Source: Methylomicrobium sp. wino1
Lineage (GTDB): Bacteria > Pseudomonadota > Gammaproteobacteria > Methylococcales > Methylomonadaceae
Assembly (NCBI RefSeq): GCF_003932755.1
Contig: NZ_CP024202.1
Location: 3,844,001 to 3,908,000 of the forward strand
Direction of reading: 5' to 3'
DNA: 64,000 nucleotides
Shown here: positions 1 to 64,000 of the stretch, piece after piece
Layout of the letters: every line of letters begins with the position of its first letter
Numbering within the stretch: position 1 is the first letter of the stretch
Notes under the pieces: model-generated
Seen by the model: the letters and a program-made list of their open reading frames with translations, nothing else
Told to the model about the DNA's origin: nothing
Database searches by the model: none
Translations under genes and position numbers: made by a program

Positions 1-51
1 GCGATCCGAAACATCGATGGTGCATCCCATCGCACCATTGATCAAAAACAC
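1..51 (-). CDS. pabC: Aminodeoxychorismate lyase, N-terminus only
   Basis: Partial gene running off the left edge; only about 17 codons are visible. Reading the minus strand from a GTG at 49-51 gives a peptide starting VFLINGAMGCTIDVSDR, which fits the start of PabC (short strand, then a D-R-G-F motif that would continue outside the window). A GAGG Shine-Dalgarno sits five bases upstream. The gene lies 28 bp after fabF, the usual place of pabC in gammaproteobacterial fab operons. PabC makes 4-aminobenzoate for folate. The call rests on a very short stretch plus context. Confidence 0.55.
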   Translation of the reverse strand, partial: MFLINGAMGCTIDVSDR

Positions 52-79
52 CGGAACCTCGCCTATATCATCGAGCCAA

Positions 80-1324
80 TTATTCGAATCGCTTAAAAAC
101 CAACGTACCGTTAGTCCCGCCGAAGCCGAAAGAATTCGACAAAGCGATTTTCATCTCCATATCCCGAGCAACATTCGGTACATAATCCAAATCGCATTCG
201 GGGTCTTGGTTTTCCAAGTTAATGGTAGGCGGCGCTATTTGATTTTTGAGGCTTAAGGCTGTCAGTACCGCTTCGATGCCTCCTGCAGCACCCAAGAGAT
301 GCCCTATCATCGACTTGGTCGAACTAATGGCAACTTTATAAGCATGATCACCCAAGGCGGATTTCATCGCCTGTGTTTCACCGAGATCGCCGGCGGGCGT
401 GGAAGTACCATGCGCATTGATATAGTCGACATCTTCAGGATTCAGACCGGCGTCGCGTAATGCATTTTTCATGCATCGAGCGGCGCCTTCTCCGCCAGGT
501 GAAGGCGAAGTCATGTGATAAGCGTCTCCGCTCATGCCGTAACCCACGAGTTCGGCATAAATTTTCGCACCGCGTGCTTTAGCATGTTCCAGCTCTTCCA
601 GAACAACAACACCGGCACCATCGCTTAACACAAAGCCGTCACGATCTCGATCCCATGGGCGACTTGCACGTTGCGGATCATCGTTTCTTCTCGATAAGGC
701 TTTCGCTGACGCAAATCCGCCCATCGCGGTTGGTGAAGTAGTACAACGCTCGGCGCCTCCGGCAATCATCACGTCGACATCACCGTATTTAATCATTCTA
801 GCGGCATCGCCAATATTATGCGTGCCGGTTGAGCAGGCGGTAACAATCGCAAAATTAGGCCCTTTTAAGCCATATTTAATCGATAGATTACCGGAAATCA
901 TATTAATAATATTGCCGGGTACAAAAAACGGTGAAATACGCCGCGGCCCGCTTTTCTCATAGAGCGCGTAACAGTCTTCAATACCTGTTATCCCACCTAT
1001 TCCCGAACCTATTGCCACACCGATTCTTTCGGCATTATTATCATCGACCTCGATGCCGGAATCCTCGAACGCTTGGGATCCTGCGGCTAATCCGTAATGT
1101 ATAAAACCGTCCATGCGTTTTGCGTCTTTTTCAGGAATATATTGAGAGATATCGAAGTTTCTTATTACGCCACCGAAAGTCGTGGCAAAAGCAGAAATAT
1201 CGAAAGAATCAATGGAGGATATACCGCTTTTACCATTGACGATTCCGTCCCAGGTTTCCGAAACTGTGTTAGCTAAAGGCGTAACCGCGCCTAGTCCAGT
1301 TATTACAACTCGGCGTGTGCTCAA
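80..1324 (-). CDS. fabF: Beta-ketoacyl-ACP synthase II (FabF)
   Basis: Condensing enzyme that elongates acyl-ACP with malonyl-ACP in cytoplasmic fatty-acid synthesis. The nucleophile Cys is in the VTACSTG motif at about residue 164. The two catalytic His lie in NAHGTSTPAGD and in the IGHLLGAAGG region. A TTG at 1322-1324 gives LSTRRVVITGLG and 414 aa, close to the usual 413. A longer reading frame from 1393 only adds residues that run into a repeat element, so I reject it. The Shine-Dalgarno before the TTG is weak. Last fab gene of the cluster, after acpP and before pabC. Confidence 0.95.
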   Translation of the reverse strand: MSTRRVVITGLGAVTPLANTVSETWDGIVNGKSGISSIDSFDISAFATTFGGVIRNFDISQYIPEKDAKRMDGFIHYGLAAGSQAFEDSGIEVDDNNAERIGVAIGSGIGGITGIEDCYALYEKSGPRRISPFFVPGNIINMISGNLSIKYGLKGPNFAIVTACSTGTHNIGDAARMIKYGDVDVMIAGGAERCTTSPTAMGGFASAKALSRRNDDPQRASRPWDRDRDGFVLSDGAGVVVLEELEHAKARGAKIYAELVGYGMSGDAYHMTSPSPGGEGAARCMKNALRDAGLNPEDVDYINAHGTSTPAGDLGETQAMKSALGDHAYKVAISSTKSMIGHLLGAAGGIEAVLTALSLKNQIAPPTINLENQDPECDLDYVPNVARDMEMKIALSNSFGFGGTNGTLVFKRFE

Positions 1325-1401
1325 TGTATTGTACCCGAAGTTAATTTTAAAGAGGGGATATTTAGGCATGCATAAGTGGACAGTGACAAGCATCCACTTA
1401 C

Positions 1402-1546
1402 ATACTTCGAACGGTCATATTTTCGGTGGTTTGACCCGCTCTTTTGTTCTTTAGCGCTCGCGCCGCAGTTTGCCGCTTACTTCCTTGTATGCGTCGAACA
1501 AAATTATCATGTCATAACTAGCCGAGAACATGACCGTTCGAAATAT
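1402..1546. mobile_element. MITE-like element with terminal inverted repeats
   Basis: Between fabF and acpP. Left end ATACTTCGAACGGTCAT and right end ATGACCGTTCGAAATAT are near-perfect inverted repeats, and no gene lies inside. The interior shares blocks with two other copies at 27671-27834 and 32652-32861 (GCTCTTTTGT near one end, CGAACAAAAT near the other). A short non-autonomous element fits. The mobilising transposase is not in the window. Confidence 0.6.
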
Positions 1547-1555
1547 AAAGCAGTT

Positions 1556-1786
1556 TTATGCGTTTTTTTCGACGTAATCGATCGCTTGTTGAACAGTAGT
1601 GATTTTTTCGGCTTCGTCGTCCGGAATTTCACATTCGAATTCTTCTTCAAGGGCCATGACGAGTTCAACGGTATCCAAAGAGTCTGCACCAAGATCATCG
1701 ACAAAAGAAGCATCGTTAGCGATATCTTCTTTAACACCTAATTGCTCAGCGACAATCTTTTTTACTCTTTCTTCAACATTACTCAT
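1556..1786 (-). CDS. acpP: Acyl carrier protein
   Basis: Acidic 76-aa carrier of the growing acyl chain. The phosphopantetheine serine is Ser36 in the [11 protein letters not shown] motif. The start at 1786 ([10 protein letters not shown]) matches the family; an upstream in-frame Met adds six residues that do not fit. AGGAT lies just upstream. It sits between fabG (142 bp upstream, the longest gap in the cluster, so acpP may have its own promoter) and fabF, with a MITE in the acpP-fabF gap. Confidence 0.97.
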
Positions 1787-1928
1787 AATTATTATCCTCA
1801 ACAATGTAAGATTATTTTTAAATCATAATACTTACAATAGTATAGTTATTTGTTTTACTTAGAAATCCCGTCATCTCATTCCAGACGGCGGGGGGAATTA
1901 TACTTGATATTATAAAAATATCACAATA

Positions 1929-2657
1929 TTATGCCATGAACATGCCGCCGTTCACATGCAGCGTTTCTCCGGTGATATACGCGGCGCGTTCCGATGCTAA
2001 ATACGAAACGGCATAAGCAATTTCTTTAGCATCGCCCAATCGGCCTAATGGTATTGATCTCAATAGTGCCTGCTTATGTTCTTCGGCAAGTTCACGGGTC
2101 ATGTCGGTATCTATAAACCCGGGAGCAACTGTATTCACGGTAATTCCGCGCGAACCGACTTCCTTGGCCAAAGATTTGGAAAAACCCACGATACCCGCTT
2201 TTGCGGCGGCATAATTGGCTTGGCCGGCATTGCCGGTCGCACCAACTACCGAGGAAATATTGATAATTCTACCGGTTTTAGTTTTCATCATGCCACGCAA
2301 AACGGCTTTACTCATACGAAAAACTGATGAAAGATTCGTGGTAATAATATCATCCCATTCATCATCCTTCATACGCATCAGTAAGTTATCCCGGGTAATG
2401 CCCGCATTATTGACGAGAACATTAGGAGTCCCAAAATCGTCATTAATGGTTTTTATTACCGCATCAATCGAGTCAGGATCGGCGACATTGAGTTTGATGC
2501 CTGTTCCCGCATCGCCTAAGTAGCCAGCAATCGCTTCAGCGCCCTGATCGCTTGTTGCCGTTCCGATCACAAAAAAATCGTCGGTTGCCAATTGCTCGGC
2601 AATTGCGCGACCGATACCCCTGCTCGCACCGGTCACCAATGCTATTTTTTTAACCAT
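1929..2657 (-). CDS. fabG: 3-oxoacyl-ACP reductase (FabG)
   Basis: NADPH-dependent short-chain dehydrogenase (242 aa) reducing beta-ketoacyl-ACP. Visible motifs: the cofactor loop GASRGIG (residues 10-16), NNAG (about 83-86), and catalytic Ser136, Tyr149 and Lys153 in the SSVVG...YAAAK segment. Its start overlaps the end of fabD by 8 bp, indicating translational coupling. Confidence 0.97.
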   Translation of the reverse strand: MVKKIALVTGASRGIGRAIAEQLATDDFFVIGTATSDQGAEAIAGYLGDAGTGIKLNVADPDSIDAVIKTINDDFGTPNVLVNNAGITRDNLLMRMKDDEWDDIITTNLSSVFRMSKAVLRGMMKTKTGRIINISSVVGATGNAGQANYAAAKAGIVGFSKSLAKEVGSRGITVNTVAPGFIDTDMTRELAEEHKQALLRSIPLGRLGDAKEIAYAVSYLASERAAYITGETLHVNGGMFMA

Positions 2658-3600
2658 TCACTATCTCCAAGGCTTGATTTAATGAGTCAGGATCATAGAT
2701 GCTTAAATGTTCCGCATTTTTGGCAATTCTTTTATTCAAGCCAATGAGCACTTTACCGGGACCGCATTCAACAAACGCCGTAACACCTTGGTCGGACATA
2801 AACTTTATTCCGTCCACCCAACGTACCGGCTTAAATAATTGCTCCTTTAGCGCATTGCGAATGACTTCCGGAGCACTATGGGTGCTGACGTCAACATTGT
2901 GGATTAGGGTGATTCGAGGTGAATCGATGCCGGTTTGCTGTAAGAGGTCTCTTAATTGCTCCGCAGCCGACTGCATTAACGCGCAATGCGAAGGTACGCT
3001 AACCGGAAGCAAAACTGCACGTTTTGCACCAACTTCCTTAGCCTTCGCCATTGCACGCTCGACCGCTGTTTTATCCCCGGCAATAACCACTTGCCCGGGC
3101 GCATTAAAATTAGCCGGCGCAACAACTTCACCTTCGGCCGAATCCTTGCATAGCTTTACGACTTCGTGATCTTCCAGCCCTAAAATTGCAGCCATAGCGC
3201 CCTGCCCGGCCGGAACAGCTTCCTGCATCAGGCGGCCTCTTTCGGAGACTAATTTGATCGCATTTTCATAAGCAATCGCACCAGAGCAAACCAATGCGGT
3301 ATATTCACCCAAACTATGTCCTGCCACCCAACCGGGTTGGACCGAGCACTGTTTATTCCAGATTTTCCACACCGCGTAGCCGGCAGCTAACATGGCCGGT
3401 TGAGTTATTGCCGTTTGATTTAATTTTTCTAAAGGACCGGCTTCAACTATTTCCCATAGGTCATAAGACAACACCTCGGAAGCCTGTTCAAAAGTTTGCT
3501 TAATTTCCGGATAGGCTTCTGCCATGGCCGATAACATACCTACCGACTGGGAACCTTGACCCGGAAAGACGAAAGCCAAATTATAAATTTGTTCAGTCAT
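2650..3600 (-). CDS. fabD: Malonyl-CoA:ACP transacylase (FabD)
   Basis: Transfers malonyl from CoA to ACP. 316 aa. The catalytic Ser96 is in GHSLGE, FVFPGQGSQ lies near the N-terminus, and the catalytic His is in VPSHCALM near residue 206. Starts 11 bp after fabH stops and overlaps fabG. Confidence 0.97.
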   Translation of the reverse strand: MTEQIYNLAFVFPGQGSQSVGMLSAMAEAYPEIKQTFEQASEVLSYDLWEIVEAGPLEKLNQTAITQPAMLAAGYAVWKIWNKQCSVQPGWVAGHSLGEYTALVCSGAIAYENAIKLVSERGRLMQEAVPAGQGAMAAILGLEDHEVVKLCKDSAEGEVVAPANFNAPGQVVIAGDKTAVERAMAKAKEVGAKRAVLLPVSVPSHCALMQSAAEQLRDLLQQTGIDSPRITLIHNVDVSTHSAPEVIRNALKEQLFKPVRWVDGIKFMSDQGVTAFVECGPGKVLIGLNKRIAKNAEHLSIYDPDSLNQALEIVNG

Positions 3601-3611
3601 TCATTTATTCT

Positions 3612-4595
3612 CTAGTATTTGATTAAAGCGGAACCCCATGTAAACCCTGCACCGAAAGCCTCCAATAAGAGCACTTGACCGCGCTGAATTCGCCCGTCTC
3701 TAATACCTTCATTCAATGCCAGCAACACGGACGCAGATGAAGTATTACCTTGAGTTTCTAATGTCAATATGACGTTATCCATCGACATTTTAAGCTTCTT
3801 AGCGGTTGCAGCAATGATTCTCGTATTGGCTTGATGGGGGACCAGCCAGTCGATTTCGGAGCGTTCCATATTGTTTGCCGCCAAAGTTTCATCGACTATT
3901 TGGCCGAGTGTATTGACAGCGATCTTAAATACCTCGTTCCCGCGCATATTGACATAGCCGAGTTCATCACGATTAGACTCTGCCGCGACTTGCGGATTAG
4001 GTAAATAGAGTAACTCTTCATATCCGCCGTCCGAGTGGATATGGGTCGATAAAATGCCCGGACTATCGGAAGCTTGCAATAAAACGGCGCCGGCGCCATC
4101 GCCGAAGAGGATGCAGGTACTTCTATCGGTCCAATCCATGATCCGAGAATAGATTTCGGTGCCGACAATCAAAACGGTTTTGGCCGCGCCTGACTTAATA
4201 TATTGGTCGGCAATACTTAATGCATAGATGGTGCCCGAACAAGCGGCTTGAATATCGAATGCTACACAATTTTTGATATTCAAACGCTCTTGCAATAAAC
4301 AGCCGGTGCTCGGATAAACGCGATCCGGCGTCCCAGTCGCGACAATAATCATCTCTATTTGCTCCGGAGCTATGCCTGCCGCCGCAATAGCTTGGCGTGC
4401 GGCAATTTCTCCCATGCTTGACGCCGTCTCGTCGGGAGCGGCGATGCGGCGACTTTTAATGCCGGTGCGCTCATAAATCCAAGCATCAGAGGTATCGACG
4501 ATTTTTGAAATTTCATCGTTTGTGCGGATTTGCTTAGGCAAATAACCGCCTGTGCCAATTATTCTTGAGTGATATATTTTTGAGCGATCGGTCAT
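3612..4595 (-). CDS. fabH: Beta-ketoacyl-ACP synthase III (FabH)
   Basis: Initiates fatty-acid synthesis by condensing acetyl-CoA with malonyl-ACP. 327 aa. Catalytic Cys119 in QAACSGT, His in LVPHQAN and Asn in TQGNTSSAS make the thiolase-fold triad. The start overlaps the stop of plsX by 4 bp. Confidence 0.97.
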
Positions 4596-5620
4596 AAACT
4601 CTCTCTTTTCGATAAAATGGTTTCGACCTGCTCGCCTATCTTTCTAATGACGCCTTTGGAAACTTCTATTTCCGCCAATTGCACGGCCGTTTTAAACGCC
4701 AGAGCATCCGCACCGCCATGGCTTTTGATCACAAGACCATTCAAGCCAAGAAAACTGGCGCCATTATACATTCTCGGGTCTATTCTCTGCTTGAAGGATC
4801 GAATGACCGGATAGATTAGCAAACCTGACAGTCGCGTAAAAATATTTTTATTAAACGCTTCTTTCAAAACGGTGCCGATCATCTTAGCCGCGCCCTCGAT
4901 GGATTTTAGAGCCACATTACCGACAAAACCGTCGGCGACAATCAAATCGACCTTGACGTTACCCGCGGTCAAGGAATCCCCTTCTACATAACCTATATAA
5001 TTTAACGATGAGTTTTCAAGCAATTTGGCGGCGGCTTTCACTTGCTCGTTACCTTTAACTTCCTCTTCGCCGATATTGAGTAAACCGACAGTCGGGTTAT
5101 CGGTGTTTTCAACGGCTTTGACCAATTCAGAGCCCATTACCGCGAATTGAAAAAGATGTTCTGCCGTGCAATCGACATTTCCGCCTAAATCTAAAACATG
5201 GGTGTGACCGAATATCGAAGGTATTGTCGAGATAATAGCAGGTCGATCTATGCCAGGAATCATTTTTAAGACAAAGCGCGCGGTCGCCATCAATGCACCG
5301 GTATTGCCCGCACTCACGCAAGCATCGGCTTCGCCGCTCTTAACCAGATTAATCGCGACACGCATTGAGGAATCTTTTTTATTTTTTAAAGCTTTGGAAG
5401 GCGACTCGTCCATGCCGACGCATTGCGATGCATGTCGAATTGAAAGCCGACCGGCAAAATCGACCAAAGCCTGAGACAGATGATCTTTTAGCACGACTTC
5501 GTCGCCGACTAAGATCAGTTTTAAGTTTGGATTGTTCTTTAAGCAATCCAATGACGCCGGAATAGTTACTGCGGGCCCATGGTCCCCGCCCATCGCATCA
5601 ATTGAAATTGTTAAACTCAC
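4592..5620 (-). CDS. plsX: Phosphate acyltransferase PlsX
   Basis: Makes acyl-phosphate from acyl-ACP for phospholipid synthesis; peripheral membrane protein. 342 aa starting [15 protein letters not shown], a signature of the family, from a GTG start (5618-5620). First gene of the part of the cluster downstream of the terminator-like hairpin at 5636-5689. Confidence 0.96.
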
Positions 5621-5635
5621 GCCTGCGAATGACCC

Positions 5636-5689
5636 TAAAAAATAAGATGCTCAACCGAGTCGGACAAATCCGGTCCGGTTGAGCATCTT
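5636..5689 (-). terminator. Rho-independent terminator between rpmF and plsX
   Basis: A perfect 14-bp inverted repeat: AAGATGCTCAACCG at 5644-5657 pairs with CGGTTGAGCATCTT at 5676-5689. Read on the minus strand it is followed immediately by ATTTTTTA. It lies after the rpmF stop and before the plsX GTG, so it should end or attenuate yceD-rpmF transcripts before the fab genes. Confidence 0.85.
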
Positions 5690-5712
5690 GATATAAAAGA
5701 AATCGACTTAAC

Positions 5713-5895
5713 TTAATCTTCGTCGTTAGTGTTCACGATTTGGCGGCCTTTGAAAAAACCATCGGGGCTGACGTGATGACGCAGGTGAGTTTCTCCAGTC
5801 AACGGATCCTGAGATAGGGTCTTACTGGTTAACGAATCATGAGAACGACGTTGTCCACGTCTTGAGCGGGTTACTTTGCTTTTTTGTACAGCCAT
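5713..5895 (-). CDS. rpmF: Ribosomal protein bL32
   Basis: 60-aa basic protein of the large ribosomal subunit. The N-terminus [20 protein letters not shown] is characteristic. Its ATG overlaps the yceD stop (TAATG). It lacks the CxxC zinc motif, as in many gammaproteobacteria. Confidence 0.97.
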
Positions 5896-6419
5896 TATTT
5901 CACTCCAGTATGCTTTAGTTTGGCTAAAATTGAAAAAGGGTTATTAGAATTCGATTGTTCGACATGTAAAGCGCCTTGCTGATCGTGACTAACTTCTGTT
6001 TTAAGACAAGCATCCGTATGCCGCGGAAAATCAGGCAGAGCGAGTAACAGCTCATCCTCAACAATATCTTTGAGAGGAATTTTCCCTTCCACCACCAGCA
6101 AAGGCTCGTAATCTTGCGGTAACCGATCCGCTTCATCCAGTGAGCTGACGATTCCGAGCTTAATGTTGTTTTCTATATGCCAATCCATTGCATTTAAACA
6201 ATTTTGACACGCCACGGTCAAAGTCGCTGCAATTTTCCCTTCAATGCTTGCCAGTCGTCCTTGTCTACTAAAAAAAAGCTCAACAGCGGCAACGCCCGAG
6301 TCATCTTTTAGCAATGGCGCTAAACGACTTAGGCTTTTTAGTTTTATTTGTCCCGAGAGTTCGCTATGCTTATCAGCAAAACTCAGAGGGTCTATAAGTT
6401 CGGGTAATCGATCCAACAT
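5895..6419 (-). CDS. yceD: YceD/DUF177 protein, 23S rRNA accumulation factor
   Basis: 174 aa with the start at [11 protein letters not shown] (6419). An upstream TTG frame adds 15 poorly fitting residues. It has the DUF177 core with a Cys pair (CQNCLNAM) and an acidic middle. The family is always next to rpmF and is linked to 23S rRNA accumulation. Divergent from maf. Confidence 0.9.
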
Positions 6420-6477
6420 AACCGGGCAATGATAGCCGTAATATAGTACTTCGTCAAACCGCAATCAAACTTTCTAA

Positions 6478-7062
6478 ATGGCATTAAAACATCTGGTCCT
6501 CGCCTCATCTTCCGAATATCGACAATTTTTGTTACGAAAATTGCACTTGGAATTTATTTGCGCTTCGCCGCAACTCGATGAAATACCTCTACCCGATGAG
6601 TCTCCTAGACAGACTGCCCTCCGACTTAGCAAAGCCAAGGCCAGCGAATTAATCGGAAAATTCCCCAACAGTTTGATTATCGGTTCCGACCAAGTCGCGG
6701 TACTCAATGGTTTCCGGCTTAGTAAGCCGGGCAACAGAAAAAACACCACTGAACAACTATTAGCCGCATCAGGTCAATGCATGACATTTTACACAGGGGT
6801 AGCGGTTGCAAACAGTTTAACCGGTGAATTAATTAGCGATATCGATGAATGCCATGTTTATTTCAAAAAATTAACGCAGACCACCATTGACCGTTATGTC
6901 GATTTGGAAAAACCGTTTAATTGTGCGGGAGGATTCAAATCGGAAGGAATGGGTATCGTTTTAATGAACAAAATTGAAGGCGACGATCCTAATGCCCTGA
7001 TCGGACTGCCTTTAATCAAATTGATTGGCTTGCTGGAAAGATTTGGCGTCAAGGTGATTTAG
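6478..7062 (+). CDS. Maf/YceF nucleotide pyrophosphatase
   Basis: House-cleaning nucleoside triphosphate pyrophosphatase, 194 aa. LVLASSSEYRQFLL at the N-terminus and IIGSDQVAV are Maf motifs; the sequence resembles the YceF (7-methyl-GTP) branch. Transcribed away from yceD, the arrangement seen next to yceD-rpmF-plsX in related bacteria. Confidence 0.9.
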   Translation: MALKHLVLASSSEYRQFLLRKLHLEFICASPQLDEIPLPDESPRQTALRLSKAKASELIGKFPNSLIIGSDQVAVLNGFRLSKPGNRKNTTEQLLAASGQCMTFYTGVAVANSLTGELISDIDECHVYFKKLTQTTIDRYVDLEKPFNCAGGFKSEGMGIVLMNKIEGDDPNALIGLPLIKLIGLLERFGVKVI

Positions 7063-7205
7063 GATTTCGCGATACATAACTTCCTGGAGCTATCAGCTTT
7101 ATCGAGCAAACATCCGAACTCTGCATAAAATAGGGAAATTATTTATATCCAAATCCTTATTTCATGCCCGTACCTTTAAGAATTCATTAGCAGCTTTGAA
7201 AAGGT

Positions 7206-8060
7206 TCAATGGAACTGCTTACCCGGAGCCAATATATCGAATGTGGCATTAGACTCATCAACCGCCGCCGCCATCACTTGCTTGATTTTAGCTTCATTAA
7301 GCCGAAGAATAGATAACGTTGATGATGATAAAGTCGACAAAAACTCATCACGCGTTTTACTATCATTCAAATTGATCGCCAAATAAAGCAGATGGGCATC
7401 TAATTTATGGGCCAGCGCCTTTTCCGGATGGAGTTGGTAACGGATCGCTTCCGATATCGACTTGGGGAGCTTCCACGACTCTGCTAATTCCCCGCCCACA
7501 TCAGCACGCGTAAAACCCAAGACTTGCCGCTCTAAATTGGCCAGAAGACGCTTGTTTTGGAGATTATTCTTTAGTATTTGCCGGGATTGGTCGGGCAATT
7601 TAGTGTAGATGACCAGGGCCCCGATGTCGTGTAGTAAACCAGTCAAAAATAATCGTTCGCAATGTAAAACGGCTGCTTTCTTGGCTAGTAATTTAGCAAT
7701 GACCGCGCAATGAATACTTTGTATCCAAAAGTCGGTCATGTTGATTAAGTCATCAGGGATATTATCAAAAGTATCGACAACAGAAGTCGCTAATGCCAAG
7801 CTCTGCAATTCTTCTATTCCGACAATGGTAACGGCTCTGGAAATCGTATCGATTCTTGCTTGAAAACCGTAAAACGAACTATTGACGAGTTTCAATAAAC
7901 GCATACTTAAAGCCGGATCTTTCGATATGACTCTCCCGATATCGACAGCGGTATAGCGAGGGTCACGAACCATTTCCCTAATTTGAAAATAGATATCGGG
8001 CAACGAATAGAGTTTGACGGAGTCTTCGATTAAAGATTTTGCAGTCAAACTCTTTGCCAC
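7206..8060 (-). CDS. HDOD-domain signalling protein
   Basis: 284 aa made almost entirely of one HDOD domain (residues about 15-215), a degenerate HD-like domain used in signalling. Typical segments: SLPDIYFQIREMVRDPRYTA, KDPALSMRLLKLVNSSFYG, TGLLHDIGALV. No output domain is seen. It starts 12 bp after the transglycosylase gene stops, so the two may be co-transcribed. The precise role cannot be read from sequence. Confidence 0.85.
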   Translation of the reverse strand: MAKSLTAKSLIEDSVKLYSLPDIYFQIREMVRDPRYTAVDIGRVISKDPALSMRLLKLVNSSFYGFQARIDTISRAVTIVGIEELQSLALATSVVDTFDNIPDDLINMTDFWIQSIHCAVIAKLLAKKAAVLHCERLFLTGLLHDIGALVIYTKLPDQSRQILKNNLQNKRLLANLERQVLGFTRADVGGELAESWKLPKSISEAIRYQLHPEKALAHKLDAHLLYLAINLNDSKTRDEFLSTLSSSTLSILRLNEAKIKQVMAAAVDESNATFDILAPGKQFH

Positions 8061-8071
8061 CGTTGAGTCCC

Positions 8072-8644
8072 CTACTTGTGATAAAGCGCTAAAACCTGTT
8101 TGACATAGTTACGGGTTTCAGGATAGGGAGGAATAGAATTGTTATACTTTTTTACCGCACCTTCGCCGGCATTATAGGCGGCAACAGCTAATGTTAAATT
8201 TGAATTGAACATCTTCAGCAAATCCTTCAAGTAGCGTGTCCCGCCATTGATATTTTGTACCGGATCGGTACGATCATGAACGCCGTAGCGCTTAGCAGTG
8301 CCCGGCATCAATTGCATCAACCCTACCGCGCCCGCCGAGGAAATTGCTTGGGCATGATAAGCAGATTCCGCCTGAATAACGGCATGCAGCAGCTTTTCAT
8401 CGACCTGATGTTCCGAAGCCGCTTTCGCAATGATATCGTTATATTTCTGCTTATTACCTTTCATTCGACCCACTGCCCAATTATAACTCGAAGGACGGGT
8501 GCGGATGATTCGCTTATAAAACCGGTGGGAAGGCCGATCGGTATAATAAACTTTTCCGTCGGGCGAAACATACTTATAAATATCGGCCGACAAAGCCTTG
8601 GAGAACAAAAAAAAGGCTACACAGAAAAAGAATTTTTTTCGCAT
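8072..8644 (-). CDS. Lytic transglycosylase (SLT) with DUF4124 N-terminus
   Basis: Exported murein hydrolase, 190 aa. A signal peptide (MRKKFFFCVAFFLFSKALSA) is followed by a short DUF4124-type segment (IYKYVSPDGKVYYTDRP) and a C-terminal SLT domain with catalytic Glu in VIQAESAY, plus GLMQLMPGTA and AAYNAGEGAV. The start at 8644 is chosen because it begins the signal peptide and has GGGAA upstream; the longer frame from 8698 would bury the signal. Confidence 0.88.
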   Translation of the reverse strand: MRKKFFFCVAFFLFSKALSADIYKYVSPDGKVYYTDRPSHRFYKRIIRTRPSSYNWAVGRMKGNKQKYNDIIAKAASEHQVDEKLLHAVIQAESAYHAQAISSAGAVGLMQLMPGTAKRYGVHDRTDPVQNINGGTRYLKDLLKMFNSNLTLAVAAYNAGEGAVKKYNNSIPPYPETRNYVKQVLALYHK

Positions 8645-8769
8645 GACTTGTTCCCAATTTTTATATTTCGAACGATCGGTCTCAAGTATGCGTGACAATC
8701 GCCATAAAACCTAAGCTCCATTTCACATAAATACGATCAACACCAGTATAGTTCATATAACTTTATGTT

Positions 8770-10377
8770 TTAACCGGAACTGCCTTTCGAATCAGCCAAA
8801 TATTTTTCGATATCTTCCTTGGAAAACCCGATTTTCTTAGCTACCCGGTCGGCATGACTGACCCTAGATATACCCTCTATTAACTTATAGGTAGGCGCAC
8901 CGCCGGCAAATTCGACTTGTTTCGGCAAACCGATGCCCTTCGCGACAAAATTATCGACTAATTGATGGTTATGCGTAATTAAAATAGTGCTATTGCCTTT
9001 TCGGTAAAAACCGTCAAGCACATTGGAAGACGACTCGAGCTTTTCTTCGAAGGTCGTGCCTTCGGATAGTTCATCGAGCACGACGAGGCTTTTAGCCGTC
9101 GTAGCTAAAAAGATATCCCGCGTTCTTTTCAGCTCAGTGCCGAAGCGACCTTCTCCATCGTCCAGATGACTGATCTCCGGTACTTGATAAAAAATCTTAT
9201 CGGCAACGGTTAAAGTCGCCGATTTGACCGGTACATAGCAACCGATTTGTCCCAATAGTTGAATTTGCGTGACCGTTTTACAAAATGCTGTCTTACCTCC
9301 GCTGTTAGGACCCGTAACTAAAACCAGCTTGTCATCATCCAATTGAAAATCGTTACCGACATAGTCTGGATTTTGGTAAGCAAGAACAGGATTACGCGCA
9401 TTAACCAGATTGATACGATGATGATCTGCTTCGATAAATTGCGGAAGAGCAAGATCCCCATCGAAGCTTTCCCGGAACCTTATAAACGCAAGCAATTCAT
9501 CTAATTGGCCAAGCGCATCTAAGGTTTCGCCAACCGCTTGCGAAGTTTTAAACTCATTGCGTAACGGAATAATACAGCTGTCCCGATCAAAACCGCCGAC
9601 CACAGGAAAATAAATTAACAGTAGCGGCACAAAGAAAATCGATGCCACCGGTATCGATTCCTTCGAAATACTAAACAGGTTGGTAGGGAAAAAGTTCGCA
9701 AGCGCCCAAAGTGCCCCAAAAAAAAGAGCAATCAACAGGGGTTTAAAGAGATTAGGCTTAAAAATAATTGCTGGAATCCACGATCCTTTTCGTTCCTGTT
9801 TACTCTGTATGCCTTGTTCGCTGATAAAAACCGGCCCTTCCATCAACGAGTATGCTCGACTATCGGTAAAGTTTTTAATCCCCCCTAACACCTTATTCAG
9901 ATAGGAGCTTTGCGTTTCAGGCAAGGACTTGACTTGATCAACCAGATCCAACATGAACCGGGTACCACGTTTGTATTGAAGATAGCCGAAACCTTCGATT
10001 TCATTTTCTTCGCGTGCTGTTCCGAAAGAACCCAAAAATTCTCCGTACAACAACAAATAAAGATTCTTTTCATTATTCGAGGCTTGTTCAACAATGCCTT
10101 GAAGTTGTTGTCTCAATTCGGCGTCATCAGCGATGGCTTCGACCGCTTGTTGCTTCGCTTTGATGGCTTCGATCGAGTCGAGCGGCTTGGCGAGCGAGCG
10201 ATACAAAACCGATTGTCCGGCTATAGTTTGAGCATGATTTAAAGTATCGAAGATCTCATCGACTTCAATCGCGCTGAAAGCACCTGCGTCGATTACGCCC
10301 TGTTCGCCCTCGGCAAACCGGCTTGATCGTGTATCCGGCCAATTTTCAGGCCAAGTTTGTAATATTGTCGACTTCAT
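8770..10377 (-). CDS. MutS-related ATPase with membrane segments
   Basis: 535 aa. The C-terminal half is a MutS-type ABC ATPase: Walker A GPNSGGKT around residue 353 and Walker B VVLDELSEGTT. The N-terminal half has helical core-like sequence but no mismatch-recognition domain. Two hydrophobic stretches around residues 210-265 suggest membrane attachment, which is unlike true MutS. So it is a MutS-like protein of unknown role rather than mismatch repair. It overlaps the upstream small membrane-protein gene by 4 bp. Confidence 0.8.
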   Translation of the reverse strand: MKSTILQTWPENWPDTRSSRFAEGEQGVIDAGAFSAIEVDEIFDTLNHAQTIAGQSVLYRSLAKPLDSIEAIKAKQQAVEAIADDAELRQQLQGIVEQASNNEKNLYLLLYGEFLGSFGTAREENEIEGFGYLQYKRGTRFMLDLVDQVKSLPETQSSYLNKVLGGIKNFTDSRAYSLMEGPVFISEQGIQSKQERKGSWIPAIIFKPNLFKPLLIALFFGALWALANFFPTNLFSISKESIPVASIFFVPLLLIYFPVVGGFDRDSCIIPLRNEFKTSQAVGETLDALGQLDELLAFIRFRESFDGDLALPQFIEADHHRINLVNARNPVLAYQNPDYVGNDFQLDDDKLVLVTGPNSGGKTAFCKTVTQIQLLGQIGCYVPVKSATLTVADKIFYQVPEISHLDDGEGRFGTELKRTRDIFLATTAKSLVVLDELSEGTTFEEKLESSSNVLDGFYRKGNSTILITHNHQLVDNFVAKGIGLPKQVEFAGGAPTYKLIEGISRVSHADRVAKKIGFSKEDIEKYLADSKGSSG

Positions 10378-10565
10378 GGTTTCTTCTTTCTATCGATAAT
10401 TCCAAACACAATAATGGCCGCAGTCACAATTCCGACCATCATAATGGTTTCTCTCGACGCTCCGAACAGATAAGCGACTCCACCGCCGATACCCATGCCG
10501 AGCCCGCTAAATGCTAAACTGCGCATTAGCCTGCAAACAGCGCAATTTCTATCGTAGTCTTTCAT
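10374..10565 (-). CDS. Small membrane protein, unknown
   Basis: 63 aa with two hydrophobic segments (LAFSGLGMGIGGGVAYLFG and IMMVGIVTAAIIVFGII) and a basic tail DRKKKP. Overlaps the MutS-like gene by 4 bp, suggesting joint translation and a possible partner role at the membrane. No family recognised. Confidence 0.6.
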   Translation of the reverse strand: MKDYDRNCAVCRLMRSLAFSGLGMGIGGGVAYLFGASRETIMMVGIVTAAIIVFGIIDRKKKP

Positions 10566-10610
10566 CGCAAAACCTTACGAGGGTTCAATGCCTACTTTTA
10601 CCGGCAGGCA

Positions 10611-11153
10611 TTAACGATTGATCAAATTCAAAAACTCCGAGCGCGTACTGATTTCATCCCTAAAAATTCCCGTCATCACTGACGTCGTCATCACCGAATT
10701 TTGTTTTTCGACACCGCGCATCATCATGCATAGATGTTTCGCTTCTATGACCACCGCAACACCTCTGGCATTGATGGATTTCTCGATGGCATCGGCAATC
10801 TGTTTAGTCAATTTTTCCTGGATCTGTAAGCGTCTGGCATACATATCGATGATTCGCGCGACCTTCGAAAGCCCCAGCACCTTACCCTGAGGTAGATAGC
10901 CGACATGACATTTGCCGATGAAGGGTAACAGGTGATGTTCACATAACGAATAAAGTTCGATATTCTTGACGATAACCATATCCTCGGTATCGGCTTGAAA
11001 TATAGCCCCGTTTAACACATCATCCAAGGATTTTTCATAACCGTTATTCAAAAACTTGAATGCATCGGATGCCCGCTTAGGCGTATCGACCAAACCTTCC
11101 CGGGTGACATCTTCGCCGACTGCTTCGATAATTTTGGAAAAATACTCTTCCAT
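10611..11153 (-). CDS. folE: GTP cyclohydrolase I
   Basis: First enzyme of tetrahydrofolate synthesis, turning GTP into dihydroneopterin triphosphate. 180 aa with the zinc and active-site motif [16 protein letters not shown] and a second Cys in [14 protein letters not shown]. Normal length. Confidence 0.97.
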
Positions 11154-11192
11154 CGTTCGTTCTCGATAATTAAAAAAGCAGGCCAGTATACC

Positions 11193-12185
11193 TTATCGGG
11201 ATATTAAATCTAATGCCTTGAGCAGCGTATTTTGATCGGCCTCCTGTTTGGTACCGTTTTCGCTAATATGCCGCCGCCAAGCCCTGGCACCTGGAACCCC
11301 GTAAAAAAGTCCAAGCAGGTGCCGTGCTACCGAATACAATCGCACGCCTTGTTTTAATTGTTCACCAACATAAGGAAGTAAAGTTTCTACTATTTCTTCA
11401 CGACTCTTGATTGCATGAAAGTTCCGGTAAAACAGTTCATCGACGCCGGCTAATAAATAAGGATTCTGATAAACCTCTCTTCCGACCATGACGCCATCGA
11501 CCTCGTTATTAATAACAAGCGCTTGTTCCAATGAACGGATGCCGCCATTCAAAATAATTTCCAATTTTGGAAAATCCCTTTTGATTCGATATACCACATC
11601 GTAGCGTAGCGGCGGAATTTCCCGGTTTTCCTTGGGAGATAGTCCGCTTAACCAGGCTTTTCTGGCATGAATGATAAACACCCGACACCCGGCTTCGGAG
11701 ACCAGGGTAATAAAACGATGCAATGCTTCGTAGGAATCCAGATCGTCGATACCGATTCGGCATTTGACAGTCACCGGAATCGACACTGCTTGATTCATTG
11801 CCGATAAGCATTCGGCAACTAATTCCGGGGTCGCCATCAAACATGCGCCGAATCGACCATTTTGTACACGATCGCTAGGACAGCCGACATTTAGGTTAAC
11901 TTCGTGATAACCGTAATCTTCGACCATTTTAGCGCATGCCGCTAACTCCAGAGGATGACTACCACCCAATTGACATGCCAATGGATTTTCGTCTGAGTGG
12001 TATTGTAAAAACCGATCCCTGTCGCCATGCAATAAGGCACCGGTCGTAATCATTTCGGAATATAAATAAGCGTGTTTTGACATCAACCGATAAAAATACC
12101 GGCAATGCCGGTCCGTCCAGTCCAGCATCGGGGCAACGCAGAACTTTCTTGGCGTTATGATTTCCGGCGATGCTAAATCGGACAT
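11193..12185 (-). CDS. dusA: tRNA-dihydrouridine synthase A
   Basis: FMN enzyme reducing U20/U20a in tRNA D-loops. 330 aa from MSDLASPEIITP; FMN motif CVAPMLDWTDRHCRYF and catalytic Cys in VGCPSDRVQNGRFG. The frame stays open upstream to 12425, but those 80 residues look unlike DusA and cover what seems to be inserted non-coding DNA, so I start at 12185. The Shine-Dalgarno is weak. Confidence 0.93.
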   Translation of the reverse strand: MSDLASPEIITPRKFCVAPMLDWTDRHCRYFYRLMSKHAYLYSEMITTGALLHGDRDRFLQYHSDENPLACQLGGSHPLELAACAKMVEDYGYHEVNLNVGCPSDRVQNGRFGACLMATPELVAECLSAMNQAVSIPVTVKCRIGIDDLDSYEALHRFITLVSEAGCRVFIIHARKAWLSGLSPKENREIPPLRYDVVYRIKRDFPKLEIILNGGIRSLEQALVINNEVDGVMVGREVYQNPYLLAGVDELFYRNFHAIKSREEIVETLLPYVGEQLKQGVRLYSVARHLLGLFYGVPGARAWRRHISENGTKQEADQNTLLKALDLISR

Positions 12186-12205
12186 TGATGTGATGACAGA
12201 GGCGT

Positions 12206-12412
12206 CTTTGGAGGTTTGAAAGTTACTGTGAAAGCCCCCGACCTGAAGAGGGGAGAGGTTGCTCGACTGACAGGTATCGGCGGAAGGGACTGCCGCCGTC
12301 AAGCTTACAGGGGCGTATTCACTGTGTCCTGTCGGGCGAGTGATCGCCCTCCTTTCACTTTCATTTGCAGGAGTGATTTCAAGGTCTTTATAAACGTTAG
12401 ATTGAATCATGA
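12206..12412. other. Upstream region of dusA, possible decayed IS200/IS605-like end
   Basis: About 200 bp between dusA and the carbonic anhydrase gene with several short inverted repeats (GCGGCAGTC/GACTGCCGC-like, GGGCGATCACTCGCCC) and a near-repeat of TTTCAC at both ends. It resembles the structured tail of an IS605-type element but no transposase piece is readable. Tentative. Confidence 0.25.
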
Positions 12413-12418
12413 TTGCAC

Positions 12419-12979
12419 TCAGCAACTGGTCTGGGCCGGTTGTACCGTGTTTTGTTGCAAATGCTCATTTTTCAATTGAATATAATGCTGGTAGGAATAT
12501 TCCAAAAATTCCTTTTCTCGATCCGTCAATGGACGAACCTGCTTGGCCGGACTGCCGACATAAAGGAAACCGCTTTCGAGTTTTTTGCCGGGCGGCACCA
12601 ACGCACCGGCGCCGAGCATGACGTAACTTTCTAAAACCGCCCCATCCAAAATGATCGCCCCGATGCCGATCAAACAATAATCACCGACAGCACAGGCATG
12701 GACCACCGCGTTATGGCCTATCGTAACGCCTCTACCGATCGTTAAAGGATGGCCTTCAGGCGAAAACGGACCGGCATGAGAAACATGCAAGACCGAACCG
12801 TCTTGTACATTAGTACCATCGCCGATGCGTATCGATTCAACATCGCCGCGGATAACGGTCGAAGGCCAAACCGACACGTCGTCGCCCAATTCGACATCAC
12901 CAATGACGACAGCACTTGGGTCAATCAATACCGAGCGCCCTATAACAGGCTGCTTCTCGTTAAATTTTCTAATCGACAC
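12419..12979 (-). CDS. Gamma-class carbonic anhydrase-like protein (YrdA type)
   Basis: 186 aa left-handed beta-helix made of hexapeptide repeats (SVWPSTVIRGDVESIRIGDGTNVQ and on). Metal-ligand histidines are visible in VLHVSHAG and GHNAVVHACAVG. Many YrdA-type members lack proven carbonic anhydrase activity, so the reaction is inferred. Confidence 0.9.
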   Translation of the reverse strand: MSIRKFNEKQPVIGRSVLIDPSAVVIGDVELGDDVSVWPSTVIRGDVESIRIGDGTNVQDGSVLHVSHAGPFSPEGHPLTIGRGVTIGHNAVVHACAVGDYCLIGIGAIILDGAVLESYVMLGAGALVPPGKKLESGFLYVGSPAKQVRPLTDREKEFLEYSYQHYIQLKNEHLQQNTVQPAQTSC

Positions 12980-13144
12980 ATAACCTCCGGGTTTTTACTA
13001 TAATTTGGTTAAATTGATAACGAAAAACTTTAAAGTAGCATGTAATCGTCATTAATCGGTTTACAATTTATTCATTATAAAAGATTCGAGGTGTTCGAAT
13101 GTTCAAATTGATGCGAAACAAACTAAGCTATCGAGGTACGCCCT

Positions 13145-14152
13145 GTGATTTTTAACGGCATAAAACGGCAACTGCGTTCCGTCATCCAATGGAACAATCC
13201 GGATCCGGACACGCTACTGGAACAATGGACAGACAACGGCGATGAAATCAAAAATGCTTCAAAATTGATAGTCGGCCCCGGACAAGGCTGCATTTTTGTT
13301 TACGAAGGTAAAGTCAAAGCGGTCATTCAAGAACCTTGCCTAGTCGAACTCAGCACCGCGAATATTCCATTTTGGACAACGATTAAAAAATTCATGCAGT
13401 TTTTTGTCAGCGAACACAAAGTTGCGATTTATTTTTTCAGAAAAACTAAAATTCTCGATCAAAAATGGGGGACCACGTCAGCTATCAAATATGAAGATCC
13501 GAAATATCATTTTCCGGTAGGACTAAAAGCCTACGGCAATTTCAGTTATCGAATTTTCGATGCCGAGGATTTTTTCAATAACGTCGTCGGCAACCATAAC
13601 AATTTTTACATCAACGAGTTTCGCGAGGTTATGACCGCGCGAATCTTGCACCCTTTAGCCGATTATCTTGCCGAAAGCCGTTTTAGTTACGCCGACATTG
13701 ATGCGAATCGCGAAGAAATCGCGTACGGCATGCATATCAAATTATCAACCGCCTTTCAAAAACTCGGCTTTGAAATCACCGATTTTCGCATCGAAGGCAC
13801 CGATTTCGACGATGATACACAAACACGCATCAAACGTATTGCCGACTTGACGGCTGAGACACATGCCGCGCAAATCGCAGGTATCGATTATGCACAACTG
13901 CAACAACTGGAAGCGATGCGCGATGCGGCCAGAAACGAAGGCGGCGCGGCCGGACTCGGTATGGCCATGGGCGCGGGCCTCGGTTTCGGGCAATCCATGG
14001 CGCAGACCGTTTCACCGGCTCAAACCAACCAACCGCAAGGCAATACGGAAGCGGTACAAAAATTAGCACAATTAAAACAAATGCATGACTCCGGCCTGAT
14101 TTCCGACCAAGAATACGCCGACAAAAGAAAAGAAATTCTCGATCGATTTTAA
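13145..14152 (+). CDS. SPFH-domain protein with C-terminal SHOCT motif
   Basis: 335 aa, GTG start with GAGGT seven bases upstream. The N-terminal two thirds match the COG4260-type 'virion core' SPFH group (KNASKLIVGPGQGCIFVYEGK, ELSTANIPFWTTIKKF). A Gly/Ala-rich linker (about 265-290) precedes a SHOCT-like tail (LAQLKQMHDSGLISDQEYADKRKEIL). Paired 6 bp upstream of a zinc-ribbon protein, an association often seen for this family. Likely a scaffold; function not established. Confidence 0.85.
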   Translation: MIFNGIKRQLRSVIQWNNPDPDTLLEQWTDNGDEIKNASKLIVGPGQGCIFVYEGKVKAVIQEPCLVELSTANIPFWTTIKKFMQFFVSEHKVAIYFFRKTKILDQKWGTTSAIKYEDPKYHFPVGLKAYGNFSYRIFDAEDFFNNVVGNHNNFYINEFREVMTARILHPLADYLAESRFSYADIDANREEIAYGMHIKLSTAFQKLGFEITDFRIEGTDFDDDTQTRIKRIADLTAETHAAQIAGIDYAQLQQLEAMRDAARNEGGAAGLGMAMGAGLGFGQSMAQTVSPAQTNQPQGNTEAVQKLAQLKQMHDSGLISDQEYADKRKEILDRF

Positions 14153-14158
14153 GCCCCT

Positions 14159-14821
14159 ATGAAACGCTGTCATAGCTGCTCCGCGCCCCTGCTCGCCAAT
14201 ACCAATCTCTGCCGCTATTGCGGAACGCGAAATGACGTCGATTTACATGGAAAGCATCATTTTGTCACCATTGATCATGAATCGGAACGAAAATGTCCTC
14301 ACTGCGCCGTGTCTTTACATACGATTGGTCTAGACCTCGACGATGGTCTCGGCGAATTCATGATAGAACGCTGCGAACACTGTTTCGGCTTGTTTTTCAA
14401 CCCTGGTGAGATTGAACGATTATTGAAAAGTTCGGTTTCGAATGTTTTCAGCATCAATCGACAATTGCTCCATAATATCAGCGCCGAGCGTTACCAAGCA
14501 CACAGCAAAAAAGTTAAATACATCAAGTGCCCGGTATGCGATTCCTTCATGCGCCGCATTAATTATGGTCACCGGAGCGGTGTCGTCATTGACCGATGCA
14601 CTACACACGGAATCTGGCTTGATAATGGGGAAATTACGCATTTGATGGAATGGAAAAAAGCGGGCGGATTACTACTGCATGAACAAAAGCTTCGCCATAA
14701 AACCAAAATAAAGCAATATGTTAAAGCTCCCACAATGCCTAGAACTACTTCCGATAATCCAATGATCGAACCCGATTTTCTGGACACGCTATCCTCGTTA
14801 ATTGCCAAACTTTTTGGTTAA
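14159..14821 (+). CDS. Zinc-ribbon protein with TFIIB-like zinc fingers
   Basis: 220 aa with three Cys clusters: CHSCSAPL...CRYCG at the N-terminus, CPHCAVSL...CEHCFGLFF, and CPVCDSFM...CTTHGIWLDNGE; the last two are typical of zf-TFIIB small ribbons. Follows the SPFH gene after 6 bp and is probably its operon partner. No catalytic domain seen. Confidence 0.8.
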   Translation: MKRCHSCSAPLLANTNLCRYCGTRNDVDLHGKHHFVTIDHESERKCPHCAVSLHTIGLDLDDGLGEFMIERCEHCFGLFFNPGEIERLLKSSVSNVFSINRQLLHNISAERYQAHSKKVKYIKCPVCDSFMRRINYGHRSGVVIDRCTTHGIWLDNGEITHLMEWKKAGGLLLHEQKLRHKTKIKQYVKAPTMPRTTSDNPMIEPDFLDTLSSLIAKLFG

Positions 14822-15307
14822 TTTTGATAAGGAACGAGCATGAAATAAGTTAGACAACCGTTTAGTAGCCCCTCCCCTTCTTTTAGCGAAAGGATAAAGC
14901 TATTGATCATAAGTAATTGAATTACCATAACGCATCCAAAATATTGGCCTGCCAAAGCAAGGGGCTAAACGATTACGGTGCCTGAAAAGACATCGCCGAG
15001 CACCGGATGTCAGCAATTCCTCTGCTAATATGAAGACTCGGCAAATCAGTAGAAGCTTTTCGAAACTACTTCGGATGCTTAATTCAGTTATAATAGACAG
15101 CTAAATTTTTAACCTTATTTTCAAAGAGCTTTGAATGACAGAAAATTTTTTTTCCATTAAATGACGCTAAGTACATGACGACACTCATACATTGACGGAA
15201 AACCAGCAAAATGCAACCGTTATTGAAGTATTTTATATTTTTTAACCGTTACTTAAGCTTTGCTGAATCTAATACCGCAATCAATTCAGCTTGAATGAGA
15301 AATCTAA
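14822..15307. other. Intergenic region, no gene seen
   Basis: 486 bp, AT-rich toward the right end, with no plausible gene. It holds one notable sequence near 14829-14858 (GAGCATGAAATAAGTTAGAC) that recurs almost unchanged at about 27016-27045. The right part presumably carries the promoter of the ExeA-like gene; I could not fix a convincing -10/-35 pair. Confidence 0.4.
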
Positions 15308-16234
15308 ATGTACACAAAATTCTTTGGTCTTAAAAAAAAGCCATTCTCATTGATTCCCGACCCGGAATTCTTATACCTAAGTTCGAAGCATCGAAAAGCT
15401 TTAAGCACTTTGCAGTATGGCTTGATGAGTCACGCCGGCTTTACTGTGATAACCGGCGAAATTGGCTCCGGTAAAACCACATTGATTCGAAGTATGTTAA
15501 ATAAAATCAAGGATCAGTGTACCGTCGGAGTCATCACCAATACTCATAGTGCTTTCGGTGATTTGTTGACCTGGGTGCTAGGTGCGTTCGACATCAGTCA
15601 CGAGACAAAATCCAAGGCAGAGCGCTACCAATTATTCGTCAAATTTATTAGTGAACAAGCCCGCAAAAAGCGACGTGTCGTGCTGATTGTTGACGAAGCC
15701 CAGAACATGGAAATTGAAACGCTGGAAGAACTCAGGCTACTGTCCAACATTAATGTCCAGCAAGAAATCATGCTCCAGTTGATTTTGATCGGCCAACCTG
15801 AACTTGTGGATAAACTGAACGAACCGCAGCTGGTTCAATTCGCTCAGCGCATTTCGATCGAATACCATCTGACTCCCCTTAACTTTGAGGAAACCGAACT
15901 TTACATCGACCATCGATTGCAAACCGCCGGCAGCCGAACCAAAATATTTAACCAATCGGCTTGCGCGGCCATTTTTTATTACAGCGCTGGCGTCCCACGC
16001 CTAATAAACAATATTTGCGACTTAGCAATGGTTTTTGCATTCGCCAACGATACCATGGAAATCGGTTGGAAAACGATTGTCGAGGTTATCAATGAAAGAA
16101 AAACTGGCGGAATCAAGCGCTTCAGAGGAAAGCATTGCCCAGAACCCGACTTAATGCAAAAGGTGGCGGAAGCGGAAAAATTACGCCGGGCAATTCTCGA
16201 AAAAACCGGAGTCGATATTTCAAAGTGCCATTAA
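15308..16234 (+). CDS. ExeA/GspA-type AAA ATPase
   Basis: 308 aa. The N-terminus MYTKFFGLKKKPFSLIPDPEFLYLS is the hallmark of the ExeA/GspA family. Walker A is GEIGSGKTT (about residues 51-59) and Walker B VVLIVDEAQNM. ExeA drives secretin assembly through a C-terminal peptidoglycan-binding domain, which is missing here, so this is the short ATPase-only form with an unknown partner. Convergent with the 577-aa gene 13 bp away. Confidence 0.85.
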   Translation: MYTKFFGLKKKPFSLIPDPEFLYLSSKHRKALSTLQYGLMSHAGFTVITGEIGSGKTTLIRSMLNKIKDQCTVGVITNTHSAFGDLLTWVLGAFDISHETKSKAERYQLFVKFISEQARKKRRVVLIVDEAQNMEIETLEELRLLSNINVQQEIMLQLILIGQPELVDKLNEPQLVQFAQRISIEYHLTPLNFEETELYIDHRLQTAGSRTKIFNQSACAAIFYYSAGVPRLINNICDLAMVFAFANDTMEIGWKTIVEVINERKTGGIKRFRGKHCPEPDLMQKVAEAEKLRRAILEKTGVDISKCH

Positions 16235-16247
16235 GCGACCGGTGACT

Positions 16248-17981
16248 TTATTCAGAAGATCCTTCATTAATGGCCACTAATTCAAAATGCTGTAACGCGG
16301 CTGTGACATGCAAAAGCTTTCCGATACGATACAGCGTTCTTTGATTGCTCCGATGAACTTCAATCGACTGCCCCGGCTTTAAGGAATGCATACCTAAAAC
16401 AATACTCGCTGGCTGATGTAAAATCGAATCGGCAGGGACATAAATCGCCATCTGACCTTCTTGCTTATTAATGCCAAGCAAAATGATCCAAACCAATTCA
16501 GAACGCATTCCCATCAGTTCAACCCCCAGAACCAAACCCTCATCTTCAAGTCGACTGATTCTTCGGATCTGACCGATTTCCAATTCGTTAAACCCCTGCT
16601 GCTGAACCGCGAACAACTCGCCAACCTTGATCCTTTGATCTTCCGAATTCCATACCAAGGCATAGCCTTTAATACTGCTATTCAAGATCAAAAAATCGCC
16701 GAACGGAATTTCAGTGAGTAGTTCAATAGGTTCAGGTTGCGACCAGATTTTATTACCGCTTGAAGCCAGTTCGCTGAGTTTATGGATTTTGGCTGCTTTC
16801 GGATCGATAGCCAAATGCCCGGTTTTTTTCTGGTTTAGGTTATAAGCAATTTCATCGCCTTCCGGCACCAAATCCAGGTCAGGTACTTGCCAACTTCCGG
16901 CAATTCTTGGGTCATGTGCAGACTTCATTTTAATCGTTTCATTGTCGACACCCTGCAATTTTGCGAGCACACTGACGATTGACTTAAAACCGATAAAACC
17001 CCTAGCATTTTCTGTTGTTATGATACGGGTGTATTTTCTGGAACGCTTTTTAGTCAATACTCCCGCCACTCTGAAAAGCAGATCCTTGTCGATAAAACGA
17101 AAATCCGTTTTTGTATCTTTTCTTTTTTGAGCCGCGGAAATAAGAAAATTAACGACGGGCAGTGTGGCGACATAACGGATATTGTTTTGCGCTTCGGCTA
17201 GGGATTGTAGACTTTTGGCCGGCGCTTCATCAATATCTAAGTTAAACTGAAAAACACCCTGTATTGCTTCAGGCGCAACAGCGCTAGTTAAGCTGATAGT
17301 CTCAACACACTCTTCTAGGAGATTGAATAGCGTACTCATTTCTCGAACTCTAAAACAATCGGTATCACAGCACGAAAAAATCAGCATTTGCTTGAAGACG
17401 CTAGCGATCGTTTTATGCTTTGTATGACTCATATTCACCGGAATATTTAAAAGATCAAGGGTTTCCGCCCTTAAGTAATTACGGTAACAATTTAACCAAA
17501 AGCCTTTCTGAACGCTAGCATAAACTTGACTTATATGCAGTAAAACTTGACTCGCGGCATACATTGCCGAAAACAATATTTGTGCTTCTTCCTGCTTGGT
17601 CCAATTGCTACCTACCGATTCGAGCTGATGACTCAAATCCGAAAAATTCATCGTCAATTGTGTATAAACCCATACTAAAATTTCGACATTCGAAGTTTCT
17701 TCTTTAGACAGAGGAAAGCCACTATCCAAATACACGCTCTCAAGCCTCTCGGCCACTTCATTAACCAGAGGAATTGCTTGATAAAGACATGTAAAGCGAA
17801 ACTTAGGACTGATATCCATACTATTCATAGCATGAAAAGCTGAAGTCAGTTGACGACAAATCTCGTAACCATCTTCAGAAGACAGTAAGTCCAGCCATTT
17901 CTCAAAAGATTGTTCATCGGGAGCAAATGGCATTGCTTGGTTTGTTGAGTTGGGTTGCAATCTGAATTTAAGTTTATTCAT
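16248..17981 (-). CDS. Unknown 577-aa protein, possible PilZ-like C-terminus
   Basis: The start at 17981 has AAGGA upstream; an alternative ATG at 17996 adds five residues. The N-terminal about 350 residues are helical with no recognised motif. The C-terminal about 200 residues are beta-rich (FGDFLILNSSIKGYALVW, VGELFAVQQQ, IGQIRRISRLEDEGLVLGVELMG), somewhat like PilZ or regulator beta-barrels, but I see no clear RxxxR...DxSxxG signature. Divergent from the HDOD array, so possibly part of the same signalling set. Confidence 0.5.
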   Translation of the reverse strand: MNKLKFRLQPNSTNQAMPFAPDEQSFEKWLDLLSSEDGYEICRQLTSAFHAMNSMDISPKFRFTCLYQAIPLVNEVAERLESVYLDSGFPLSKEETSNVEILVWVYTQLTMNFSDLSHQLESVGSNWTKQEEAQILFSAMYAASQVLLHISQVYASVQKGFWLNCYRNYLRAETLDLLNIPVNMSHTKHKTIASVFKQMLIFSCCDTDCFRVREMSTLFNLLEECVETISLTSAVAPEAIQGVFQFNLDIDEAPAKSLQSLAEAQNNIRYVATLPVVNFLISAAQKRKDTKTDFRFIDKDLLFRVAGVLTKKRSRKYTRIITTENARGFIGFKSIVSVLAKLQGVDNETIKMKSAHDPRIAGSWQVPDLDLVPEGDEIAYNLNQKKTGHLAIDPKAAKIHKLSELASSGNKIWSQPEPIELLTEIPFGDFLILNSSIKGYALVWNSEDQRIKVGELFAVQQQGFNELEIGQIRRISRLEDEGLVLGVELMGMRSELVWIILLGINKQEGQMAIYVPADSILHQPASIVLGMHSLKPGQSIEVHRSNQRTLYRIGKLLHVTAALQHFELVAINEGSSE

Positions 17982-18109
17982 TTTGTCCTTAATCATCGGT
18001 AAGTGTCATTAAGCGAACGCAGTTTCTGCTATACTCGATTGCAGTTTAGACTATCAGTCGAATCAGTATTCCAATTTTTACTTTGGCGAATGTTTTTTAC
18101 GGAATCAGC

Positions 18110-19390
18110 ATGTCTTTATTGAATTTTTTTTTCAAGGATAACAAACAAGGTTCCGCGTGCAGCATTAACCCTGATCCGATAACGGTTGAAATGCTGAAAA
18201 CGTTGATTCCCATTCGTAGTTTAAACGAAGAAATGCTGGAGTCTTTCGCAACTGACCGGTACTCTGAGGTTTTCCCCGCCAACACTATTTTGTTCAATCA
18301 AGGCGAACAAAACGACTCCGCTTATTTTTTATTGAAGGGAACGGTCATTATTTCCGACAGTGCAGGAAAAAATTATGAAGTTGAAGCCAATACCGCACGT
18401 GCTAAATTTCCCCTCTGTAGCGGTATTAAACACGCCTTGAACGTTATCGCAAAAACCGACGTAGGTCTATTGAGGGTTTCTCATAAAATCATGTGCGCGT
18501 TACCGCCTTCTTCACATCATCCCGCTCCGCTTAACATACCAAAAGAATTAACCGATAATCGATTATTACAAGCTTTTTCACAGTATTACCTAGAAGAACA
18601 AATGGACGTACCGTCACTGCCGGATATTGCTTTTAAACTGCGCAAAGCCATTCAAGCCGACATTGGCGTGGCCGAAGCCGTAAAAATAATCCAGTTGGAT
18701 CCGGTCATTGCGGCGAAATTGATTCAAGTCGCAAACTGCCCATTATACTTAACTGCCATTCCGGCTAAAACATGTTTCGAAGCAGTCAATAGAATTGGTT
18801 TAAAGGCAACCCAAAATCTAGTGATCTCTCTCAGTCTCAAGCAAATATTCCATTCTTCGAATCCACTGATCAAAAAAATACTAGACAAGGTTTGGAAGCA
18901 AAGCATCTACATATCCTGTATTTGTTACGTATTAGCTAGCGAAACAAAAAAAGTCAATCCGGAAGAGGCATTACTAGGGGGCTTGGTTTGCGATATAGGC
19001 ATTGTCCCTTTTTTAAATTTTTCTGCGAACCTACCAGAGGATTACTACCAGGAAGAATCCCTTGAGCGCGTCATTCCCTTTATAAGAGGCCCCGTCAGCG
19101 CCTATATCTTACGAGAATGGGGGTTTCCCAAAGAACTATACGAAATACCTCTGTATGCCGATGATTGGTTCCAGCATCGCGGCAACCGGATTTCCCTGAT
19201 CGATATCGTCGTATTATCAAGATTACATAGTAAAATCGGCACACCGGAAATGGCTAGTTTGCCGGAAATAACCTCCATACCGGCGGCAAGCAAACTAGAC
19301 TTCATCCAACTCTCGCCAAAAAACTCGTTACATATTCTTCATGACGCGCAAACTAAAATTAACGAAGCCAAGCGCGCTTTTTCAATATAA
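18110..19390 (+). CDS. cNMP-binding/HDOD signalling protein, copy 1
   Basis: 426 aa from an ATG at 18110 with GGAA upstream; an in-frame TTG at 18083 is possible. An N-terminal cyclic-nucleotide-binding-like domain (about 35-140; ILFNQGEQNDSAYFLLKGTV) is followed by an HDOD domain (about 175-380; DVPSLPDIAFKLRKAI, LDPVIAAKLIQVANCPLY, LGGLVCDIGIVPFL). Two more paralogs follow with 5- and 3-bp gaps, so a tandem-duplicated operon. Ligand and output are unknown. Confidence 0.85.
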   Translation: MSLLNFFFKDNKQGSACSINPDPITVEMLKTLIPIRSLNEEMLESFATDRYSEVFPANTILFNQGEQNDSAYFLLKGTVIISDSAGKNYEVEANTARAKFPLCSGIKHALNVIAKTDVGLLRVSHKIMCALPPSSHHPAPLNIPKELTDNRLLQAFSQYYLEEQMDVPSLPDIAFKLRKAIQADIGVAEAVKIIQLDPVIAAKLIQVANCPLYLTAIPAKTCFEAVNRIGLKATQNLVISLSLKQIFHSSNPLIKKILDKVWKQSIYISCICYVLASETKKVNPEEALLGGLVCDIGIVPFLNFSANLPEDYYQEESLERVIPFIRGPVSAYILREWGFPKELYEIPLYADDWFQHRGNRISLIDIVVLSRLHSKIGTPEMASLPEITSIPAASKLDFIQLSPKNSLHILHDAQTKINEAKRAFSI

Positions 19391-19395
19391 ATACT

Positions 19396-20742
19396 ATGTT
19401 TCTTAACCTGTTTAAAAAAAAACCTATTTCAAAGCCAAAGCAAGCCTCCGGCGTAAGGCAATCCGCAACGGCTGCAATACAACTTTCAGGAACCCACCAA
19501 TCGAGCAATAATATTAAACCGGTTAACATTCCAGTTAATTTTCTTAAACGGTTAATGCCATTAGGACAACTGTTAATCGAAGAAGAGATACAAGCTTTAA
19601 AAATACACACCGAAAATTTTACTCCGGGCTCAGCTCTTTTCATCCGTGGTACCGAGGTCGATTCACTCGTTTATTTGTGTAAAGGTACGGTATATTTAGA
19701 AACGACCAATGGCATTGGACAAGAAATTAACGAAGCCACTCTCAAAGCATTATTTCCATTGTCGAGCGGGGAATTCCACCAGTTTACCGCCATCGCCAAA
19801 TCGAATGTCACGGTCATCTATATTCCAAAAACCGTATTACTACTTAACCGTAACCCGATTAACCCACTAATTAACCCACTGCTTGCCTCCGATTCGTTAC
19901 AAAACAATCCATTTTTCCTTCGCTTTTACGAGCATTTTCAGCAACACGATTTAATAATCCCCAGCTTTCCCGATGTTGCTTTGAAGCTTAGGCGATTGGC
20001 GATGCAAGACATCGGCATTGCCGAAGTCGTCAAGATCGTCAACATGGATCCGGTTATCGCGGCAAAATTAATTCAAATCGTCAATAGCCCGATATATCGA
20101 ACACTCAACCCAATTTCCAGCTGTCATGATGCGGTTAATCGTTTGGGGCTTAAAAACACCATGAATCTGGTTACAGCAATCAGCATAAAAAACCTGATAA
20201 AGAGCGAAAGACCAACGATCAAGAAGCGTATTCAGGAAATTTGGGCACAGAGCATTAAGGTTTCGTGCATTAGCTATACGCTGGCGAACTTGACTCGCCA
20301 AGTCAACCCGGAAGAAGCATTGCTAGCCGGGCTTCTGCATAACATCGGAACCCTACCTCTATTAATGTTTGCCGACCATTTGCCGGAAAGCGCTTTCACA
20401 GTGAGTGACCTTAACCAATGCATCAAGTCATTGCAAGGCCAAATCGGCACGATCATGTTGGAAAGATGGGCGTTTCCTGATAATCTCAAAACGGTTCCGG
20501 TAAAAGTAAGCAACTGGTTCGACCATTCCGGCGAGACCTTAAACCTAAGCGATATTGTGTTGCTCGCTAAATTCCATTACTTATTGACGCAACATGAGCA
20601 CAGGATTGAACTGCCTGTAATCAATACTTTGCCGGCATTTCAGAAGCTGGATTCTCAATTATTGACTCCGGAACAATCATTGCAGATACTACAAGACGCG
20701 AAGCAGCAAATTAGCGAAACAATGAAATTTTTCATGGCTTGA
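19396..20742 (+). CDS. cNMP-binding/HDOD signalling protein, copy 2
   Basis: 448 aa with the same architecture as the gene before it: low-complexity N-terminus, cNMP-like domain (ALFIRGTEVDSLVYLCKGTVYLE) and HDOD (IIPSFPDVALKLRRLAM, MDPVIAAKLIQIVNSPIY, LAGLLHNIGTLPLLMF). The conserved VNPEEALL segment is intact here and serves as reference for the broken third copy. Confidence 0.85.
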   Translation: MFLNLFKKKPISKPKQASGVRQSATAAIQLSGTHQSSNNIKPVNIPVNFLKRLMPLGQLLIEEEIQALKIHTENFTPGSALFIRGTEVDSLVYLCKGTVYLETTNGIGQEINEATLKALFPLSSGEFHQFTAIAKSNVTVIYIPKTVLLLNRNPINPLINPLLASDSLQNNPFFLRFYEHFQQHDLIIPSFPDVALKLRRLAMQDIGIAEVVKIVNMDPVIAAKLIQIVNSPIYRTLNPISSCHDAVNRLGLKNTMNLVTAISIKNLIKSERPTIKKRIQEIWAQSIKVSCISYTLANLTRQVNPEEALLAGLLHNIGTLPLLMFADHLPESAFTVSDLNQCIKSLQGQIGTIMLERWAFPDNLKTVPVKVSNWFDHSGETLNLSDIVLLAKFHYLLTQHEHRIELPVINTLPAFQKLDSQLLTPEQSLQILQDAKQQISETMKFFMA

Positions 20743-20745
20743 CGC

Positions 20746-22118
20746 ATGTCCAATTGGCTTTCCCATTTATTCGATCATTTTACGTCTGAGCCAACCGGAT
20801 CCAAAAACGATTCACAGAACCATTCGCATAAGCGTCCCGTTACTGCTACTCCTATTTTAGCCTGCGATAAACCTTTCAAGACAAACCGCTTAAAACAGCC
20901 TATCGAGTTACTAAAACAATTCGTGCCGATAAGGAATCTTGACGATGCGACAATCGAGCTTTTGCAGCAACGGACATACAGTTATCGGGCTGGCGATACG
21001 ATTTTCGTAAGAGGTCAAAACAATAATGGCAAAGTGCTTTATTTGCACAAAGGAACACTCGAATTGACGCCGGACTGCGAAAACGCTTATCAGATAAGCA
21101 CCGACTCACCGCTGTCGCATTTACCGATTAACAGCGGCAAAACCATCGGCGCCACGGCAATCGCCAAAACCGATGTTGAGGTCATTGAAATCTCGGCAGA
21201 ACTGATTAATCTGTGGACCGAGCAAAGTAAAACGAATGCAACACAATTAGAACTGATCGATATCGATCTGCCTAAACAAATCGAAGATAACGGTTTTTTT
21301 GCCGATTTTTCCCGAATTTACCGCGAAAATAAACTAACCTTACCGTCTTTGCCCGCAGTCGCTCTAAAACTCAAACAAGCGATGGAATTCGAGATTGATA
21401 TCCGCGAAGCCGCCAAAATCATTCAAATCGACCCGCCGATCGTAACCAAGCTGATCCAGATCGCCAACAGCCCTCTTTACTCTCCAATTTCGCCGGTGAC
21501 CAATTGCCAGGAAGCGGTTACACGTCTTGGCTTAAACGCTACACGCCAGCTAGTGATGGGCATTGGACTCAAACAAATGTTTCGAAGCCAAAACAAACAC
21601 TTGCTTGGCGCCATGCAATCGCTTTGGAAAAACAGCCTTTACATTTCTAGCCTCAGTTTTATATTGGCTCAGGATAGCGGTCGGGTTACCCCGAAGACGC
21701 ATTATTAGCGGGATTAATCAGCGATATCGGTATCATCCCTTTGCTCCATTTTGCGGAACAGCACCCTGAGCACTATAAAAATCTATCGGAACTTGATGAG
21801 GCGATCCCGGTTTTAAGAGCCCCAATCGGCAAATTAGTCTTGCATACTCTCGGTTTTTCCGAAGAACTTGCGCAAATTCCGAATCATGCCGAAGACTGGT
21901 ATTATGACAGCGGCGATACACTGATGCTGACCGACATTGTCATACTGGCAAAATTACACAGCTATATCGGCATTCAACAGGATAAAGAGCTACCCTATAT
22001 CAATTCGATTCCTGCTTACACGAAATTAAACAACGGCAAATTGACGCCGGACTTTTCACTGCATATCCTGCACAAAGCGCAGCAGCGCATCGATGCAGCG
22101 ATGCAAATTCTTTCTTGA
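20746..22118 (+). pseudogene. cNMP-binding/HDOD protein, copy 3, frameshifted
   Basis: Two reading frames make one protein of the same family. Frame 1 (20746-21708) covers the cNMP-like domain and the first half of HDOD, then runs out in ...GRVTPKTHY. The rest (PEDALLAGLISDIGIIPLLHF..., to 22118) continues in another frame. Copies 1 and 2 read VNPEEALL at this point. Here GTTACCCC at about 21684-21691 would become GTT AAC CCC with one added A, so a single-base deletion explains the break. It may be a real lesion or a sequencing error. If real, the product loses the second half of HDOD. Confidence 0.85.
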
Positions 22119-22134
22119 TTGATATCCAAAACAC

Positions 22135-24174
22135 ATGAACAACCCATTACTGACCGATAACACTCTACCTCATTTCTCCGAAATCAAACCCGAACATGTC
22201 GTACCCGCCATCGAAAAATTACTGGCAGACGCGCGCGCGACGGTCGATCGGCACATCAAGGCCACCGACCAATATAGTTGGGGAAACCTGATCGAGCCGA
22301 TCGAAAACGCCGAAGACAAGCTCAACAAGGCCTGGTCTCCGGTCAGCCATATGAATTCGGTGGTCAACAGCGAACCGCTTCGTGAAGCCTATAATGCCTG
22401 CTTGCCGATGCTCAGCAATTATTCGACCGAAATGGGCCAAAACGAAGCCTTGTTCAAAGCCTATCAAGCGATCGCACAAAGCGACGAATTTCAAAGTCAC
22501 GACAAGGCCCAGAAAAAAATCGTCGCCAATGCCCTGCGCGATTTCAAACTGTCCGGCATCGACTTGGAACCGTCCAAGAAACAACGCTATAAAGAAATCA
22601 GCCAAGAACTATCGAAGCTGACTTCCCGCTTCGAAGAAAACCTGATGGATGCTACCAATGCCTGGAGCAAACTGATCACTGATAGCGCCGACTTGGCCGG
22701 CCTGCCGAAATCGGCATTGGCACAAGCCAAACAAACCGCGCAGGCCAATCAACAAATCGGCTGGATGATTACGCTGCAATTTCCGTCGTTTCAGGCAGTG
22801 ATGACCTATGCCGACAGCCGGGCGCTACGCCGCGAACATTACGAAGCCTTTGTCACGCGTGCATCCGATCTCGGGCCGCACGCGGGTCGCTGGGACAATA
22901 GCCAAATCATGGAACAAATCCTGGCGCTACGGCATGAAAAAGCGCGCCTATTAGGCTATGACAACTACGCCGAATTATCCCTAACAACTAAAATGGCCGA
23001 CAGCCCCGACCAGGTTATCAGCTTTCTCGAAGACTTGGCCGATAAGTCTTGGCGACAAGCCCGCAAAGATTTATACGAATTACGCGAATTCGCCTCGAAA
23101 CATTACGGAATAAAAGACTTACAGCCCTGGGATATCGGTTATTACTCGGAAAAAATGCGCCAACATTTTTATCAACTTTCACAGGAAGAAGTGAAAACCT
23201 ATTTTCCGATCGACCAAGTCTTGCCCGGCTTGTTTGCGACCGTCGAAAAACTCTACGGGCTCAACATCAGCGAAATCGTCAATTTCGATAGCTGGCACGA
23301 GGACGTCCGTTTCTATCAGATTCACGACCGCGACGGACAACTTCGCGGACAGTTCTATACCGATCTTTATGCCCGCCCGAAAAAACGCGGCGGCGCTTGG
23401 ATGGACGTTTGCGTCAGCCGCAAAAAATACCAAGGCGAAGTCCAAACACCCGTCGCGTATCTGACCTGTAACTTCACGCCGCCGACCGACGACGACCCGG
23501 CCTTATTAACCCACGACGAAGTGACGACGCTATTTCACGAATTCGGACATGGATTACATCACATGCTGACCCAGGTTGATCATCTCGGCGTTTCGGGCAT
23601 CAGCGGCGTCGAATGGGACGCGGTAGAATTGCCGAGTCAGTTCATGGAGAACTGGTGCTGGGAAAAAGATGCGCTGGAATTGATTTCAGGTCATTATCAA
23701 ACCGGTGAAAAACTGCCGGACAGCCTATTCGATAAAATGCTTGCCGCGAAAAACTTTCAATCCGGCATGCTGATGGTCCGGCAACTCGAATTCAGCCTAT
23801 TCGACTTGAGAATCCATAAAGAATACGACCCGGCCAAGGGCGGGCGTATCTACGAAATTCTCGAGCAAGTCAGAAAACAAGTCGCCGTGGTTACGCCGCC
23901 GCCGTTTAACCGCTTCGCGCACAGTTTTTCGCATATCTTCGCGGGAGGGTATGCGGCAGGCTATTACAGTTACAAATGGGCCGAAGTTCTATCCAGCGAC
24001 GCCTTTTCGATGTTTGAAGAACACGGCATCTTCAATGAAACCATCGGTCATGCATTTTTGACCAACATCCTTGAACAAGGCGGCAGCGACGATGCGATGG
24101 AATTGTTTATCCAATTTCGCGGACGGGAACCCGAAATCGACGCGTTGCTTAGACACAACGGAATCGTTGCATGA
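22135..24174 (+). CDS. prlC: Oligopeptidase A (M3 metallopeptidase)
   Basis: Cytoplasmic zinc peptidase that degrades short peptides, including cleaved signal peptides. 679 aa with the zinc site [11 protein letters not shown], the M3 signature, around residue 465. Normal length for PrlC. Overlaps ubiD by 4 bp. Confidence 0.96.
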
Positions 24175-25631
24175 AGTATCACGACCTGCGCGACTTCATC
24201 GCGCAACTGGAAAAACAAGGCGAGTTGAAAAGAGTTCAATACCCAGCCGACCCGGTACTTGAAATCACCGAAATTTGTAATCGCACATTACAACAAGAAG
24301 GTCCTGCCCTGCTCTTTGAAAATCCGAAAGGTCATTCGATACCGCTGCTCGGCAACCTATTCGGCACGCCACACCGCGTTGCAATGGGCATGGGGGCCGA
24401 TTCAGTCGAGTCCTTACGCGAAATCGGCAAGCTCTTGGCTTATTTAAAAGAACCGGAACCACCGAAGGGTTTTCGTGATGCACTCGACAAAATTCCGGTA
24501 TTCAAACAAGTATTGAACATGGCGCCGAAAATCGTTAAATCGCCGCCTTGCCAGGAAGTCGTGCTCGAAGGCGATGAAATCGACTTAGGCAACTATCCTA
24601 TACAAACTTGCTGGCCCGAGGATGCAGCACCGTTAATCACCTGGGCCCTGGTAATAACCAAAGGCCCTTATAAGGAACGTCAAAACCTGGGCATTTACCG
24701 ACAACAAGTCATCGCAAAGAACAAAGTCATCATGCGCTGGCTGGCGCATCGCGGCGGCGCTTTGGACTTCAAGGAATGGCAAGAGGCCCATCCCGGCGAG
24801 CCGTTTCCGGTTACGGTCGCGCTCGGCGCGGATCCCGCGACGATACTAGGCGCCGTCACGCCGATACCAGATAGCCTGTCCGAATATGCCTTCTCCGGAT
24901 TACTGCGCGGCAGCAAGACCGAACTGGCAGACTGCTTATGCAATAACTTGCAGGTGCCGGCCAGCGCCGAAATCGTATTGGAAGGTTTCATTTATCCTAA
25001 CGAAACCGCGCCCGAAGGTCCTTACGGCGATCATACCGGCTATTACAACGAAGTCGACGAATTTCCGGTATTTACGATCGAAAAAATCACGCAACGCCGC
25101 GATCCGATTTACCACAGTACTTACACCGGCAAACCGCCCGATGAGCCGGCCGTTCTGGGTGTAGCATTAAACGAAGTGTTCGTGCCGATCTTGCAAAAAC
25201 AATTTCCTGAAATCGTCGACTTCTACCTACCGCCCGAGGGTTGTTCTTATCGCCTGGCCGTGATCAGCATCAAAAAACAATACCCCGGTCACGCCAAACG
25301 GGTCATGCTTGGGCTTTGGTCGTTCCTACGCCAATTCATGTACACAAAATTCGTCATCGTCGTCGACGACGACGTCAATCCGCGCGAATGGAAAGATGTC
25401 ATCTGGGCAATGACCACGCGCATGGATCCAACCCGAGATTTCACGCTGCTCGACAACACGCCGATCGATTATCTCGATTTTGCATCGCCGGTATCGGGAT
25501 TAGGCTCGAAAGCAGGCTTCGACGCGACGAACAAATGGCCCGGCGAGACCGACCGTGAATGGGGGCGGCCTATTGTAATGTCCAAGGAAATTATTCAGAA
25601 AGTGGATAGTGTTTGGGAGGGTTTGTTTTAA
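24171..25631 (+). CDS. ubiD: UbiD-type decarboxylase
   Basis: 486 aa, 4-hydroxy-3-polyprenylbenzoate decarboxylase of ubiquinone synthesis, using prenylated FMN made by UbiX. Motifs include the N-terminal [22 protein letters not shown] and a conserved [16 protein letters not shown] region with the Glu and metal-binding residues. Starts 4 bp inside prlC. Confidence 0.95.
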
Positions 25632-25776
25632 CAGTATCCTTTGCAATCCTTTATAAACCTAAAAAGAGCAGTTGAGTGCCTAAAAACTACCCCTCACCCT
25701 TCGACAGCTCTCTAGAGCGTTGCCGAAGAGAATTTCAAGCCTGCTCCCTACAACATCAGAGCAGCGCAATTGGCTG

Positions 25777-26217
25777 TTATCGAACCCAATAGTGCAAAAT
25801 TTGTGTGAAAGTACCGTCTCCATTGTTAACAGACTCCATTTGCCCGCTGATGCCCGAATATCTGCCTGTTCCACCGACAATCGTTATTTCTGACATTCCT
25901 TTATCAAATTCACGCCCGGCTACCTGAATACTGCCGTTTTCCAAGGTCAAGGTCCATTGGCATTGGAAGCTGTGACCTACTCTTGTGCGTATGCACATGC
26001 CGCTATTATTGCCGATCTTTGATCCTTGTACATCGAGTAACGGCTGATCGAATATCAGAATATCCCCTTCGGAATCACCTGGTACACCAATGTCAACGAA
26101 GTTAGCCTTATGCGCTCTAGCATCCGCGATGGTTATGATCGATTGAGGCGCAACATGTGTGCAGGCAGTGATACCAAAGAGGCTGGCAATTAAAATACGA
26201 CTCAAAGAGTCAGGCAC
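25777..26217 (-). CDS. Putative lipoprotein, allene-oxide-cyclase-like fold
   Basis: 146 aa from a GTG directly after the stop of the upstream CIA30 gene. A short signal with lipobox GITAC suggests an outer-membrane lipoprotein. The rest is beta-rich with QCQWTLTLENGSIQVAGRE and EITIVGGTGRYSGISGQ, the pattern of allene-oxide-cyclase/dirigent-like barrels. Catalysis is not implied. Confidence 0.6.
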   Translation of the reverse strand: MPDSLSRILIASLFGITACTHVAPQSIITIADARAHKANFVDIGVPGDSEGDILIFDQPLLDVQGSKIGNNSGMCIRTRVGHSFQCQWTLTLENGSIQVAGREFDKGMSEITIVGGTGRYSGISGQMESVNNGDGTFTQILHYWVR

Positions 26218-26808
26218 CTAATTATCCTCACTATAAAAACGTAGAGAACCGAGACATAAATCGGCCCTAAAATCTCGGCCAATAGCGACCAATCCGATAC
26301 GTTTCAAATTACGTTGAAGAAATTTCTGTGATGTTTTATAGGCATCAAGATTAGCAAAAGGAATACGAACGATTTGCCAATCGTCGGTCGCATGGAATTC
26401 GGCACGATAGGATTGCCAGGGGAACCAAAGGCCCGAAGTGCGAAAATGAATATTGTAGTCTTCATTATTACCGGCTACTTCGAAGACAATACCGTCAAAG
26501 GCCGATGCATCGAAGTTGTCTTCATCAGACAAAGACAAAGCCATTTGCACAAAGCCACCATTGTGTTCAGTTGAAACATCACCCTGCATACGTAGGCAGT
26601 CTCTTCCTTTATGAGTATCTAATTTTAGATTTCCCTTGGAAACTCCACCCATGACCTGATCGCTGACCAGTCGCCACTCCATACCAAGGTTGGATTTTAA
26701 ATTGCCACTGCTACGATCATCGATTACAAACTCACCTGCCAGCATTGTTTTCATGACTCCAAGGCTTATTAGTAGGAACAGTCTAGCGCTGAGTTTTCTA
26801 AAATCCAT
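26218..26808 (-). CDS. Exported CIA30-domain protein
   Basis: 196 aa. A signal peptide (LFLLISLGVMKTMLAG) is followed by a CIA30-like jelly-roll: WRLVSDQVMGGVSKG, QGDVSTEHNGGFVQM, FDGIVFEVAGN, WQSYRAEFHA. Mitochondrial homologs help assemble complex I; bacterial exported forms have no settled role. The start at the ATG at 26808 is chosen over a TTG five codons upstream. Tightly coupled to the next gene (stop directly followed by its GTG). Confidence 0.75.
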   Translation of the reverse strand: MDFRKLSARLFLLISLGVMKTMLAGEFVIDDRSSGNLKSNLGMEWRLVSDQVMGGVSKGNLKLDTHKGRDCLRMQGDVSTEHNGGFVQMALSLSDEDNFDASAFDGIVFEVAGNNEDYNIHFRTSGLWFPWQSYRAEFHATDDWQIVRIPFANLDAYKTSQKFLQRNLKRIGLVAIGRDFRADLCLGSLRFYSEDN

Positions 26809-26823
26809 CCTATTATTTTCCAA

Positions 26824-27265
26824 ACATTAGTCCTAAAAAGTGCAGATGAGTATTCTTTTACTATGAAAATTCGTAGATTAGGACTCTTTATCCGATTTTT
26901 CGATATGGAAAACAATTCCGATTCCGACGAGGGTGCGGTTACTCGACTGAGAAGCGATAACAGATTCATCTTATGATCGAATCAGTTTGATCACATGAAA
27001 GTGCCGCTAGTAAAGGACGGGCATGAAATAAGTTACGCAACTGACAGAACTTTTTGTTCGTATTCAAGACACGCAAATAGACGAATTACATAGACTATGT
27101 AATGAAGAAGACGGACAAAATAGCGCGTCAGAAATTAGAAAATGAGTCGTGCGAAGTACGATAGTCACGAGCTATGCTCATTTAACAAGTGGCTGCGGCT
27201 ACGACTGGACCTCGCTCGGACACTTGGCTTCGGCAAGCTGAAGCATCTAGCTAATCAGGAAATTA
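26824..27265. other. Intergenic region with decayed repeat copy
   Basis: No intact gene. Around 27016-27045 it repeats the sequence seen at 14829-14858. From about 27035 to 27175 it contains GTTCG, GGACAAAATAGCGCGTCAG and GTGCGAAGTA blocks matching the MITE copies at 27671 and 32652, so it is probably a degenerate relative. Confidence 0.4.
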
Positions 27266-27376
27266 CTTGATCAAGTTAGAGCAAGGATTCGTTTTAAACA
27301 TTATAGTAATCGGACCGAGCAGGCTTATACGGACTGGATTAAACGCTATATTCTGTATTTTAGCAAGAAACATCCG
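27266..27376 (+). pseudogene. Integron-type tyrosine recombinase, N-terminal fragment
   Basis: A 37-codon open stretch reads LDQVRARIRFKHYSNRTEQ followed by AYTDWIKRYILYFSKKHP. This is the SAM-like N-terminal DNA-binding segment of XerC/IntI-type integrases, closest in feel to integron integrases. There is no start codon near its 5' end and the similarity stops at 27376, so it is a relic with no catalytic domain left. Confidence 0.7.
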
Positions 27377-27396
27377 TGCGTAATGTCACCTTCCGC

Positions 27397-27627
27397 CTAT
27401 TTCTTCCTTATATAAAAAATCTGCTTATCTTCTTCTTTTAAATAATCGAGAATCCGGTGCCCGGTTTGATCGGAATAAACCCCGATGTCCAAATGCGCGG
27501 CGGGGTCGGTTGCGATGACTTTGACCACATGTCCGCTCATCATTTGCTGCAGCGCCTTTTTCAAACGCAACAAGGGCAATGGACAATTAAGGCCGGTGGC
27601 ATCGACTTCAATATCGTATTCAATCAT
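27397..27627 (-). CDS. TusA-family sulfur carrier protein
   Basis: 76 aa. The N-terminal Cys motif GLNCPLPLLRLKKAL (CPxP) is the signature of TusA/SirA-like sulfurtransferases, which pass persulfide sulfur to tRNA thiolation or other sulfur pathways. Whether it is TusA itself or a paralog cannot be told. Divergent from cysG, with a MITE between. Confidence 0.85.
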   Translation of the reverse strand: MIEYDIEVDATGLNCPLPLLRLKKALQQMMSGHVVKVIATDPAAHLDIGVYSDQTGHRILDYLKEEDKQIFYIRKK

Positions 27628-27670
27628 GATTCAGTTTTAATTTTCAGTACAATCCGGGGAGTCGCTATAA

Positions 27671-27834
27671 TATACTTCACACAGCCAAATTTGCGATTTT
27701 CTGTCGCGCTCTTTTGTCCGATAGCTGCGTTACGAAAACAGTTACATAGCTTAGCTTAACGCCTGTTTTCGCGTCTTGCTACCGAACAAAATAGCATTGT
27801 CATAAAAGACGCAATTACGGCCGTGTGAAGTATA
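27671..27834. mobile_element. MITE-like element, second copy
   Basis: Ends TATACTTCACACAGCC and GGCCGTGTGAAGTATA are inverted repeats with one mismatch. The interior shares CGCGCTCTTTTGTCCG and ACCGAACAAAATAGC blocks with the copies at 1402-1546 and 32652-32861. Non-coding, between tusA and cysG; the cysG promoter must lie in or next to it. Confidence 0.7.
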
Positions 27835-27869
27835 TCACTCTCGTCCTTATACGCGAATCGCCAAACCCA

Positions 27870-29273
27870 ATGGACTATTTTCCGATTTTTTTCAAATTGA
27901 CCGGTAAACCCTGCCTGGTCGTCGGGGCCGGAGAAATTGCCGCCCGTAAAATCGATCTACTCGCCAGAGCCGAAGCCGACATTACGGTCGTCGCCGAAGA
28001 CATCGGCGAAACGATCGCCGCTATGGCTGAACGCTGCCAATTGACGATCAAACAAAAATCTTTTCAACCCGAAGACCTTGAAAACGTCATTTTGGTCGTC
28101 TCGGCAACTAATCGGCTTGAAATCAACCAATGGGTATCAAAATCCGCACACGAACGCAACATACCAGTCAATGTCGTGGATAGTCCGCAGCTTTGCTCGT
28201 TCATTTTTCCGGCCATTATTGACCGTTCGCCGTTAATCGCAGCCGTATCCTCGGGCGGCGCCGCGCCGGTTCTAGCCCGACTACTGCGTGCGAAAATAGA
28301 AACGCTAATTCCGGCAGGATACGGCCGCTTGGCACAACTCGCCGAGAAATTCAGACCGTTGGTGAAACAACAAATCGACTCTCCCGCTCTACGTAAAATT
28401 TTCTGGGAAAACACCTTTCAAGGAGCGGTAGCGGAACTGGTGTTCGCCGGTAAGGACGAAGAAGCCGAACGACAACTGCAAAAATCCTTGCACGAACATC
28501 AAAACGCTAAGCCCCAAGGCGAAGTCTATTTAATAGGCGCCGGCCCCGGCGACCCTGACTTACTCACATTTAAAGCCCTGCGCTTAATGCAACAAGCCGA
28601 TGTTGTCGTTTACGACCGCCTGGTCGCACCGGCTATATTGGATCTGGCACGCCGCGACAGCACCAAAATTTATGTCGGAAAACAGCGTAGCGAGCATAGC
28701 CTGCCGCAAGAACGGATCAACGAATTGCTGGCCGATTTAGCCAAACAAGGCAAACGCGTGGCGCGGGTAAAGGGCGGCGACCCCTTCATCTTCGGGCGCG
28801 GCGGCGAGGAAATCGAAACCCTAATGGAACAAGGCATTCATTTCCAAGTCGTTCCCGGCATTACCGCAGCATCGGGTTGCGCATCCTATTCGGGCATTCC
28901 GTTGACGCACCGGGATCATGCGCAATCCGTTACCTTTGTCACCGGCCACTTGAAAGACGACACCGTTAACCTTAACTGGCAACAACTCGCAAGACCGAAT
29001 CAAACCCTCGTCATTTACATGGGCTTGGTCGGCCTACCGATTATTTGCCGTTCACTGATCGAACACGGCGCCAGCGAAAACTTACCGGCCGCATTGATAC
29101 AACAAGGCACAACCGATCGGCAGCGCGTGTTTGCCGGTACATTGAGCACCCTGCCCGAGATTGCCGCAAAACAAGACATCACACCGCCAACATTAATCGT
29201 TATCGGGACGGTCGTAGCCCTGCATGAAAAATTACAATGGTTTACCGGCAATCAAGCTGCAACCGTCTTATGA
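27870..29273 (+). CDS. cysG: Siroheme synthase CysG
   Basis: 467-aa bifunctional enzyme. The N-terminal precorrin-2 dehydrogenase/ferrochelatase has a Rossmann motif ([13 protein letters not shown]) and Ser in [16 protein letters not shown]. The C-terminal uroporphyrinogen-III methyltransferase has [15 protein letters not shown] and VVYDRLV. It makes siroheme for sulfite/nitrite reductases. The start at [10 protein letters not shown] matches the family; an ATG 45 bp upstream overlaps the MITE end and is less likely. Confidence 0.96.
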
Positions 29274-29283
29274 GAACACTAAT

Positions 29284-30231
29284 ATGATCATCCGGGTTAT
29301 TCTGGCACTCTGGCTTATCGCATTATCGACCGGGTGCGACCGAACGCCGAAAGCCGATAAAACGGCCGTCTTGGCTAATGACGGCATTTTTTCCGCCGAT
29401 CTGACCGATCATTATGCGTTAATAGGAAGAACCTCGGGGCCTGCGGAACTTTGGCAATTAAAGCCCAGGGCGCTACTGCATAGCTGGAAACACCTTGAAG
29501 ATGAAAGCGGCATCGTCCATGCCGCGATTTCAGGAAACGAACGCTACGCCGTCACCGCGCAGCGCGACTCGATTGCCTGGTGGCGAATCGCCGACGGCGC
29601 GCTGCTGAATGTTTGGAGCCTGCCCGGAATCGCTTCGGTCAGCTTATCCCATGACGGCTTGCATTCCTTGATCGGATTACCGGATAAAGCCGTCTATTTT
29701 GCATTGAATCAAGGCCGAACGCTTTACGCCTTTGCGCACGACAAAGCCGTCTTAACTACTGCACTAGACCGAATCGGTCACTATGCATTAACCGGGTCGG
29801 AAGACAACACTGCAAAATTATGGGACTTGAACGACGGTACGCTCAAATACAGTTGGCCGCACCACAATAAATTGGCAACTGTGGTATTAAGCGATGACGG
29901 ACAATACGCATTGACCAATGCGGCCTTGAGTCGAGTTCTTATTTGGAAAACATCAACCGGCAAAGTGTATAAAGATGTCGGACCCAAACTGCTAACCTTA
30001 TCCGCCGCACGCTTTTCCCACGACGGTAAATACGTGGTTACCGGTCGCACCTCGCAACGCATCGATCTTTGGCGAGTCAGTACCGGCAAACTTGAAAAAC
30101 TTTGGCGCCCCAAAAAAGAAGACGCCTGGCGCCCTTCGGCCGCAACCATTTTGTCCCTAAGCTTTACCGACAATGAATCGAAAATATGGAGCATCGCCGC
30201 CAACGGCTACCTTCAACGCTGGAAAAAATAA
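29284..30231 (+). CDS. WD40-type beta-propeller lipoprotein
   Basis: 315 aa. A signal peptide ends in lipobox LSTGC. After that come repeated WD-like blades (HYALTGSEDNTAKLWDLNDG, QYALTNAALSRVLIWKTSTG, KYVVTGRTSQRIDLWRVSTG). Probably a lipid-anchored periplasmic protein-interaction scaffold; partner unknown. ATG 11 bp after cysG, same strand. Confidence 0.8.
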   Translation: MIIRVILALWLIALSTGCDRTPKADKTAVLANDGIFSADLTDHYALIGRTSGPAELWQLKPRALLHSWKHLEDESGIVHAAISGNERYAVTAQRDSIAWWRIADGALLNVWSLPGIASVSLSHDGLHSLIGLPDKAVYFALNQGRTLYAFAHDKAVLTTALDRIGHYALTGSEDNTAKLWDLNDGTLKYSWPHHNKLATVVLSDDGQYALTNAALSRVLIWKTSTGKVYKDVGPKLLTLSAARFSHDGKYVVTGRTSQRIDLWRVSTGKLEKLWRPKKEDAWRPSAATILSLSFTDNESKIWSIAANGYLQRWKK

Positions 30232-30289
30232 GGCTATATCGCGTTAATATAGTCATCGCACCCCAGATTTCGGCATTAGTATCTACTTG

Positions 30290-30465
30290 GCCTGGCTGCC
30301 CCGAAGCAAGATCGGTATGCATTCCCACGCAGGAGCGGTGGGAACGAGGAGCAAAAACACCCCACACTTTACCTGGTTCCCACGGTCCTCTCTGGGAACC
30401 CATACCTTGGCTGCCGAAGCAAGATCGGTATGCATGTGAGTTGGGAACGAGGAGCATATAACTGT
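30290..30465. repeat. REP-like palindromes (family A)
   Basis: Three blocks of the island-wide repeat, including ATTCCCACGCAGGAGCGGTGGGAACG and two copies of GCAAGATCGGTATGCAT about 120 bp apart. These mark the left edge of the repeat-rich part of the window; none were seen in 1-30 kb. Confidence 0.7.
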
Positions 30466-31087
30466 CGGACAAAACGCCGCGTTCACGCTCTTACCCTACA
30501 AGATAATTGTCACTTGAGCGACAACGCATCCGATTATCGCAACCAAAACGTCTGGTGAGACTTCGTGCTCATCCGCTTGTCCAATCGTTTTCCATACAAA
30601 TAATTATTCCGGTTCAGTTTATATTCAGCCGCAATAACAATAATACATCTCAACAAAGCGATATTTTTCAATTGAAATGCCGAAGAATAAGCCCCTACTG
30701 ACTTAAATCTTTAGCATGAATTGGACAAGAACCGTTCTTTGTTTCAAAACCATACTATTATCCTCCAGCCGAAGGCAATGGCTAACCGGAACATGGAAGT
30801 ACCGGAACTTTTTGTATAACGCGTTTTGTTTAATAAACTCATAGCGAATCAGTCAACTTTTTACGAGGCTCAAACCTATGATTTACAATTATCCGTACTG
30901 ACTCATTATCTGCGATCGAGCTAGATTTCGGAGTCTAACCATGTGCATACATACGTCGTTATAAAACAACAATCTACAAATACATCATTCAAATACACCG
31001 AATAGTTACAGAAACGCAACCACGCTTATCTCGAGACTCACGCGAAGCATTTCAGGAAATAATCCTAATAAAACAAACAAATTGTAT
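30466..31087. other. Long intergenic region upstream of cytochrome c
   Basis: About 620 bp without a credible gene. AT-rich, with no repeats recognised apart from the REP block on its left and the promoter region on its right. Confidence 0.4.
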
Positions 31088-31116
31088 TTGAATTTTTACG
31101 TTAAATCCCCTATTCT
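31088..31116 (+). promoter_or_regulatory. Sigma-70-type promoter of the cytochrome c gene
   Basis: TTGAAT (31088-31093) and TATTCT (31111-31116) separated by 17 bp. The predicted start is near 31123, leaving a leader of about 65 nt before the ATG at 31188. Found by eye. Confidence 0.5.
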
Positions 31117-31137
31117 TTGCGGCTTTAACTTTTAATC

Positions 31138-31166
31138 GAACCGTAACCGGGTTATGGTTCTTTTTT
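31138..31166 (+). terminator. Terminator-like hairpin in the cytochrome c leader
   Basis: GAACCGTAAC (31138-31147) pairs with GTTATGGTTC (31151-31160) through one G-T pair, with a three-base loop, and is followed by TTTTTT. It lies between the predicted promoter and the ATG, so it could act as an attenuator rather than ending an upstream gene, since no same-strand gene is near. Confidence 0.65.
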
Positions 31167-31187
31167 AATCACCAAGAGAGGTCAAAA

Positions 31188-31523
31188 ATGAAAAAATCCT
31201 TAATCGCAGCAGCAGGTTTCGTAGCTCTGGCTTTAAGCAGTCAAGCATTCGCAGCCAGTGACGTAAAAGTCGGCAAAAAAATCTATGATCGCGCATTCGG
31301 TCGCGGCTGCGGTGCTTGCCACGATATTTCATCAAATCCGCAATTACGTGAACTGATCAAAAGCGGAGCCTTGGACCGTGCAAAATTCGGCACTGTATTG
31401 AAAGAAGGCAAAGGCGGTATGCCGAAAGCAGTCGATCAAATCATGAGTTTGGGGCCTGTCAAAAAATCAGGCATGAGCGAAGAAGAAGCAATCGATTCTG
31501 TTTACGAATACCTGAGCAAATAA
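31188..31523 (+). CDS. Periplasmic monoheme c-type cytochrome
   Basis: 111 aa. Signal peptide MKKSLIAAAGFVALALSSQA with AXA-type cleavage (AFAAS). One heme motif CGACH follows about 35 residues into the mature protein, and a Met in KGGMPKAV may be the sixth ligand. Small class I-like electron carrier; its redox partner is unknown. AGAGAGG Shine-Dalgarno. Flanked by a leader hairpin and a strong terminator, so monocistronic. Confidence 0.9.
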   Translation: MKKSLIAAAGFVALALSSQAFAASDVKVGKKIYDRAFGRGCGACHDISSNPQLRELIKSGALDRAKFGTVLKEGKGGMPKAVDQIMSLGPVKKSGMSEEEAIDSVYEYLSK

Positions 31524-31570
31524 ATAACAATAATCGTCGGTCAAGCTTAAACGTTTGACCGATTTGCTTA

Positions 31571-31608
31571 AAAAAAGCCGCTAATGGTAACCCGTTAGCG
31601 GCTTTTTT
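31571..31608 (+). terminator. Rho-independent terminator after cytochrome c
   Basis: AAAAAAGCCGCTAA pairs perfectly with TTAGCGGCTTTTTT across a nine-base loop, ending in a T run. Bidirectional in form. Confidence 0.9.
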
Positions 31609-31629
31609 GTTACTCTTAAGTTCAAGACA

Positions 31630-31843
31630 TGTCCTCGTTCCCATCGCTCCAGCGTGGGAACGCATACCGATCTTGCCTCGGTAGCCAAGGTATGGATTCC
31701 CACGGAGGACCGTGGGAACCAGAAATGGGATAAGCACTAAGTTGGCGCTAGAGGGGGGGGTAGCTCTTGCTAGTTTTATCGATTCGATCACTGGGGACGC
31801 AAAGCGTCCAGCGATGCATTCCCACGCAGAGCGTAGGAACGAT
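31630..31843. repeat. REP-like palindromes (family A)
   Basis: Several imperfect palindromes: CGTTCCCATCGCTCCAGCGTGGGAACG, GATTCCCACGGAGGACCGTGGGAACC and ATTCCCACGCAGAGCGTAGGAACG, together with GGGACGCAAAGCGTCC. Non-coding. Confidence 0.75.
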
Positions 31844-31849
31844 GATACA

Positions 31850-32461
31850 TTAGGATTGATGCTTACCTAAAAAACCACGACGGGCATTTTGGTGGGTCAG
31901 TTTTCTGCGCGTTCTAAACCAAACACCGGCAATCGCCGCGAGCATCAACCCGCAGGAACCTAGGGTCAAATAGATCAGATTCTTTAATTGCGACATTTCA
32001 GCCAACAATTGTTCGTTATTGGCTTCAGAAAGATTGGGTTTAGCCGCATCGGAATAAGAGCGCAGCATCTTGACATCGTTTTTAAGATCCGCAATTGTCC
32101 CCAAGGAATAATTGACGCTACCTAATTTCACGCTTTGCTCGAGCGTAGTCAATTTGCTTTCTATCGAACCGCTAATCAAACCGATCAATTGCGCCTTGAG
32201 AATATCGATTTCAGCGGACATGGCAGGATTCTTAGTTTTATTAAAAGCCTGCTCCATTTGAACGGCCTTTAAATGGTTGATGGCGTCCTGAGAAGGCATA
32301 AGAAAAAACCCCATCAGAAACACCATAGCTGTTAAAAAAAACACCGCATAGACCAAAACCCGGTTCACCTTAACCAGATTTTGATGCGACGGTATTCTTT
32401 CCACAACAACCAAACCACTGTCCCGTCCATTACCAGAGTTCGAATTTAGCCTTTCGCTCAT
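31850..32461 (-). CDS. Unknown membrane protein with two TM segments
   Basis: 203 aa from an ATG at 32461 preceded by GAGAGGAAG. One membrane segment near the N-terminus (VLVYAVFFLTAMVFLMGFFL) and one near the C-terminus (LIYLTLGSCGLMLAAIAGVWF) flank a helical, probably coiled-coil, middle of about 110 residues. Basic C-terminal tail. No family recognised. Confidence 0.6.
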   Translation of the reverse strand: MSERLNSNSGNGRDSGLVVVERIPSHQNLVKVNRVLVYAVFFLTAMVFLMGFFLMPSQDAINHLKAVQMEQAFNKTKNPAMSAEIDILKAQLIGLISGSIESKLTTLEQSVKLGSVNYSLGTIADLKNDVKMLRSYSDAAKPNLSEANNEQLLAEMSQLKNLIYLTLGSCGLMLAAIAGVWFRTRRKLTHQNARRGFLGKHQS

Positions 32462-32651
32462 TATTTCTTCCTCTCGATACGGAAATTCCTTAGCCGACAG
32501 CTTCCCCACCGAAATTTTTTATTATTGACAAAATTGACCCGCATAAATCGCTTTTATCCGATAACCGCGTAATAATGCCTAACACTCAGCGGTTTGAGAT
32601 AAAAAATTAACCTGGCAATTATACAAGTTTAAATGAAATTGTCCTTCTTTT

Positions 32652-32861
32652 TATACTTCGCGCGGTCATGTTTTCGGCCTTTATGGCAATGCTATTTTGT
32701 TCGGTAGCAAGGCGCGAAAACAGGCGCATAGCAAGCTATGAAACTGTTTTCGCAAAGCTTCCGCTCCTGCTCACGCCCCTTACCTACATCCATGTAGGTA
32801 ACGCAGCTACCGGACAAAAGAGCGCGTCAGCTTACCAGCAAATGTGACCGTGCGAAGTATA
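32652..32861. mobile_element. MITE-like element, third copy
   Basis: Ends TATACTTCGCGCGGTCA and TGACCGTGCGAAGTATA are inverted repeats with one mismatch. The interior repeats GCTATTTTGTTCGGTAGC and GGACAAAAGAGCGCG, in inverted order relative to the copy at 27671. An extra segment (about 45 bp) accounts for the greater length. It sits upstream of the unknown membrane gene, downstream of argG. Confidence 0.7.
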
Positions 32862-32909
32862 TTGGGATCGCCAGTCAACCAATCGGCATGACGACCCCCC
32901 CTTATCGGT

Positions 32910-34121
32910 TTAGCGCCCTTTTTTTGCTGCAATACGCATTCTCAATGCATTCAATTTGATAAAGCCTTCGGCATCCTTTTGATTATAGGCGCCCGCATCG
33001 TCCTCGAAAGTCGCAATCGACTCGTCAAACAAACTATCGGTATCGGAAGAACGGCCGGCCACAATGACATTACCTTTATAGAGTTTGATTCTAACGGTAC
33101 CGTTAACATTGGCCTGCGAGGCATCGATCATTTCCTGCAACATTTTCCGCTCAGGACTCCACCAGTAACCGTTATATATCAAACTGGCGTAACGCGGCAT
33201 CAACTCATCCTTCAAATGCGCGACTTCCCTATCGAGCGTCAAGGATTCGATTGCCCGATGCGCTTTGAGCATGATCGTACCGGCCGGCGTTTCATAACAA
33301 CCGCGCGATTTCATACCGACATAACGGTTCTCGACGATATCGAGCCGACCGACGCCATTGGCACCCGCGACTTTATTCAATTTTTCCAACACTTCGGCCG
33401 GCGAATGAGGCGCGCCGTCGATCGCGACGATATCGCCGCCTTGGTAAGTCAATTCGATATAAGTCGGCTCATCGGGCGCCGCTTCCGGCGAAACCGACCA
33501 ACGCCACATCGATTCCTCGGGTTCCGCCCAAGGATCTTCGAGAATACCGCCCTCATAGGAAATATGCAGTAAATTGGCATCCATCGAATAAGGCGAGGCC
33601 TTACCGCGTTTCATTTCGACCGGAATACCGTGTTGCTCGGCGTAGCTGAGCAATTTTTCACGTGAATTCAACTCCCATTCGCGCCACGGCGCGATGATAT
33701 GGATATCGGGACGTAACGCATATGCGCCCAACTCGAAACGAACTTGATCGTTGCCCTTGCCGGTCGCGCCATGAGAAATCGCCTCGGCGCCGGTTTCGTT
33801 GGCGATTTCGATCAAACGTTTCGCGATCAACGGACGGGCAATCGAGGTACCGAGCAAATATTCGCCTTCATAAATCGTATTGGCACGGAACATGGGAAAC
33901 ACGAAATCACGCGCGAATTCCTCGCGCAGATCATCGATATAAATTTCCTTGATGCCCATGGCCTGAGCCTTTGCGCGCGCAGGCTCGACCTCTTCGCCCT
34001 GGCCGATATCGGCGGTAAATGTGACCACTTCGCAAGAATAAACATCCTGCAACCATTTCAAAATGACCGACGTATCCAAACCGCCGGAATAAGCCAAAAC
34101 CACTTTATTAATATCGGACAT
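32910..34121 (-). CDS. argG: Argininosuccinate synthase
   Basis: Ligates citrulline and aspartate in arginine synthesis. 403 aa with the ATP-pyrophosphatase P-loop [16 protein letters not shown] at residues 9-24 and [16 protein letters not shown]. Normal length. Apparently a single-gene unit. Confidence 0.98.
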
Positions 34122-34200
34122 ATCGCCTTTAAATACCTTGAGTTAAAAAATGTCGTAAATTATACCGTAAAAAAGCGGTAACAATAGATCGAATCCTACC

Positions 34201-34467
34201 TTAGCCGGTTAACTGATTAACATCCGAACGCAACAAAAGCAGCTTATGCGAGCGGTTCAATCGTTTAATGGCGATCTCGCGCTTCGTGGCGGAACTGCGG
34301 TCGTGACCGCCTTCCAAATATACCAGACGCGAGGGTTCCCGGCCGCGAAAATATTTGGCGCCCAATCTGCCTTCAGAATGCTGCCGGAAACGCCGATCGA
34401 TATCATTAGTAATGCCGGTATACAGCGATTCGTCGCTACACAGAATCATATACACGAACCACTGCAT
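34201..34467 (-). CDS. Small GIY-YIG nuclease-domain protein
   Basis: 88 aa single GIY-YIG domain of the UPF0213 type: FVYMILCSDESLYTGITNDIDRRFRQH and the basic segment KREIAIKRLNR. No extra domain, so a cellular rather than homing form. Its Glu metal ligand is probably in KREIAIK. Confidence 0.85.
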   Translation of the reverse strand: MQWFVYMILCSDESLYTGITNDIDRRFRQHSEGRLGAKYFRGREPSRLVYLEGGHDRSSATKREIAIKRLNRSHKLLLLRSDVNQLTG

Positions 34468-34473
34468 CGCCGA

Positions 34474-34809
34474 TTAATCGTCCTGCTTGATCTTGAAGCT
34501 ATGCACCCACACCAAATGCTCCGGCTCCCAGGTCATGCCCGGATGCATCGATAGAATCAGCGCGCGATAGCTTTCCAAATTCGGATAACCTTCCGCCTTG
34601 GCGTGCGCGTCGGTCATATCGCCCAATCGTTCGCGTTGCAAATCGGTTACGACGAAGGCCACGCCGTCCAACTCGAACGCCTCGCCCGGCCAAGCATAAA
34701 CGCCGTCTCGGCGTTGTTGAGTTTTTACGCCGGACTTGGCGGCCTCGATGAGCTTCGGATGACGAATCAAACGATCGATAGAACAGGTTTTCTCAGGGTA
34801 TTGGGACAT
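34474..34809 (-). CDS. ASCH/PUA-like small protein
   Basis: 111 aa from MSQYPEKTCSIDRL (34809). The core WPGEAFELDGVAFVVTDLQRERLGDMTDAHAKAEGY resembles the ASCH/PUA-like fold, an RNA-binding beta-barrel. An upstream frame to 34866 lacks homology-like character. Six bp before the GIY-YIG gene. Confidence 0.65.
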   Translation of the reverse strand: MSQYPEKTCSIDRLIRHPKLIEAAKSGVKTQQRRDGVYAWPGEAFELDGVAFVVTDLQRERLGDMTDAHAKAEGYPNLESYRALILSMHPGMTWEPEHLVWVHSFKIKQDD

Positions 34810-34926
34810 AATGACTAATTTCCAAAAACTCGAAAGTATAGCGGACCTGTCGTTATACACAAGCACGAACGACCTGCCGTGTAAAAAACGCTAATCGGCC
34901 GATAAATAGCATTGAGCGTCAATACT

Positions 34927-35215
34927 GTGGGTGCGACGCCTTCGTCGTCCCTCACCTAACGCTAGGTGAGGGAGAGTCTATGTCGTTAAGCTGTCTTGGT
35001 CTTTTTCGAAGTCTACAATGTTTCACTGATTTTTTCGGAACTTGAGCGATGCGACTTCGATTACGTGGTTTGTTTTTTGGCATTATCGGCCACGACAATC
35101 GCGATCTGGGGATCGCTCCCACAATGCGGCTTTTTTTCTCGGCATAATCTGCGATAACGTTTCTTTCTCTCGCCATTGTTTAGCCACTGTGGGAGCGACG
35201 CCTTCGTCGCGATTT
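34927..35215. repeat. Family B palindromic repeats
   Basis: Intergenic stretch with blocks GCGACGCCTTCGTCG (two), GCGATCTGGGGATCGCTCCCAC and CCTCACCTAACGCTAGGTGAGG. This second repeat family (core GTGGGAGCGACGCCTTCGTCGCGA and its partner) recurs through the CRISPR island. No gene here. Confidence 0.7.
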
Positions 35216-35319
35216 CGGAGTCGTAAATAGATGGGAAACAAAAAACGACATTGAGGCCGCAATAATCAAAATAACAAGCCAGTCAAATTTCAGCCCAACA
35301 TCGATAGACTTTTACCGGA

Positions 35320-35628
35320 TCAACTCAAAATCCTATTCACGCCGCCGGTAAACAACAACACATCTTCCGGAAACAACTGCACGCCCAAGGTTTTGATTTC
35401 GCCGCATTCCGGCAAACGATAACAACGAATATCATCCTCCCGTTCATCCATCAAATGCCCAAGAGCCTGCAACAAGCGCAACAAACGAGGCCGCTTCATC
35501 ACGACGATAAACACCGAATATTGCACCGGCAGACCCTGTTTTTTCAACACCCGATGGGTTTTCGACAACCGCTTAGGATCGGCAATATCATAAGAAATCA
35601 AATACAAACCCGCCGAACTGTCCGCCAT
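35320..35628 (-). CDS. cas2: Second Cas2 (paired with Cas1')
   Basis: 102 aa with the Cas2 ferredoxin fold: LYLISYDIADPKRLSKTHRVLKK (metal Asp in YDI) and GLPVQYSVFIVVM. Cas2 bridges Cas1 dimers in the spacer-integration complex. Overlaps cas1' by one base (TAATG), so co-translated with it. Sequence is clearly different from the other Cas2 in the same operon (37334-37618). Confidence 0.9.
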   Translation of the reverse strand: MADSSAGLYLISYDIADPKRLSKTHRVLKKQGLPVQYSVFIVVMKRPRLLRLLQALGHLMDEREDDIRCYRLPECGEIKTLGVQLFPEDVLLFTGGVNRILS

Positions 35629-36374
35629 TACGAAGCCCCCATCAAAAACCGGTGCAACTTATTGACCGTGCCACGAAACAAGATGCCGATACGATCGGTA
35701 CAGCCTTGATACAACTGTGCAATCTCGCGTTCGCCTGGAACTTCGAACCGACGCGATTTTAAATCCAACAACGGCAAATAAAAATCCCACAACAACAAGC
35801 GACTGAAATCGGCGGCTAAATCCAAGCGGTTGACTTGAACGGATTCATCCTGCATATCCAAACCCTGCTCCAGTAACAACAACGTCATTTCGCCATATAG
35901 CAACGACTCGACCCGATTTACTACATTCGGCCAATCGTTCAATAAATTCAAGCGCAAACCGCTAAGCAAATCCGCAACCGGTATTTCCCGCCAATCATGT
36001 AATCCCGCGCGCCGGGCAAAACTGCGCGCCGCCATTTTTTGCATGGCCGCCCGCCAAGTTTCATAACGTTGCAAACCATCCGGCCTTGACAACAAATCGA
36101 GCAACCGCTGCGCGAATAACTGTCGGTCTCGGCTGACGCCCAACCAACGCGCCCTGACCTCGCCGGTCTTCGACAAGATCAGCACGACGATACCGGCATC
36201 GGCGCAAGCCAGCAATGCGCCCATCGTCCATTCGACCGAACCGGAACACACCACGCGCGAAATCCGCGCCAACGGAAACAACCGGTCTGCCTTATCCGGC
36301 GCCGAAATCCTAAGCGCCGGCTCGTCCAAAACCACCCGGCAACCGGTCTTCCCTTCGATATATAAGGGGCGCAT
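35628..36374 (-). CDS. Cas1-like protein (Cas1'), probably catalytically inactive
   Basis: 248 aa, about 70 shorter than the neighbouring Cas1. The N-terminal beta domain is typical (PLYIEGKTGCRVV, LFPLARISRVVCSGSVEWTMGALLACADAGIVVLIL). The helical domain keeps the N...LLYGEM segment and an Asp in RLDLAADFSRLL. The canonical GxEG glutamate segment is not present and the position of the catalytic His is not a His (near MQDESVQVN). So two of three metal ligands seem lost. Sandwiched 2 bp after cas1 and overlapping the second cas2; probably a structural subunit. Confidence 0.8.
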   Translation of the reverse strand: MRPLYIEGKTGCRVVLDEPALRISAPDKADRLFPLARISRVVCSGSVEWTMGALLACADAGIVVLILSKTGEVRARWLGVSRDRQLFAQRLLDLLSRPDGLQRYETWRAAMQKMAARSFARRAGLHDWREIPVADLLSGLRLNLLNDWPNVVNRVESLLYGEMTLLLLEQGLDMQDESVQVNRLDLAADFSRLLLWDFYLPLLDLKSRRFEVPGEREIAQLYQGCTDRIGILFRGTVNKLHRFLMGAS

Positions 36375-36376
36375 TA

Positions 36377-37330
36377 TTAACCCTCCGCTTCCGGCCGCAG
36401 TCTGTCGGCCAAGGCATAACCATAACGGCGCAACAAACGCCGGGCGCTGCCGACTTGACTCTCGTAAAAACCGTAAAAACGCTGTCGGCCTTCTTTATTA
36501 AGCAAACACCGGCCTTTATCGTCGCTGAAATGCTCGGCCCGCAAACGCCGTTCGCGAAACAAATGCCAAACCCATGTATCCATTAAAGGTCGCAACGGCT
36601 CCATCAAATCGCAGGCCAAAGAATCCCGGCCGAAACTAACATCGTGATAAAAACCCAGCATCGGGTCCAAACCGGTCCAATGACAAGCCCTGACCGCATC
36701 GTAATGCAGTAGTGTATAACCTAACGACAAACACGCGTTGACCGGGTCCGGCGGCGGACGTTTCTTGCGCCCGGCAAAATTGAGCGAATCGGCGAACAAA
36801 TGCCGGTAAGCACCGAAACAAGCCGCCGCCGCGCTACCTTCATAACCTCGCAATTCCGGCAATGAAACGCCAAACGCATCGCCGCGTAAAGTACCGCCGA
36901 TGCCTTGCAAGGTATTCAGCGCGCCCGTCAAAGGCTTTCTCAAATCGGGACGCGCGGCCAAGGCATCCTGCAACAAACGCTGCTGCCCTCGCAACTTGGC
37001 CAAAACCAACCACTTCGCCAGCGGACGCCGTGTCTCATCGCTCAAACTCATCCGGTACTGTCCTAACCTTCTAACCGCATCGCCATGCGGCTTAGCCGCC
37101 AACATCGCGGTCGCCTCGGTAGACCGCCCCGACAATACCAAAAAACCGATATTGCGTTGGGTCAACGCGCCCAACACCCGGCTTTCCAATTGAATATTGC
37201 CTCTAACGATAACGCGATCCAAAAGATGCAACGGAACCGTCCCTTTCTTTTGACCTGCTTCATAAAGCGCCAAAGCCTGGCCGTCGAGCTTGACCGCCAA
37301 TTCCTTTCTATCCAAATACAAACTGCTCAT
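36377..37330 (-). CDS. cas1: Cas1 integrase
   Basis: 317 aa, metal-dependent integrase that inserts new spacers into the array. Catalytic Glu in LRGYEGSAAAACF, His in GFYHDVSFGRDSL and Asp in ACDLMEPLRP are all present. N-terminal beta domain as usual (SSLYLDRKELAVKLDGQAL). Three bp after cas2, two bp before cas1'. Confidence 0.96.
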   Translation of the reverse strand: MSSLYLDRKELAVKLDGQALALYEAGQKKGTVPLHLLDRVIVRGNIQLESRVLGALTQRNIGFLVLSGRSTEATAMLAAKPHGDAVRRLGQYRMSLSDETRRPLAKWLVLAKLRGQQRLLQDALAARPDLRKPLTGALNTLQGIGGTLRGDAFGVSLPELRGYEGSAAAACFGAYRHLFADSLNFAGRKKRPPPDPVNACLSLGYTLLHYDAVRACHWTGLDPMLGFYHDVSFGRDSLACDLMEPLRPLMDTWVWHLFRERRLRAEHFSDDKGRCLLNKEGRQRFYGFYESQVGSARRLLRRYGYALADRLRPEAEG

Positions 37331-37333
37331 CGT

Positions 37334-37618
37334 TCACCCCACATAAAAAAACGAACCGTCCTGAGGCAACACCGCCTTGCCGAGCGTCCGAATCGACTTC
37401 GGCCCAACCAACTTCAGCAAAATAAAACGGTCTTCCACAGGATCGATAACCCCGGCAACTTCATCCAACAGCGCGCGCTTTTCCGCCGGCGTCAAAAAAC
37501 ATTCGAACACCGATTTCTGTCCGCCTGACGCATAAGCGCGCAGCACATAAAGAGCCTTACGCAAACGCTTGTTGCAGGAAATGTCGTAAGCCGCGAGATA
37601 AAGTTGCCGTTTTGTCAT
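37334..37618 (-). CDS. cas2: Cas2
   Basis: 94 aa, first gene of the adaptation operon. YLAAYDISCNKRLRKALYVLRAYASGGQKSVFECFL is a standard Cas2 core with the Asp in YDI. Structural partner of Cas1 in spacer integration. Confidence 0.93.
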   Translation of the reverse strand: MTKRQLYLAAYDISCNKRLRKALYVLRAYASGGQKSVFECFLTPAEKRALLDEVAGVIDPVEDRFILLKLVGPKSIRTLGKAVLPQDGSFFYVG

Positions 37619-37713
37619 GGTTAAACAGCATAATGGTTAATTGAAGAGCGTGAGGGGGTTGGCAAGCTTGCCGGGGTTGGGGGGAGTGGTGAGTGGTGAA
37701 TAGTGAATGGATT

Positions 37714-37858
37714 GTAAGTATTCAGACCCCGTTGGCAAATTACCGCAATTCAGGCGTAATTGTTGGCATCCCCCTTTGAAAAAGGGGGATTGAGGGGGAT
37801 TTATTTAAAAAATCTCCCCTAGCCCCTCTTTTTCAAAGAGGGGGGACTGAATACTTAC
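37714..37858. mobile_element. IS66-like MITE with 8-bp target duplication
   Basis: 145-bp non-coding element. Left end GTAAGTATTCAGACCCC (37714-37730) and right end GGGGACTGAATACTTAC (37842-37858) are inverted repeats with one mismatch. It is flanked on both sides by the direct repeat AATGGATT (37706-37713 and 37859-37866). GTAAG ends plus an 8-bp duplication match the habits of IS66-family elements. The interior holds C-rich/G-rich stretches (CCCCCTTTGAAAAAGGGGG). Confidence 0.75.
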
Positions 37859-37957
37859 AATGGATTTGCAAGGGGCGACGCGAGTTCCCGCACTAAAACG
37901 CTTTAGCCTGGAACACCTAATTACGGATGTACCAATGCTCGAAAAGTCTAGACCCTC

Positions 37958-38340
37958 TGTGGGAGCGACGCCTTCGTCGTCCCTCACCTAATGCTAGGTG
38001 AGGGAAAGCCGCTGCCGCCAAACGACCGTTGTCGTTTTCGAAGGCTACAACGTTTAACTTAAAAAGAGCAGTGACATGTGTTGTAGACCGTTCGTGCTGA
38101 GCCAAGTCGAAGCATGAACGGTCTACACACTTTCACCGGCTTGGTGAAGTCTCAAATGTTTTTTTAGGTTTAACCGACTTGATTTCTGTGCTTAGGCGTT
38201 GCGACTTCGATCCCGCTATTCGTTTTTTGGCGTTATCGACCTCGAAAATCGCGATCTGGGGATCGCTCCCACCGTGCGATTATCGTTCCAACGCTCAGCG
38301 TTGGAATGCATCCCGCAATGCTCCAGCGTTGCGAGTGCAC
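37958..38340. repeat. Mixed family A and B palindromes
   Basis: GTGGGAGCGACGCCTTCGTCG with CCTCACCTAATGCTAGGTGAGG (37960-38003), ACCGTTCGTGCTGAG... ATGAACGGT (38088-38122), GCGATCTGGGGATCGCTCCCAC (38250-38271), and CGTTCCAACGCTCAGCGTTGGAATG (38284-38308). Apart from these and the MITE I see no gene in 37619-38474. Confidence 0.65.
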
Positions 38341-38474
38341 ATTTAATTAAAACCGCTAAACCCGGCACGCCTAAAAGCATTTATCACACAGAACGCTGAC
38401 GAAAAATAAAACGCTCCGCCGTTTCGTCAACGATGCGGAGCGCGGGGTTAAAAGGTAAAAGTAAAAGAAAAAAG

Positions 38475-38864
38475 TCAATCGACAACCACAGTAGGCGGTA
38501 AATTGACTTCCGGCTTCAATTCGGCAGCCTCATAACTATAGATAGCCGGATTATAAGCTTTATTCACATATTCGATAGTCAACGGAATCTCGGTTTCTTC
38601 ACCTACATGCGCATAACTGTGAATGGCTTGCCCGTATGCTCTATTGACATAGATCAGGGTCGGTTTCAGAGATATCTCGCCGGCTTGCTTGCTCAAGTAA
38701 CTGTAAATGTTGTGATTGATCGATTTGGATTGATAAATGAATTGAGGTTGACCTTCTGTTTCGGCATTCATTCTCGCTTCCGCACTTAATGGCGCCATGC
38801 CAATCAATGCTACAGCCAATGCTACCGACACAGTGCTTTGAATTCTTCCTGTTTTTATTTTCAT
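38475..38864 (-). CDS. Small secreted protein with repeated Ile-Tyr-Ser-Tyr motif
   Basis: 129 aa. Signal peptide (VSVALAVALIGMAPLSAEA), then three related units: SINHNIYSYLSKQAGE, VNRAYGQAIHSYAHVGEE, VNKAYNPAIYSYEAAE. Start at 38864 with GAGG nine bases upstream. It lies between cas2 and the far end of the array but has no Cas feature; likely an unrelated exported protein caught in the island. Function unknown. Confidence 0.6.
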   Translation of the reverse strand: MKIKTGRIQSTVSVALAVALIGMAPLSAEARMNAETEGQPQFIYQSKSINHNIYSYLSKQAGEISLKPTLIYVNRAYGQAIHSYAHVGEETEIPLTIEYVNKAYNPAIYSYEAAELKPEVNLPPTVVVD

Positions 38865-39004
38865 TGCCGTGATCCTCATTTTGTTAAGGGCACTTCTAAG
38901 ACTTAAATCTTGCGGTTGAGGTTCCAATGAAAATTCAACGCTGTTTACAGCAACAGGGTCAAGATACCCATAGCGCCATGATGCCTGACTATATTCCGTT
39001 AAAC

Positions 39005-39412
39005 CTGATTCGCAACGCAGGAGCGTTGCGGGATGCATTCCCACGCAGAGCGTGGGAACGATGAAAGTTCACTCCGTACCCTTTTTTACTCTCAAATGGG
39101 GAATTGCTGCTATGTAGATTGCTCGTAATTAAGGCTCTTCCGTACTTGCCGTGGTAATAGCGGATCGACACCGAATAAGAAAAGAAGATTTTCTTTAAGC
39201 AGATGGTATCAAATGTAATTTATTCATTAAGAATTAGCTTTGTCACTAATTTTTCAAATTACCACGGGAAATCCGGAAGAGCCGTAATTATTCACATCCC
39301 CCTATCGTTCCCACGCTCCAGCGTGGGAATGCAGCCCGAGACGCTCTAGCGTCTCGTACCGCTGGAACGGTACTCAGGCATTCCCACGCAGAGCGTGGGA
39401 ACGATAAAAATA
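39005..39412. repeat. REP-like palindromes (family A) at the array edge
   Basis: CGCAACGCAGGAGCGTTGCG, ATTCCCACGCAGAGCGTGGGAACG, CGTTCCCACGCTCCAGCGTGGGAATG, GAGACGCTCTAGCGTCTC and another GCAGAGCGTGGGAACG. The last ends about 16 bp before the first CRISPR repeat. No leader-like AT-rich block is seen on this side. Confidence 0.75.
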
Positions 39413-39427
39413 ATCAAAAAAACCGCA

Positions 39428-42400
39428 GTCTTAATCCCTTCTTAATAAGGTCTGGTATTCAAATAACAAGCCGTTAAGACCGCTTAACGGCTTAATTTGT
39501 CTTAATCCCTTCTTAATAAGGTCTGGTATTCAAATCCTTTATCAAGGTAGGCCATGTCGACCTGAAAACGTCTTAATCCCTTCTTAATAAGGTCTGGTAT
39601 TCAAATCGGAACGCGGCGGCTCTTTAACAATTCGGCGTCTTAATCCCTTCTTAATAAGGTCTGGTATTCAAATGCGCTTTGAGAAGTGAAGAGCTGTTTT
39701 TTCTAGCAGGTCTTAATCCCTTCTTAATAAGGTCTGGTATTCAAATCAAACCGGAGAGAGATCATGAAAACATTATTCAGAGTCTTAATCCCTTCTTAAT
39801 AAGGTCTGGTATTCAAATGCGAATGCTAAGCGCGCTAAAGCGGCATTTGGTCTTAATCCCTTCTTAATAAGGTCTGGTATTCAAATGCAATTAGACGAAG
39901 CAATTGACGAATGGAATATGTCTTAATCCCTTCTTAATAAGGTCTGGTATTCAAATCGCCATGGCCGAACGTATCAAGCGCGCAACCCCAGGTCTTAATC
40001 CCTTCTTAATAAGGTCTGGTATTCAAATGATTGGGATACGGAAAACATTGGGCCGGCCAGGCTGTCTTAATCCCTTCTTAATAAGGTCTGGTATTCAAAT
40101 TCATTAGTAGAAGTATCTACCGTGACGGTCTTAATCCCTTCTTAATAAGGTCTGGTATTCAAATCTCGCGAAGCGGCGGGTCTCTCGGCTCGCGAGTCTT
40201 AATCCCTTCTTAATAAGGTCTGGTATTCAAATTTTTCGCCTATCACGCGCCGAAGGCGAAGCCAAGGTCTTAATCCCTTCTTAATAAGGTCTGGTATTCA
40301 AATTTTCTGGCATATTGGACTATTGATGACAATTTATGTCTTAATCCCTTCTTAATAAGGTCTGGTATTCAAATGCAGAGTTTTTTAAAGGCAGAGTACA
40401 AGCAAGTGTCTTAATCCCTTCTTAATAAGGTCTGGTATTCAAATAGACATGGTCAACAAGGTGGCAATACGGATAACACGTCTTAATCCCTTCTTAATAA
40501 GGTCTGGTATTCAAATTAATAAGCTTGCTCATAGTGAAATTAGACTGCTAGGTCTTAATCCCTTCTTAATAAGGTCTGGTATTCAAATAACTGATGTATT
40601 CAATTTCCGGGCGGTTAAGTCTTAATCCCTTCTTAATAAGGTCTGGTATTCAAATGCGTTATCACCAAAGCAAAAAATCATCATTGAGTCTTAATCCCTT
40701 CTTAATAAGGTCTGGTATTCAAATAAAGCTAAACGCAGCCGCCGTCATCTTTGGTCTTAATCCCTTCTTAATAAGGTCTGGTATTCAAATAGAACTGTAC
40801 TTGCATTGCTAAATATAGAGAAGGTCTTAATCCCTTCTTAATAAGGTCTGGTATTCAAATTGCTATAAGTGAGTATAAGTACCCTATTCGATACGTCTTA
40901 ATCCCTTCTTAATAAGGTCTGGTATTCAAATAAAGAGGGTAAGCTAATCCCTTTTAAAGTAACCAGTCTTAATCCCTTCTTAATAAGGTCTGGTATTCAA
41001 ATAAATACATTGCAGACCTTCACAATGCCAACGTGTCTTAATCCCTTCTTAATAAGGTCTGGTATTCAAATGGCGATCTTAATCAAATACCGCCAGTATG
41101 TCTTAATCCCTTCTTAATAAGGTCTGGTATTCAAATTTATTAGGAGAGCAATGCCGCTTGATTTACAAGTCTTAATCCCTTCTTAATAAGGTCTGGTATT
41201 CAAATATAATTGAGCAGCTGTATAAACTCAATTATGGTCTTAATCCCTTCTTAATAAGGTCTGGTATTCAAATATAATTGAGCAGCTGTATAAACTCAAT
41301 TATGGTCTTAATCCCTTCTTAATAAGGTCTGGTATTCAAATATAAGGCCAGCTAAACAGCGCGGCCGAAACCATGTCTTAATCCCTTCTTAATAAGGTCT
41401 GGTATTCAAATCGCGATTATTACGCGATTATAATCGGATAACGCCGTCTTAATCCCTTCTTAATAAGGTCTGGTATTCAAATCGGTACTCAAAACAGCTC
41501 TAATCTTCAGAGCGCTCTGTCTTAATCCCTTCTTAATAAGGTCTGGTATTCAAATCTTTTAGTGTTAGCTCAGACAAGAAAATTAGTCTTAATCCCTTCT
41601 TAATAAGGTCTGGTATTCAAATGAACGCACGCCGCGCTAAAGCGGCATTTGACCGTCTTAATCCCTTCTTAATAAGGTCTGGTATTCAAATAGTGAGCAA
41701 CTCACTTATACAGGGGATAATCAATGTCTTAATCCCTTCTTAATAAGGTCTGGTATTCAAATTGCAAGCCGATATTGATATCGACAATGACGCGGGTCTT
41801 AATCCCTTCTTAATAAGGTCTGGTATTCAAATGGCGGAAAGAGGATGGTATCCGTTCGATAATTTGTCTTAATCCCTTCTTAATAAGGTCTGGTATTCAA
41901 ATAACATTATTCAGAACAGTCTTGGAAGGAATGCGTCTTAATCCCTTCTTAATAAGGTCTGGTATTCAAATGGTCGACATCACGTTAAAAATGATGTTGG
42001 TCGTATGTCTTAATCCCTTCTTAATAAGGTCTGGTATTCAAATAGAACAGTTCGAATACGATCTACAGCCGGGGTCTTAATCCCTTCTTAATAAGGTCTG
42101 GTATTCAAATGATACCAAAACAACTCACTCCGGGGCGCTTTGTCTTAATCCCTTCTTAATAAGGTCTGGTATTCAAATGAAAGCAAAGGCATCATCCCTG
42201 ACATGTTCAGTCTTAATCCCTTCTTAATAAGGTCTGGTATTCAAATTCGACTACGTCATCGAAACCGGCAATGGCATAGTCTTAATCCCTTCTTAATAAG
42301 GTCTGGTATTCAAATTGTCACTGGATGACAGCTCAGCCGCGGAAACCGCGTCTTAATCCCTTCTTAATAAGGTCTGGTATTCAAATCGTTAAGAGAGGCA

Positions 42401-43784
42401 TTAGTCGCAGGACTAATGTCTTAATCCCTTCTTAATAAGGTCTGGTATTCAAATCAAGACAACAACGAAATCAACGACGCCAAATTTGGTCTTAATCCCT
42501 TCTTAATAAGGTCTGGTATTCAAATCTATTGCGTCCATGACGTTAGCGCCATTCGCCCCGGTCTTAATCCCTTCTTAATAAGGTCTGGTATTCAAATCTA
42601 TTGCGTCCATGACGTTAGCGCCATTCGCCCCGGTCTTAATCCCTTCTTAATAAGGTCTGGTATTCAAATGGGGCTAATCTGAGGCTGGCTAATCTGGAAG
42701 GGGTCTTAATCCCTTCTTAATAAGGTCTGGTATTCAAATTGAAATAGACAGGCTCGAACGCGAAACCTCGGGGTCTTAATCCCTTCTTAATAAGGTCTGG
42801 TATTCAAATAAGCCGAATCCGACCGCATTGCGCGCGAAAAAGTAGTCTTAATCCCTTCTTAATAAGGTCTGGTATTCAAATCATGTTTTGCAAAGTCGAT
42901 CCTGGCGACGACTGTCTTAATCCCTTCTTAATAAGGTCTGGTATTCAAATACTGGAAACAGAATGGTTAGAGCATGGCGTAAGTCTTAATCCCTTCTTAA
43001 TAAGGTCTGGTATTCAAATTTGTGAAAATAACAGGCTGGAAAGGCAAAACAAGTCTTAATCCCTTCTTAATAAGGTCTGGTATTCAAATAAACACACTGA
43101 CAACAACAGCATTGGCATAGGTCTTAATCCCTTCTTAATAAGGTCTGGTATTCAAATCATTTAGAGTGCGTTGAATACATAAGAAAACTAAAGTCTTAAT
43201 CCCTTCTTAATAAGGTCTGGTATTCAAATATGAAAGGGATGGTAAACGTTTACATCCACGGCGCGTCTTAATCCCTTCTTAATAAGGTCTGGTATTCAAA
43301 TACCGCTAGCGTTTATGTAGGTTATCTTAGTCGCGTCTTAATCCCTTCTTAATAAGGTCTGGTATTCAAATTAGAACGATTGTTAGGGAAAATCTCGATC
43401 ACTTGTCTTAATCCCTTCTTAATAAGGTCTGGTATTCAAATAAAAAAAAGTCTAGAAGAGCTGGACTCAGCTCGTCTTAATCCCTTCTTAATAAGGTCTG
43501 GTATTCAAATGGAAACACACTGACAACAACAGCATTGGCATAGGTCTTAATCCCTTCTTAATAAGGTCTGGTATTCAAATAAAGATAATATAATAGGTGA
43601 TACAATGAGTGCTGTCTTAATCCCTTCTTAATAAGGTCTGGTATTCAAATAGCACGTTGAACACATCGCCGAAAAACTGTCTTAATCCCTTCTTAATAAG
43701 GTCTGGTATTCAAATAAAAATAGCAGTGACCGCAACGCTAAAAGAAAGTCTTAATCCCTTCTTAATAAGGTCTGGTATTCAAAT
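39428..43784 (-). CRISPR. Type III CRISPR array, 63 repeats and 62 spacers
   Basis: Counting by hand gives 63 copies of a 37-bp repeat (on the + strand starting GTCTTAATCCCTTC and ending GGTCTGGTATTCAAAT) at intervals of 64-73 bp, so spacers of about 27-36 nt. The repeats look identical throughout. The minus-strand repeat ends ...GGGATTAAGAC, the style of type III repeats whose last 8 nt form the crRNA 5' handle, so I infer transcription on the minus strand with the leader at the right end (43785-43867). Two spacers are exact neighbouring duplicates and others overlap or are homologous (see findings). Confidence 0.97.
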
Positions 43785-43867
43785 AGCTCGTCTCTGTTCT
43801 CCTTTTGTTATCAATAGGTTGCAAAGGGGGTTGACGGGGTTTTCGGCTTTTGAAAAGTTAATTGATT
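43785..43867 (-). promoter_or_regulatory. Presumed array leader
   Basis: 83 bp between the last repeat and the stop of the Card1-like gene. It would be the leader if the array is read on the minus strand. It is short; a promoter may lie inside or transcription may enter from the upstream effector genes. No clear -10/-35 pair found. Confidence 0.4.
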
Positions 43868-44998
43868 TCATCTGATCCATTCCGTCAATTTTTGCGATAA
43901 TTGCGCCAAATTTCGATGCGCGCAGATGGCGATGCCGAGATCGTGCGCTCGTTGCTGATCGTATTTATTCGGCGGGTTGTAGCTTACCAGCATTGCGCGG
44001 GCTTGTAACCCTCCCAATAGATCCTTGAGGCTATCGAGTTTGTACAATGCCTGGGTATTTTTGTTGTTAACCGGGTTTTTGTCGTGATGGGTTTTGCATT
44101 CTATGATGTACAGCCGGTTGTCCTTGAGAATCGCAATATCCATTTCATTCTTGATCGGCGGTTTTCTGTGGTTGCGTTCGACCTCGATGCTTCGTCCGAC
44201 GTCCTGCAATACCAGGGATTTTTTCAGATTTAGGCAGACGCCCCACACATGTTGCTCCAACCATCCGCCGTTGATGTAAAAGCGCGTTTCCTCGTTGGGA
44301 AAGATTAGCTGGCCTCCTTTTAATTCGAGTAACCGGTAGTCTTGGAATAATCCGATCAATTTTTCGAGTTGGCGGTAGTTTCGATGCTTCGGGTCCAGTG
44401 CAACTATCAGCGCGGGTTTGGCTTTTGCCGCATAAGCATTGAGCACCCGCAACGGTTCGGTGTAGGTTTCCGCGTTTAGGATCAGAGTTTTTGTCAATTC
44501 CCGGAAGCGTCGCGGCACGCCGTATTTATCGCCTTGGGCGGTTACTTCGGCGCCGAAAACTTTTAGAAACTCCGGCAGTTTGAGGTGGTCGGCCAAGTCG
44601 GCACCGGGTAAATGGGTCGGATGCATCCAGATAATCCGGTCGTGCTCCGGATGTACATAAAAAATCGGTTTATCGAATTCGCGAAAGACTTCATAGGCTG
44701 CAATACTCATCGGTTTGGTGCCGCCGGTGGCGTTAAGCGCGATATTTTCATGATGCACGGCGAGCAAATCGACAACTTGATCGCGAATATGCTCAATATC
44801 CCAGGCGTTTTCGACCGGCCAACGAGTTATATTGCCTACTCTGCTTCTGATGACCGATTCCAACCAATCGGCGCGTTGCCGCATATCGGCGCTGACCAGC
44901 ATAATGACTTTCCGGGGCCGGTATTGCTCATCGAGTATCGGCGTGATGTTGGGCACGGCTTGCGCCGATATTAGGATCAGATGAGTGTCGATGTTCAT
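43868..44998 (-). CDS. CARF-PD-(D/E)xK nuclease, Card1/Can2-like
   Basis: 376 aa. The N-terminal CARF domain (about 1-135) has NATGGTKPMS at 89-98, the ring-nucleotide loop. The C-terminal restriction-like nuclease has Asp287 in NEMDIAI and Glu300-Cys-Lys302 in YIIECKTHH. Length and order match Card1/Can2 (DUF1887), cOA-activated enzymes that cut ssRNA and ssDNA or nick DNA. Last effector before the array; its stop is 83 bp from the first repeat. Confidence 0.9.
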   Translation of the reverse strand: MNIDTHLILISAQAVPNITPILDEQYRPRKVIMLVSADMRQRADWLESVIRSRVGNITRWPVENAWDIEHIRDQVVDLLAVHHENIALNATGGTKPMSIAAYEVFREFDKPIFYVHPEHDRIIWMHPTHLPGADLADHLKLPEFLKVFGAEVTAQGDKYGVPRRFRELTKTLILNAETYTEPLRVLNAYAAKAKPALIVALDPKHRNYRQLEKLIGLFQDYRLLELKGGQLIFPNEETRFYINGGWLEQHVWGVCLNLKKSLVLQDVGRSIEVERNHRKPPIKNEMDIAILKDNRLYIIECKTHHDKNPVNNKNTQALYKLDSLKDLLGGLQARAMLVSYNPPNKYDQQRAHDLGIAICAHRNLAQLSQKLTEWIR

Positions 44999-45159
44999 GG
45001 TGTTTTTGGGGTTGATATTCTTGTTCAGTTGGGCTTAGGGCCAACCGCCGTGGGCCGATAGGGTTTTGAGCTAGGTTGTCTAAAAAAGCCGCTTTTAGCA
45101 AAGTGCCGTGTTCCCGCTTTTTAAACTCAAAATATTTTGGAATTTGTGTAATTATTCAC

Positions 45160-45404
45160 ATCCCACTATCGTTCCCACGCTCTAGCGTCTCGTACCGCTG
45201 GAGCGGTACTCAAGCATTCCCACGCAGAGCGTGGGAACGATAATTTTATTTATTTTTTGCTTTTTCGGTAGGGCCGCCGAACTCCCGCCTGTCTAGGTAG
45301 CCGGTGCTTTAATCGAAGCCTTGGCACTTTCGGCTTCGATATCGTCTATTGGTTATCGGAGCTCCCGGGCTTCGACAATCGCGATATGGGGATCGCTCCC
45401 ACAA
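45160..45404. repeat. Family A and B palindromes
   Basis: CGTTCCCACGCTCTAGCGTCTCG, TTCCCACGCAGAGCGTGGGAACG (45170-45241) and a family B half GCGATATGGGGATCGCTCCCAC (about 45380-45401). They fill the gap between the Card1-like and Cad1-like genes. Confidence 0.7.
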
Positions 45405-45408
45405 CAGC

Positions 45409-47520
45409 TTAGCCTTGCCGGCTGAGTATTTCATACATCTCGCTATCGCATTGCTTTAACAGTGCTTCTTTCTGCTTGCCCGGTATGAAAGCATGAATGA
45501 AGCTTTGCTTGATCATCGCCAGAGCGTCCCATTGCGTTAATTCGCCCCCGCTCATCCTGGCCGCCATTAAATATTCGCGGCTCAGCGTGGTAAGGCTGAT
45601 GCCGGGATTGTCGGTGCATAACGTCAACGGCAAACCTTCCCGCCACAATGCCATTAAGGGATATGGCTTGCAGTCTTCGCTTTCCGGCCATTGCGGGTCT
45701 TGAAAGCCGACTACTTCGAGGTTGGAGGTCGGGCACAATTCCAAACAAATATCACGATTACGAAACCGTTGCGCCAGCGGCGGATTGTCATTTAAAGTCA
45801 GGCCATGACCTATTCTGTCCGCATGCAAATGATAGGCGGCTTGCCAGATCGATTCGGCCGGCTGGCCTTCTCCGGCATGGATAGTAATCGGTAGGCATTG
45901 TTCGAATGCCGGCGTAAACAATCCGGCGATTTCCGAGGGCCGAGTTTGCTGTTCGTCGCCGGCCATGTCCAGTCCGACCACAAAATCAGGCCACTGATGC
46001 TGCGCCGTGATCGCCAATTCAATGGTTTTTTGCAGTCTTGCCGCTCGGTCTCCTTCAATATCGCGCCGGTCTGCGATCACGATAAAGCGAAATTGCGGTT
46101 TTTTTCCGTCCGGCAAGCTTGTCAGTGCTTTTTTCAGGGCGCTATAAAAACATTCCAGAAACACCAGACCATCGCCATATTTTTGGGGGCTTCCACGCAA
46201 TTCGATATAGGCAAGGCCTTCTTGCACGGCTTGTTCGACGATGGCTTGCGCGTAGGGTTCGATCGCCGCAGGATGACTTAATATAGCGGAACCGGTGAGT
46301 TCGCCGGGCCGTTCGTAGGCTGCAAATTTTTGCGGATGCCGACTCGTTAATGCGATGCGCGGTTCGGTACAACGCCAGAGGTTGTCTTGCAGTTGTTCGT
46401 CGTCGGCATACCTTAGCAACGCGGCGCTGTTATGACTGCGAACGCCTTGGTTTTTCAAAGATTCCGGCCAATGCCAAGGCCATTGAATGCTTTGCAACAA
46501 GGGCCGGCAATGGGCCCGCGCTTGTTGTTGTTCCTGTCGCGTCAGGCTTTGCCAGACTGCTTCGGCGACTCGTCGTTGGGCTTTTAGATCCAAACAGCCG
46601 CCGATATGCCGATGCAGGTCGGCTTTCGGCAGCATATTCAGCCAATCGATATGCTTTGCATCGAGCGGCATGGTTCTTAACTGCTCTATCGTTCTAGGCG
46701 GCAGCCGGTAAAGACTGCGCCAATTTTCGTGATGTTCGCTTCGGCTAAGTTCCGAGAGATAATTACCTAGCAAGCGGCTGCCGTGTTGTTCGCGTTTTTT
46801 CAGCTCTTGCGCCAAGAATAGCGTATCGGCTGCCCAGACTTGCGGTAGGCCCGACTTCGGTAACGGCAGCGGAAAGGCTTCGGTGGCGATAGCTTCGGTC
46901 CGGTCCATGCGCAAATCCAGCAAATCGCTGCGCTGGGTTTTGCCGGTAATGAGCGGTGTAACGGCAAGACAGCAGTCCGTATCGAAGGGCCGGGTGAACA
47001 ATTCCGGTGCCGCGTCTTGCAATGCTTTGGGCATGACTTTGAAATCTTTGCCGACCACATGCAGCAATGCTTGACAGCCGAATAAACCCGCCGCCCATTG
47101 CAAATCGGCGCTCATCGTTTTGCGTCCGCCTGCCAGCGATAGGACGACTTGTCCGCCCCGAGCTTCGGCGTGTGCTTTCAGACAGGCGCGAGCGATCAAT
47201 TCGCGCATCCGTTCGCATTCCGCTTGAGTGGCCAGTTCGTCGGTATCGGCTGCTTGCCAGATACGCATTGTCATGGGTTTTGTCAGTAGCCGGCTCCATG
47301 CGATCAATGAACTTAGGCTTTTTTGGGTGGCTTCGCCTTGCGTGGTGCACAGCCAGATTTCGTCCGGTGCTTGTAAGCCGTATTCGTTTCGGAGTCGTTC
47401 GAAAGAGTCGTTGTCGGGATGTTCGGCGTACAGCGGCAAGCGGTCCGGCGCCAAAAAGCCGAAGACTTCGGGAACCACGGCCCAACTGGCGCCAAGCGTC
47501 ATGAGTACGATATTTTTCAT
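45409..47520 (-). CDS. CARF-adenosine deaminase fusion (Cad1-like)
   Basis: 703 aa from MKNIVLMTLGASWAVVPEV; an upstream frame to 47667 covers repeat DNA. The CARF domain (about 1-230) has LSLAGGRKTMSADLQ at 127-141. The C-terminal adenosine deaminase domain (about 295-700) has zinc ligands LHRHIGG (302-308), catalytic IHAGEG (547-552), DRIGHG (568-573) and CTDNPG (635-640), so all deaminase motifs are intact. Known Cad1 proteins bind cyclic oligoadenylate and turn ATP into ITP, stopping cell growth during infection; that activity is inferred here. Lies between the Csm6-like and Card1-like effectors. Confidence 0.92.
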   Translation of the reverse strand: MKNIVLMTLGASWAVVPEVFGFLAPDRLPLYAEHPDNDSFERLRNEYGLQAPDEIWLCTTQGEATQKSLSSLIAWSRLLTKPMTMRIWQAADTDELATQAECERMRELIARACLKAHAEARGGQVVLSLAGGRKTMSADLQWAAGLFGCQALLHVVGKDFKVMPKALQDAAPELFTRPFDTDCCLAVTPLITGKTQRSDLLDLRMDRTEAIATEAFPLPLPKSGLPQVWAADTLFLAQELKKREQHGSRLLGNYLSELSRSEHHENWRSLYRLPPRTIEQLRTMPLDAKHIDWLNMLPKADLHRHIGGCLDLKAQRRVAEAVWQSLTRQEQQQARAHCRPLLQSIQWPWHWPESLKNQGVRSHNSAALLRYADDEQLQDNLWRCTEPRIALTSRHPQKFAAYERPGELTGSAILSHPAAIEPYAQAIVEQAVQEGLAYIELRGSPQKYGDGLVFLECFYSALKKALTSLPDGKKPQFRFIVIADRRDIEGDRAARLQKTIELAITAQHQWPDFVVGLDMAGDEQQTRPSEIAGLFTPAFEQCLPITIHAGEGQPAESIWQAAYHLHADRIGHGLTLNDNPPLAQRFRNRDICLELCPTSNLEVVGFQDPQWPESEDCKPYPLMALWREGLPLTLCTDNPGISLTTLSREYLMAARMSGGELTQWDALAMIKQSFIHAFIPGKQKEALLKQCDSEMYEILSRQG

Positions 47521-47568
47521 TGATTGATCATATGGGAGAGGCGTTATTGTAGAAGATACGGGTGTTGT

Positions 47569-47721
47569 TTGTGGGAGCGACGCCTTCGTCGCGATGTCGA
47601 GGCCACCGATACTCAGCAGCCACCGGCTTTGATCGAAGCCTTGGCGCTTTGGCTTCGATACCGTCAATAAGTCACTCGACTCTCTCGACCTCGATTATCG
47701 CGATCTAGGGATCGCTCCCAC
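47569..47721. repeat. Family B palindrome pair
   Basis: GTGGGAGCGACGCCTTCGTCGCGAT at about 47571-47595 and ATCGCGATCTAGGGATCGCTCCCAC at about 47697-47721, in inverted orientation about 100 bp apart, with CTTCGATAC-type spacers between. Non-coding. Confidence 0.75.
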
Positions 47722-47758
47722 AGGGAAAGTTCTCTAATTAAGCCTTCAACTATTCAAT

Positions 47759-49030
47759 CTACAAGTCATAACTTTGCGGCAGTTGCGGCGGCATGTTTTT
47801 TATCCCGACTCGCCGGCTTTCTGCCAGCAGCATCGGCAGGAAGCGCGATTCCAACCAGTCCGCCAGTTGCAGCCAATGCGGCTGTTGAACGGGCGCGAAG
47901 CCGTGCGCCAGGATCGATTGATTGCGGCTTTTGATTTGATTGAGCAAGTTTTTTTCTTCCGCCTTGATAAATTCGGCAGCCGCACCTTGGGTTTTGACCT
48001 TGACCAACTGCCAAGCCTGGAACAACCCGGCTTGATAGATTCCTTCTCTATTGGGCGTCAGTTCCATACCGGCGGGAATTTCGGCTTTCGCGATGTTGGC
48101 CGTATCGATGCCGCAATGCGATTTCAAGAGCCATTGCGCGGTCCATTCGATCAAGCGGTAAACCCGCGCGACGGCATCGTCGTAGCGGCCTTGCGCGGCG
48201 CGGCGCCGGGCATTGAGATACAAGTCGAGCAGTTGCGCCGGCTCGCGTTTTTCCGGGCGTTGATCGCGCAAACGCATTGCTATCGGCAAATAAGCTCTAA
48301 GTTCGTTCGGCAATCCGGGCGCGTAGTTTTGCAGCAGGTCGAGCGCGGTTTGATGGTTGAAGTTGTCCCATTCGGCAAAAGCGCGGCTCAAATCGCGAAA
48401 ACGTGTGAACCGGCTGCGTAATTGCGCCTGGTTCGGCGCTCTGATGTCTTTGAGCCCGGCCTCGGCTTCGCCATAAGCGAAACGACTCCACGCTTGACGA
48501 TATGGCGAAATTTGCCGTTCGAAGCGGATGTGTTCGATATTGGCCAAGGCCGCGTATTGCGAGCCGTCATGTACCTTGATCAAATCGGCGCGGCTGCCGG
48601 TTACCAGTTGCAGTTGAATGCCTTTCCGCTCCATCGCCGCCATGACCAAGCCGGCGCTCATCGATTTGGTGCCGCCGGTGTAATCGGCCATGATCGACGC
48701 GTTCGGAAACCGCCGCACCAATTCGTCCAATGCTCGATTGCAATCGGCGTAGATTTGGTCCAAGTCGTCCGATAAAGTCGTACACACATCGTATTGCTCC
48801 GGCGTCAATCCGGTTTGCGCCGGGATGTTGGGCAGACTAGGTTTATCGTCCTGAAACGCGGCCTTGATGCAATTGCCGCTACCGGTAATTTGCACGGCGG
48901 AACCGGGCCGTCCAGTCGCGGGGTCTTTGTCGGTGCAGATGAACAAAACGAAGTCGGGGCGCAGGTCGTTGATGGCGGTTACAATCGGCTGATGACTACC
49001 GCCGACGGTGCAGATTAGGATTTGGGTCAT
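47759..49030 (-). CDS. CARF-HEPN ribonuclease, Csm6-like (TIGR02710 type)
   Basis: 423 aa. CARF at the N-terminus with TVGGSHQPIV and ADYTGGTKSMSAG (115-127). The C-terminal HEPN domain has Arg369-x6-His376 in KSRNQSILAHGF, the RNase active site. This family is activated by cyclic oligoadenylate from Cas10 and degrades RNA nonspecifically. Follows csm5 after a REP-containing gap. Confidence 0.9.
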   Translation of the reverse strand: MTQILICTVGGSHQPIVTAINDLRPDFVLFICTDKDPATGRPGSAVQITGSGNCIKAAFQDDKPSLPNIPAQTGLTPEQYDVCTTLSDDLDQIYADCNRALDELVRRFPNASIMADYTGGTKSMSAGLVMAAMERKGIQLQLVTGSRADLIKVHDGSQYAALANIEHIRFERQISPYRQAWSRFAYGEAEAGLKDIRAPNQAQLRSRFTRFRDLSRAFAEWDNFNHQTALDLLQNYAPGLPNELRAYLPIAMRLRDQRPEKREPAQLLDLYLNARRRAAQGRYDDAVARVYRLIEWTAQWLLKSHCGIDTANIAKAEIPAGMELTPNREGIYQAGLFQAWQLVKVKTQGAAAEFIKAEEKNLLNQIKSRNQSILAHGFAPVQQPHWLQLADWLESRFLPMLLAESRRVGIKNMPPQLPQSYDL

Positions 49031-49062
49031 GGTTTGATTATTTTTAGTTGTAGATCATCGTT

Positions 49063-49195
49063 CCCACGCTCTGCGGTTCGGGGACGCTAAAGCGTCCCTG
49101 CCTGGGGTTCCACGGTCTTCCTTGCGAACGCAAACATTGGCTGCCGAAGCAAAATCGGTATGCATTCCCACGGAGGACCGTGGGAACGAGGATAA
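49063..49195. repeat. REP-like palindromes (family A)
   Basis: CGTTCCCACGCTCTGCGG, GGGACGCTAAAGCGTCCC, GGTTCCACGGTC and ATTCCCACGGAGGACCGTGGGAACG within the csm5/csm6-like gap. Confidence 0.75.
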
Positions 49196-49198
49196 AGA

Positions 49199-50854
49199 TC
49201 AATCCTGTAGATAGGCAAGCACTTTCAAGCTGCGTTGTTTCAGTTTCACTTTTTGCTTATTCGTTCCCTCGAAATCCGGAAGCCATTTGCCTGCATCGAC
49301 CATTAACTCTCTGATTTTTTGTGCAATGCGTTTGGCGTCTTCCCCCTGCCATCGGTCCGACTCCAAGGCTTGCAGCAAGCGGGTGTCGTGTTCTTGTTGT
49401 TGAAACGGTTTTAGGAATTCTTCAACTTCCCGGTCTATCGGGCTTAACGCTGCGAGGCGTTGTTGCTCCGCCTCTTGTTGCAGGCGCATTTCCTCTGCGC
49501 GTTGTTGCTCGGCCTGTTTTTTCGCTTCTTCTTGTTGTTGCCGTAATTCGGCTTGTTGTTTGAGTTCGTTTTGTTTGGCCGATTGCCGCTGCAGCCAATC
49601 GATTATGTCTTGATTGCCTCGTTCCAGCCAGTTTTGCAGTTGACTATCCGGGGTTTTCGGATCGATTTCGACCAAGAGCCAGCCGAATGGCAGCAGATTG
49701 GTTCGATTGCCGATGTCGTCGGCGGCCAGCCACCAGGTTTTGGGTTGATTTTCCCATTTTGATTTTTCGCCTCTGCCCTGCATGATTCTAATGTTGCGAA
49801 CGCCATTGAGGGTTAAAGCCTCGGCTCCGCTATGTCTGCCAAGACGCAGCAGGAAGGCTTCGCCGTTATGCAATCGCTGAGTAAGCCCTTTATCCATTAA
49901 CTGTTCCATCTGTCTGAGCCAATCGGCTTGCAGATAATCCCTTTCTTTCATGCCGTTGATTTCTCTCCAGAATAACCCCATATAAAAATCGTTACAGGCC
50001 TTGGCGATGTCTTGTGCTGCCCAGTGCAAGTGTGGCTTAGGTAGTTTGCGGTTATCTTGCACGACGGATTGCGTATCCAACAGCGTTAAACTGCCGGTGA
50101 AACCTTGGTAATGATGAGGCGCCACGCATTCCAATAATTGGTATAGATTGCTGGCTTCGGCTTGCGATTGCAGCAATTTTCCGTTTTTTATGACAGGCTT
50201 GCGTTTGCGATTGACGGCGAATTGTACCTGGCAAGCCGGCTTATCGGCTTTGCCTTGCCAGCCCGCGTCGCCGACCGATATAAGCCGCATCGGATCGGTA
50301 TGAAACTTCCCTTCAAACAAGGATTCTTGCAGTTTTTGGTTCGTTTGTTTACGGTCGATCAAGGGCTTTCCGTCATTGATATCGTCTAACAGCGCTGTCC
50401 TTATAGCGCCTTTGATACTGCTGCCCGGTAAGAGCGGAAGGCCGTCGACCGGATTATAAAAGGTGCGATCGATTTCCAACTTGTTGATGACCCTTCGACC
50501 TTGACCTTCGTGTTGCGCGGTTTGGCCGATCCGTTTTCGATACAACGATTTGATTCCGCCGGCCGTTGGCACGGGGAGCTTGGCAAAGGCCAGTAGTTTC
50601 TCCCTATGGTTATGAAAGAAAGATTGCACCTTGGTTAGCATCGTGTCATCGGGCTTGCCGTTGACGATAGCCAATAATTGTTGTCTGTCGCTGTCGCTCA
50701 AACCAGCCAGCGCAGCCCGGCTATCGAAACTGTATAAAGCCCCTGCTTCATCGTCGATAACATAATTGCCCGGCTCGTAGCTTTCATCGGCGCCAATGTG
50801 AATGGGCGATAACGGTGTGTATTTCAGCGTGTAGTGATTCAAAAAATGTGTCAT
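49199..50854 (-). CDS. csm5: Csm5 with C-terminal coiled-coil extension
   Basis: 551 aa RAMP subunit of the Csm complex, next to Csm3 on the crRNA 3' side. The N-terminal core has LSPIHIGADESYEPGNYVIDD and PGSSIKGAIRTALL, typical Csm5. The start at 50854 overlaps the csm4 stop (ATGA). Odd: usual Csm5 is about 350-400 aa, whereas here residues about 415-470 are Gln/Glu-rich coiled coil (QQQEEAKKQAEQQRAEEMR) followed by an extra about 80-residue helical tail. The extension may mediate contact with another subunit. Confidence 0.9.
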   Translation of the reverse strand: MTHFLNHYTLKYTPLSPIHIGADESYEPGNYVIDDEAGALYSFDSRAALAGLSDSDRQQLLAIVNGKPDDTMLTKVQSFFHNHREKLLAFAKLPVPTAGGIKSLYRKRIGQTAQHEGQGRRVINKLEIDRTFYNPVDGLPLLPGSSIKGAIRTALLDDINDGKPLIDRKQTNQKLQESLFEGKFHTDPMRLISVGDAGWQGKADKPACQVQFAVNRKRKPVIKNGKLLQSQAEASNLYQLLECVAPHHYQGFTGSLTLLDTQSVVQDNRKLPKPHLHWAAQDIAKACNDFYMGLFWREINGMKERDYLQADWLRQMEQLMDKGLTQRLHNGEAFLLRLGRHSGAEALTLNGVRNIRIMQGRGEKSKWENQPKTWWLAADDIGNRTNLLPFGWLLVEIDPKTPDSQLQNWLERGNQDIIDWLQRQSAKQNELKQQAELRQQQEEAKKQAEQQRAEEMRLQQEAEQQRLAALSPIDREVEEFLKPFQQQEHDTRLLQALESDRWQGEDAKRIAQKIRELMVDAGKWLPDFEGTNKQKVKLKQRSLKVLAYLQD

Positions 50855-51807
50855 GAACATTCCTTGGCTTGAAAATTGACGGCTATGACGGGAGCATAGC
50901 CTTGATGTACCGTGGCGGGTAGCGTTTTCGAGAGCTCGCCGTTGCCGCCGATGCCTTGGCCGATAAAGCCGGACGCAGGAGGATTCGTAGCCATTATCGC
51001 GGCGGTTTGCGCCAATAGAATCGGATTTTTAAACGGTTTGCCTTCTTGGTGAACGGCGATATCGCCGTGCCGGCCAAATCGGGTGAAGAGTTGATAATAG
51101 CTGCGTTCAGGCGCGAAGCCCAAGCCTTGCGGAGCACATGGCGCCAGCGTCAAACTGCTATCGGCATCGGCTTGAGAAGGTAACTCGGCGGCTTGAAATG
51201 CTTCCAGCTTGAATTTACCAAGCCCGATGCTGGCATCGCGTCCGAAGCCGAATTCGCCGATATCGGTCAGGCAATTTTGATAATCCTCCGCGCTCAACCG
51301 CTCGGTATCCAATAGCACATAGATATGCCAACGCAGACCGGGAATGAACCATTCCTGTTCGATGCTATAGGGAGCAAAACCTCCCTCGCCTGTCGTATTG
51401 CTTCGCCGGTCGATGGTATTGTGGGGCTGTGGATGTTTTTCACTCAATTTACCGAAGTCGCCGGCGATATCCGCCGCCGTTTTCGCCAAGCCCAACCATT
51501 CCGACACCGGTTTTTCGATTTCCGCTTCGGCTAGCCAACAACGCTTTTTGACGGCTTTTCGATCCGTTCCGTCGATCGGACGATAATAGCTAAACGGTAG
51601 TTTCGGTAACGGTAGATAACCTTGCGGAAAGGCATCGGATGCGACCGCGAACGGCCTGCCTTCGATATAACCGTTTAATAATTCGGTCAGACTTGCTTCA
51701 CCGAACCGGTTGCGAATCGCCCAACACAGTTGACCGAACAAGGTATCGCCTTTTAGCGGCGTCGCGAATGCCGACAACGGCGTAAGCGTCACACTAAAGC
51801 TTTGCAT
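50851..51807 (-). CDS. csm4: Csm4
   Basis: 318 aa RAMP subunit that caps the crRNA 5' handle and contacts Cas10. N-terminal FSVTLTPLSAFATPLKGDTLFGQLCWAIR and late GQGIGGNGELSKTLPATVHQGYAPVI are Csm4 features. Its ATG overlaps the csm3 stop by one base (TGATG); overlaps csm5 by 4 bp. Confidence 0.93.
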   Translation of the reverse strand: MQSFSVTLTPLSAFATPLKGDTLFGQLCWAIRNRFGEASLTELLNGYIEGRPFAVASDAFPQGYLPLPKLPFSYYRPIDGTDRKAVKKRCWLAEAEIEKPVSEWLGLAKTAADIAGDFGKLSEKHPQPHNTIDRRSNTTGEGGFAPYSIEQEWFIPGLRWHIYVLLDTERLSAEDYQNCLTDIGEFGFGRDASIGLGKFKLEAFQAAELPSQADADSSLTLAPCAPQGLGFAPERSYYQLFTRFGRHGDIAVHQEGKPFKNPILLAQTAAIMATNPPASGFIGQGIGGNGELSKTLPATVHQGYAPVIAVNFQAKECS

Positions 51808-52526
51808 CAGACGGCCTCTTTTAAATCGAGTTGTTCGAGTTCCGTTTGAATGTTTCGGCCTTCCAATTGCAAATCTCGAAAGGCGATTTTGCCGTAACCG
51901 CGCGATCCGGAACCGCCCAGGCCGGTCAATTCCAACAATTTCATGCCTTGCAGCACGGTATCGAGCAAGTTTTCATCGTCATGAACGCGAATCGTCAGAT
52001 TGAAATCGAATTTGGCGGTTGCCGGAACGCGCTCGGTATTGCGAGGATGCTCGGCCGTGCCTTTGATTCGGTCAATCATGTTTTCCATTTTGGTTTCCGT
52101 GAGCAGCAGGTTTTTGTCATCCATTTCTTTCGCCCACTCCGGGCATAACGAACAATCCCAGAACGATAGCCGGCTCGGGCCAATTTCAGCCAGTAGATCC
52201 GAAGCAATATCGCCATCGGGCGCGCCTCCGAACAATTTGACTAAGGCTTTCGCTTTATCTAACACGTTGCTATCGAGTTTCTTCAAGTGTTTGAAGCTAA
52301 GCGGTTGCCCATCCGTTTGTCCGACCACGCCTAATTGCCACTCCAAGAGGCTACGCATTTTGCCTTTGATGCTGGAACCTGGAATATAAGGCTGTTGAGT
52401 AATAGGATTTTTGATAACCGGATTATCGGTGCCGCCAATGTGAATTTCGGTGTTGCCGCTACCGATATGAAGACCACTCAATAATTCGATTTGGCCGGTA
52501 AGTTTTTGTATTTTGGTGAGTTGCAT
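51807..52526 (-). CDS. csm3: Csm3 backbone ribonuclease
   Basis: 239 aa. RAMP subunit that lines the crRNA and cuts target RNA every six nt. The catalytic Asp is in GGTDNPVIKNP near residue 34; PGSSIKGKMR and the Gly-rich loop GLGGSGSRGYGK follow. The start at 52526 has GGAGG seven bases upstream; a TTG frame six codons earlier overlaps csm2 and is rejected. Confidence 0.95.
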   Translation of the reverse strand: MQLTKIQKLTGQIELLSGLHIGSGNTEIHIGGTDNPVIKNPITQQPYIPGSSIKGKMRSLLEWQLGVVGQTDGQPLSFKHLKKLDSNVLDKAKALVKLFGGAPDGDIASDLLAEIGPSRLSFWDCSLCPEWAKEMDDKNLLLTETKMENMIDRIKGTAEHPRNTERVPATAKFDFNLTIRVHDDENLLDTVLQGMKLLELTGLGGSGSRGYGKIAFRDLQLEGRNIQTELEQLDLKEAV

Positions 52527-52540
52527 ATTTTTGCCTCCGA

Positions 52541-52921
52541 TCAATTTGGGCGTTCTTGTTTATAAAAGCCCATGAAGGCTTCCATGAATAATTTGAATGT
52601 GTGCAGGGTTTGAGCGCAGATGACTTGTTGCAACCCTTTATGGATCAAGTCAACAAAATTGTCATCGACTAACTTACGGCCTCTCGCATATGCTGCCTTG
52701 GCGTTGATCATCCGAATAAAGGGTAAATAATCATCAAATTTTTCAGGATTTTGGCGTACCTTGCTGTCCCATAAAACAATTTCGTCATAAAACTTTCTGA
52801 GTTGAGTTGCCTTATTGACTCTGTCACCTCCGCTCGCAACAACTTTGGCCACATTTTTGGCTATGTCATTGAACAAGTCCGGGTTGATTTTTTCGCCCGG
52901 TTTACCGATGTTTATTTCCAT
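52541..52921 (-). CDS. csm2: Csm2 small subunit
   Basis: 126 aa, helical small subunit lining the Csm complex: VNKATQLRKFYDEIVLWDSKV and FIRMINAKAAYARGRKLVDDNF are typical Csm2 stretches. AGGAG upstream. Separated from cas10 by a transposase gene and repeats, unlike the usual direct cas10-csm2 order. Confidence 0.93.
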   Translation of the reverse strand: MEINIGKPGEKINPDLFNDIAKNVAKVVASGGDRVNKATQLRKFYDEIVLWDSKVRQNPEKFDDYLPFIRMINAKAAYARGRKLVDDNFVDLIHKGLQQVICAQTLHTFKLFMEAFMGFYKQERPN

Positions 52922-52959
52922 GTTGTTCTCCTGTTTGTCTATGTCGCTTAAATTTCATT

Positions 52960-53140
52960 TCGCGCCGCAAGAGCGGCTTAGGCTTGCTCCCACGCCGGAG
53001 CGTGGGAGCCATGTCTTATGACTCTTACCGTCACCACGCTCCGGCGTTATCGTCTCCACGCTCTGGCGTTATCGTTCCCACGCTCCAGCGTGGGAATGCC
53101 TCCAGGGACGCTCCGCGTCCCGAGTAACAGAGCCAGTCGG
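52960..53140. repeat. REP-like palindromes (family A)
   Basis: Several copies in a row: GCTCCCACGCCGGAGCGTGGGAGC, ACGCTCCGGCGTTATCG, ACGCTCTGGCGTTATCG, CGTTCCCACGCTCCAGCGTGGGAATG and GGGACGCTCCGCGTCCC. They lie just downstream of the transposase gene, whose family acts on such palindromes. Confidence 0.8.
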
Positions 53141-53142
53141 CT

Positions 53143-53673
53143 TCACCACGAGTCTATCTCCAGCAGAGGCTCGCCGCCGAAATAATTCGCCGCACTGGAA
53201 TAACGCCAATGCTCCGGCCTTGCGACATAACCCCGCTTGACCGGATTATGGTGAATGTAATCCAGCTTCTGCCTCATCATCGCTTCGTTGAGTACCAACT
53301 CGGCATGCGCGCCTTCTTGCCAGAACTGATACGCTCTATCCGTTTTATGCGCTCGTTTTGCGAAACGAAGCCGGTCCAGGATGCGATCGACTCGATTTGC
53401 TTGTAGATAATCGATGATCTTCCGTGCCGTATAGGATTTGAAGCTGTTCAGGCATTTATCCAAGCGCTCCGACTGTGCGACGAAGTGCAGATGATTTTCC
53501 AGCACGACGAAACCGTATAGTTTCAAGCCTTGCTCTTTGCGTTGATATTGCCAGCAATCGAGTAGTACCTGCACGGTCTCCGGACGCGTGAAGACCGGCA
53601 GCCATTCCAGTATGGTGCAGGTTAAAAAATGCGGCTGGCCCGGTTCTTTTATCGTGTAGCGGCTTCTTCCCAT
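53143..53673 (-). CDS. REP-associated tyrosine transposase (RAYT)
   Basis: 176 aa Y1/HUH single-strand transposase: NHLHFVAQ (His-x-His metal site), KSYTARKIIDYL, and YIHHNPVKRGYVARPEHWRYSSA near the C-terminus. The true start is MGRSRYTIKEPG at 53673; a longer frame to 54174 reads into a duplicated start region and cas10. Surrounded by family A palindromes, its expected substrate. RAYTs usually are single, non-mobile chromosomal genes, but this one interrupts the cas10-csm2 order. Confidence 0.88.
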   Translation of the reverse strand: MGRSRYTIKEPGQPHFLTCTILEWLPVFTRPETVQVLLDCWQYQRKEQGLKLYGFVVLENHLHFVAQSERLDKCLNSFKSYTARKIIDYLQANRVDRILDRLRFAKRAHKTDRAYQFWQEGAHAELVLNEAMMRQKLDYIHHNPVKRGYVARPEHWRYSSAANYFGGEPLLEIDSW

Positions 53674-53916
53674 AGTGTTTCCTATCTCGACGCGGAGCGT
53701 CTTCGGATGCATTCCCACGCCGGAGCGTGGGAACGATGTCGTATCTGCACGGTCTCCGGACGCGTGAAAATCGGCAGCCATTCCAGTATGGTGCAAGTTA
53801 GAAAATGCGTCTGGCCCGGTTCTTTTATCGTGTAGCGGCTTCTTCCCATAGTGTTTCCTATCTCGACGCGGAGCATCTTCGAATGCATTCCCTCGCCGGA
53901 GCGTGGGAACGATGAA
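53571..53916. repeat. Tandem 176-bp duplication of the RAYT 5' end
   Basis: The segment beginning GCACGGTCTCCGGACGCGTGAA at 53571 recurs at 53747 with few changes. It contains the first about 35 codons of the RAYT gene and one REP palindrome (ATTCCCACGCCGGAGCGTGGGAACG, then ATTCCCTCGCCGGAGCGTGGGAACG). The outer copy carries a second, truncated MGRSRYTIKEPGQTH start (about 53849). Confidence 0.85.
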
Positions 53917-53947
53917 GGCCGCGACGCAGCGTCGCTTCCGAAATCTC

Positions 53948-56635
53948 TTAATCGCGTTGCTGGTATAGGTGGCAAAACAGCGCGACTCGATAATTACTGC
54001 CGTGCCGAATGATGCCGGCATTGGCGATTTCCTCAGCCAGTTCCGCTTGTCGGCGTTTACGCTGTTCTTTATCGAGATGCTTGTTGCGCTCCAGCATGCG
54101 CACGGTACGGTAAGCGAAGTAGCTATGCCAAACCGCGTTTTCCGGCTTTTCGTCGACCTTCTCGGCCATGTCAATCAAGTTGAGCAGGCCGTAAACATAG
54201 CCGGTGCTTAAGTCCATGTCTTCGCTGAGTTCCTGCAATCGTTTCCGGCGGGTTGACAAGGCGCTGAACTCTTCCCAATACATGGCTTGATTAAAACAGT
54301 TGACGGCGTTTTTGGGCGAAGGCACAACTTGACCGGGATTATGCGCTTTGGCTCGCTCCAGCGCATCCTCCGCCATTTCGCCAAGTTGATTAATCGGCAG
54401 GCCGGGCTTGGTGGTGCTGATGCCTGCGGAAAAGTGTACTTCGGGATTGTGCGCGACGTATTCTTGAAAAGCTTGCCGCATTTTGCCGGCCATATTTATC
54501 TGCGACAGCCAAGGACCTATCAGAAAAAAATCGTCGCCTCCGGCGAAAACCGTGTAGGTGTTTCGATATTGGTCATCGGATCGGCACAGCCATGGTAAAT
54601 AAATCGTAAAGAATGCGTTGATTTGCCGAGACAATGCGGCGGTTTTACTGAAACTGGTATCGTCTCCCAGGCCGGATTGAAAGATCATACCGAGATTATC
54701 GACATCGCCTTTTAAAGTCGAAAGTGCCGTAATGCCCTGCCATCGATGGTTTTCCTGCAAGGTTTGATCTTCACAAGCAATATGATTGAGCGTTTTTGCA
54801 TCGCCCAATTCCAATTTGTCCTCGCCGGCATATTTTCCCAATAGCGACTCCGCATGAGCCTTGTCATCAAATATCGGCACATAGGCATTGATCGTTCGTC
54901 TGGCATAACCGTTCCACAATGCGCCATCCGCTGATTTCGGCAGCGAAAAATCCCACGCCCTGAGCAGATTGCCGTTTTTGGCCTGTTCGCCGAATTTGCC
55001 TTGGATGTCTTGGTTTTCGGCAAAACTGATATGGTAGCCGAACACTGGTATTTTCAGTGTGCTGGCCATATTCAAGGATTGCCGAGTAATCAGAATGCGT
55101 TCCCTGCGCGTCAACCATTCCCCGGTTTTCAGTTGATCCCAAGCCAATCTGCTAATACTGGTTTCTTGGTCGAGTTGCTCGCTGGCCGGCGATTTTCCGT
55201 CAATTTTGCAAACGCCTTTATCCTTATCAAAACTATCGAGAAAATCTTTGAAAACAACCGGCGCCGCTGCATCGCCGCATAGATTCAGTCGTTGATTCTT
55301 GGCGATTTCCAGTTGATCAAATAACTTGGTAATCAATGCCTTATACGGACTCGACTTCCCTGGTTTGGCCCGGCGAAAATCGTTACATGTGGCGTCTGTC
55401 CAAGCCAATCCAACCCCTGCTTGCCCCCAACTATGCTGTAAAAACCAGTCGTTTAATTCTTGTTGGACCTGTTGCAGTGTTTCGATGGTCGCCGGCGTAT
55501 TCGACGCCACGATCATGAACTTGCCGGCGGCGTTGATGACTTGGCTCGTGGATGGTAATGACAACGCTTCCAAAACCTTGAGCGCCGCGCACTCGCTGAG
55601 CAATGAGACATAAAAAGAACGGCCGCGCAGCAATTTGGCGGCGCGCTTGTTGGTTTCGCCACCGCTGGCGAAAATGAAATCTTGAATACCGAAAAAGTCG
55701 CCTTGAATCAGTAGAATCTTCTTCTCTTGCCAGCTTTGTTCTTGGGCTTTGAGTGCTTTGGCAGCGTTTTCATCGGTTTCGCCCCGCTCGTGGTGATAAC
55801 GCCACAATGCCGTTGCCAGCGCCGCCGCGACTCGGGAATGGTCGTATAACGAAACATCCGGGCGGATATTGAATGCCGTAGCGGAAGGAATGGCTTGTGT
55901 ATAAACGCCCCATAAGGTTTCAAAATGATCCAGCCATAACGACCAGTTGTTACGGTGCGATTTCGGCAATAATTTCAACGCCTCGACAAAGCCCTGCCAT
56001 AACTTCTCATATTCCTTTTGTGCGGCTTTGTCGTCGTTGCCTTCGCATTTTTCGCTCTTTACCGGAAAAATACTATTTGGCGACAGCGGTTTGAGCGGAT
56101 AACGATACGCATAGTGTTGCTTGTCTTCGCTATGCAAACGTATTTGCTCGAACAAGGTCAACTGCCTTGCGGTGTAGTGATTTTTGCCCGTCTCTGTAAT
56201 ATCTTCGCCGTGATTGTAGGTTTCGAATTCTTCTCGGTCGAAGCCCGATGCCACGCGATCTGCCGTCGCGATGATCCATTGTAAAAAGGTCTCCGGCTTA
56301 TGATGCTTGGCTGCGGCATTGATAAACGAGTCATCGGCTTCCTTGGATTTCCACGAACCGAAAGGCGCGAAATCGGTGCCTTTCAACTCGGGCATGGATT
56401 CTTCGATCAAATCCATCGCTAAACCCGTATAGGCTGCATGAACATGACTGAACCAGCCTTTGTCATCGACATGATTTTTCCGATGCGGACAATAAAGCTG
56501 TTTGTTGGCGTCTAGTATTTCTTGGTCGACCGGTATCCTCGCCCGTTCGGCAAACTTGCCTAAATCGTGTAAAAAAGCAGATAAGGCGATGCGGCTCGAT
56601 TGATCCAATAATTTTCTTTTTTCTTGTTCTTGCAT
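53948..56635 (-). CDS. cas10: Cas10/Csm1
   Basis: 895-aa large subunit of the type III-A complex. The HD nuclease motif (SAFLHDLGKF, His23-Asp24) and the cyclase motif AGGDDFF (GGDD at 699-702), with the partner motif KGDVDNLG (642-649), are intact. So both ssDNA cleavage and cyclic oligoadenylate synthesis are expected. Start at 56635 (MQEQEKRKLLDQSS) with AGGAG eight bases upstream; the longer frame to 56923 overlaps the NE0113-type gene and is rejected. Confidence 0.96.
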   Translation of the reverse strand: MQEQEKRKLLDQSSRIALSAFLHDLGKFAERARIPVDQEILDANKQLYCPHRKNHVDDKGWFSHVHAAYTGLAMDLIEESMPELKGTDFAPFGSWKSKEADDSFINAAAKHHKPETFLQWIIATADRVASGFDREEFETYNHGEDITETGKNHYTARQLTLFEQIRLHSEDKQHYAYRYPLKPLSPNSIFPVKSEKCEGNDDKAAQKEYEKLWQGFVEALKLLPKSHRNNWSLWLDHFETLWGVYTQAIPSATAFNIRPDVSLYDHSRVAAALATALWRYHHERGETDENAAKALKAQEQSWQEKKILLIQGDFFGIQDFIFASGGETNKRAAKLLRGRSFYVSLLSECAALKVLEALSLPSTSQVINAAGKFMIVASNTPATIETLQQVQQELNDWFLQHSWGQAGVGLAWTDATCNDFRRAKPGKSSPYKALITKLFDQLEIAKNQRLNLCGDAAAPVVFKDFLDSFDKDKGVCKIDGKSPASEQLDQETSISRLAWDQLKTGEWLTRRERILITRQSLNMASTLKIPVFGYHISFAENQDIQGKFGEQAKNGNLLRAWDFSLPKSADGALWNGYARRTINAYVPIFDDKAHAESLLGKYAGEDKLELGDAKTLNHIACEDQTLQENHRWQGITALSTLKGDVDNLGMIFQSGLGDDTSFSKTAALSRQINAFFTIYLPWLCRSDDQYRNTYTVFAGGDDFFLIGPWLSQINMAGKMRQAFQEYVAHNPEVHFSAGISTTKPGLPINQLGEMAEDALERAKAHNPGQVVPSPKNAVNCFNQAMYWEEFSALSTRRKRLQELSEDMDLSTGYVYGLLNLIDMAEKVDEKPENAVWHSYFAYRTVRMLERNKHLDKEQRKRRQAELAEEIANAGIIRHGSNYRVALFCHLYQQRD

Positions 56636-56637
56636 AT

Positions 56638-57735
56638 TTATGACTCCTGATAATGTATCTGCCCTACTTCCAACGGTATCCAATACCCCGTCCTGGGCCG
56701 CTTGCCAACTGCGGCGATCAGGTAGGGTTTTGCGTTGACGCCTAGCGCTTCTTTTAGCCGGCTGTTGACCCCGGATTTTCTTTGTTCGAAAAAGGCTTTG
56801 CTCATGCCCTCTTCCAGTGTTTTCAAGGTTCGGTCGGATAAGCCCAGTTCGCCGGCGATTTGCCGGTAGCTTTTTAAATATTCGAACATGTATTCCATGT
56901 CGGGTACACCGTCGGACGGGCATGTGACCGGCGACATGTTATGCGCTTGCCGATTGAGCAGCCATAGATAAAACGCCAGTTCGACAGGTTTGAGTTTGAT
57001 CGCGGCGCCGTGCGCGTTCAGCGTTCTTTGTTTGAGGTCGATGGTCAATTCCGGCGGGCCGAGTTTTTGCTGCGCGTTGGCCACGGCGCGGCTGAAGCTG
57101 GTCTTGCCTTCGAGTAAAGCCGGATCGAGGCCGTGGCGTAAGCGCACGAAGGCGATGTCGGCCAGGACGACTTCGGCGTGTTGCGTGTCCAGCGGTTTTC
57201 GGGTCGGGTCGTTGCCGTAGATGATTTGCGACTGCGGCGTCGGGTAATAAAACTGCGGATGCGATTCGTAGTCTGGCGATACCAGGACATGGCTGAGCCG
57301 GTCTTGCGGGCGTCCGAATAGCGACAGTGCATAACCGGCGTAGAAGCCCATGGTTTTTCTGCCGCCGGCAATCGACACATGCAATTCGCGGTTTGGGTCG
57401 GCGGTCAGTTTTCTGATCCATTCGGTGATGCCGTCGGCCATCGCTTGGTTGTCTTCGCGACTGCGGATGTCTTGCAGCAATTCGCCGCTGTCGCGTTGCA
57501 GTATATGGATGTCGTTTTCGTCAAAGGTCGGCATGGACAAATCGTAGTCTTGATAAAATCTCTTGAGCCAGCCGTCGTTGATCAATGTTAGCTTGGCTCG
57601 TTGCCGGCCTTCGGCCGTGGTTAGGATATGGATGCGCGCGGGCATTTCGTCTTTCTGCTTGTGCAGGGCGTAGAGCGTTTCGGTGACGATTTGCGGTGTT
57701 AGGCCGGTGACGGCAAGTAGGGTTGTATTCGGCAT
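56638..57735 (-). CDS. CARF-wHTH protein, NE0113 family (TIGR02584)
   Basis: 365 aa. The N-terminal CARF domain begins NTTLLAVTGLTPQIVTETLYAL and has SIAGGRKTMGFYAGYAL at 121-137. The C-terminal part (about 228-360) reads like an OmpR/PhoB-type winged helix (LTIDLKQRTLNAHGAAIKLKPVELAFYLWLL, LGLSDRTLKTLEEGMSKAF, KRPRTGYWIP). No HEPN R-x4-6-H or nuclease motif seen. Its stop is 2 bp before the cas10 ATG, so it is co-transcribed. Possibly a cyclic-oligoadenylate-sensing regulator. Confidence 0.88.
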   Translation of the reverse strand: MPNTTLLAVTGLTPQIVTETLYALHKQKDEMPARIHILTTAEGRQRAKLTLINDGWLKRFYQDYDLSMPTFDENDIHILQRDSGELLQDIRSREDNQAMADGITEWIRKLTADPNRELHVSIAGGRKTMGFYAGYALSLFGRPQDRLSHVLVSPDYESHPQFYYPTPQSQIIYGNDPTRKPLDTQHAEVVLADIAFVRLRHGLDPALLEGKTSFSRAVANAQQKLGPPELTIDLKQRTLNAHGAAIKLKPVELAFYLWLLNRQAHNMSPVTCPSDGVPDMEYMFEYLKSYRQIAGELGLSDRTLKTLEEGMSKAFFEQRKSGVNSRLKEALGVNAKPYLIAAVGKRPRTGYWIPLEVGQIHYQES

Positions 57736-58125
57736 TGAGTTTTTCTTCTTTTTTACATTTTTCGAGGCTTGGGATTTGCGGCTTCAATTCCGTTGTTCGG
57801 TTTTCGGCATTTTCGTCTCCGAAAATCGCGATCTGGGGATCGCTCCCACAGGATGACTCCCACTGTATGGTTTTTAACTTCGGCATCAAATGCGATTGTG
57901 CTTCTTTCTCCCATGATTGTTCGACCGCCGTGGGAGCGACGCCTTCGTCGCGATGTCGAGGCCGATGTCGTTAAGCTCTCTTTGTATTTTTCGAAGCCTT
58001 CAGCGTTTAGCCGCTTTGTTCTCGGTGCTTAGGCCTTGCGGCTTCGATTCCGTTGTTCGGTTTTCGGCATTGTCGGCTTCGATGATCGCGATCTGGGGAT
58101 CGCTCCCACAGAGGGGTGTTTGGGT
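57736..58125. repeat. Intergenic region with family B palindromes
   Basis: 390 bp between cas6 and the NE0113-type gene, no gene. Contains GCGATCTGGGGATCGCTCCCAC at about 57829-57850 and 58089-58110, and GTGGGAGCGACGCCTTCGTCGCGA at about 57931-57954. The phrase GCTTCGATTCCGTTGTTCGGTTTTCGGCATT appears twice (one with small changes), so a duplicated unit of roughly 260 bp. Confidence 0.75.
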
Positions 58126-59106
58126 TTATTTGATGCTACTCCACTTCGTTGACTTTTCTTCAACTGGCAAGCTTGTCGGGAGAATCGTGTAAGCACCGAG
58201 GCCCATGCTGGTCGCCTTGCCGGCATGCGTCCATTGGCCTAGCCAAAGGTAGGGCCAAAATGCTTCGTTGTCTTGCATCTCTAGGCTGAATCGGCCGAGC
58301 AGTCCGCCCATGTTCATTTCGGTTTTTTGTCTCGATGAGTAGCGCGTCCAGTCGTGCCATTGGAGCTTAGTATCGGTGCAATGCGTTGCCGATGCCTGTT
58401 TGGTCAATCCGGCAAAGTCGGTTTCAAGCGGCGTGTCGGTATGAAAGTAGCTGAGCATGGATTGACGGCGCAGCAGGTTGGCGAAGAATGCGCCGAAATT
58501 AAAATGGTCCGGCGTCAGGTTTTTTCCGTCTTGTTTGATGCGCAGCGGCGTCTCCAGGGAGATCGTAATCGATTCAGGCGGATCGGGTATCTTAGGCATC
58601 GATGCCGGCGGCCTCGGTTGCAGTTCACCCCCCCGATATAGGGTTTGCCCGCCCTCCATGGAATCGAGATAATCGATATGATGCAATTCGAAGCGTTGTC
58701 TGTGTCCGCCGATGCCGTCGATCCCGGCTTTTTGCAATGCATGAACAATGTACGGTAAGTAACGTTCGGCATGTCCGAATAAAATTATATCTAACGCATA
58801 GCTCGTGTCTATGGCATCTTGCTGTGGAAAACGAAATACGAAGGGATGCGGCGCTGCATTGTATTTTCGCATTTTCTCGCTACCCGGTGGCGGCGGCGTT
58901 TCGAACACGACGCTGTAGGCGCAGGCGTTTTTTAATAGACATTGCGCGCAAGGCGTATTACGAACGACGCAGACGGTCTTTTTTAAGGCATGGCCGAATG
59001 CGCCTCGCCAGGCAGAGCCGGGAAAATCCGGCAGACGAACCGGATGTTCGGTATCGAAATGGAATCGGTAGTGATTGAACGGAATGGTGAGCGGTGTTGG
59101 GTGCAT
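58126..59106 (-). CDS. cas6: Cas6 pre-crRNA endoribonuclease
   Basis: 326 aa RAMP-type processing nuclease that cuts the array transcript within repeats. Start with AGGAGG nine bases upstream. N-terminal RLPDFPGSAWRGAFGHALKKTVC and the Cys cluster CAQCLLKNACAYSVVFETP are typical of this Cas6 family. The C-terminal Gly-rich stretch LGQWTHAGKATSMGLGAYTI forms the RAMP loop. First gene of the interference operon. Confidence 0.93.
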   Translation of the reverse strand: MHPTPLTIPFNHYRFHFDTEHPVRLPDFPGSAWRGAFGHALKKTVCVVRNTPCAQCLLKNACAYSVVFETPPPPGSEKMRKYNAAPHPFVFRFPQQDAIDTSYALDIILFGHAERYLPYIVHALQKAGIDGIGGHRQRFELHHIDYLDSMEGGQTLYRGGELQPRPPASMPKIPDPPESITISLETPLRIKQDGKNLTPDHFNFGAFFANLLRRQSMLSYFHTDTPLETDFAGLTKQASATHCTDTKLQWHDWTRYSSRQKTEMNMGGLLGRFSLEMQDNEAFWPYLWLGQWTHAGKATSMGLGAYTILPTSLPVEEKSTKWSSIK

Positions 59107-59269
59107 ATGTAACCTCCTTGTTTTTAAGTTTAAACAATCTAACGGCTTTTCCCCGCTTCGGCAAGCTTTTCAGGTTCGTTCATTTTCATTTCCATATTCA
59201 TTGCGCAACCGATTAGTCGTTGTTAAGAAGAAAAACATCGGCTTTGTAACTATTCAGTCCCCGGCAATT

Positions 59270-59300
59270 ATCGTTCCCACGCTCTGCGTGGGAACGATAG
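59270..59300. repeat. REP-like palindrome (family A)
   Basis: CGTTCCCACGCTCTGCGTGGGAACG, a near-perfect palindrome in the gap upstream of cas6. The rightmost family A copy I found. Confidence 0.8.
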
Positions 59301-59354
59301 GGGATTTGAATAATTACCTCGATTGGGCTTTCTCGCAGTTATTATCAATAGTCA

Positions 59355-60035
59355 TATCGCCCCCGCAAAGCGGGGGGCTTGACGGTTATTAGCAGCCCCA
59401 AGGGCTGCCATTGTTAAGCTTTTGTGGTTTTATTAAAACTCACCGTTATCATCAGACCCATTGCCTTCGAGTTGTTCTTGATTCCGGATGTATTTCCTAA
59501 TTTGGGCCTCTTCAAATCCCACGGTGGACACCGCGTAGCCCCTTGCCCAAAAACTCTCTCCATTGAAATTTTTCTTCCTTCCCGAAAATTGCCGCGCCAC
59601 CGCTATCGCACTTTTCCCTTTGATGTATCCGACCACTTCCGCTACCGAATACTTCGGCGGAATCTGTATCAGCATATGCACATGATCTTGTACCATATGC
59701 CCTTCCAATATCTTGCTCCGCCGCTGCCCCGCCAACTCATGAAACACCGGACCTAAAAACTTTCTGATTTTTCCATACAACACTTTTTTCCGGTACTTGG
59801 GGACAAACACCACATGATATTTGCAGTCCCATTTCGAATGACTTAAGCTTTCGTATGACATGTAATTGCTCCTCTTTCTGCGGACCGCCAAGCCCCGACG
59901 AGCAATTTACATGTCTTTAAAAACTAAATCTAAAGGCAAAGCCTTGATAGTCCCACTGGTCAAACCAGTGGCTTACCTTTCAACGAGTTATTGAAATGCA
60001 CTGGCGAATTGCCTATGCTCCGCAAGCGGAGTTTA
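59355..60035 (-). mobile_element. IS200/IS605-type element with hairpin ends
   Basis: Contains one TnpA gene and hairpins at both sides: CCCCCGC/GCGGGGG (59360-59376) and GCAGCCC/GGGCTGC (59392-59408) downstream of tnpA; CCACTGGT/ACCAGTGG (59953-59971) and CTCCGC/GCGGAG (60018-60031) upstream. Subterminal hairpins and no inverted-repeat ends are the rule for this family. Exact ends were not determined. Confidence 0.65.
59433..59861 (-). CDS. tnpA: IS200-family transposase TnpA
   Basis: 142 aa Y1 transposase. HUH motif in MVQDHVHMLIQIPP; catalytic Tyr in QIRKYIRNQEQ; N-terminal WDCKYHVVFVPKYRKKVLYG is typical. Start MSYESLSHSKWD (59861); an upstream in-frame ATG adds ten basic residues. Complete, so potentially active. 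No TnpB accompanies it. Confidence 0.93.
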   Translation of the reverse strand: MSYESLSHSKWDCKYHVVFVPKYRKKVLYGKIRKFLGPVFHELAGQRRSKILEGHMVQDHVHMLIQIPPKYSVAEVVGYIKGKSAIAVARQFSGRKKNFNGESFWARGYAVSTVGFEEAQIRKYIRNQEQLEGNGSDDNGEF

Positions 60036-60332
60036 ATTATACCCACCGCAGATCAAAATTCGGCACCAGGGTGTCCGTCAAAGGACGCCGTGAATACATC
60101 CCTGTAGGCTCTATGCCAGCTCCATGCTGGCAAAGCCTTTGCCGCACCCCCTGGCGCCTCCTCAGGCACTGCCGAAATTTGAAGTGCGAAAGGTATAACT
60201 TCGTATTTCATAACGCTCGACTCGATTCACGGCACATCAACAACGATATTGCCCTATAAGACCACAGGTCTAATCGGTCAGTAGCCCTCATACCGGGACG
60301 ATGTGCTTAAACAAAAACAAAAAGGAAGCACT
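60036..60332. other. Intergenic region upstream of pntA
   Basis: About 300 bp without a gene. It contains nested inverted repeats (GGCACCAGGGTG...CACCCCCTGGCGCC; GCCAGCTCCATGCTGGC), resembling a complex REP/BIME unit of a different type. The pntA promoter must lie near its right end. Confidence 0.45.
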
Positions 60333-61895
60333 ATGAAAATTGGTATCCCTAAAGAAGTACACGAAGGTGAAAAGCGCGTCGCGACGACGCCCGAGGCCGC
60401 CGCAAAAATCATCAAGCTCGGTTTTTCTGTCGCGGTCGAATCCGGCGCGGGTCTCGGCGCCGACATTTCGGATGAAGCCTATCGAAAAGCCGGCGTTGAA
60501 ATTATCGATAGCCCCGAAAAAATTTGGCGGGACTGCGATGTGGTCATGAAGGTACGTCCGCCGCAAAAACATCCGAAACTCAAAAAAGACGAAGCCGATT
60601 TGCTCAAGGACAGCGGACATTTAATCAGTTTTATTTGGCCTGCACAAAATGAAAAATTAATGCAGAAGCTGGCCGCGAAAAACGCCACGGTACTGGCGAT
60701 GGACAGCATACCCAGAATTTCCCGCGCGCAAAAAATGGATGCACTCAGCTCGATGGCCAACATTGCCGGCTATCGCGCCGTCATCGAAGCGGCTCAGCAT
60801 TTCGGCCGCTTTTTTACCGGTCAGATCACCGCGGCCGGTAAGATTCCACCCGCCAAAGTGTTGGTCATCGGCGCGGGCGTTGCAGGTCTCGCCGCGCTAG
60901 GCGCCGCAAAATCACTCGGCGCGATCGTTCGGGCCTTCGACACCCGCCCCGAAGTCAAGGAGCAAATCGAAAGCATGGATGCCGAATTCTTGATGCTGGA
61001 TTTCGAGGAAGAAGGCTCCGGCACCGGCGGCTATGCCAAAACCATGTCCAAGGAATTCATCGAAGCCGAAATGGCCTTGTTCGCGCAGCAAGCCAAAGAT
61101 GTCGATATCATCATCACAACCGCGCTGATTCCGGGCAAGCCAGCGCCGAAATTGATCACGAAGGCAATGGTTGAATCGATGAAACCAGGCAGTGTCATAG
61201 TCGACTTAGCCTCCGAGCAAGGCGGAAATTGCGAACTCACGCAAAAAGATAAAGTTGTGGTCGAACACGACGTCACAATCATCGGCTACAGTAATCTGCC
61301 CAGCCGTTTGGCCAATCAGTCCAGTCAGCTCTATGCCACCAATTTAAGACATTTATTGACCGACCTTTGCCCTGAGAAAAACGGACAACTCGTCATTGAC
61401 ATGGAAGACGAAGCGATACGCGGTGCCACGGTCGTCAAGGAAGGCAAGATTACTTGGCCGCCGCCTCCGCCAACATTGTCTGTCGCGCCGAAAACACCGA
61501 ACGATGCCAAAGTCCCCGTTGTCATCGAAAAACCTTCAGGATTACCGATACCGCAACCGGTCAAGCAACTGCTTCCGCTGATTCTCGGCGGCCTGGCGCT
61601 GTTCAGTGTCGGCTCGGTCGCACCGGAATCGTTCATGTCGCATTTCACTGTATTCGTGTTGGCCTGCTTCATCGGGTATCAAGTGATCTGGAATGTCAAG
61701 CCGTCATTGCATACACCGTTGATGAGCGTCACCAATGCGATTAGCGGCATTATCGTGATCGGCGCGCTGATTCAAGTCTCGGCAACGGGCTTTTTGATCA
61801 CGCTGCTGGCGGGACTGGCCGTACTGATCGCATCGATCAATATCGTCGGCGGCTTTGTTGTAACTCGTCGTATGTTAGAAATGTTCAGGAAATAG
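60333..61895 (+). CDS. pntA: NAD(P) transhydrogenase subunit alpha
   Basis: 520 aa. The N-terminal NAD-binding domain ([44 protein letters not shown]) is fused to a C-terminal region with four membrane helices ([15 protein letters not shown] onward). With PntB it couples proton movement to hydride transfer between NADH and NADP+. The start at 60333 has AAGGAAG upstream. Confidence 0.97.
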
Positions 61896-61904
61896 GAAGG
61901 TCCC

Positions 61905-63296
61905 ATGTCTCAAAGTCTAGTTTCAATGTCCTACATCGCGGCGGCCGTTCTGTTTATCTTGAGCCTGAGCGGTCTCAGCAACCAGGAAACCGCCCGTCGC
62001 GGCAATTATTACGGCATGGCGGGTATGGCCATCGCAATATTCGCGACCGTGCTGAGCGATTCGGTCACGGCTTATGTCACGTTGATCATCGCCTTGCTGA
62101 TCGGCGGTTCTATCGGCGTTAAGGTCGCTCTAAAAGTCGAAATGACGCAAATGCCGGAATTGGTTGCAATCATGCATAGCCTGGTCGGTCTGGCGGCAGT
62201 ATTGGTCGGTTACGCAAATTTCATCGAGGAAGGCACCTCGCTTTCCGGCATCGAAAAATCGATACATGAAATCGAAATTTATGTCGGTGTGCTAATCGGC
62301 GCGATTACGTTTTCCGGTTCGGTGATCGCATTCGGTAAACTCAGCGGACGCATCGACGGTAAACCGCTGATATTGCCCGCCCGGCATTGGCTCAATCTCG
62401 GTCTGTTGATCTTGGCGATTTTGTTCGGCAAATGGTTTCTCGCGCAAGCCGAAACCGGCGGCGGCATGTTTCCGTTGCTATTGATGACGGTTATCGCGCT
62501 GGCCTTCGGCGTGCACATGGTCATGGCGATCGGCGGAGCCGACATGCCGGTCGTCGTTTCGATGCTGAACAGTTATTCCGGATGGGCCGCGGCCGCGACC
62601 GGCTTCATGCTTAGTAACGACTTATTGATCGTCACCGGCGCGTTGGTCGGCAGCAGCGGTGCGATCTTGAGTTATATCATGTGCCGCGCGATGAATCGGC
62701 ATTTTCTTAGCGTCATCGCGGGCGGCTTCGGTACCGGCAGCAGCGGCGCGGCTGCGGAAGTCGTCGGCGACGTCAATCCGATTACGCCGGAGGAAACCGC
62801 GCAATTGCTGATGTCGGCAGGACACATCGTGATCGTTCCGGGCTACGGAATGGCCGTCGCTCAGGCGCAGCATACCGTGTTTGAAATCACCAAACTGCTC
62901 CGCCACAAGGGTAAGAATGTGCATTTCGGTATTCACCCTGTCGCGGGACGCATGCCCGGCCACATGAATGTTCTGCTGGCTGAAGCCAAGGTCCCTTACG
63001 ACATCGTCTTTGAAATGGAAGAAATCAACGAAGACTTTCCTCATGTCGATGTCACGCTGGTGATCGGCGCGAACGACATCGTCAATCCGTCGGCGCTCGA
63101 CGACCCGAACAGTCCGATCGCCGGCATGCCGGTTCTTGAAGTCTGGAAGGGACAAACGACGATCGCGATGAAGCGCAGCATGGCTTCGGGATACGCCGGC
63201 GTCGGCAATCCCTTATTCGTGATGGAAAACACCCGCATGCTGTTCGGTGACGCAAACGACACGCTGCAGGCGGTTCTGAAAGCGTTGAGCGCTTGA
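61905..63296 (+). CDS. pntB: NAD(P) transhydrogenase subunit beta
   Basis: 463 aa. Eight or nine hydrophobic segments in the first 270 residues, then the NADP-binding domain ([52 protein letters not shown]). Starts 9 bp after pntA in the same operon. Confidence 0.97.
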
Positions 63297-63318
63297 AAAT
63301 GAGTTGTTAGCCCTCAGC

Positions 63319-63342
63319 CGGACGGAGTTTTTTCTCCGTCCG
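63319..63342 (+). terminator. Hairpin after pntB
   Basis: CGGACGGAG pairs perfectly with CTCCGTCCG around a six-base T loop (TTTTTT). There is no T run after it, so it is either a weak terminator or an RNA-stabilising hairpin. Confidence 0.5.
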
Positions 63343-63394
63343 CTTCAACCGAATACGGCATGATTTTCCGCGTCCATTGTCTAGGAGATGCATG

Positions 63395-63931
63395 ATGTCC
63401 AATAAAATTGCTTTGTCATTCCGGTTCTTCTTCCTTTTCGTTTCGATCGCGATCGTTATCGCATCGAAGAGCGCATCTGCCAATCTTTTCACTTCCACCG
63501 ATTCGTTGAGCCTACTGGAAAACGCATGTTCAACCGAGGCCGGTTCTTACCAACAACTCATCGATTTAACACAACAAATTGCCGCTTCCGAGAATTTGGA
63601 GACAGCTAGAGCTCTCGCACTTACCCCAACCGATGAAGCTATCGATGCCTTGAAAAACGCGCGTACGATCATGCCGTTCAGCGATGAGCTACAAATGGCC
63701 GAAAACCGGTTGAGCGATGCCCGCAACCGCATCTTATTGGCCTCCTCGCAGAATCAAGTTGCCGACGAATTCTCCGGCATAATGCTCGCGTCGCTCGACG
63801 ATGACCAAGCCGCTCGTGTCGACCTCGGCAAAGTCAGTTGCAATTATTCGACCGGCGAAGTCATTGCGATTGTGATCGGCTTGATTTTAGGAATAATCCC
63901 CGGGCTGATCTTACTTATCGTGCTATGTTGA
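63395..63931 (+). CDS. Exported protein of unknown function with C-terminal TM
   Basis: 178 aa from the ATG at 63395, seven bases after GGAG; another ATG three bases upstream is possible. Signal-like N-terminus (FRFFFLFVSIAIVIASKSASA), a helical middle, and a C-terminal hydrophobic helix with Gly/Pro (VIAIVIGLILGIIPGLILLIVLC). Two Cys in the mature part (LLENACSTEAG and KVSCNYSTGE). No family recognised. Confidence 0.6.
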   Translation: MSNKIALSFRFFFLFVSIAIVIASKSASANLFTSTDSLSLLENACSTEAGSYQQLIDLTQQIAASENLETARALALTPTDEAIDALKNARTIMPFSDELQMAENRLSDARNRILLASSQNQVADEFSGIMLASLDDDQAARVDLGKVSCNYSTGEVIAIVIGLILGIIPGLILLIVLC

Positions 63932-64000
63932 CAACGAGGTTTCGGGATCGACGAAATTAAATTGAGCGTTCGATCAGATCTATCTTAAGTCACCAAAATG

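Follow-up and report, generated by a model that had tools for sequence, protein, structure and literature searches.

A conserved four-gene CRISPR adaptation operon that combines an active Cas1 with a Cas1-fold protein lacking the catalytic Glu and His

The operon and its type III-A surroundings

The window, by which we mean the whole 64,000-nucleotide stretch of the Methylomicrobium sp. wino1 genome that was analysed, carries four adaptation genes in the order cas2-cas1-cas1'-cas2' (Table 1). According to the ORF coordinates, cas2 and cas1 are 3 bp apart, cas1 and cas1' are 2 bp apart, and cas1' and cas2' overlap by 1 bp; the four minus-strand ORFs agree with the order and gaps given in the preliminary description. 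This 1-bp overlap between the cas1' stop and the cas2' start recurs in 40 of 77 loci, and 59 of the 77 show an overlap of some length.

Table 1. Features of the window and of three plasmid modules used for comparison
Feature	Position	Strand	Remarks
cas2', downstream type, 102 aa	35320-35628	minus	Pfam E 1.8e-15
cas1', Cas1-fold protein without active-site Glu and His, 248 aa	35628-36374	minus	Pfam E 4e-07
cas1, catalytic integrase subunit, 317 aa	36377-37330	minus	Pfam E 8.6e-70; E164, H229, D241 intact
cas2, upstream type, 94 aa	37334-37618	minus	Pfam E 3.7e-12
CRISPR array, 63 identical 37-nt repeats, spacers 27-36 nt	39428-43784	minus	
Candidate leader, between card1 stop and array	43785-43867	minus	inferred from coordinates
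Card1/Can2-like CARF-PD-(D/E)XK nuclease	43868-44998	minus	
Cad1-like CARF-adenosine deaminase	45409-47667	minus	
CARF-HEPN protein (Csm6/Csx1-like)	47759-49030	minus	
csm5, csm4, csm3, csm2, type III-A effector genes	49199-52921	minus	PADLOC
cas10 (Csm1-like)	53948-56923 as listed	minus	true start probably ~100 codons in
CARF-domain protein (CARF5)	56638-57735	minus	
cas6	58126-59106	minus	PADLOC
Sphaerotilus sulfidivorans plasmid, cas2-cas1-cas2	L178:5693-7400, NZ_CP035707.1		one Cas1 with E, H, D
Aeromonas media plasmid, cas2-cas1-cas2	L179:3640-5240, NZ_CP047963.1		one Cas1 with E, H, D
Allochromatium vinosum plasmid, cas2-cas2-cas1	L180:3304-5023, NC_013852.1		one Cas1 with E, H, D

The neighbourhood is of type III-A, since PADLOC profiles for Cas10a, Csm2, Csm3, Csm4, Csm5 and Cas6 all find matches in the window. 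Comparable type III genes are present in 42 of 79 other loci, a count that refers to type III effectors, the only ones sought, within fetched stretches, many of which are short. Four CARF proteins (Card1-like, Cad1-like, CARF-HEPN and CARF5) are encoded in this one type III-A locus (43868-57735). Transposase-like ORFs lie inside (53143-54174) and beside (59433-59891) the cas operon; we take them to be REP-associated-transposase-like and IS200-like transposase-like, respectively. The genome has five cas1 matches, two in this operon and three elsewhere. A cas4 search of the genome found no Cas4 belonging to the type III-A locus of the window; the single match lies outside the window and adjoins another cas1.

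The crRNA probably reads in the minus direction, as judged from the repeat and from a degenerate terminal repeat in locus L049. The arrays of the window and of two close relatives hold 62, 45 and 19 spacers, respectively, between copies of the same 37-nt repeat and have none in common, while the Cas1 proteins of the three are 97-98% identical. Such a spacer turnover between close relatives fits an active adaptation module. It does not prove the activity of this one and is not attributable to it, because the genome holds the three further cas1 matches. Comparison of the window array spacers with phage records gave no match. Two adjacent spacers are identical (41206-41341), and another spacer also occurs twice. 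Among 37 other complete loci, the repeats of 35 contain GTCTTAATCCC and those of two contain GTCGTAATCCC.

Cas1' and its active site

The first Cas1 of the operon carries E164 (GYEG), H229 (FYHD) and D241 together with E244 (CDLME), which are invariant in 34 aligned copies. E164, H229 and D241 are retained in all 70 distinct partner Cas1 proteins, in keeping with the Glu, His and Asp first read from the sequence. When compared by sequence with solved structures, the partner Cas1 matches PDB 8d3l best (E 7.1e-53).

Cas1' scores 29.9 bits against the Pfam Cas1 profile (PF01867; cutoff 22.3), over residues 10-82 only. Its AlphaFold model (pLDDT 86.6) has the two-domain Cas1 fold, but three elements of Cas1 are absent from it: the Glu helix, the PPPDPVN loop and a C-terminal beta hairpin. 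In an alignment of 72 distinct Cas1' sequences, the Glu column contains no E (L 40, F 12, V 7, I 4, gap 4, K 3, S 1, R 1). The positions of R191 and P192 are gaps in 72 and 71 of the 72, respectively. H is found in the His column in three copies only (L078, L080, L159), and the alignment of the loop is unsure there; D occupies the Asp column in 47, the Asp of the AADF motif in the window copy being D189. Alignment and model thus agree with the earlier reading that Cas1' keeps the beta domain and the AADF Asp, without the Glu and the His. Whereas every partner Cas1 holds the E-H-D set of a Cas1 endonuclease/integrase, Cas1' does not. An intact triad, which the preliminary description had named as fatal to its claim, occurs in 0 of 72 copies, and a hidden one is ruled out by the alignment and by helix comparison; the three copies with an aligned H have no E.

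Profile-profile comparison joins Cas1 and Cas1' over residues 1-69 only (probability 69.5, E 4.2e-05), and the homology of their alpha domains is based on the structure model and a loose sequence alignment. Mean column identity in the beta domain is 0.418 for Cas1' vs 0.450 for Cas1, and in the alpha domain 0.238 vs 0.499. The beta domain is the usual Cas1 dimer platform. This divergence profile is the pattern expected if the dimer platform were kept and the catalytic core were not. Alternatively, the fast-evolving alpha domain could point to a role other than that of an integrase.

Cas1' is the fastest-evolving of the four proteins, chiefly in its alpha domain. Of 112 pairs with at least 70% identity in Cas1', the 27 with dS of 0.1-1.2 were used for dN/dS, which ranges from 0.01 to 0.27. 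Among four Methylotuvimicrobium loci it is 0.07-0.23 for Cas1' vs 0.05-0.08 for Cas1. Distant pairs give medians of 0.80 (Cas1') and 0.47 (Cas1), from which no selection is deduced because these pairs are near saturation, although they too mark Cas1' as the fastest of the four. In a tree of 57 Cas1, 57 Cas1' and 14 other Cas1 sequences, Cas1' forms one clade (support 100) that repeats many of the Cas1 subgroups; the method flagged long branches among distant Cas1'. When the four genes are compared by their distance matrices (55 loci), r is 0.88-0.93, and no pair exceeded 0.40 in 2000 permutations. These comparisons support the view that Cas1' is not simply a decayed copy and that it is conserved and inherited together with Cas1 and both Cas2 proteins.

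Distribution of the module and its two Cas2 types

Matches to Cas1' occur in 40 of 237 genomes of the family, in 14 of 29 genera, which together with the Pfam matches of all four products rules out chance ORFs. Profile matches were also found in 59 of 311 genomes of the order, 25 of 369 in the class sample and 11 of 398 in the phylum sample, the sampling having covered Pseudomonadota. Some of the weak rows counted here are in fact ordinary Cas1, e.g. G556, G725, G726 and G266. Locus stretches were fetched around most matches; several weak ones of the class and phylum samples were left out, e.g. G967, G890, G254, G191, G059 and G088. One contig scan yielded three loci (M. buryatense, a gammaproteobacterial MAG and Crenothrix), and a plasmid search with Cas1' as query gave no match in two runs. 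Loci with the module are spread over three families of the order (f1, f91, f92), further families of the class and another class of the phylum. All 33 family genomes with a partner Cas1 above 500 bits fall among the 40 with Cas1'. Loci L077 and L083 of G468, and L061 and L062 of G481/G482, are possible near-copies or halves of one locus.

A complete cas2-cas1-cas1'-cas2' series on one strand, and not the single Cas1 and single Cas2 of a canonical adaptation module, is present in 67 of 80 cas1' loci, the window counted in. In all 67, cas1' comes after cas1; one of them (L134) has cas6 between cas2 and cas1. Nine loci end at contig ends (L073, L076, L077, L083, L087, L092, L121, L137, L156) and four deviate. 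The order is cas1-cas2-cas1'-cas2' in L071; in L068 cas1 is shortened and cas2 is missing; and in L057:2324-3470 and L086:8858-10019 cas1 and the end of cas2 have been lost and cas1' and cas2' retained. Fetched loci without cas1' are ordinary cas1-cas2 modules (L094, L138, L163, L164) or, in L136 and L166, where cas1' was not found, have contig ends that cut at cas1. The co-occurrence of cas1' with cas1 and two cas2 genes, a survey of which had been suggested, is thereby borne out. An ORF intervenes between cas1 and cas1' in L062:1356-2147 and L067:3933-4715, with an equal-sized gap in L061; its product is presumably sensor-histidine-kinase-like.

Two cas1' copies are damaged. That of L086 has an internal deletion (187 aa), and that of L137 is broken, with an open frame of 52 aa at the contig end. 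Degradation of cas1', the other objection foreseen in the preliminary description, applies to these two copies singly and not to the family, for which 43 match rows without internal stops, gene order, length, dN/dS and the tree rule out a degraded pseudogene. The part of the earlier claim that is supported is that a dedicated inactive Cas1 stands beside an active Cas1 and two Cas2 proteins and is conserved and co-inherited with them.

The two Cas2 proteins form separate clades. The upstream Cas2 has the highest conservation of the four proteins (mean column identity 0.552), with a conserved Asp12 and G-G-Q-K-S-V-x-E-C motif and a length of 92-96 aa in 70 of 73 copies. Asp14 is conserved in the downstream Cas2', and it is on the Cas2' side of the tree that the Cas2 of ordinary cas1-cas2 modules clusters. 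In the Sphaerotilus and Aeromonas plasmid modules, profile matching clearly assigns the upstream protein to Cas2 and the downstream protein to Cas2'; the assignment is weaker for Allochromatium. No Cas1' was found within the 9-13 kb stretches fetched from the three plasmids. Both Cas2 types thus flank a single active Cas1 without Cas1', and therefore the presence of two Cas2s is independent of that of two Cas1s. This weakens the initial idea that Cas1' came with its own Cas2', and with it a reading of the operon as two independent Cas1-Cas2 pairs. A mixed core of two Cas2 types, to which a dead Cas1 has been added, describes the four-gene module better. The Cas2 tree is built from too few columns to show whether the Cas2 duplication preceded the gain of Cas1'.

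A related Cas1 clade (L170-L177) has cas1-cas2 only. Several of its loci lie near cas6 and other type III genes and the repeats are similar, all six that were read among the eight loci containing GTCTTAATCCC. This clade may have lost cas1' or may have branched off before cas1' arose. FastTree and quick trees nest it inside the partner Cas1s, and an AU test does not reject a single clade of dual-module Cas1s with L170-L177 outside (p 0.425). Because Sphaerotilus has no Cas1' nearby and this clade has cas1-cas2 only, Cas1' is dispensable in some lineages.

A possible four-polypeptide integrase and its alternatives

Known integrases consist of four Cas1 and two Cas2 subunits, one kind each. One Cas1 of each Cas1 dimer does the chemistry; the other mainly contacts Cas2 and DNA. 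In the E. coli type I-E integrase, according to the available text of PMC10011333, a single Cas1 per dimer catalyses integration and Cas1b contacts Cas2, in agreement with the premise of the preliminary description that each dimer has one catalytic and one non-catalytic Cas1. For a type II system, contact between the repeat and a non-catalytic Cas1 has been described (PMC6895254, available text). These roles led to the proposal that Cas1' is a built-in non-catalytic subunit. The E. coli complex shares with the present module the Cas1 and Cas2 folds, an active E-H-D Cas1 and unequal Cas1 roles per dimer (PMC10011333). However, single genes there fill both Cas1 roles and both Cas2 positions, whereas here there are four genes and one Cas1 is dead. 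In type I-C Cas4-Cas1-Cas2, whose Cas1 is the best structure match of the partner Cas1 (PDB 8d3l), asymmetric complexes have likewise been proposed to set orientation, but there, in the accessible part of PMC6519985, the asymmetry is due to Cas4 occupancy; neither a dead Cas1 nor a second Cas2 is its source. The Sphaerotilus and Aeromonas modules resemble ours in having an active Cas1 between both Cas2 types and differ in having no Cas1' in the fetched stretches.

The top-scoring PADLOC family for the window Cas1' is PDLC01185, 'Cas1, diverged variant, second in the loci' (length 246). It matches 36 of 36 aligned Cas1' at E <= 0.001, and cas1' is the second cas1 gene in the 67 complete loci. 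The profile presumably originates from a published Cas profile library; its label is silent on the active site, the second Cas2 and the mechanism. The earlier remark that no described system of this kind was known to its author has to be qualified: a curated profile already exists, although no description of the module was found in open-licence PMC papers, including the available text of the 2025 CRISPR classification (PMC12669027). The accessible portions of PMC6452270, PMC3150331, PMC9048733 and PMC9755687 do not mention an active Cas1 accompanied by a second, dead one, and an Antarctic contig with cas2-cas1-cas1-RT (PMC11742911, available text) is a different arrangement. Within the open-licence literature, the Cas1' family appears to be known only as a profile label.

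On balance we lean towards the view that the operon encodes one spacer integrase of four different polypeptides, with Cas1' as a dedicated non-catalytic subunit and Cas2 and Cas2' as the core. The two Cas1 roles would be divided between genes, Cas1 serving as the catalytic subunit and Cas1', with its beta domain kept and its Glu helix lost, as the non-catalytic one. Cas2 and Cas2' would form the core, probably as a heterodimer, and a complex with such a mixed core would have two ends that differ in composition and can be distinguished by it. Prespacers would then probably be loaded and integrated with a set geometry or polarity, an advantage at a type III-A locus lacking its own Cas4. More tentatively, and with rather less assurance, we propose a natural asymmetric CRISPR integrase in which Cas1-Cas1' heterodimers sit on a Cas2-Cas2' heterodimer and provide polarity or prespacer selection without their own Cas4; jointly with this, gene duplication may have fixed a split between catalytic and non-catalytic subunits that other integrases reach only by position. 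The assembly, its stoichiometry and its effect on polarity are what we infer here. Because one gene usually supplies all copies, the separability of the Cas1 roles and of the integrase ends is hard to test; separate natural genes would make each position mutable on its own. If true, the four-gene module would also bear on spacer orientation in type III systems and offer an asymmetric scaffold for DNA recorders.

The main rival, which we consider rather unlikely, places Cas1' (with Cas2') outside the integrase, as an accessory factor that captures, measures or hands prespacers to Cas1-Cas2. Cas4 and Csn2 are prespacer accessory factors of other systems, and the locus has no Cas4. The frequent cas1'/cas2' overlap suggests coupled translation, the pair was retained in L057 and L086 after the loss of cas1, and the Cas1' alpha domain diverges freely, all of which would suit such a factor. 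However, the beta domain of Cas1' is conserved nearly as well as that of Cas1, and the spacing of cas1 and cas1' is also tight in most loci. Moreover, Cas2' types occur on plasmids with a single Cas1 and no Cas1'. Since, in addition, the Cas2 of ordinary modules clusters with Cas2' and not with Cas2, Cas2' looks like a regular Cas1 partner.

A four-polypeptide integrase could also be one-sided, with a Cas1 dimer at one end of Cas2-Cas2' and a Cas1' dimer at the other, the second transfer being left to host factors or a second complex. The two different Cas2s could seat a different Cas1 dimer on each side, and the beta domain of Cas1' is retained; yet known spacer insertion needs two transesterifications (PMC6519985, accessible part), which makes this arrangement improbable in our view. 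Least probable is that Cas1' plays no specific part in integration and is either a duplicate in decay or a decoy with a regulatory function. The loss of its active site, its faster evolution relative to its neighbours, the shortened copy of L086 (a locus that, like L057, has no cas1) and the broken L137 frame could be taken that way. This is largely contradicted by sequence conservation: length, order and open frame are similar across two classes, dN/dS stays within the low range of the 27 close pairs, and Cas1' forms one clade that mirrors Cas1.
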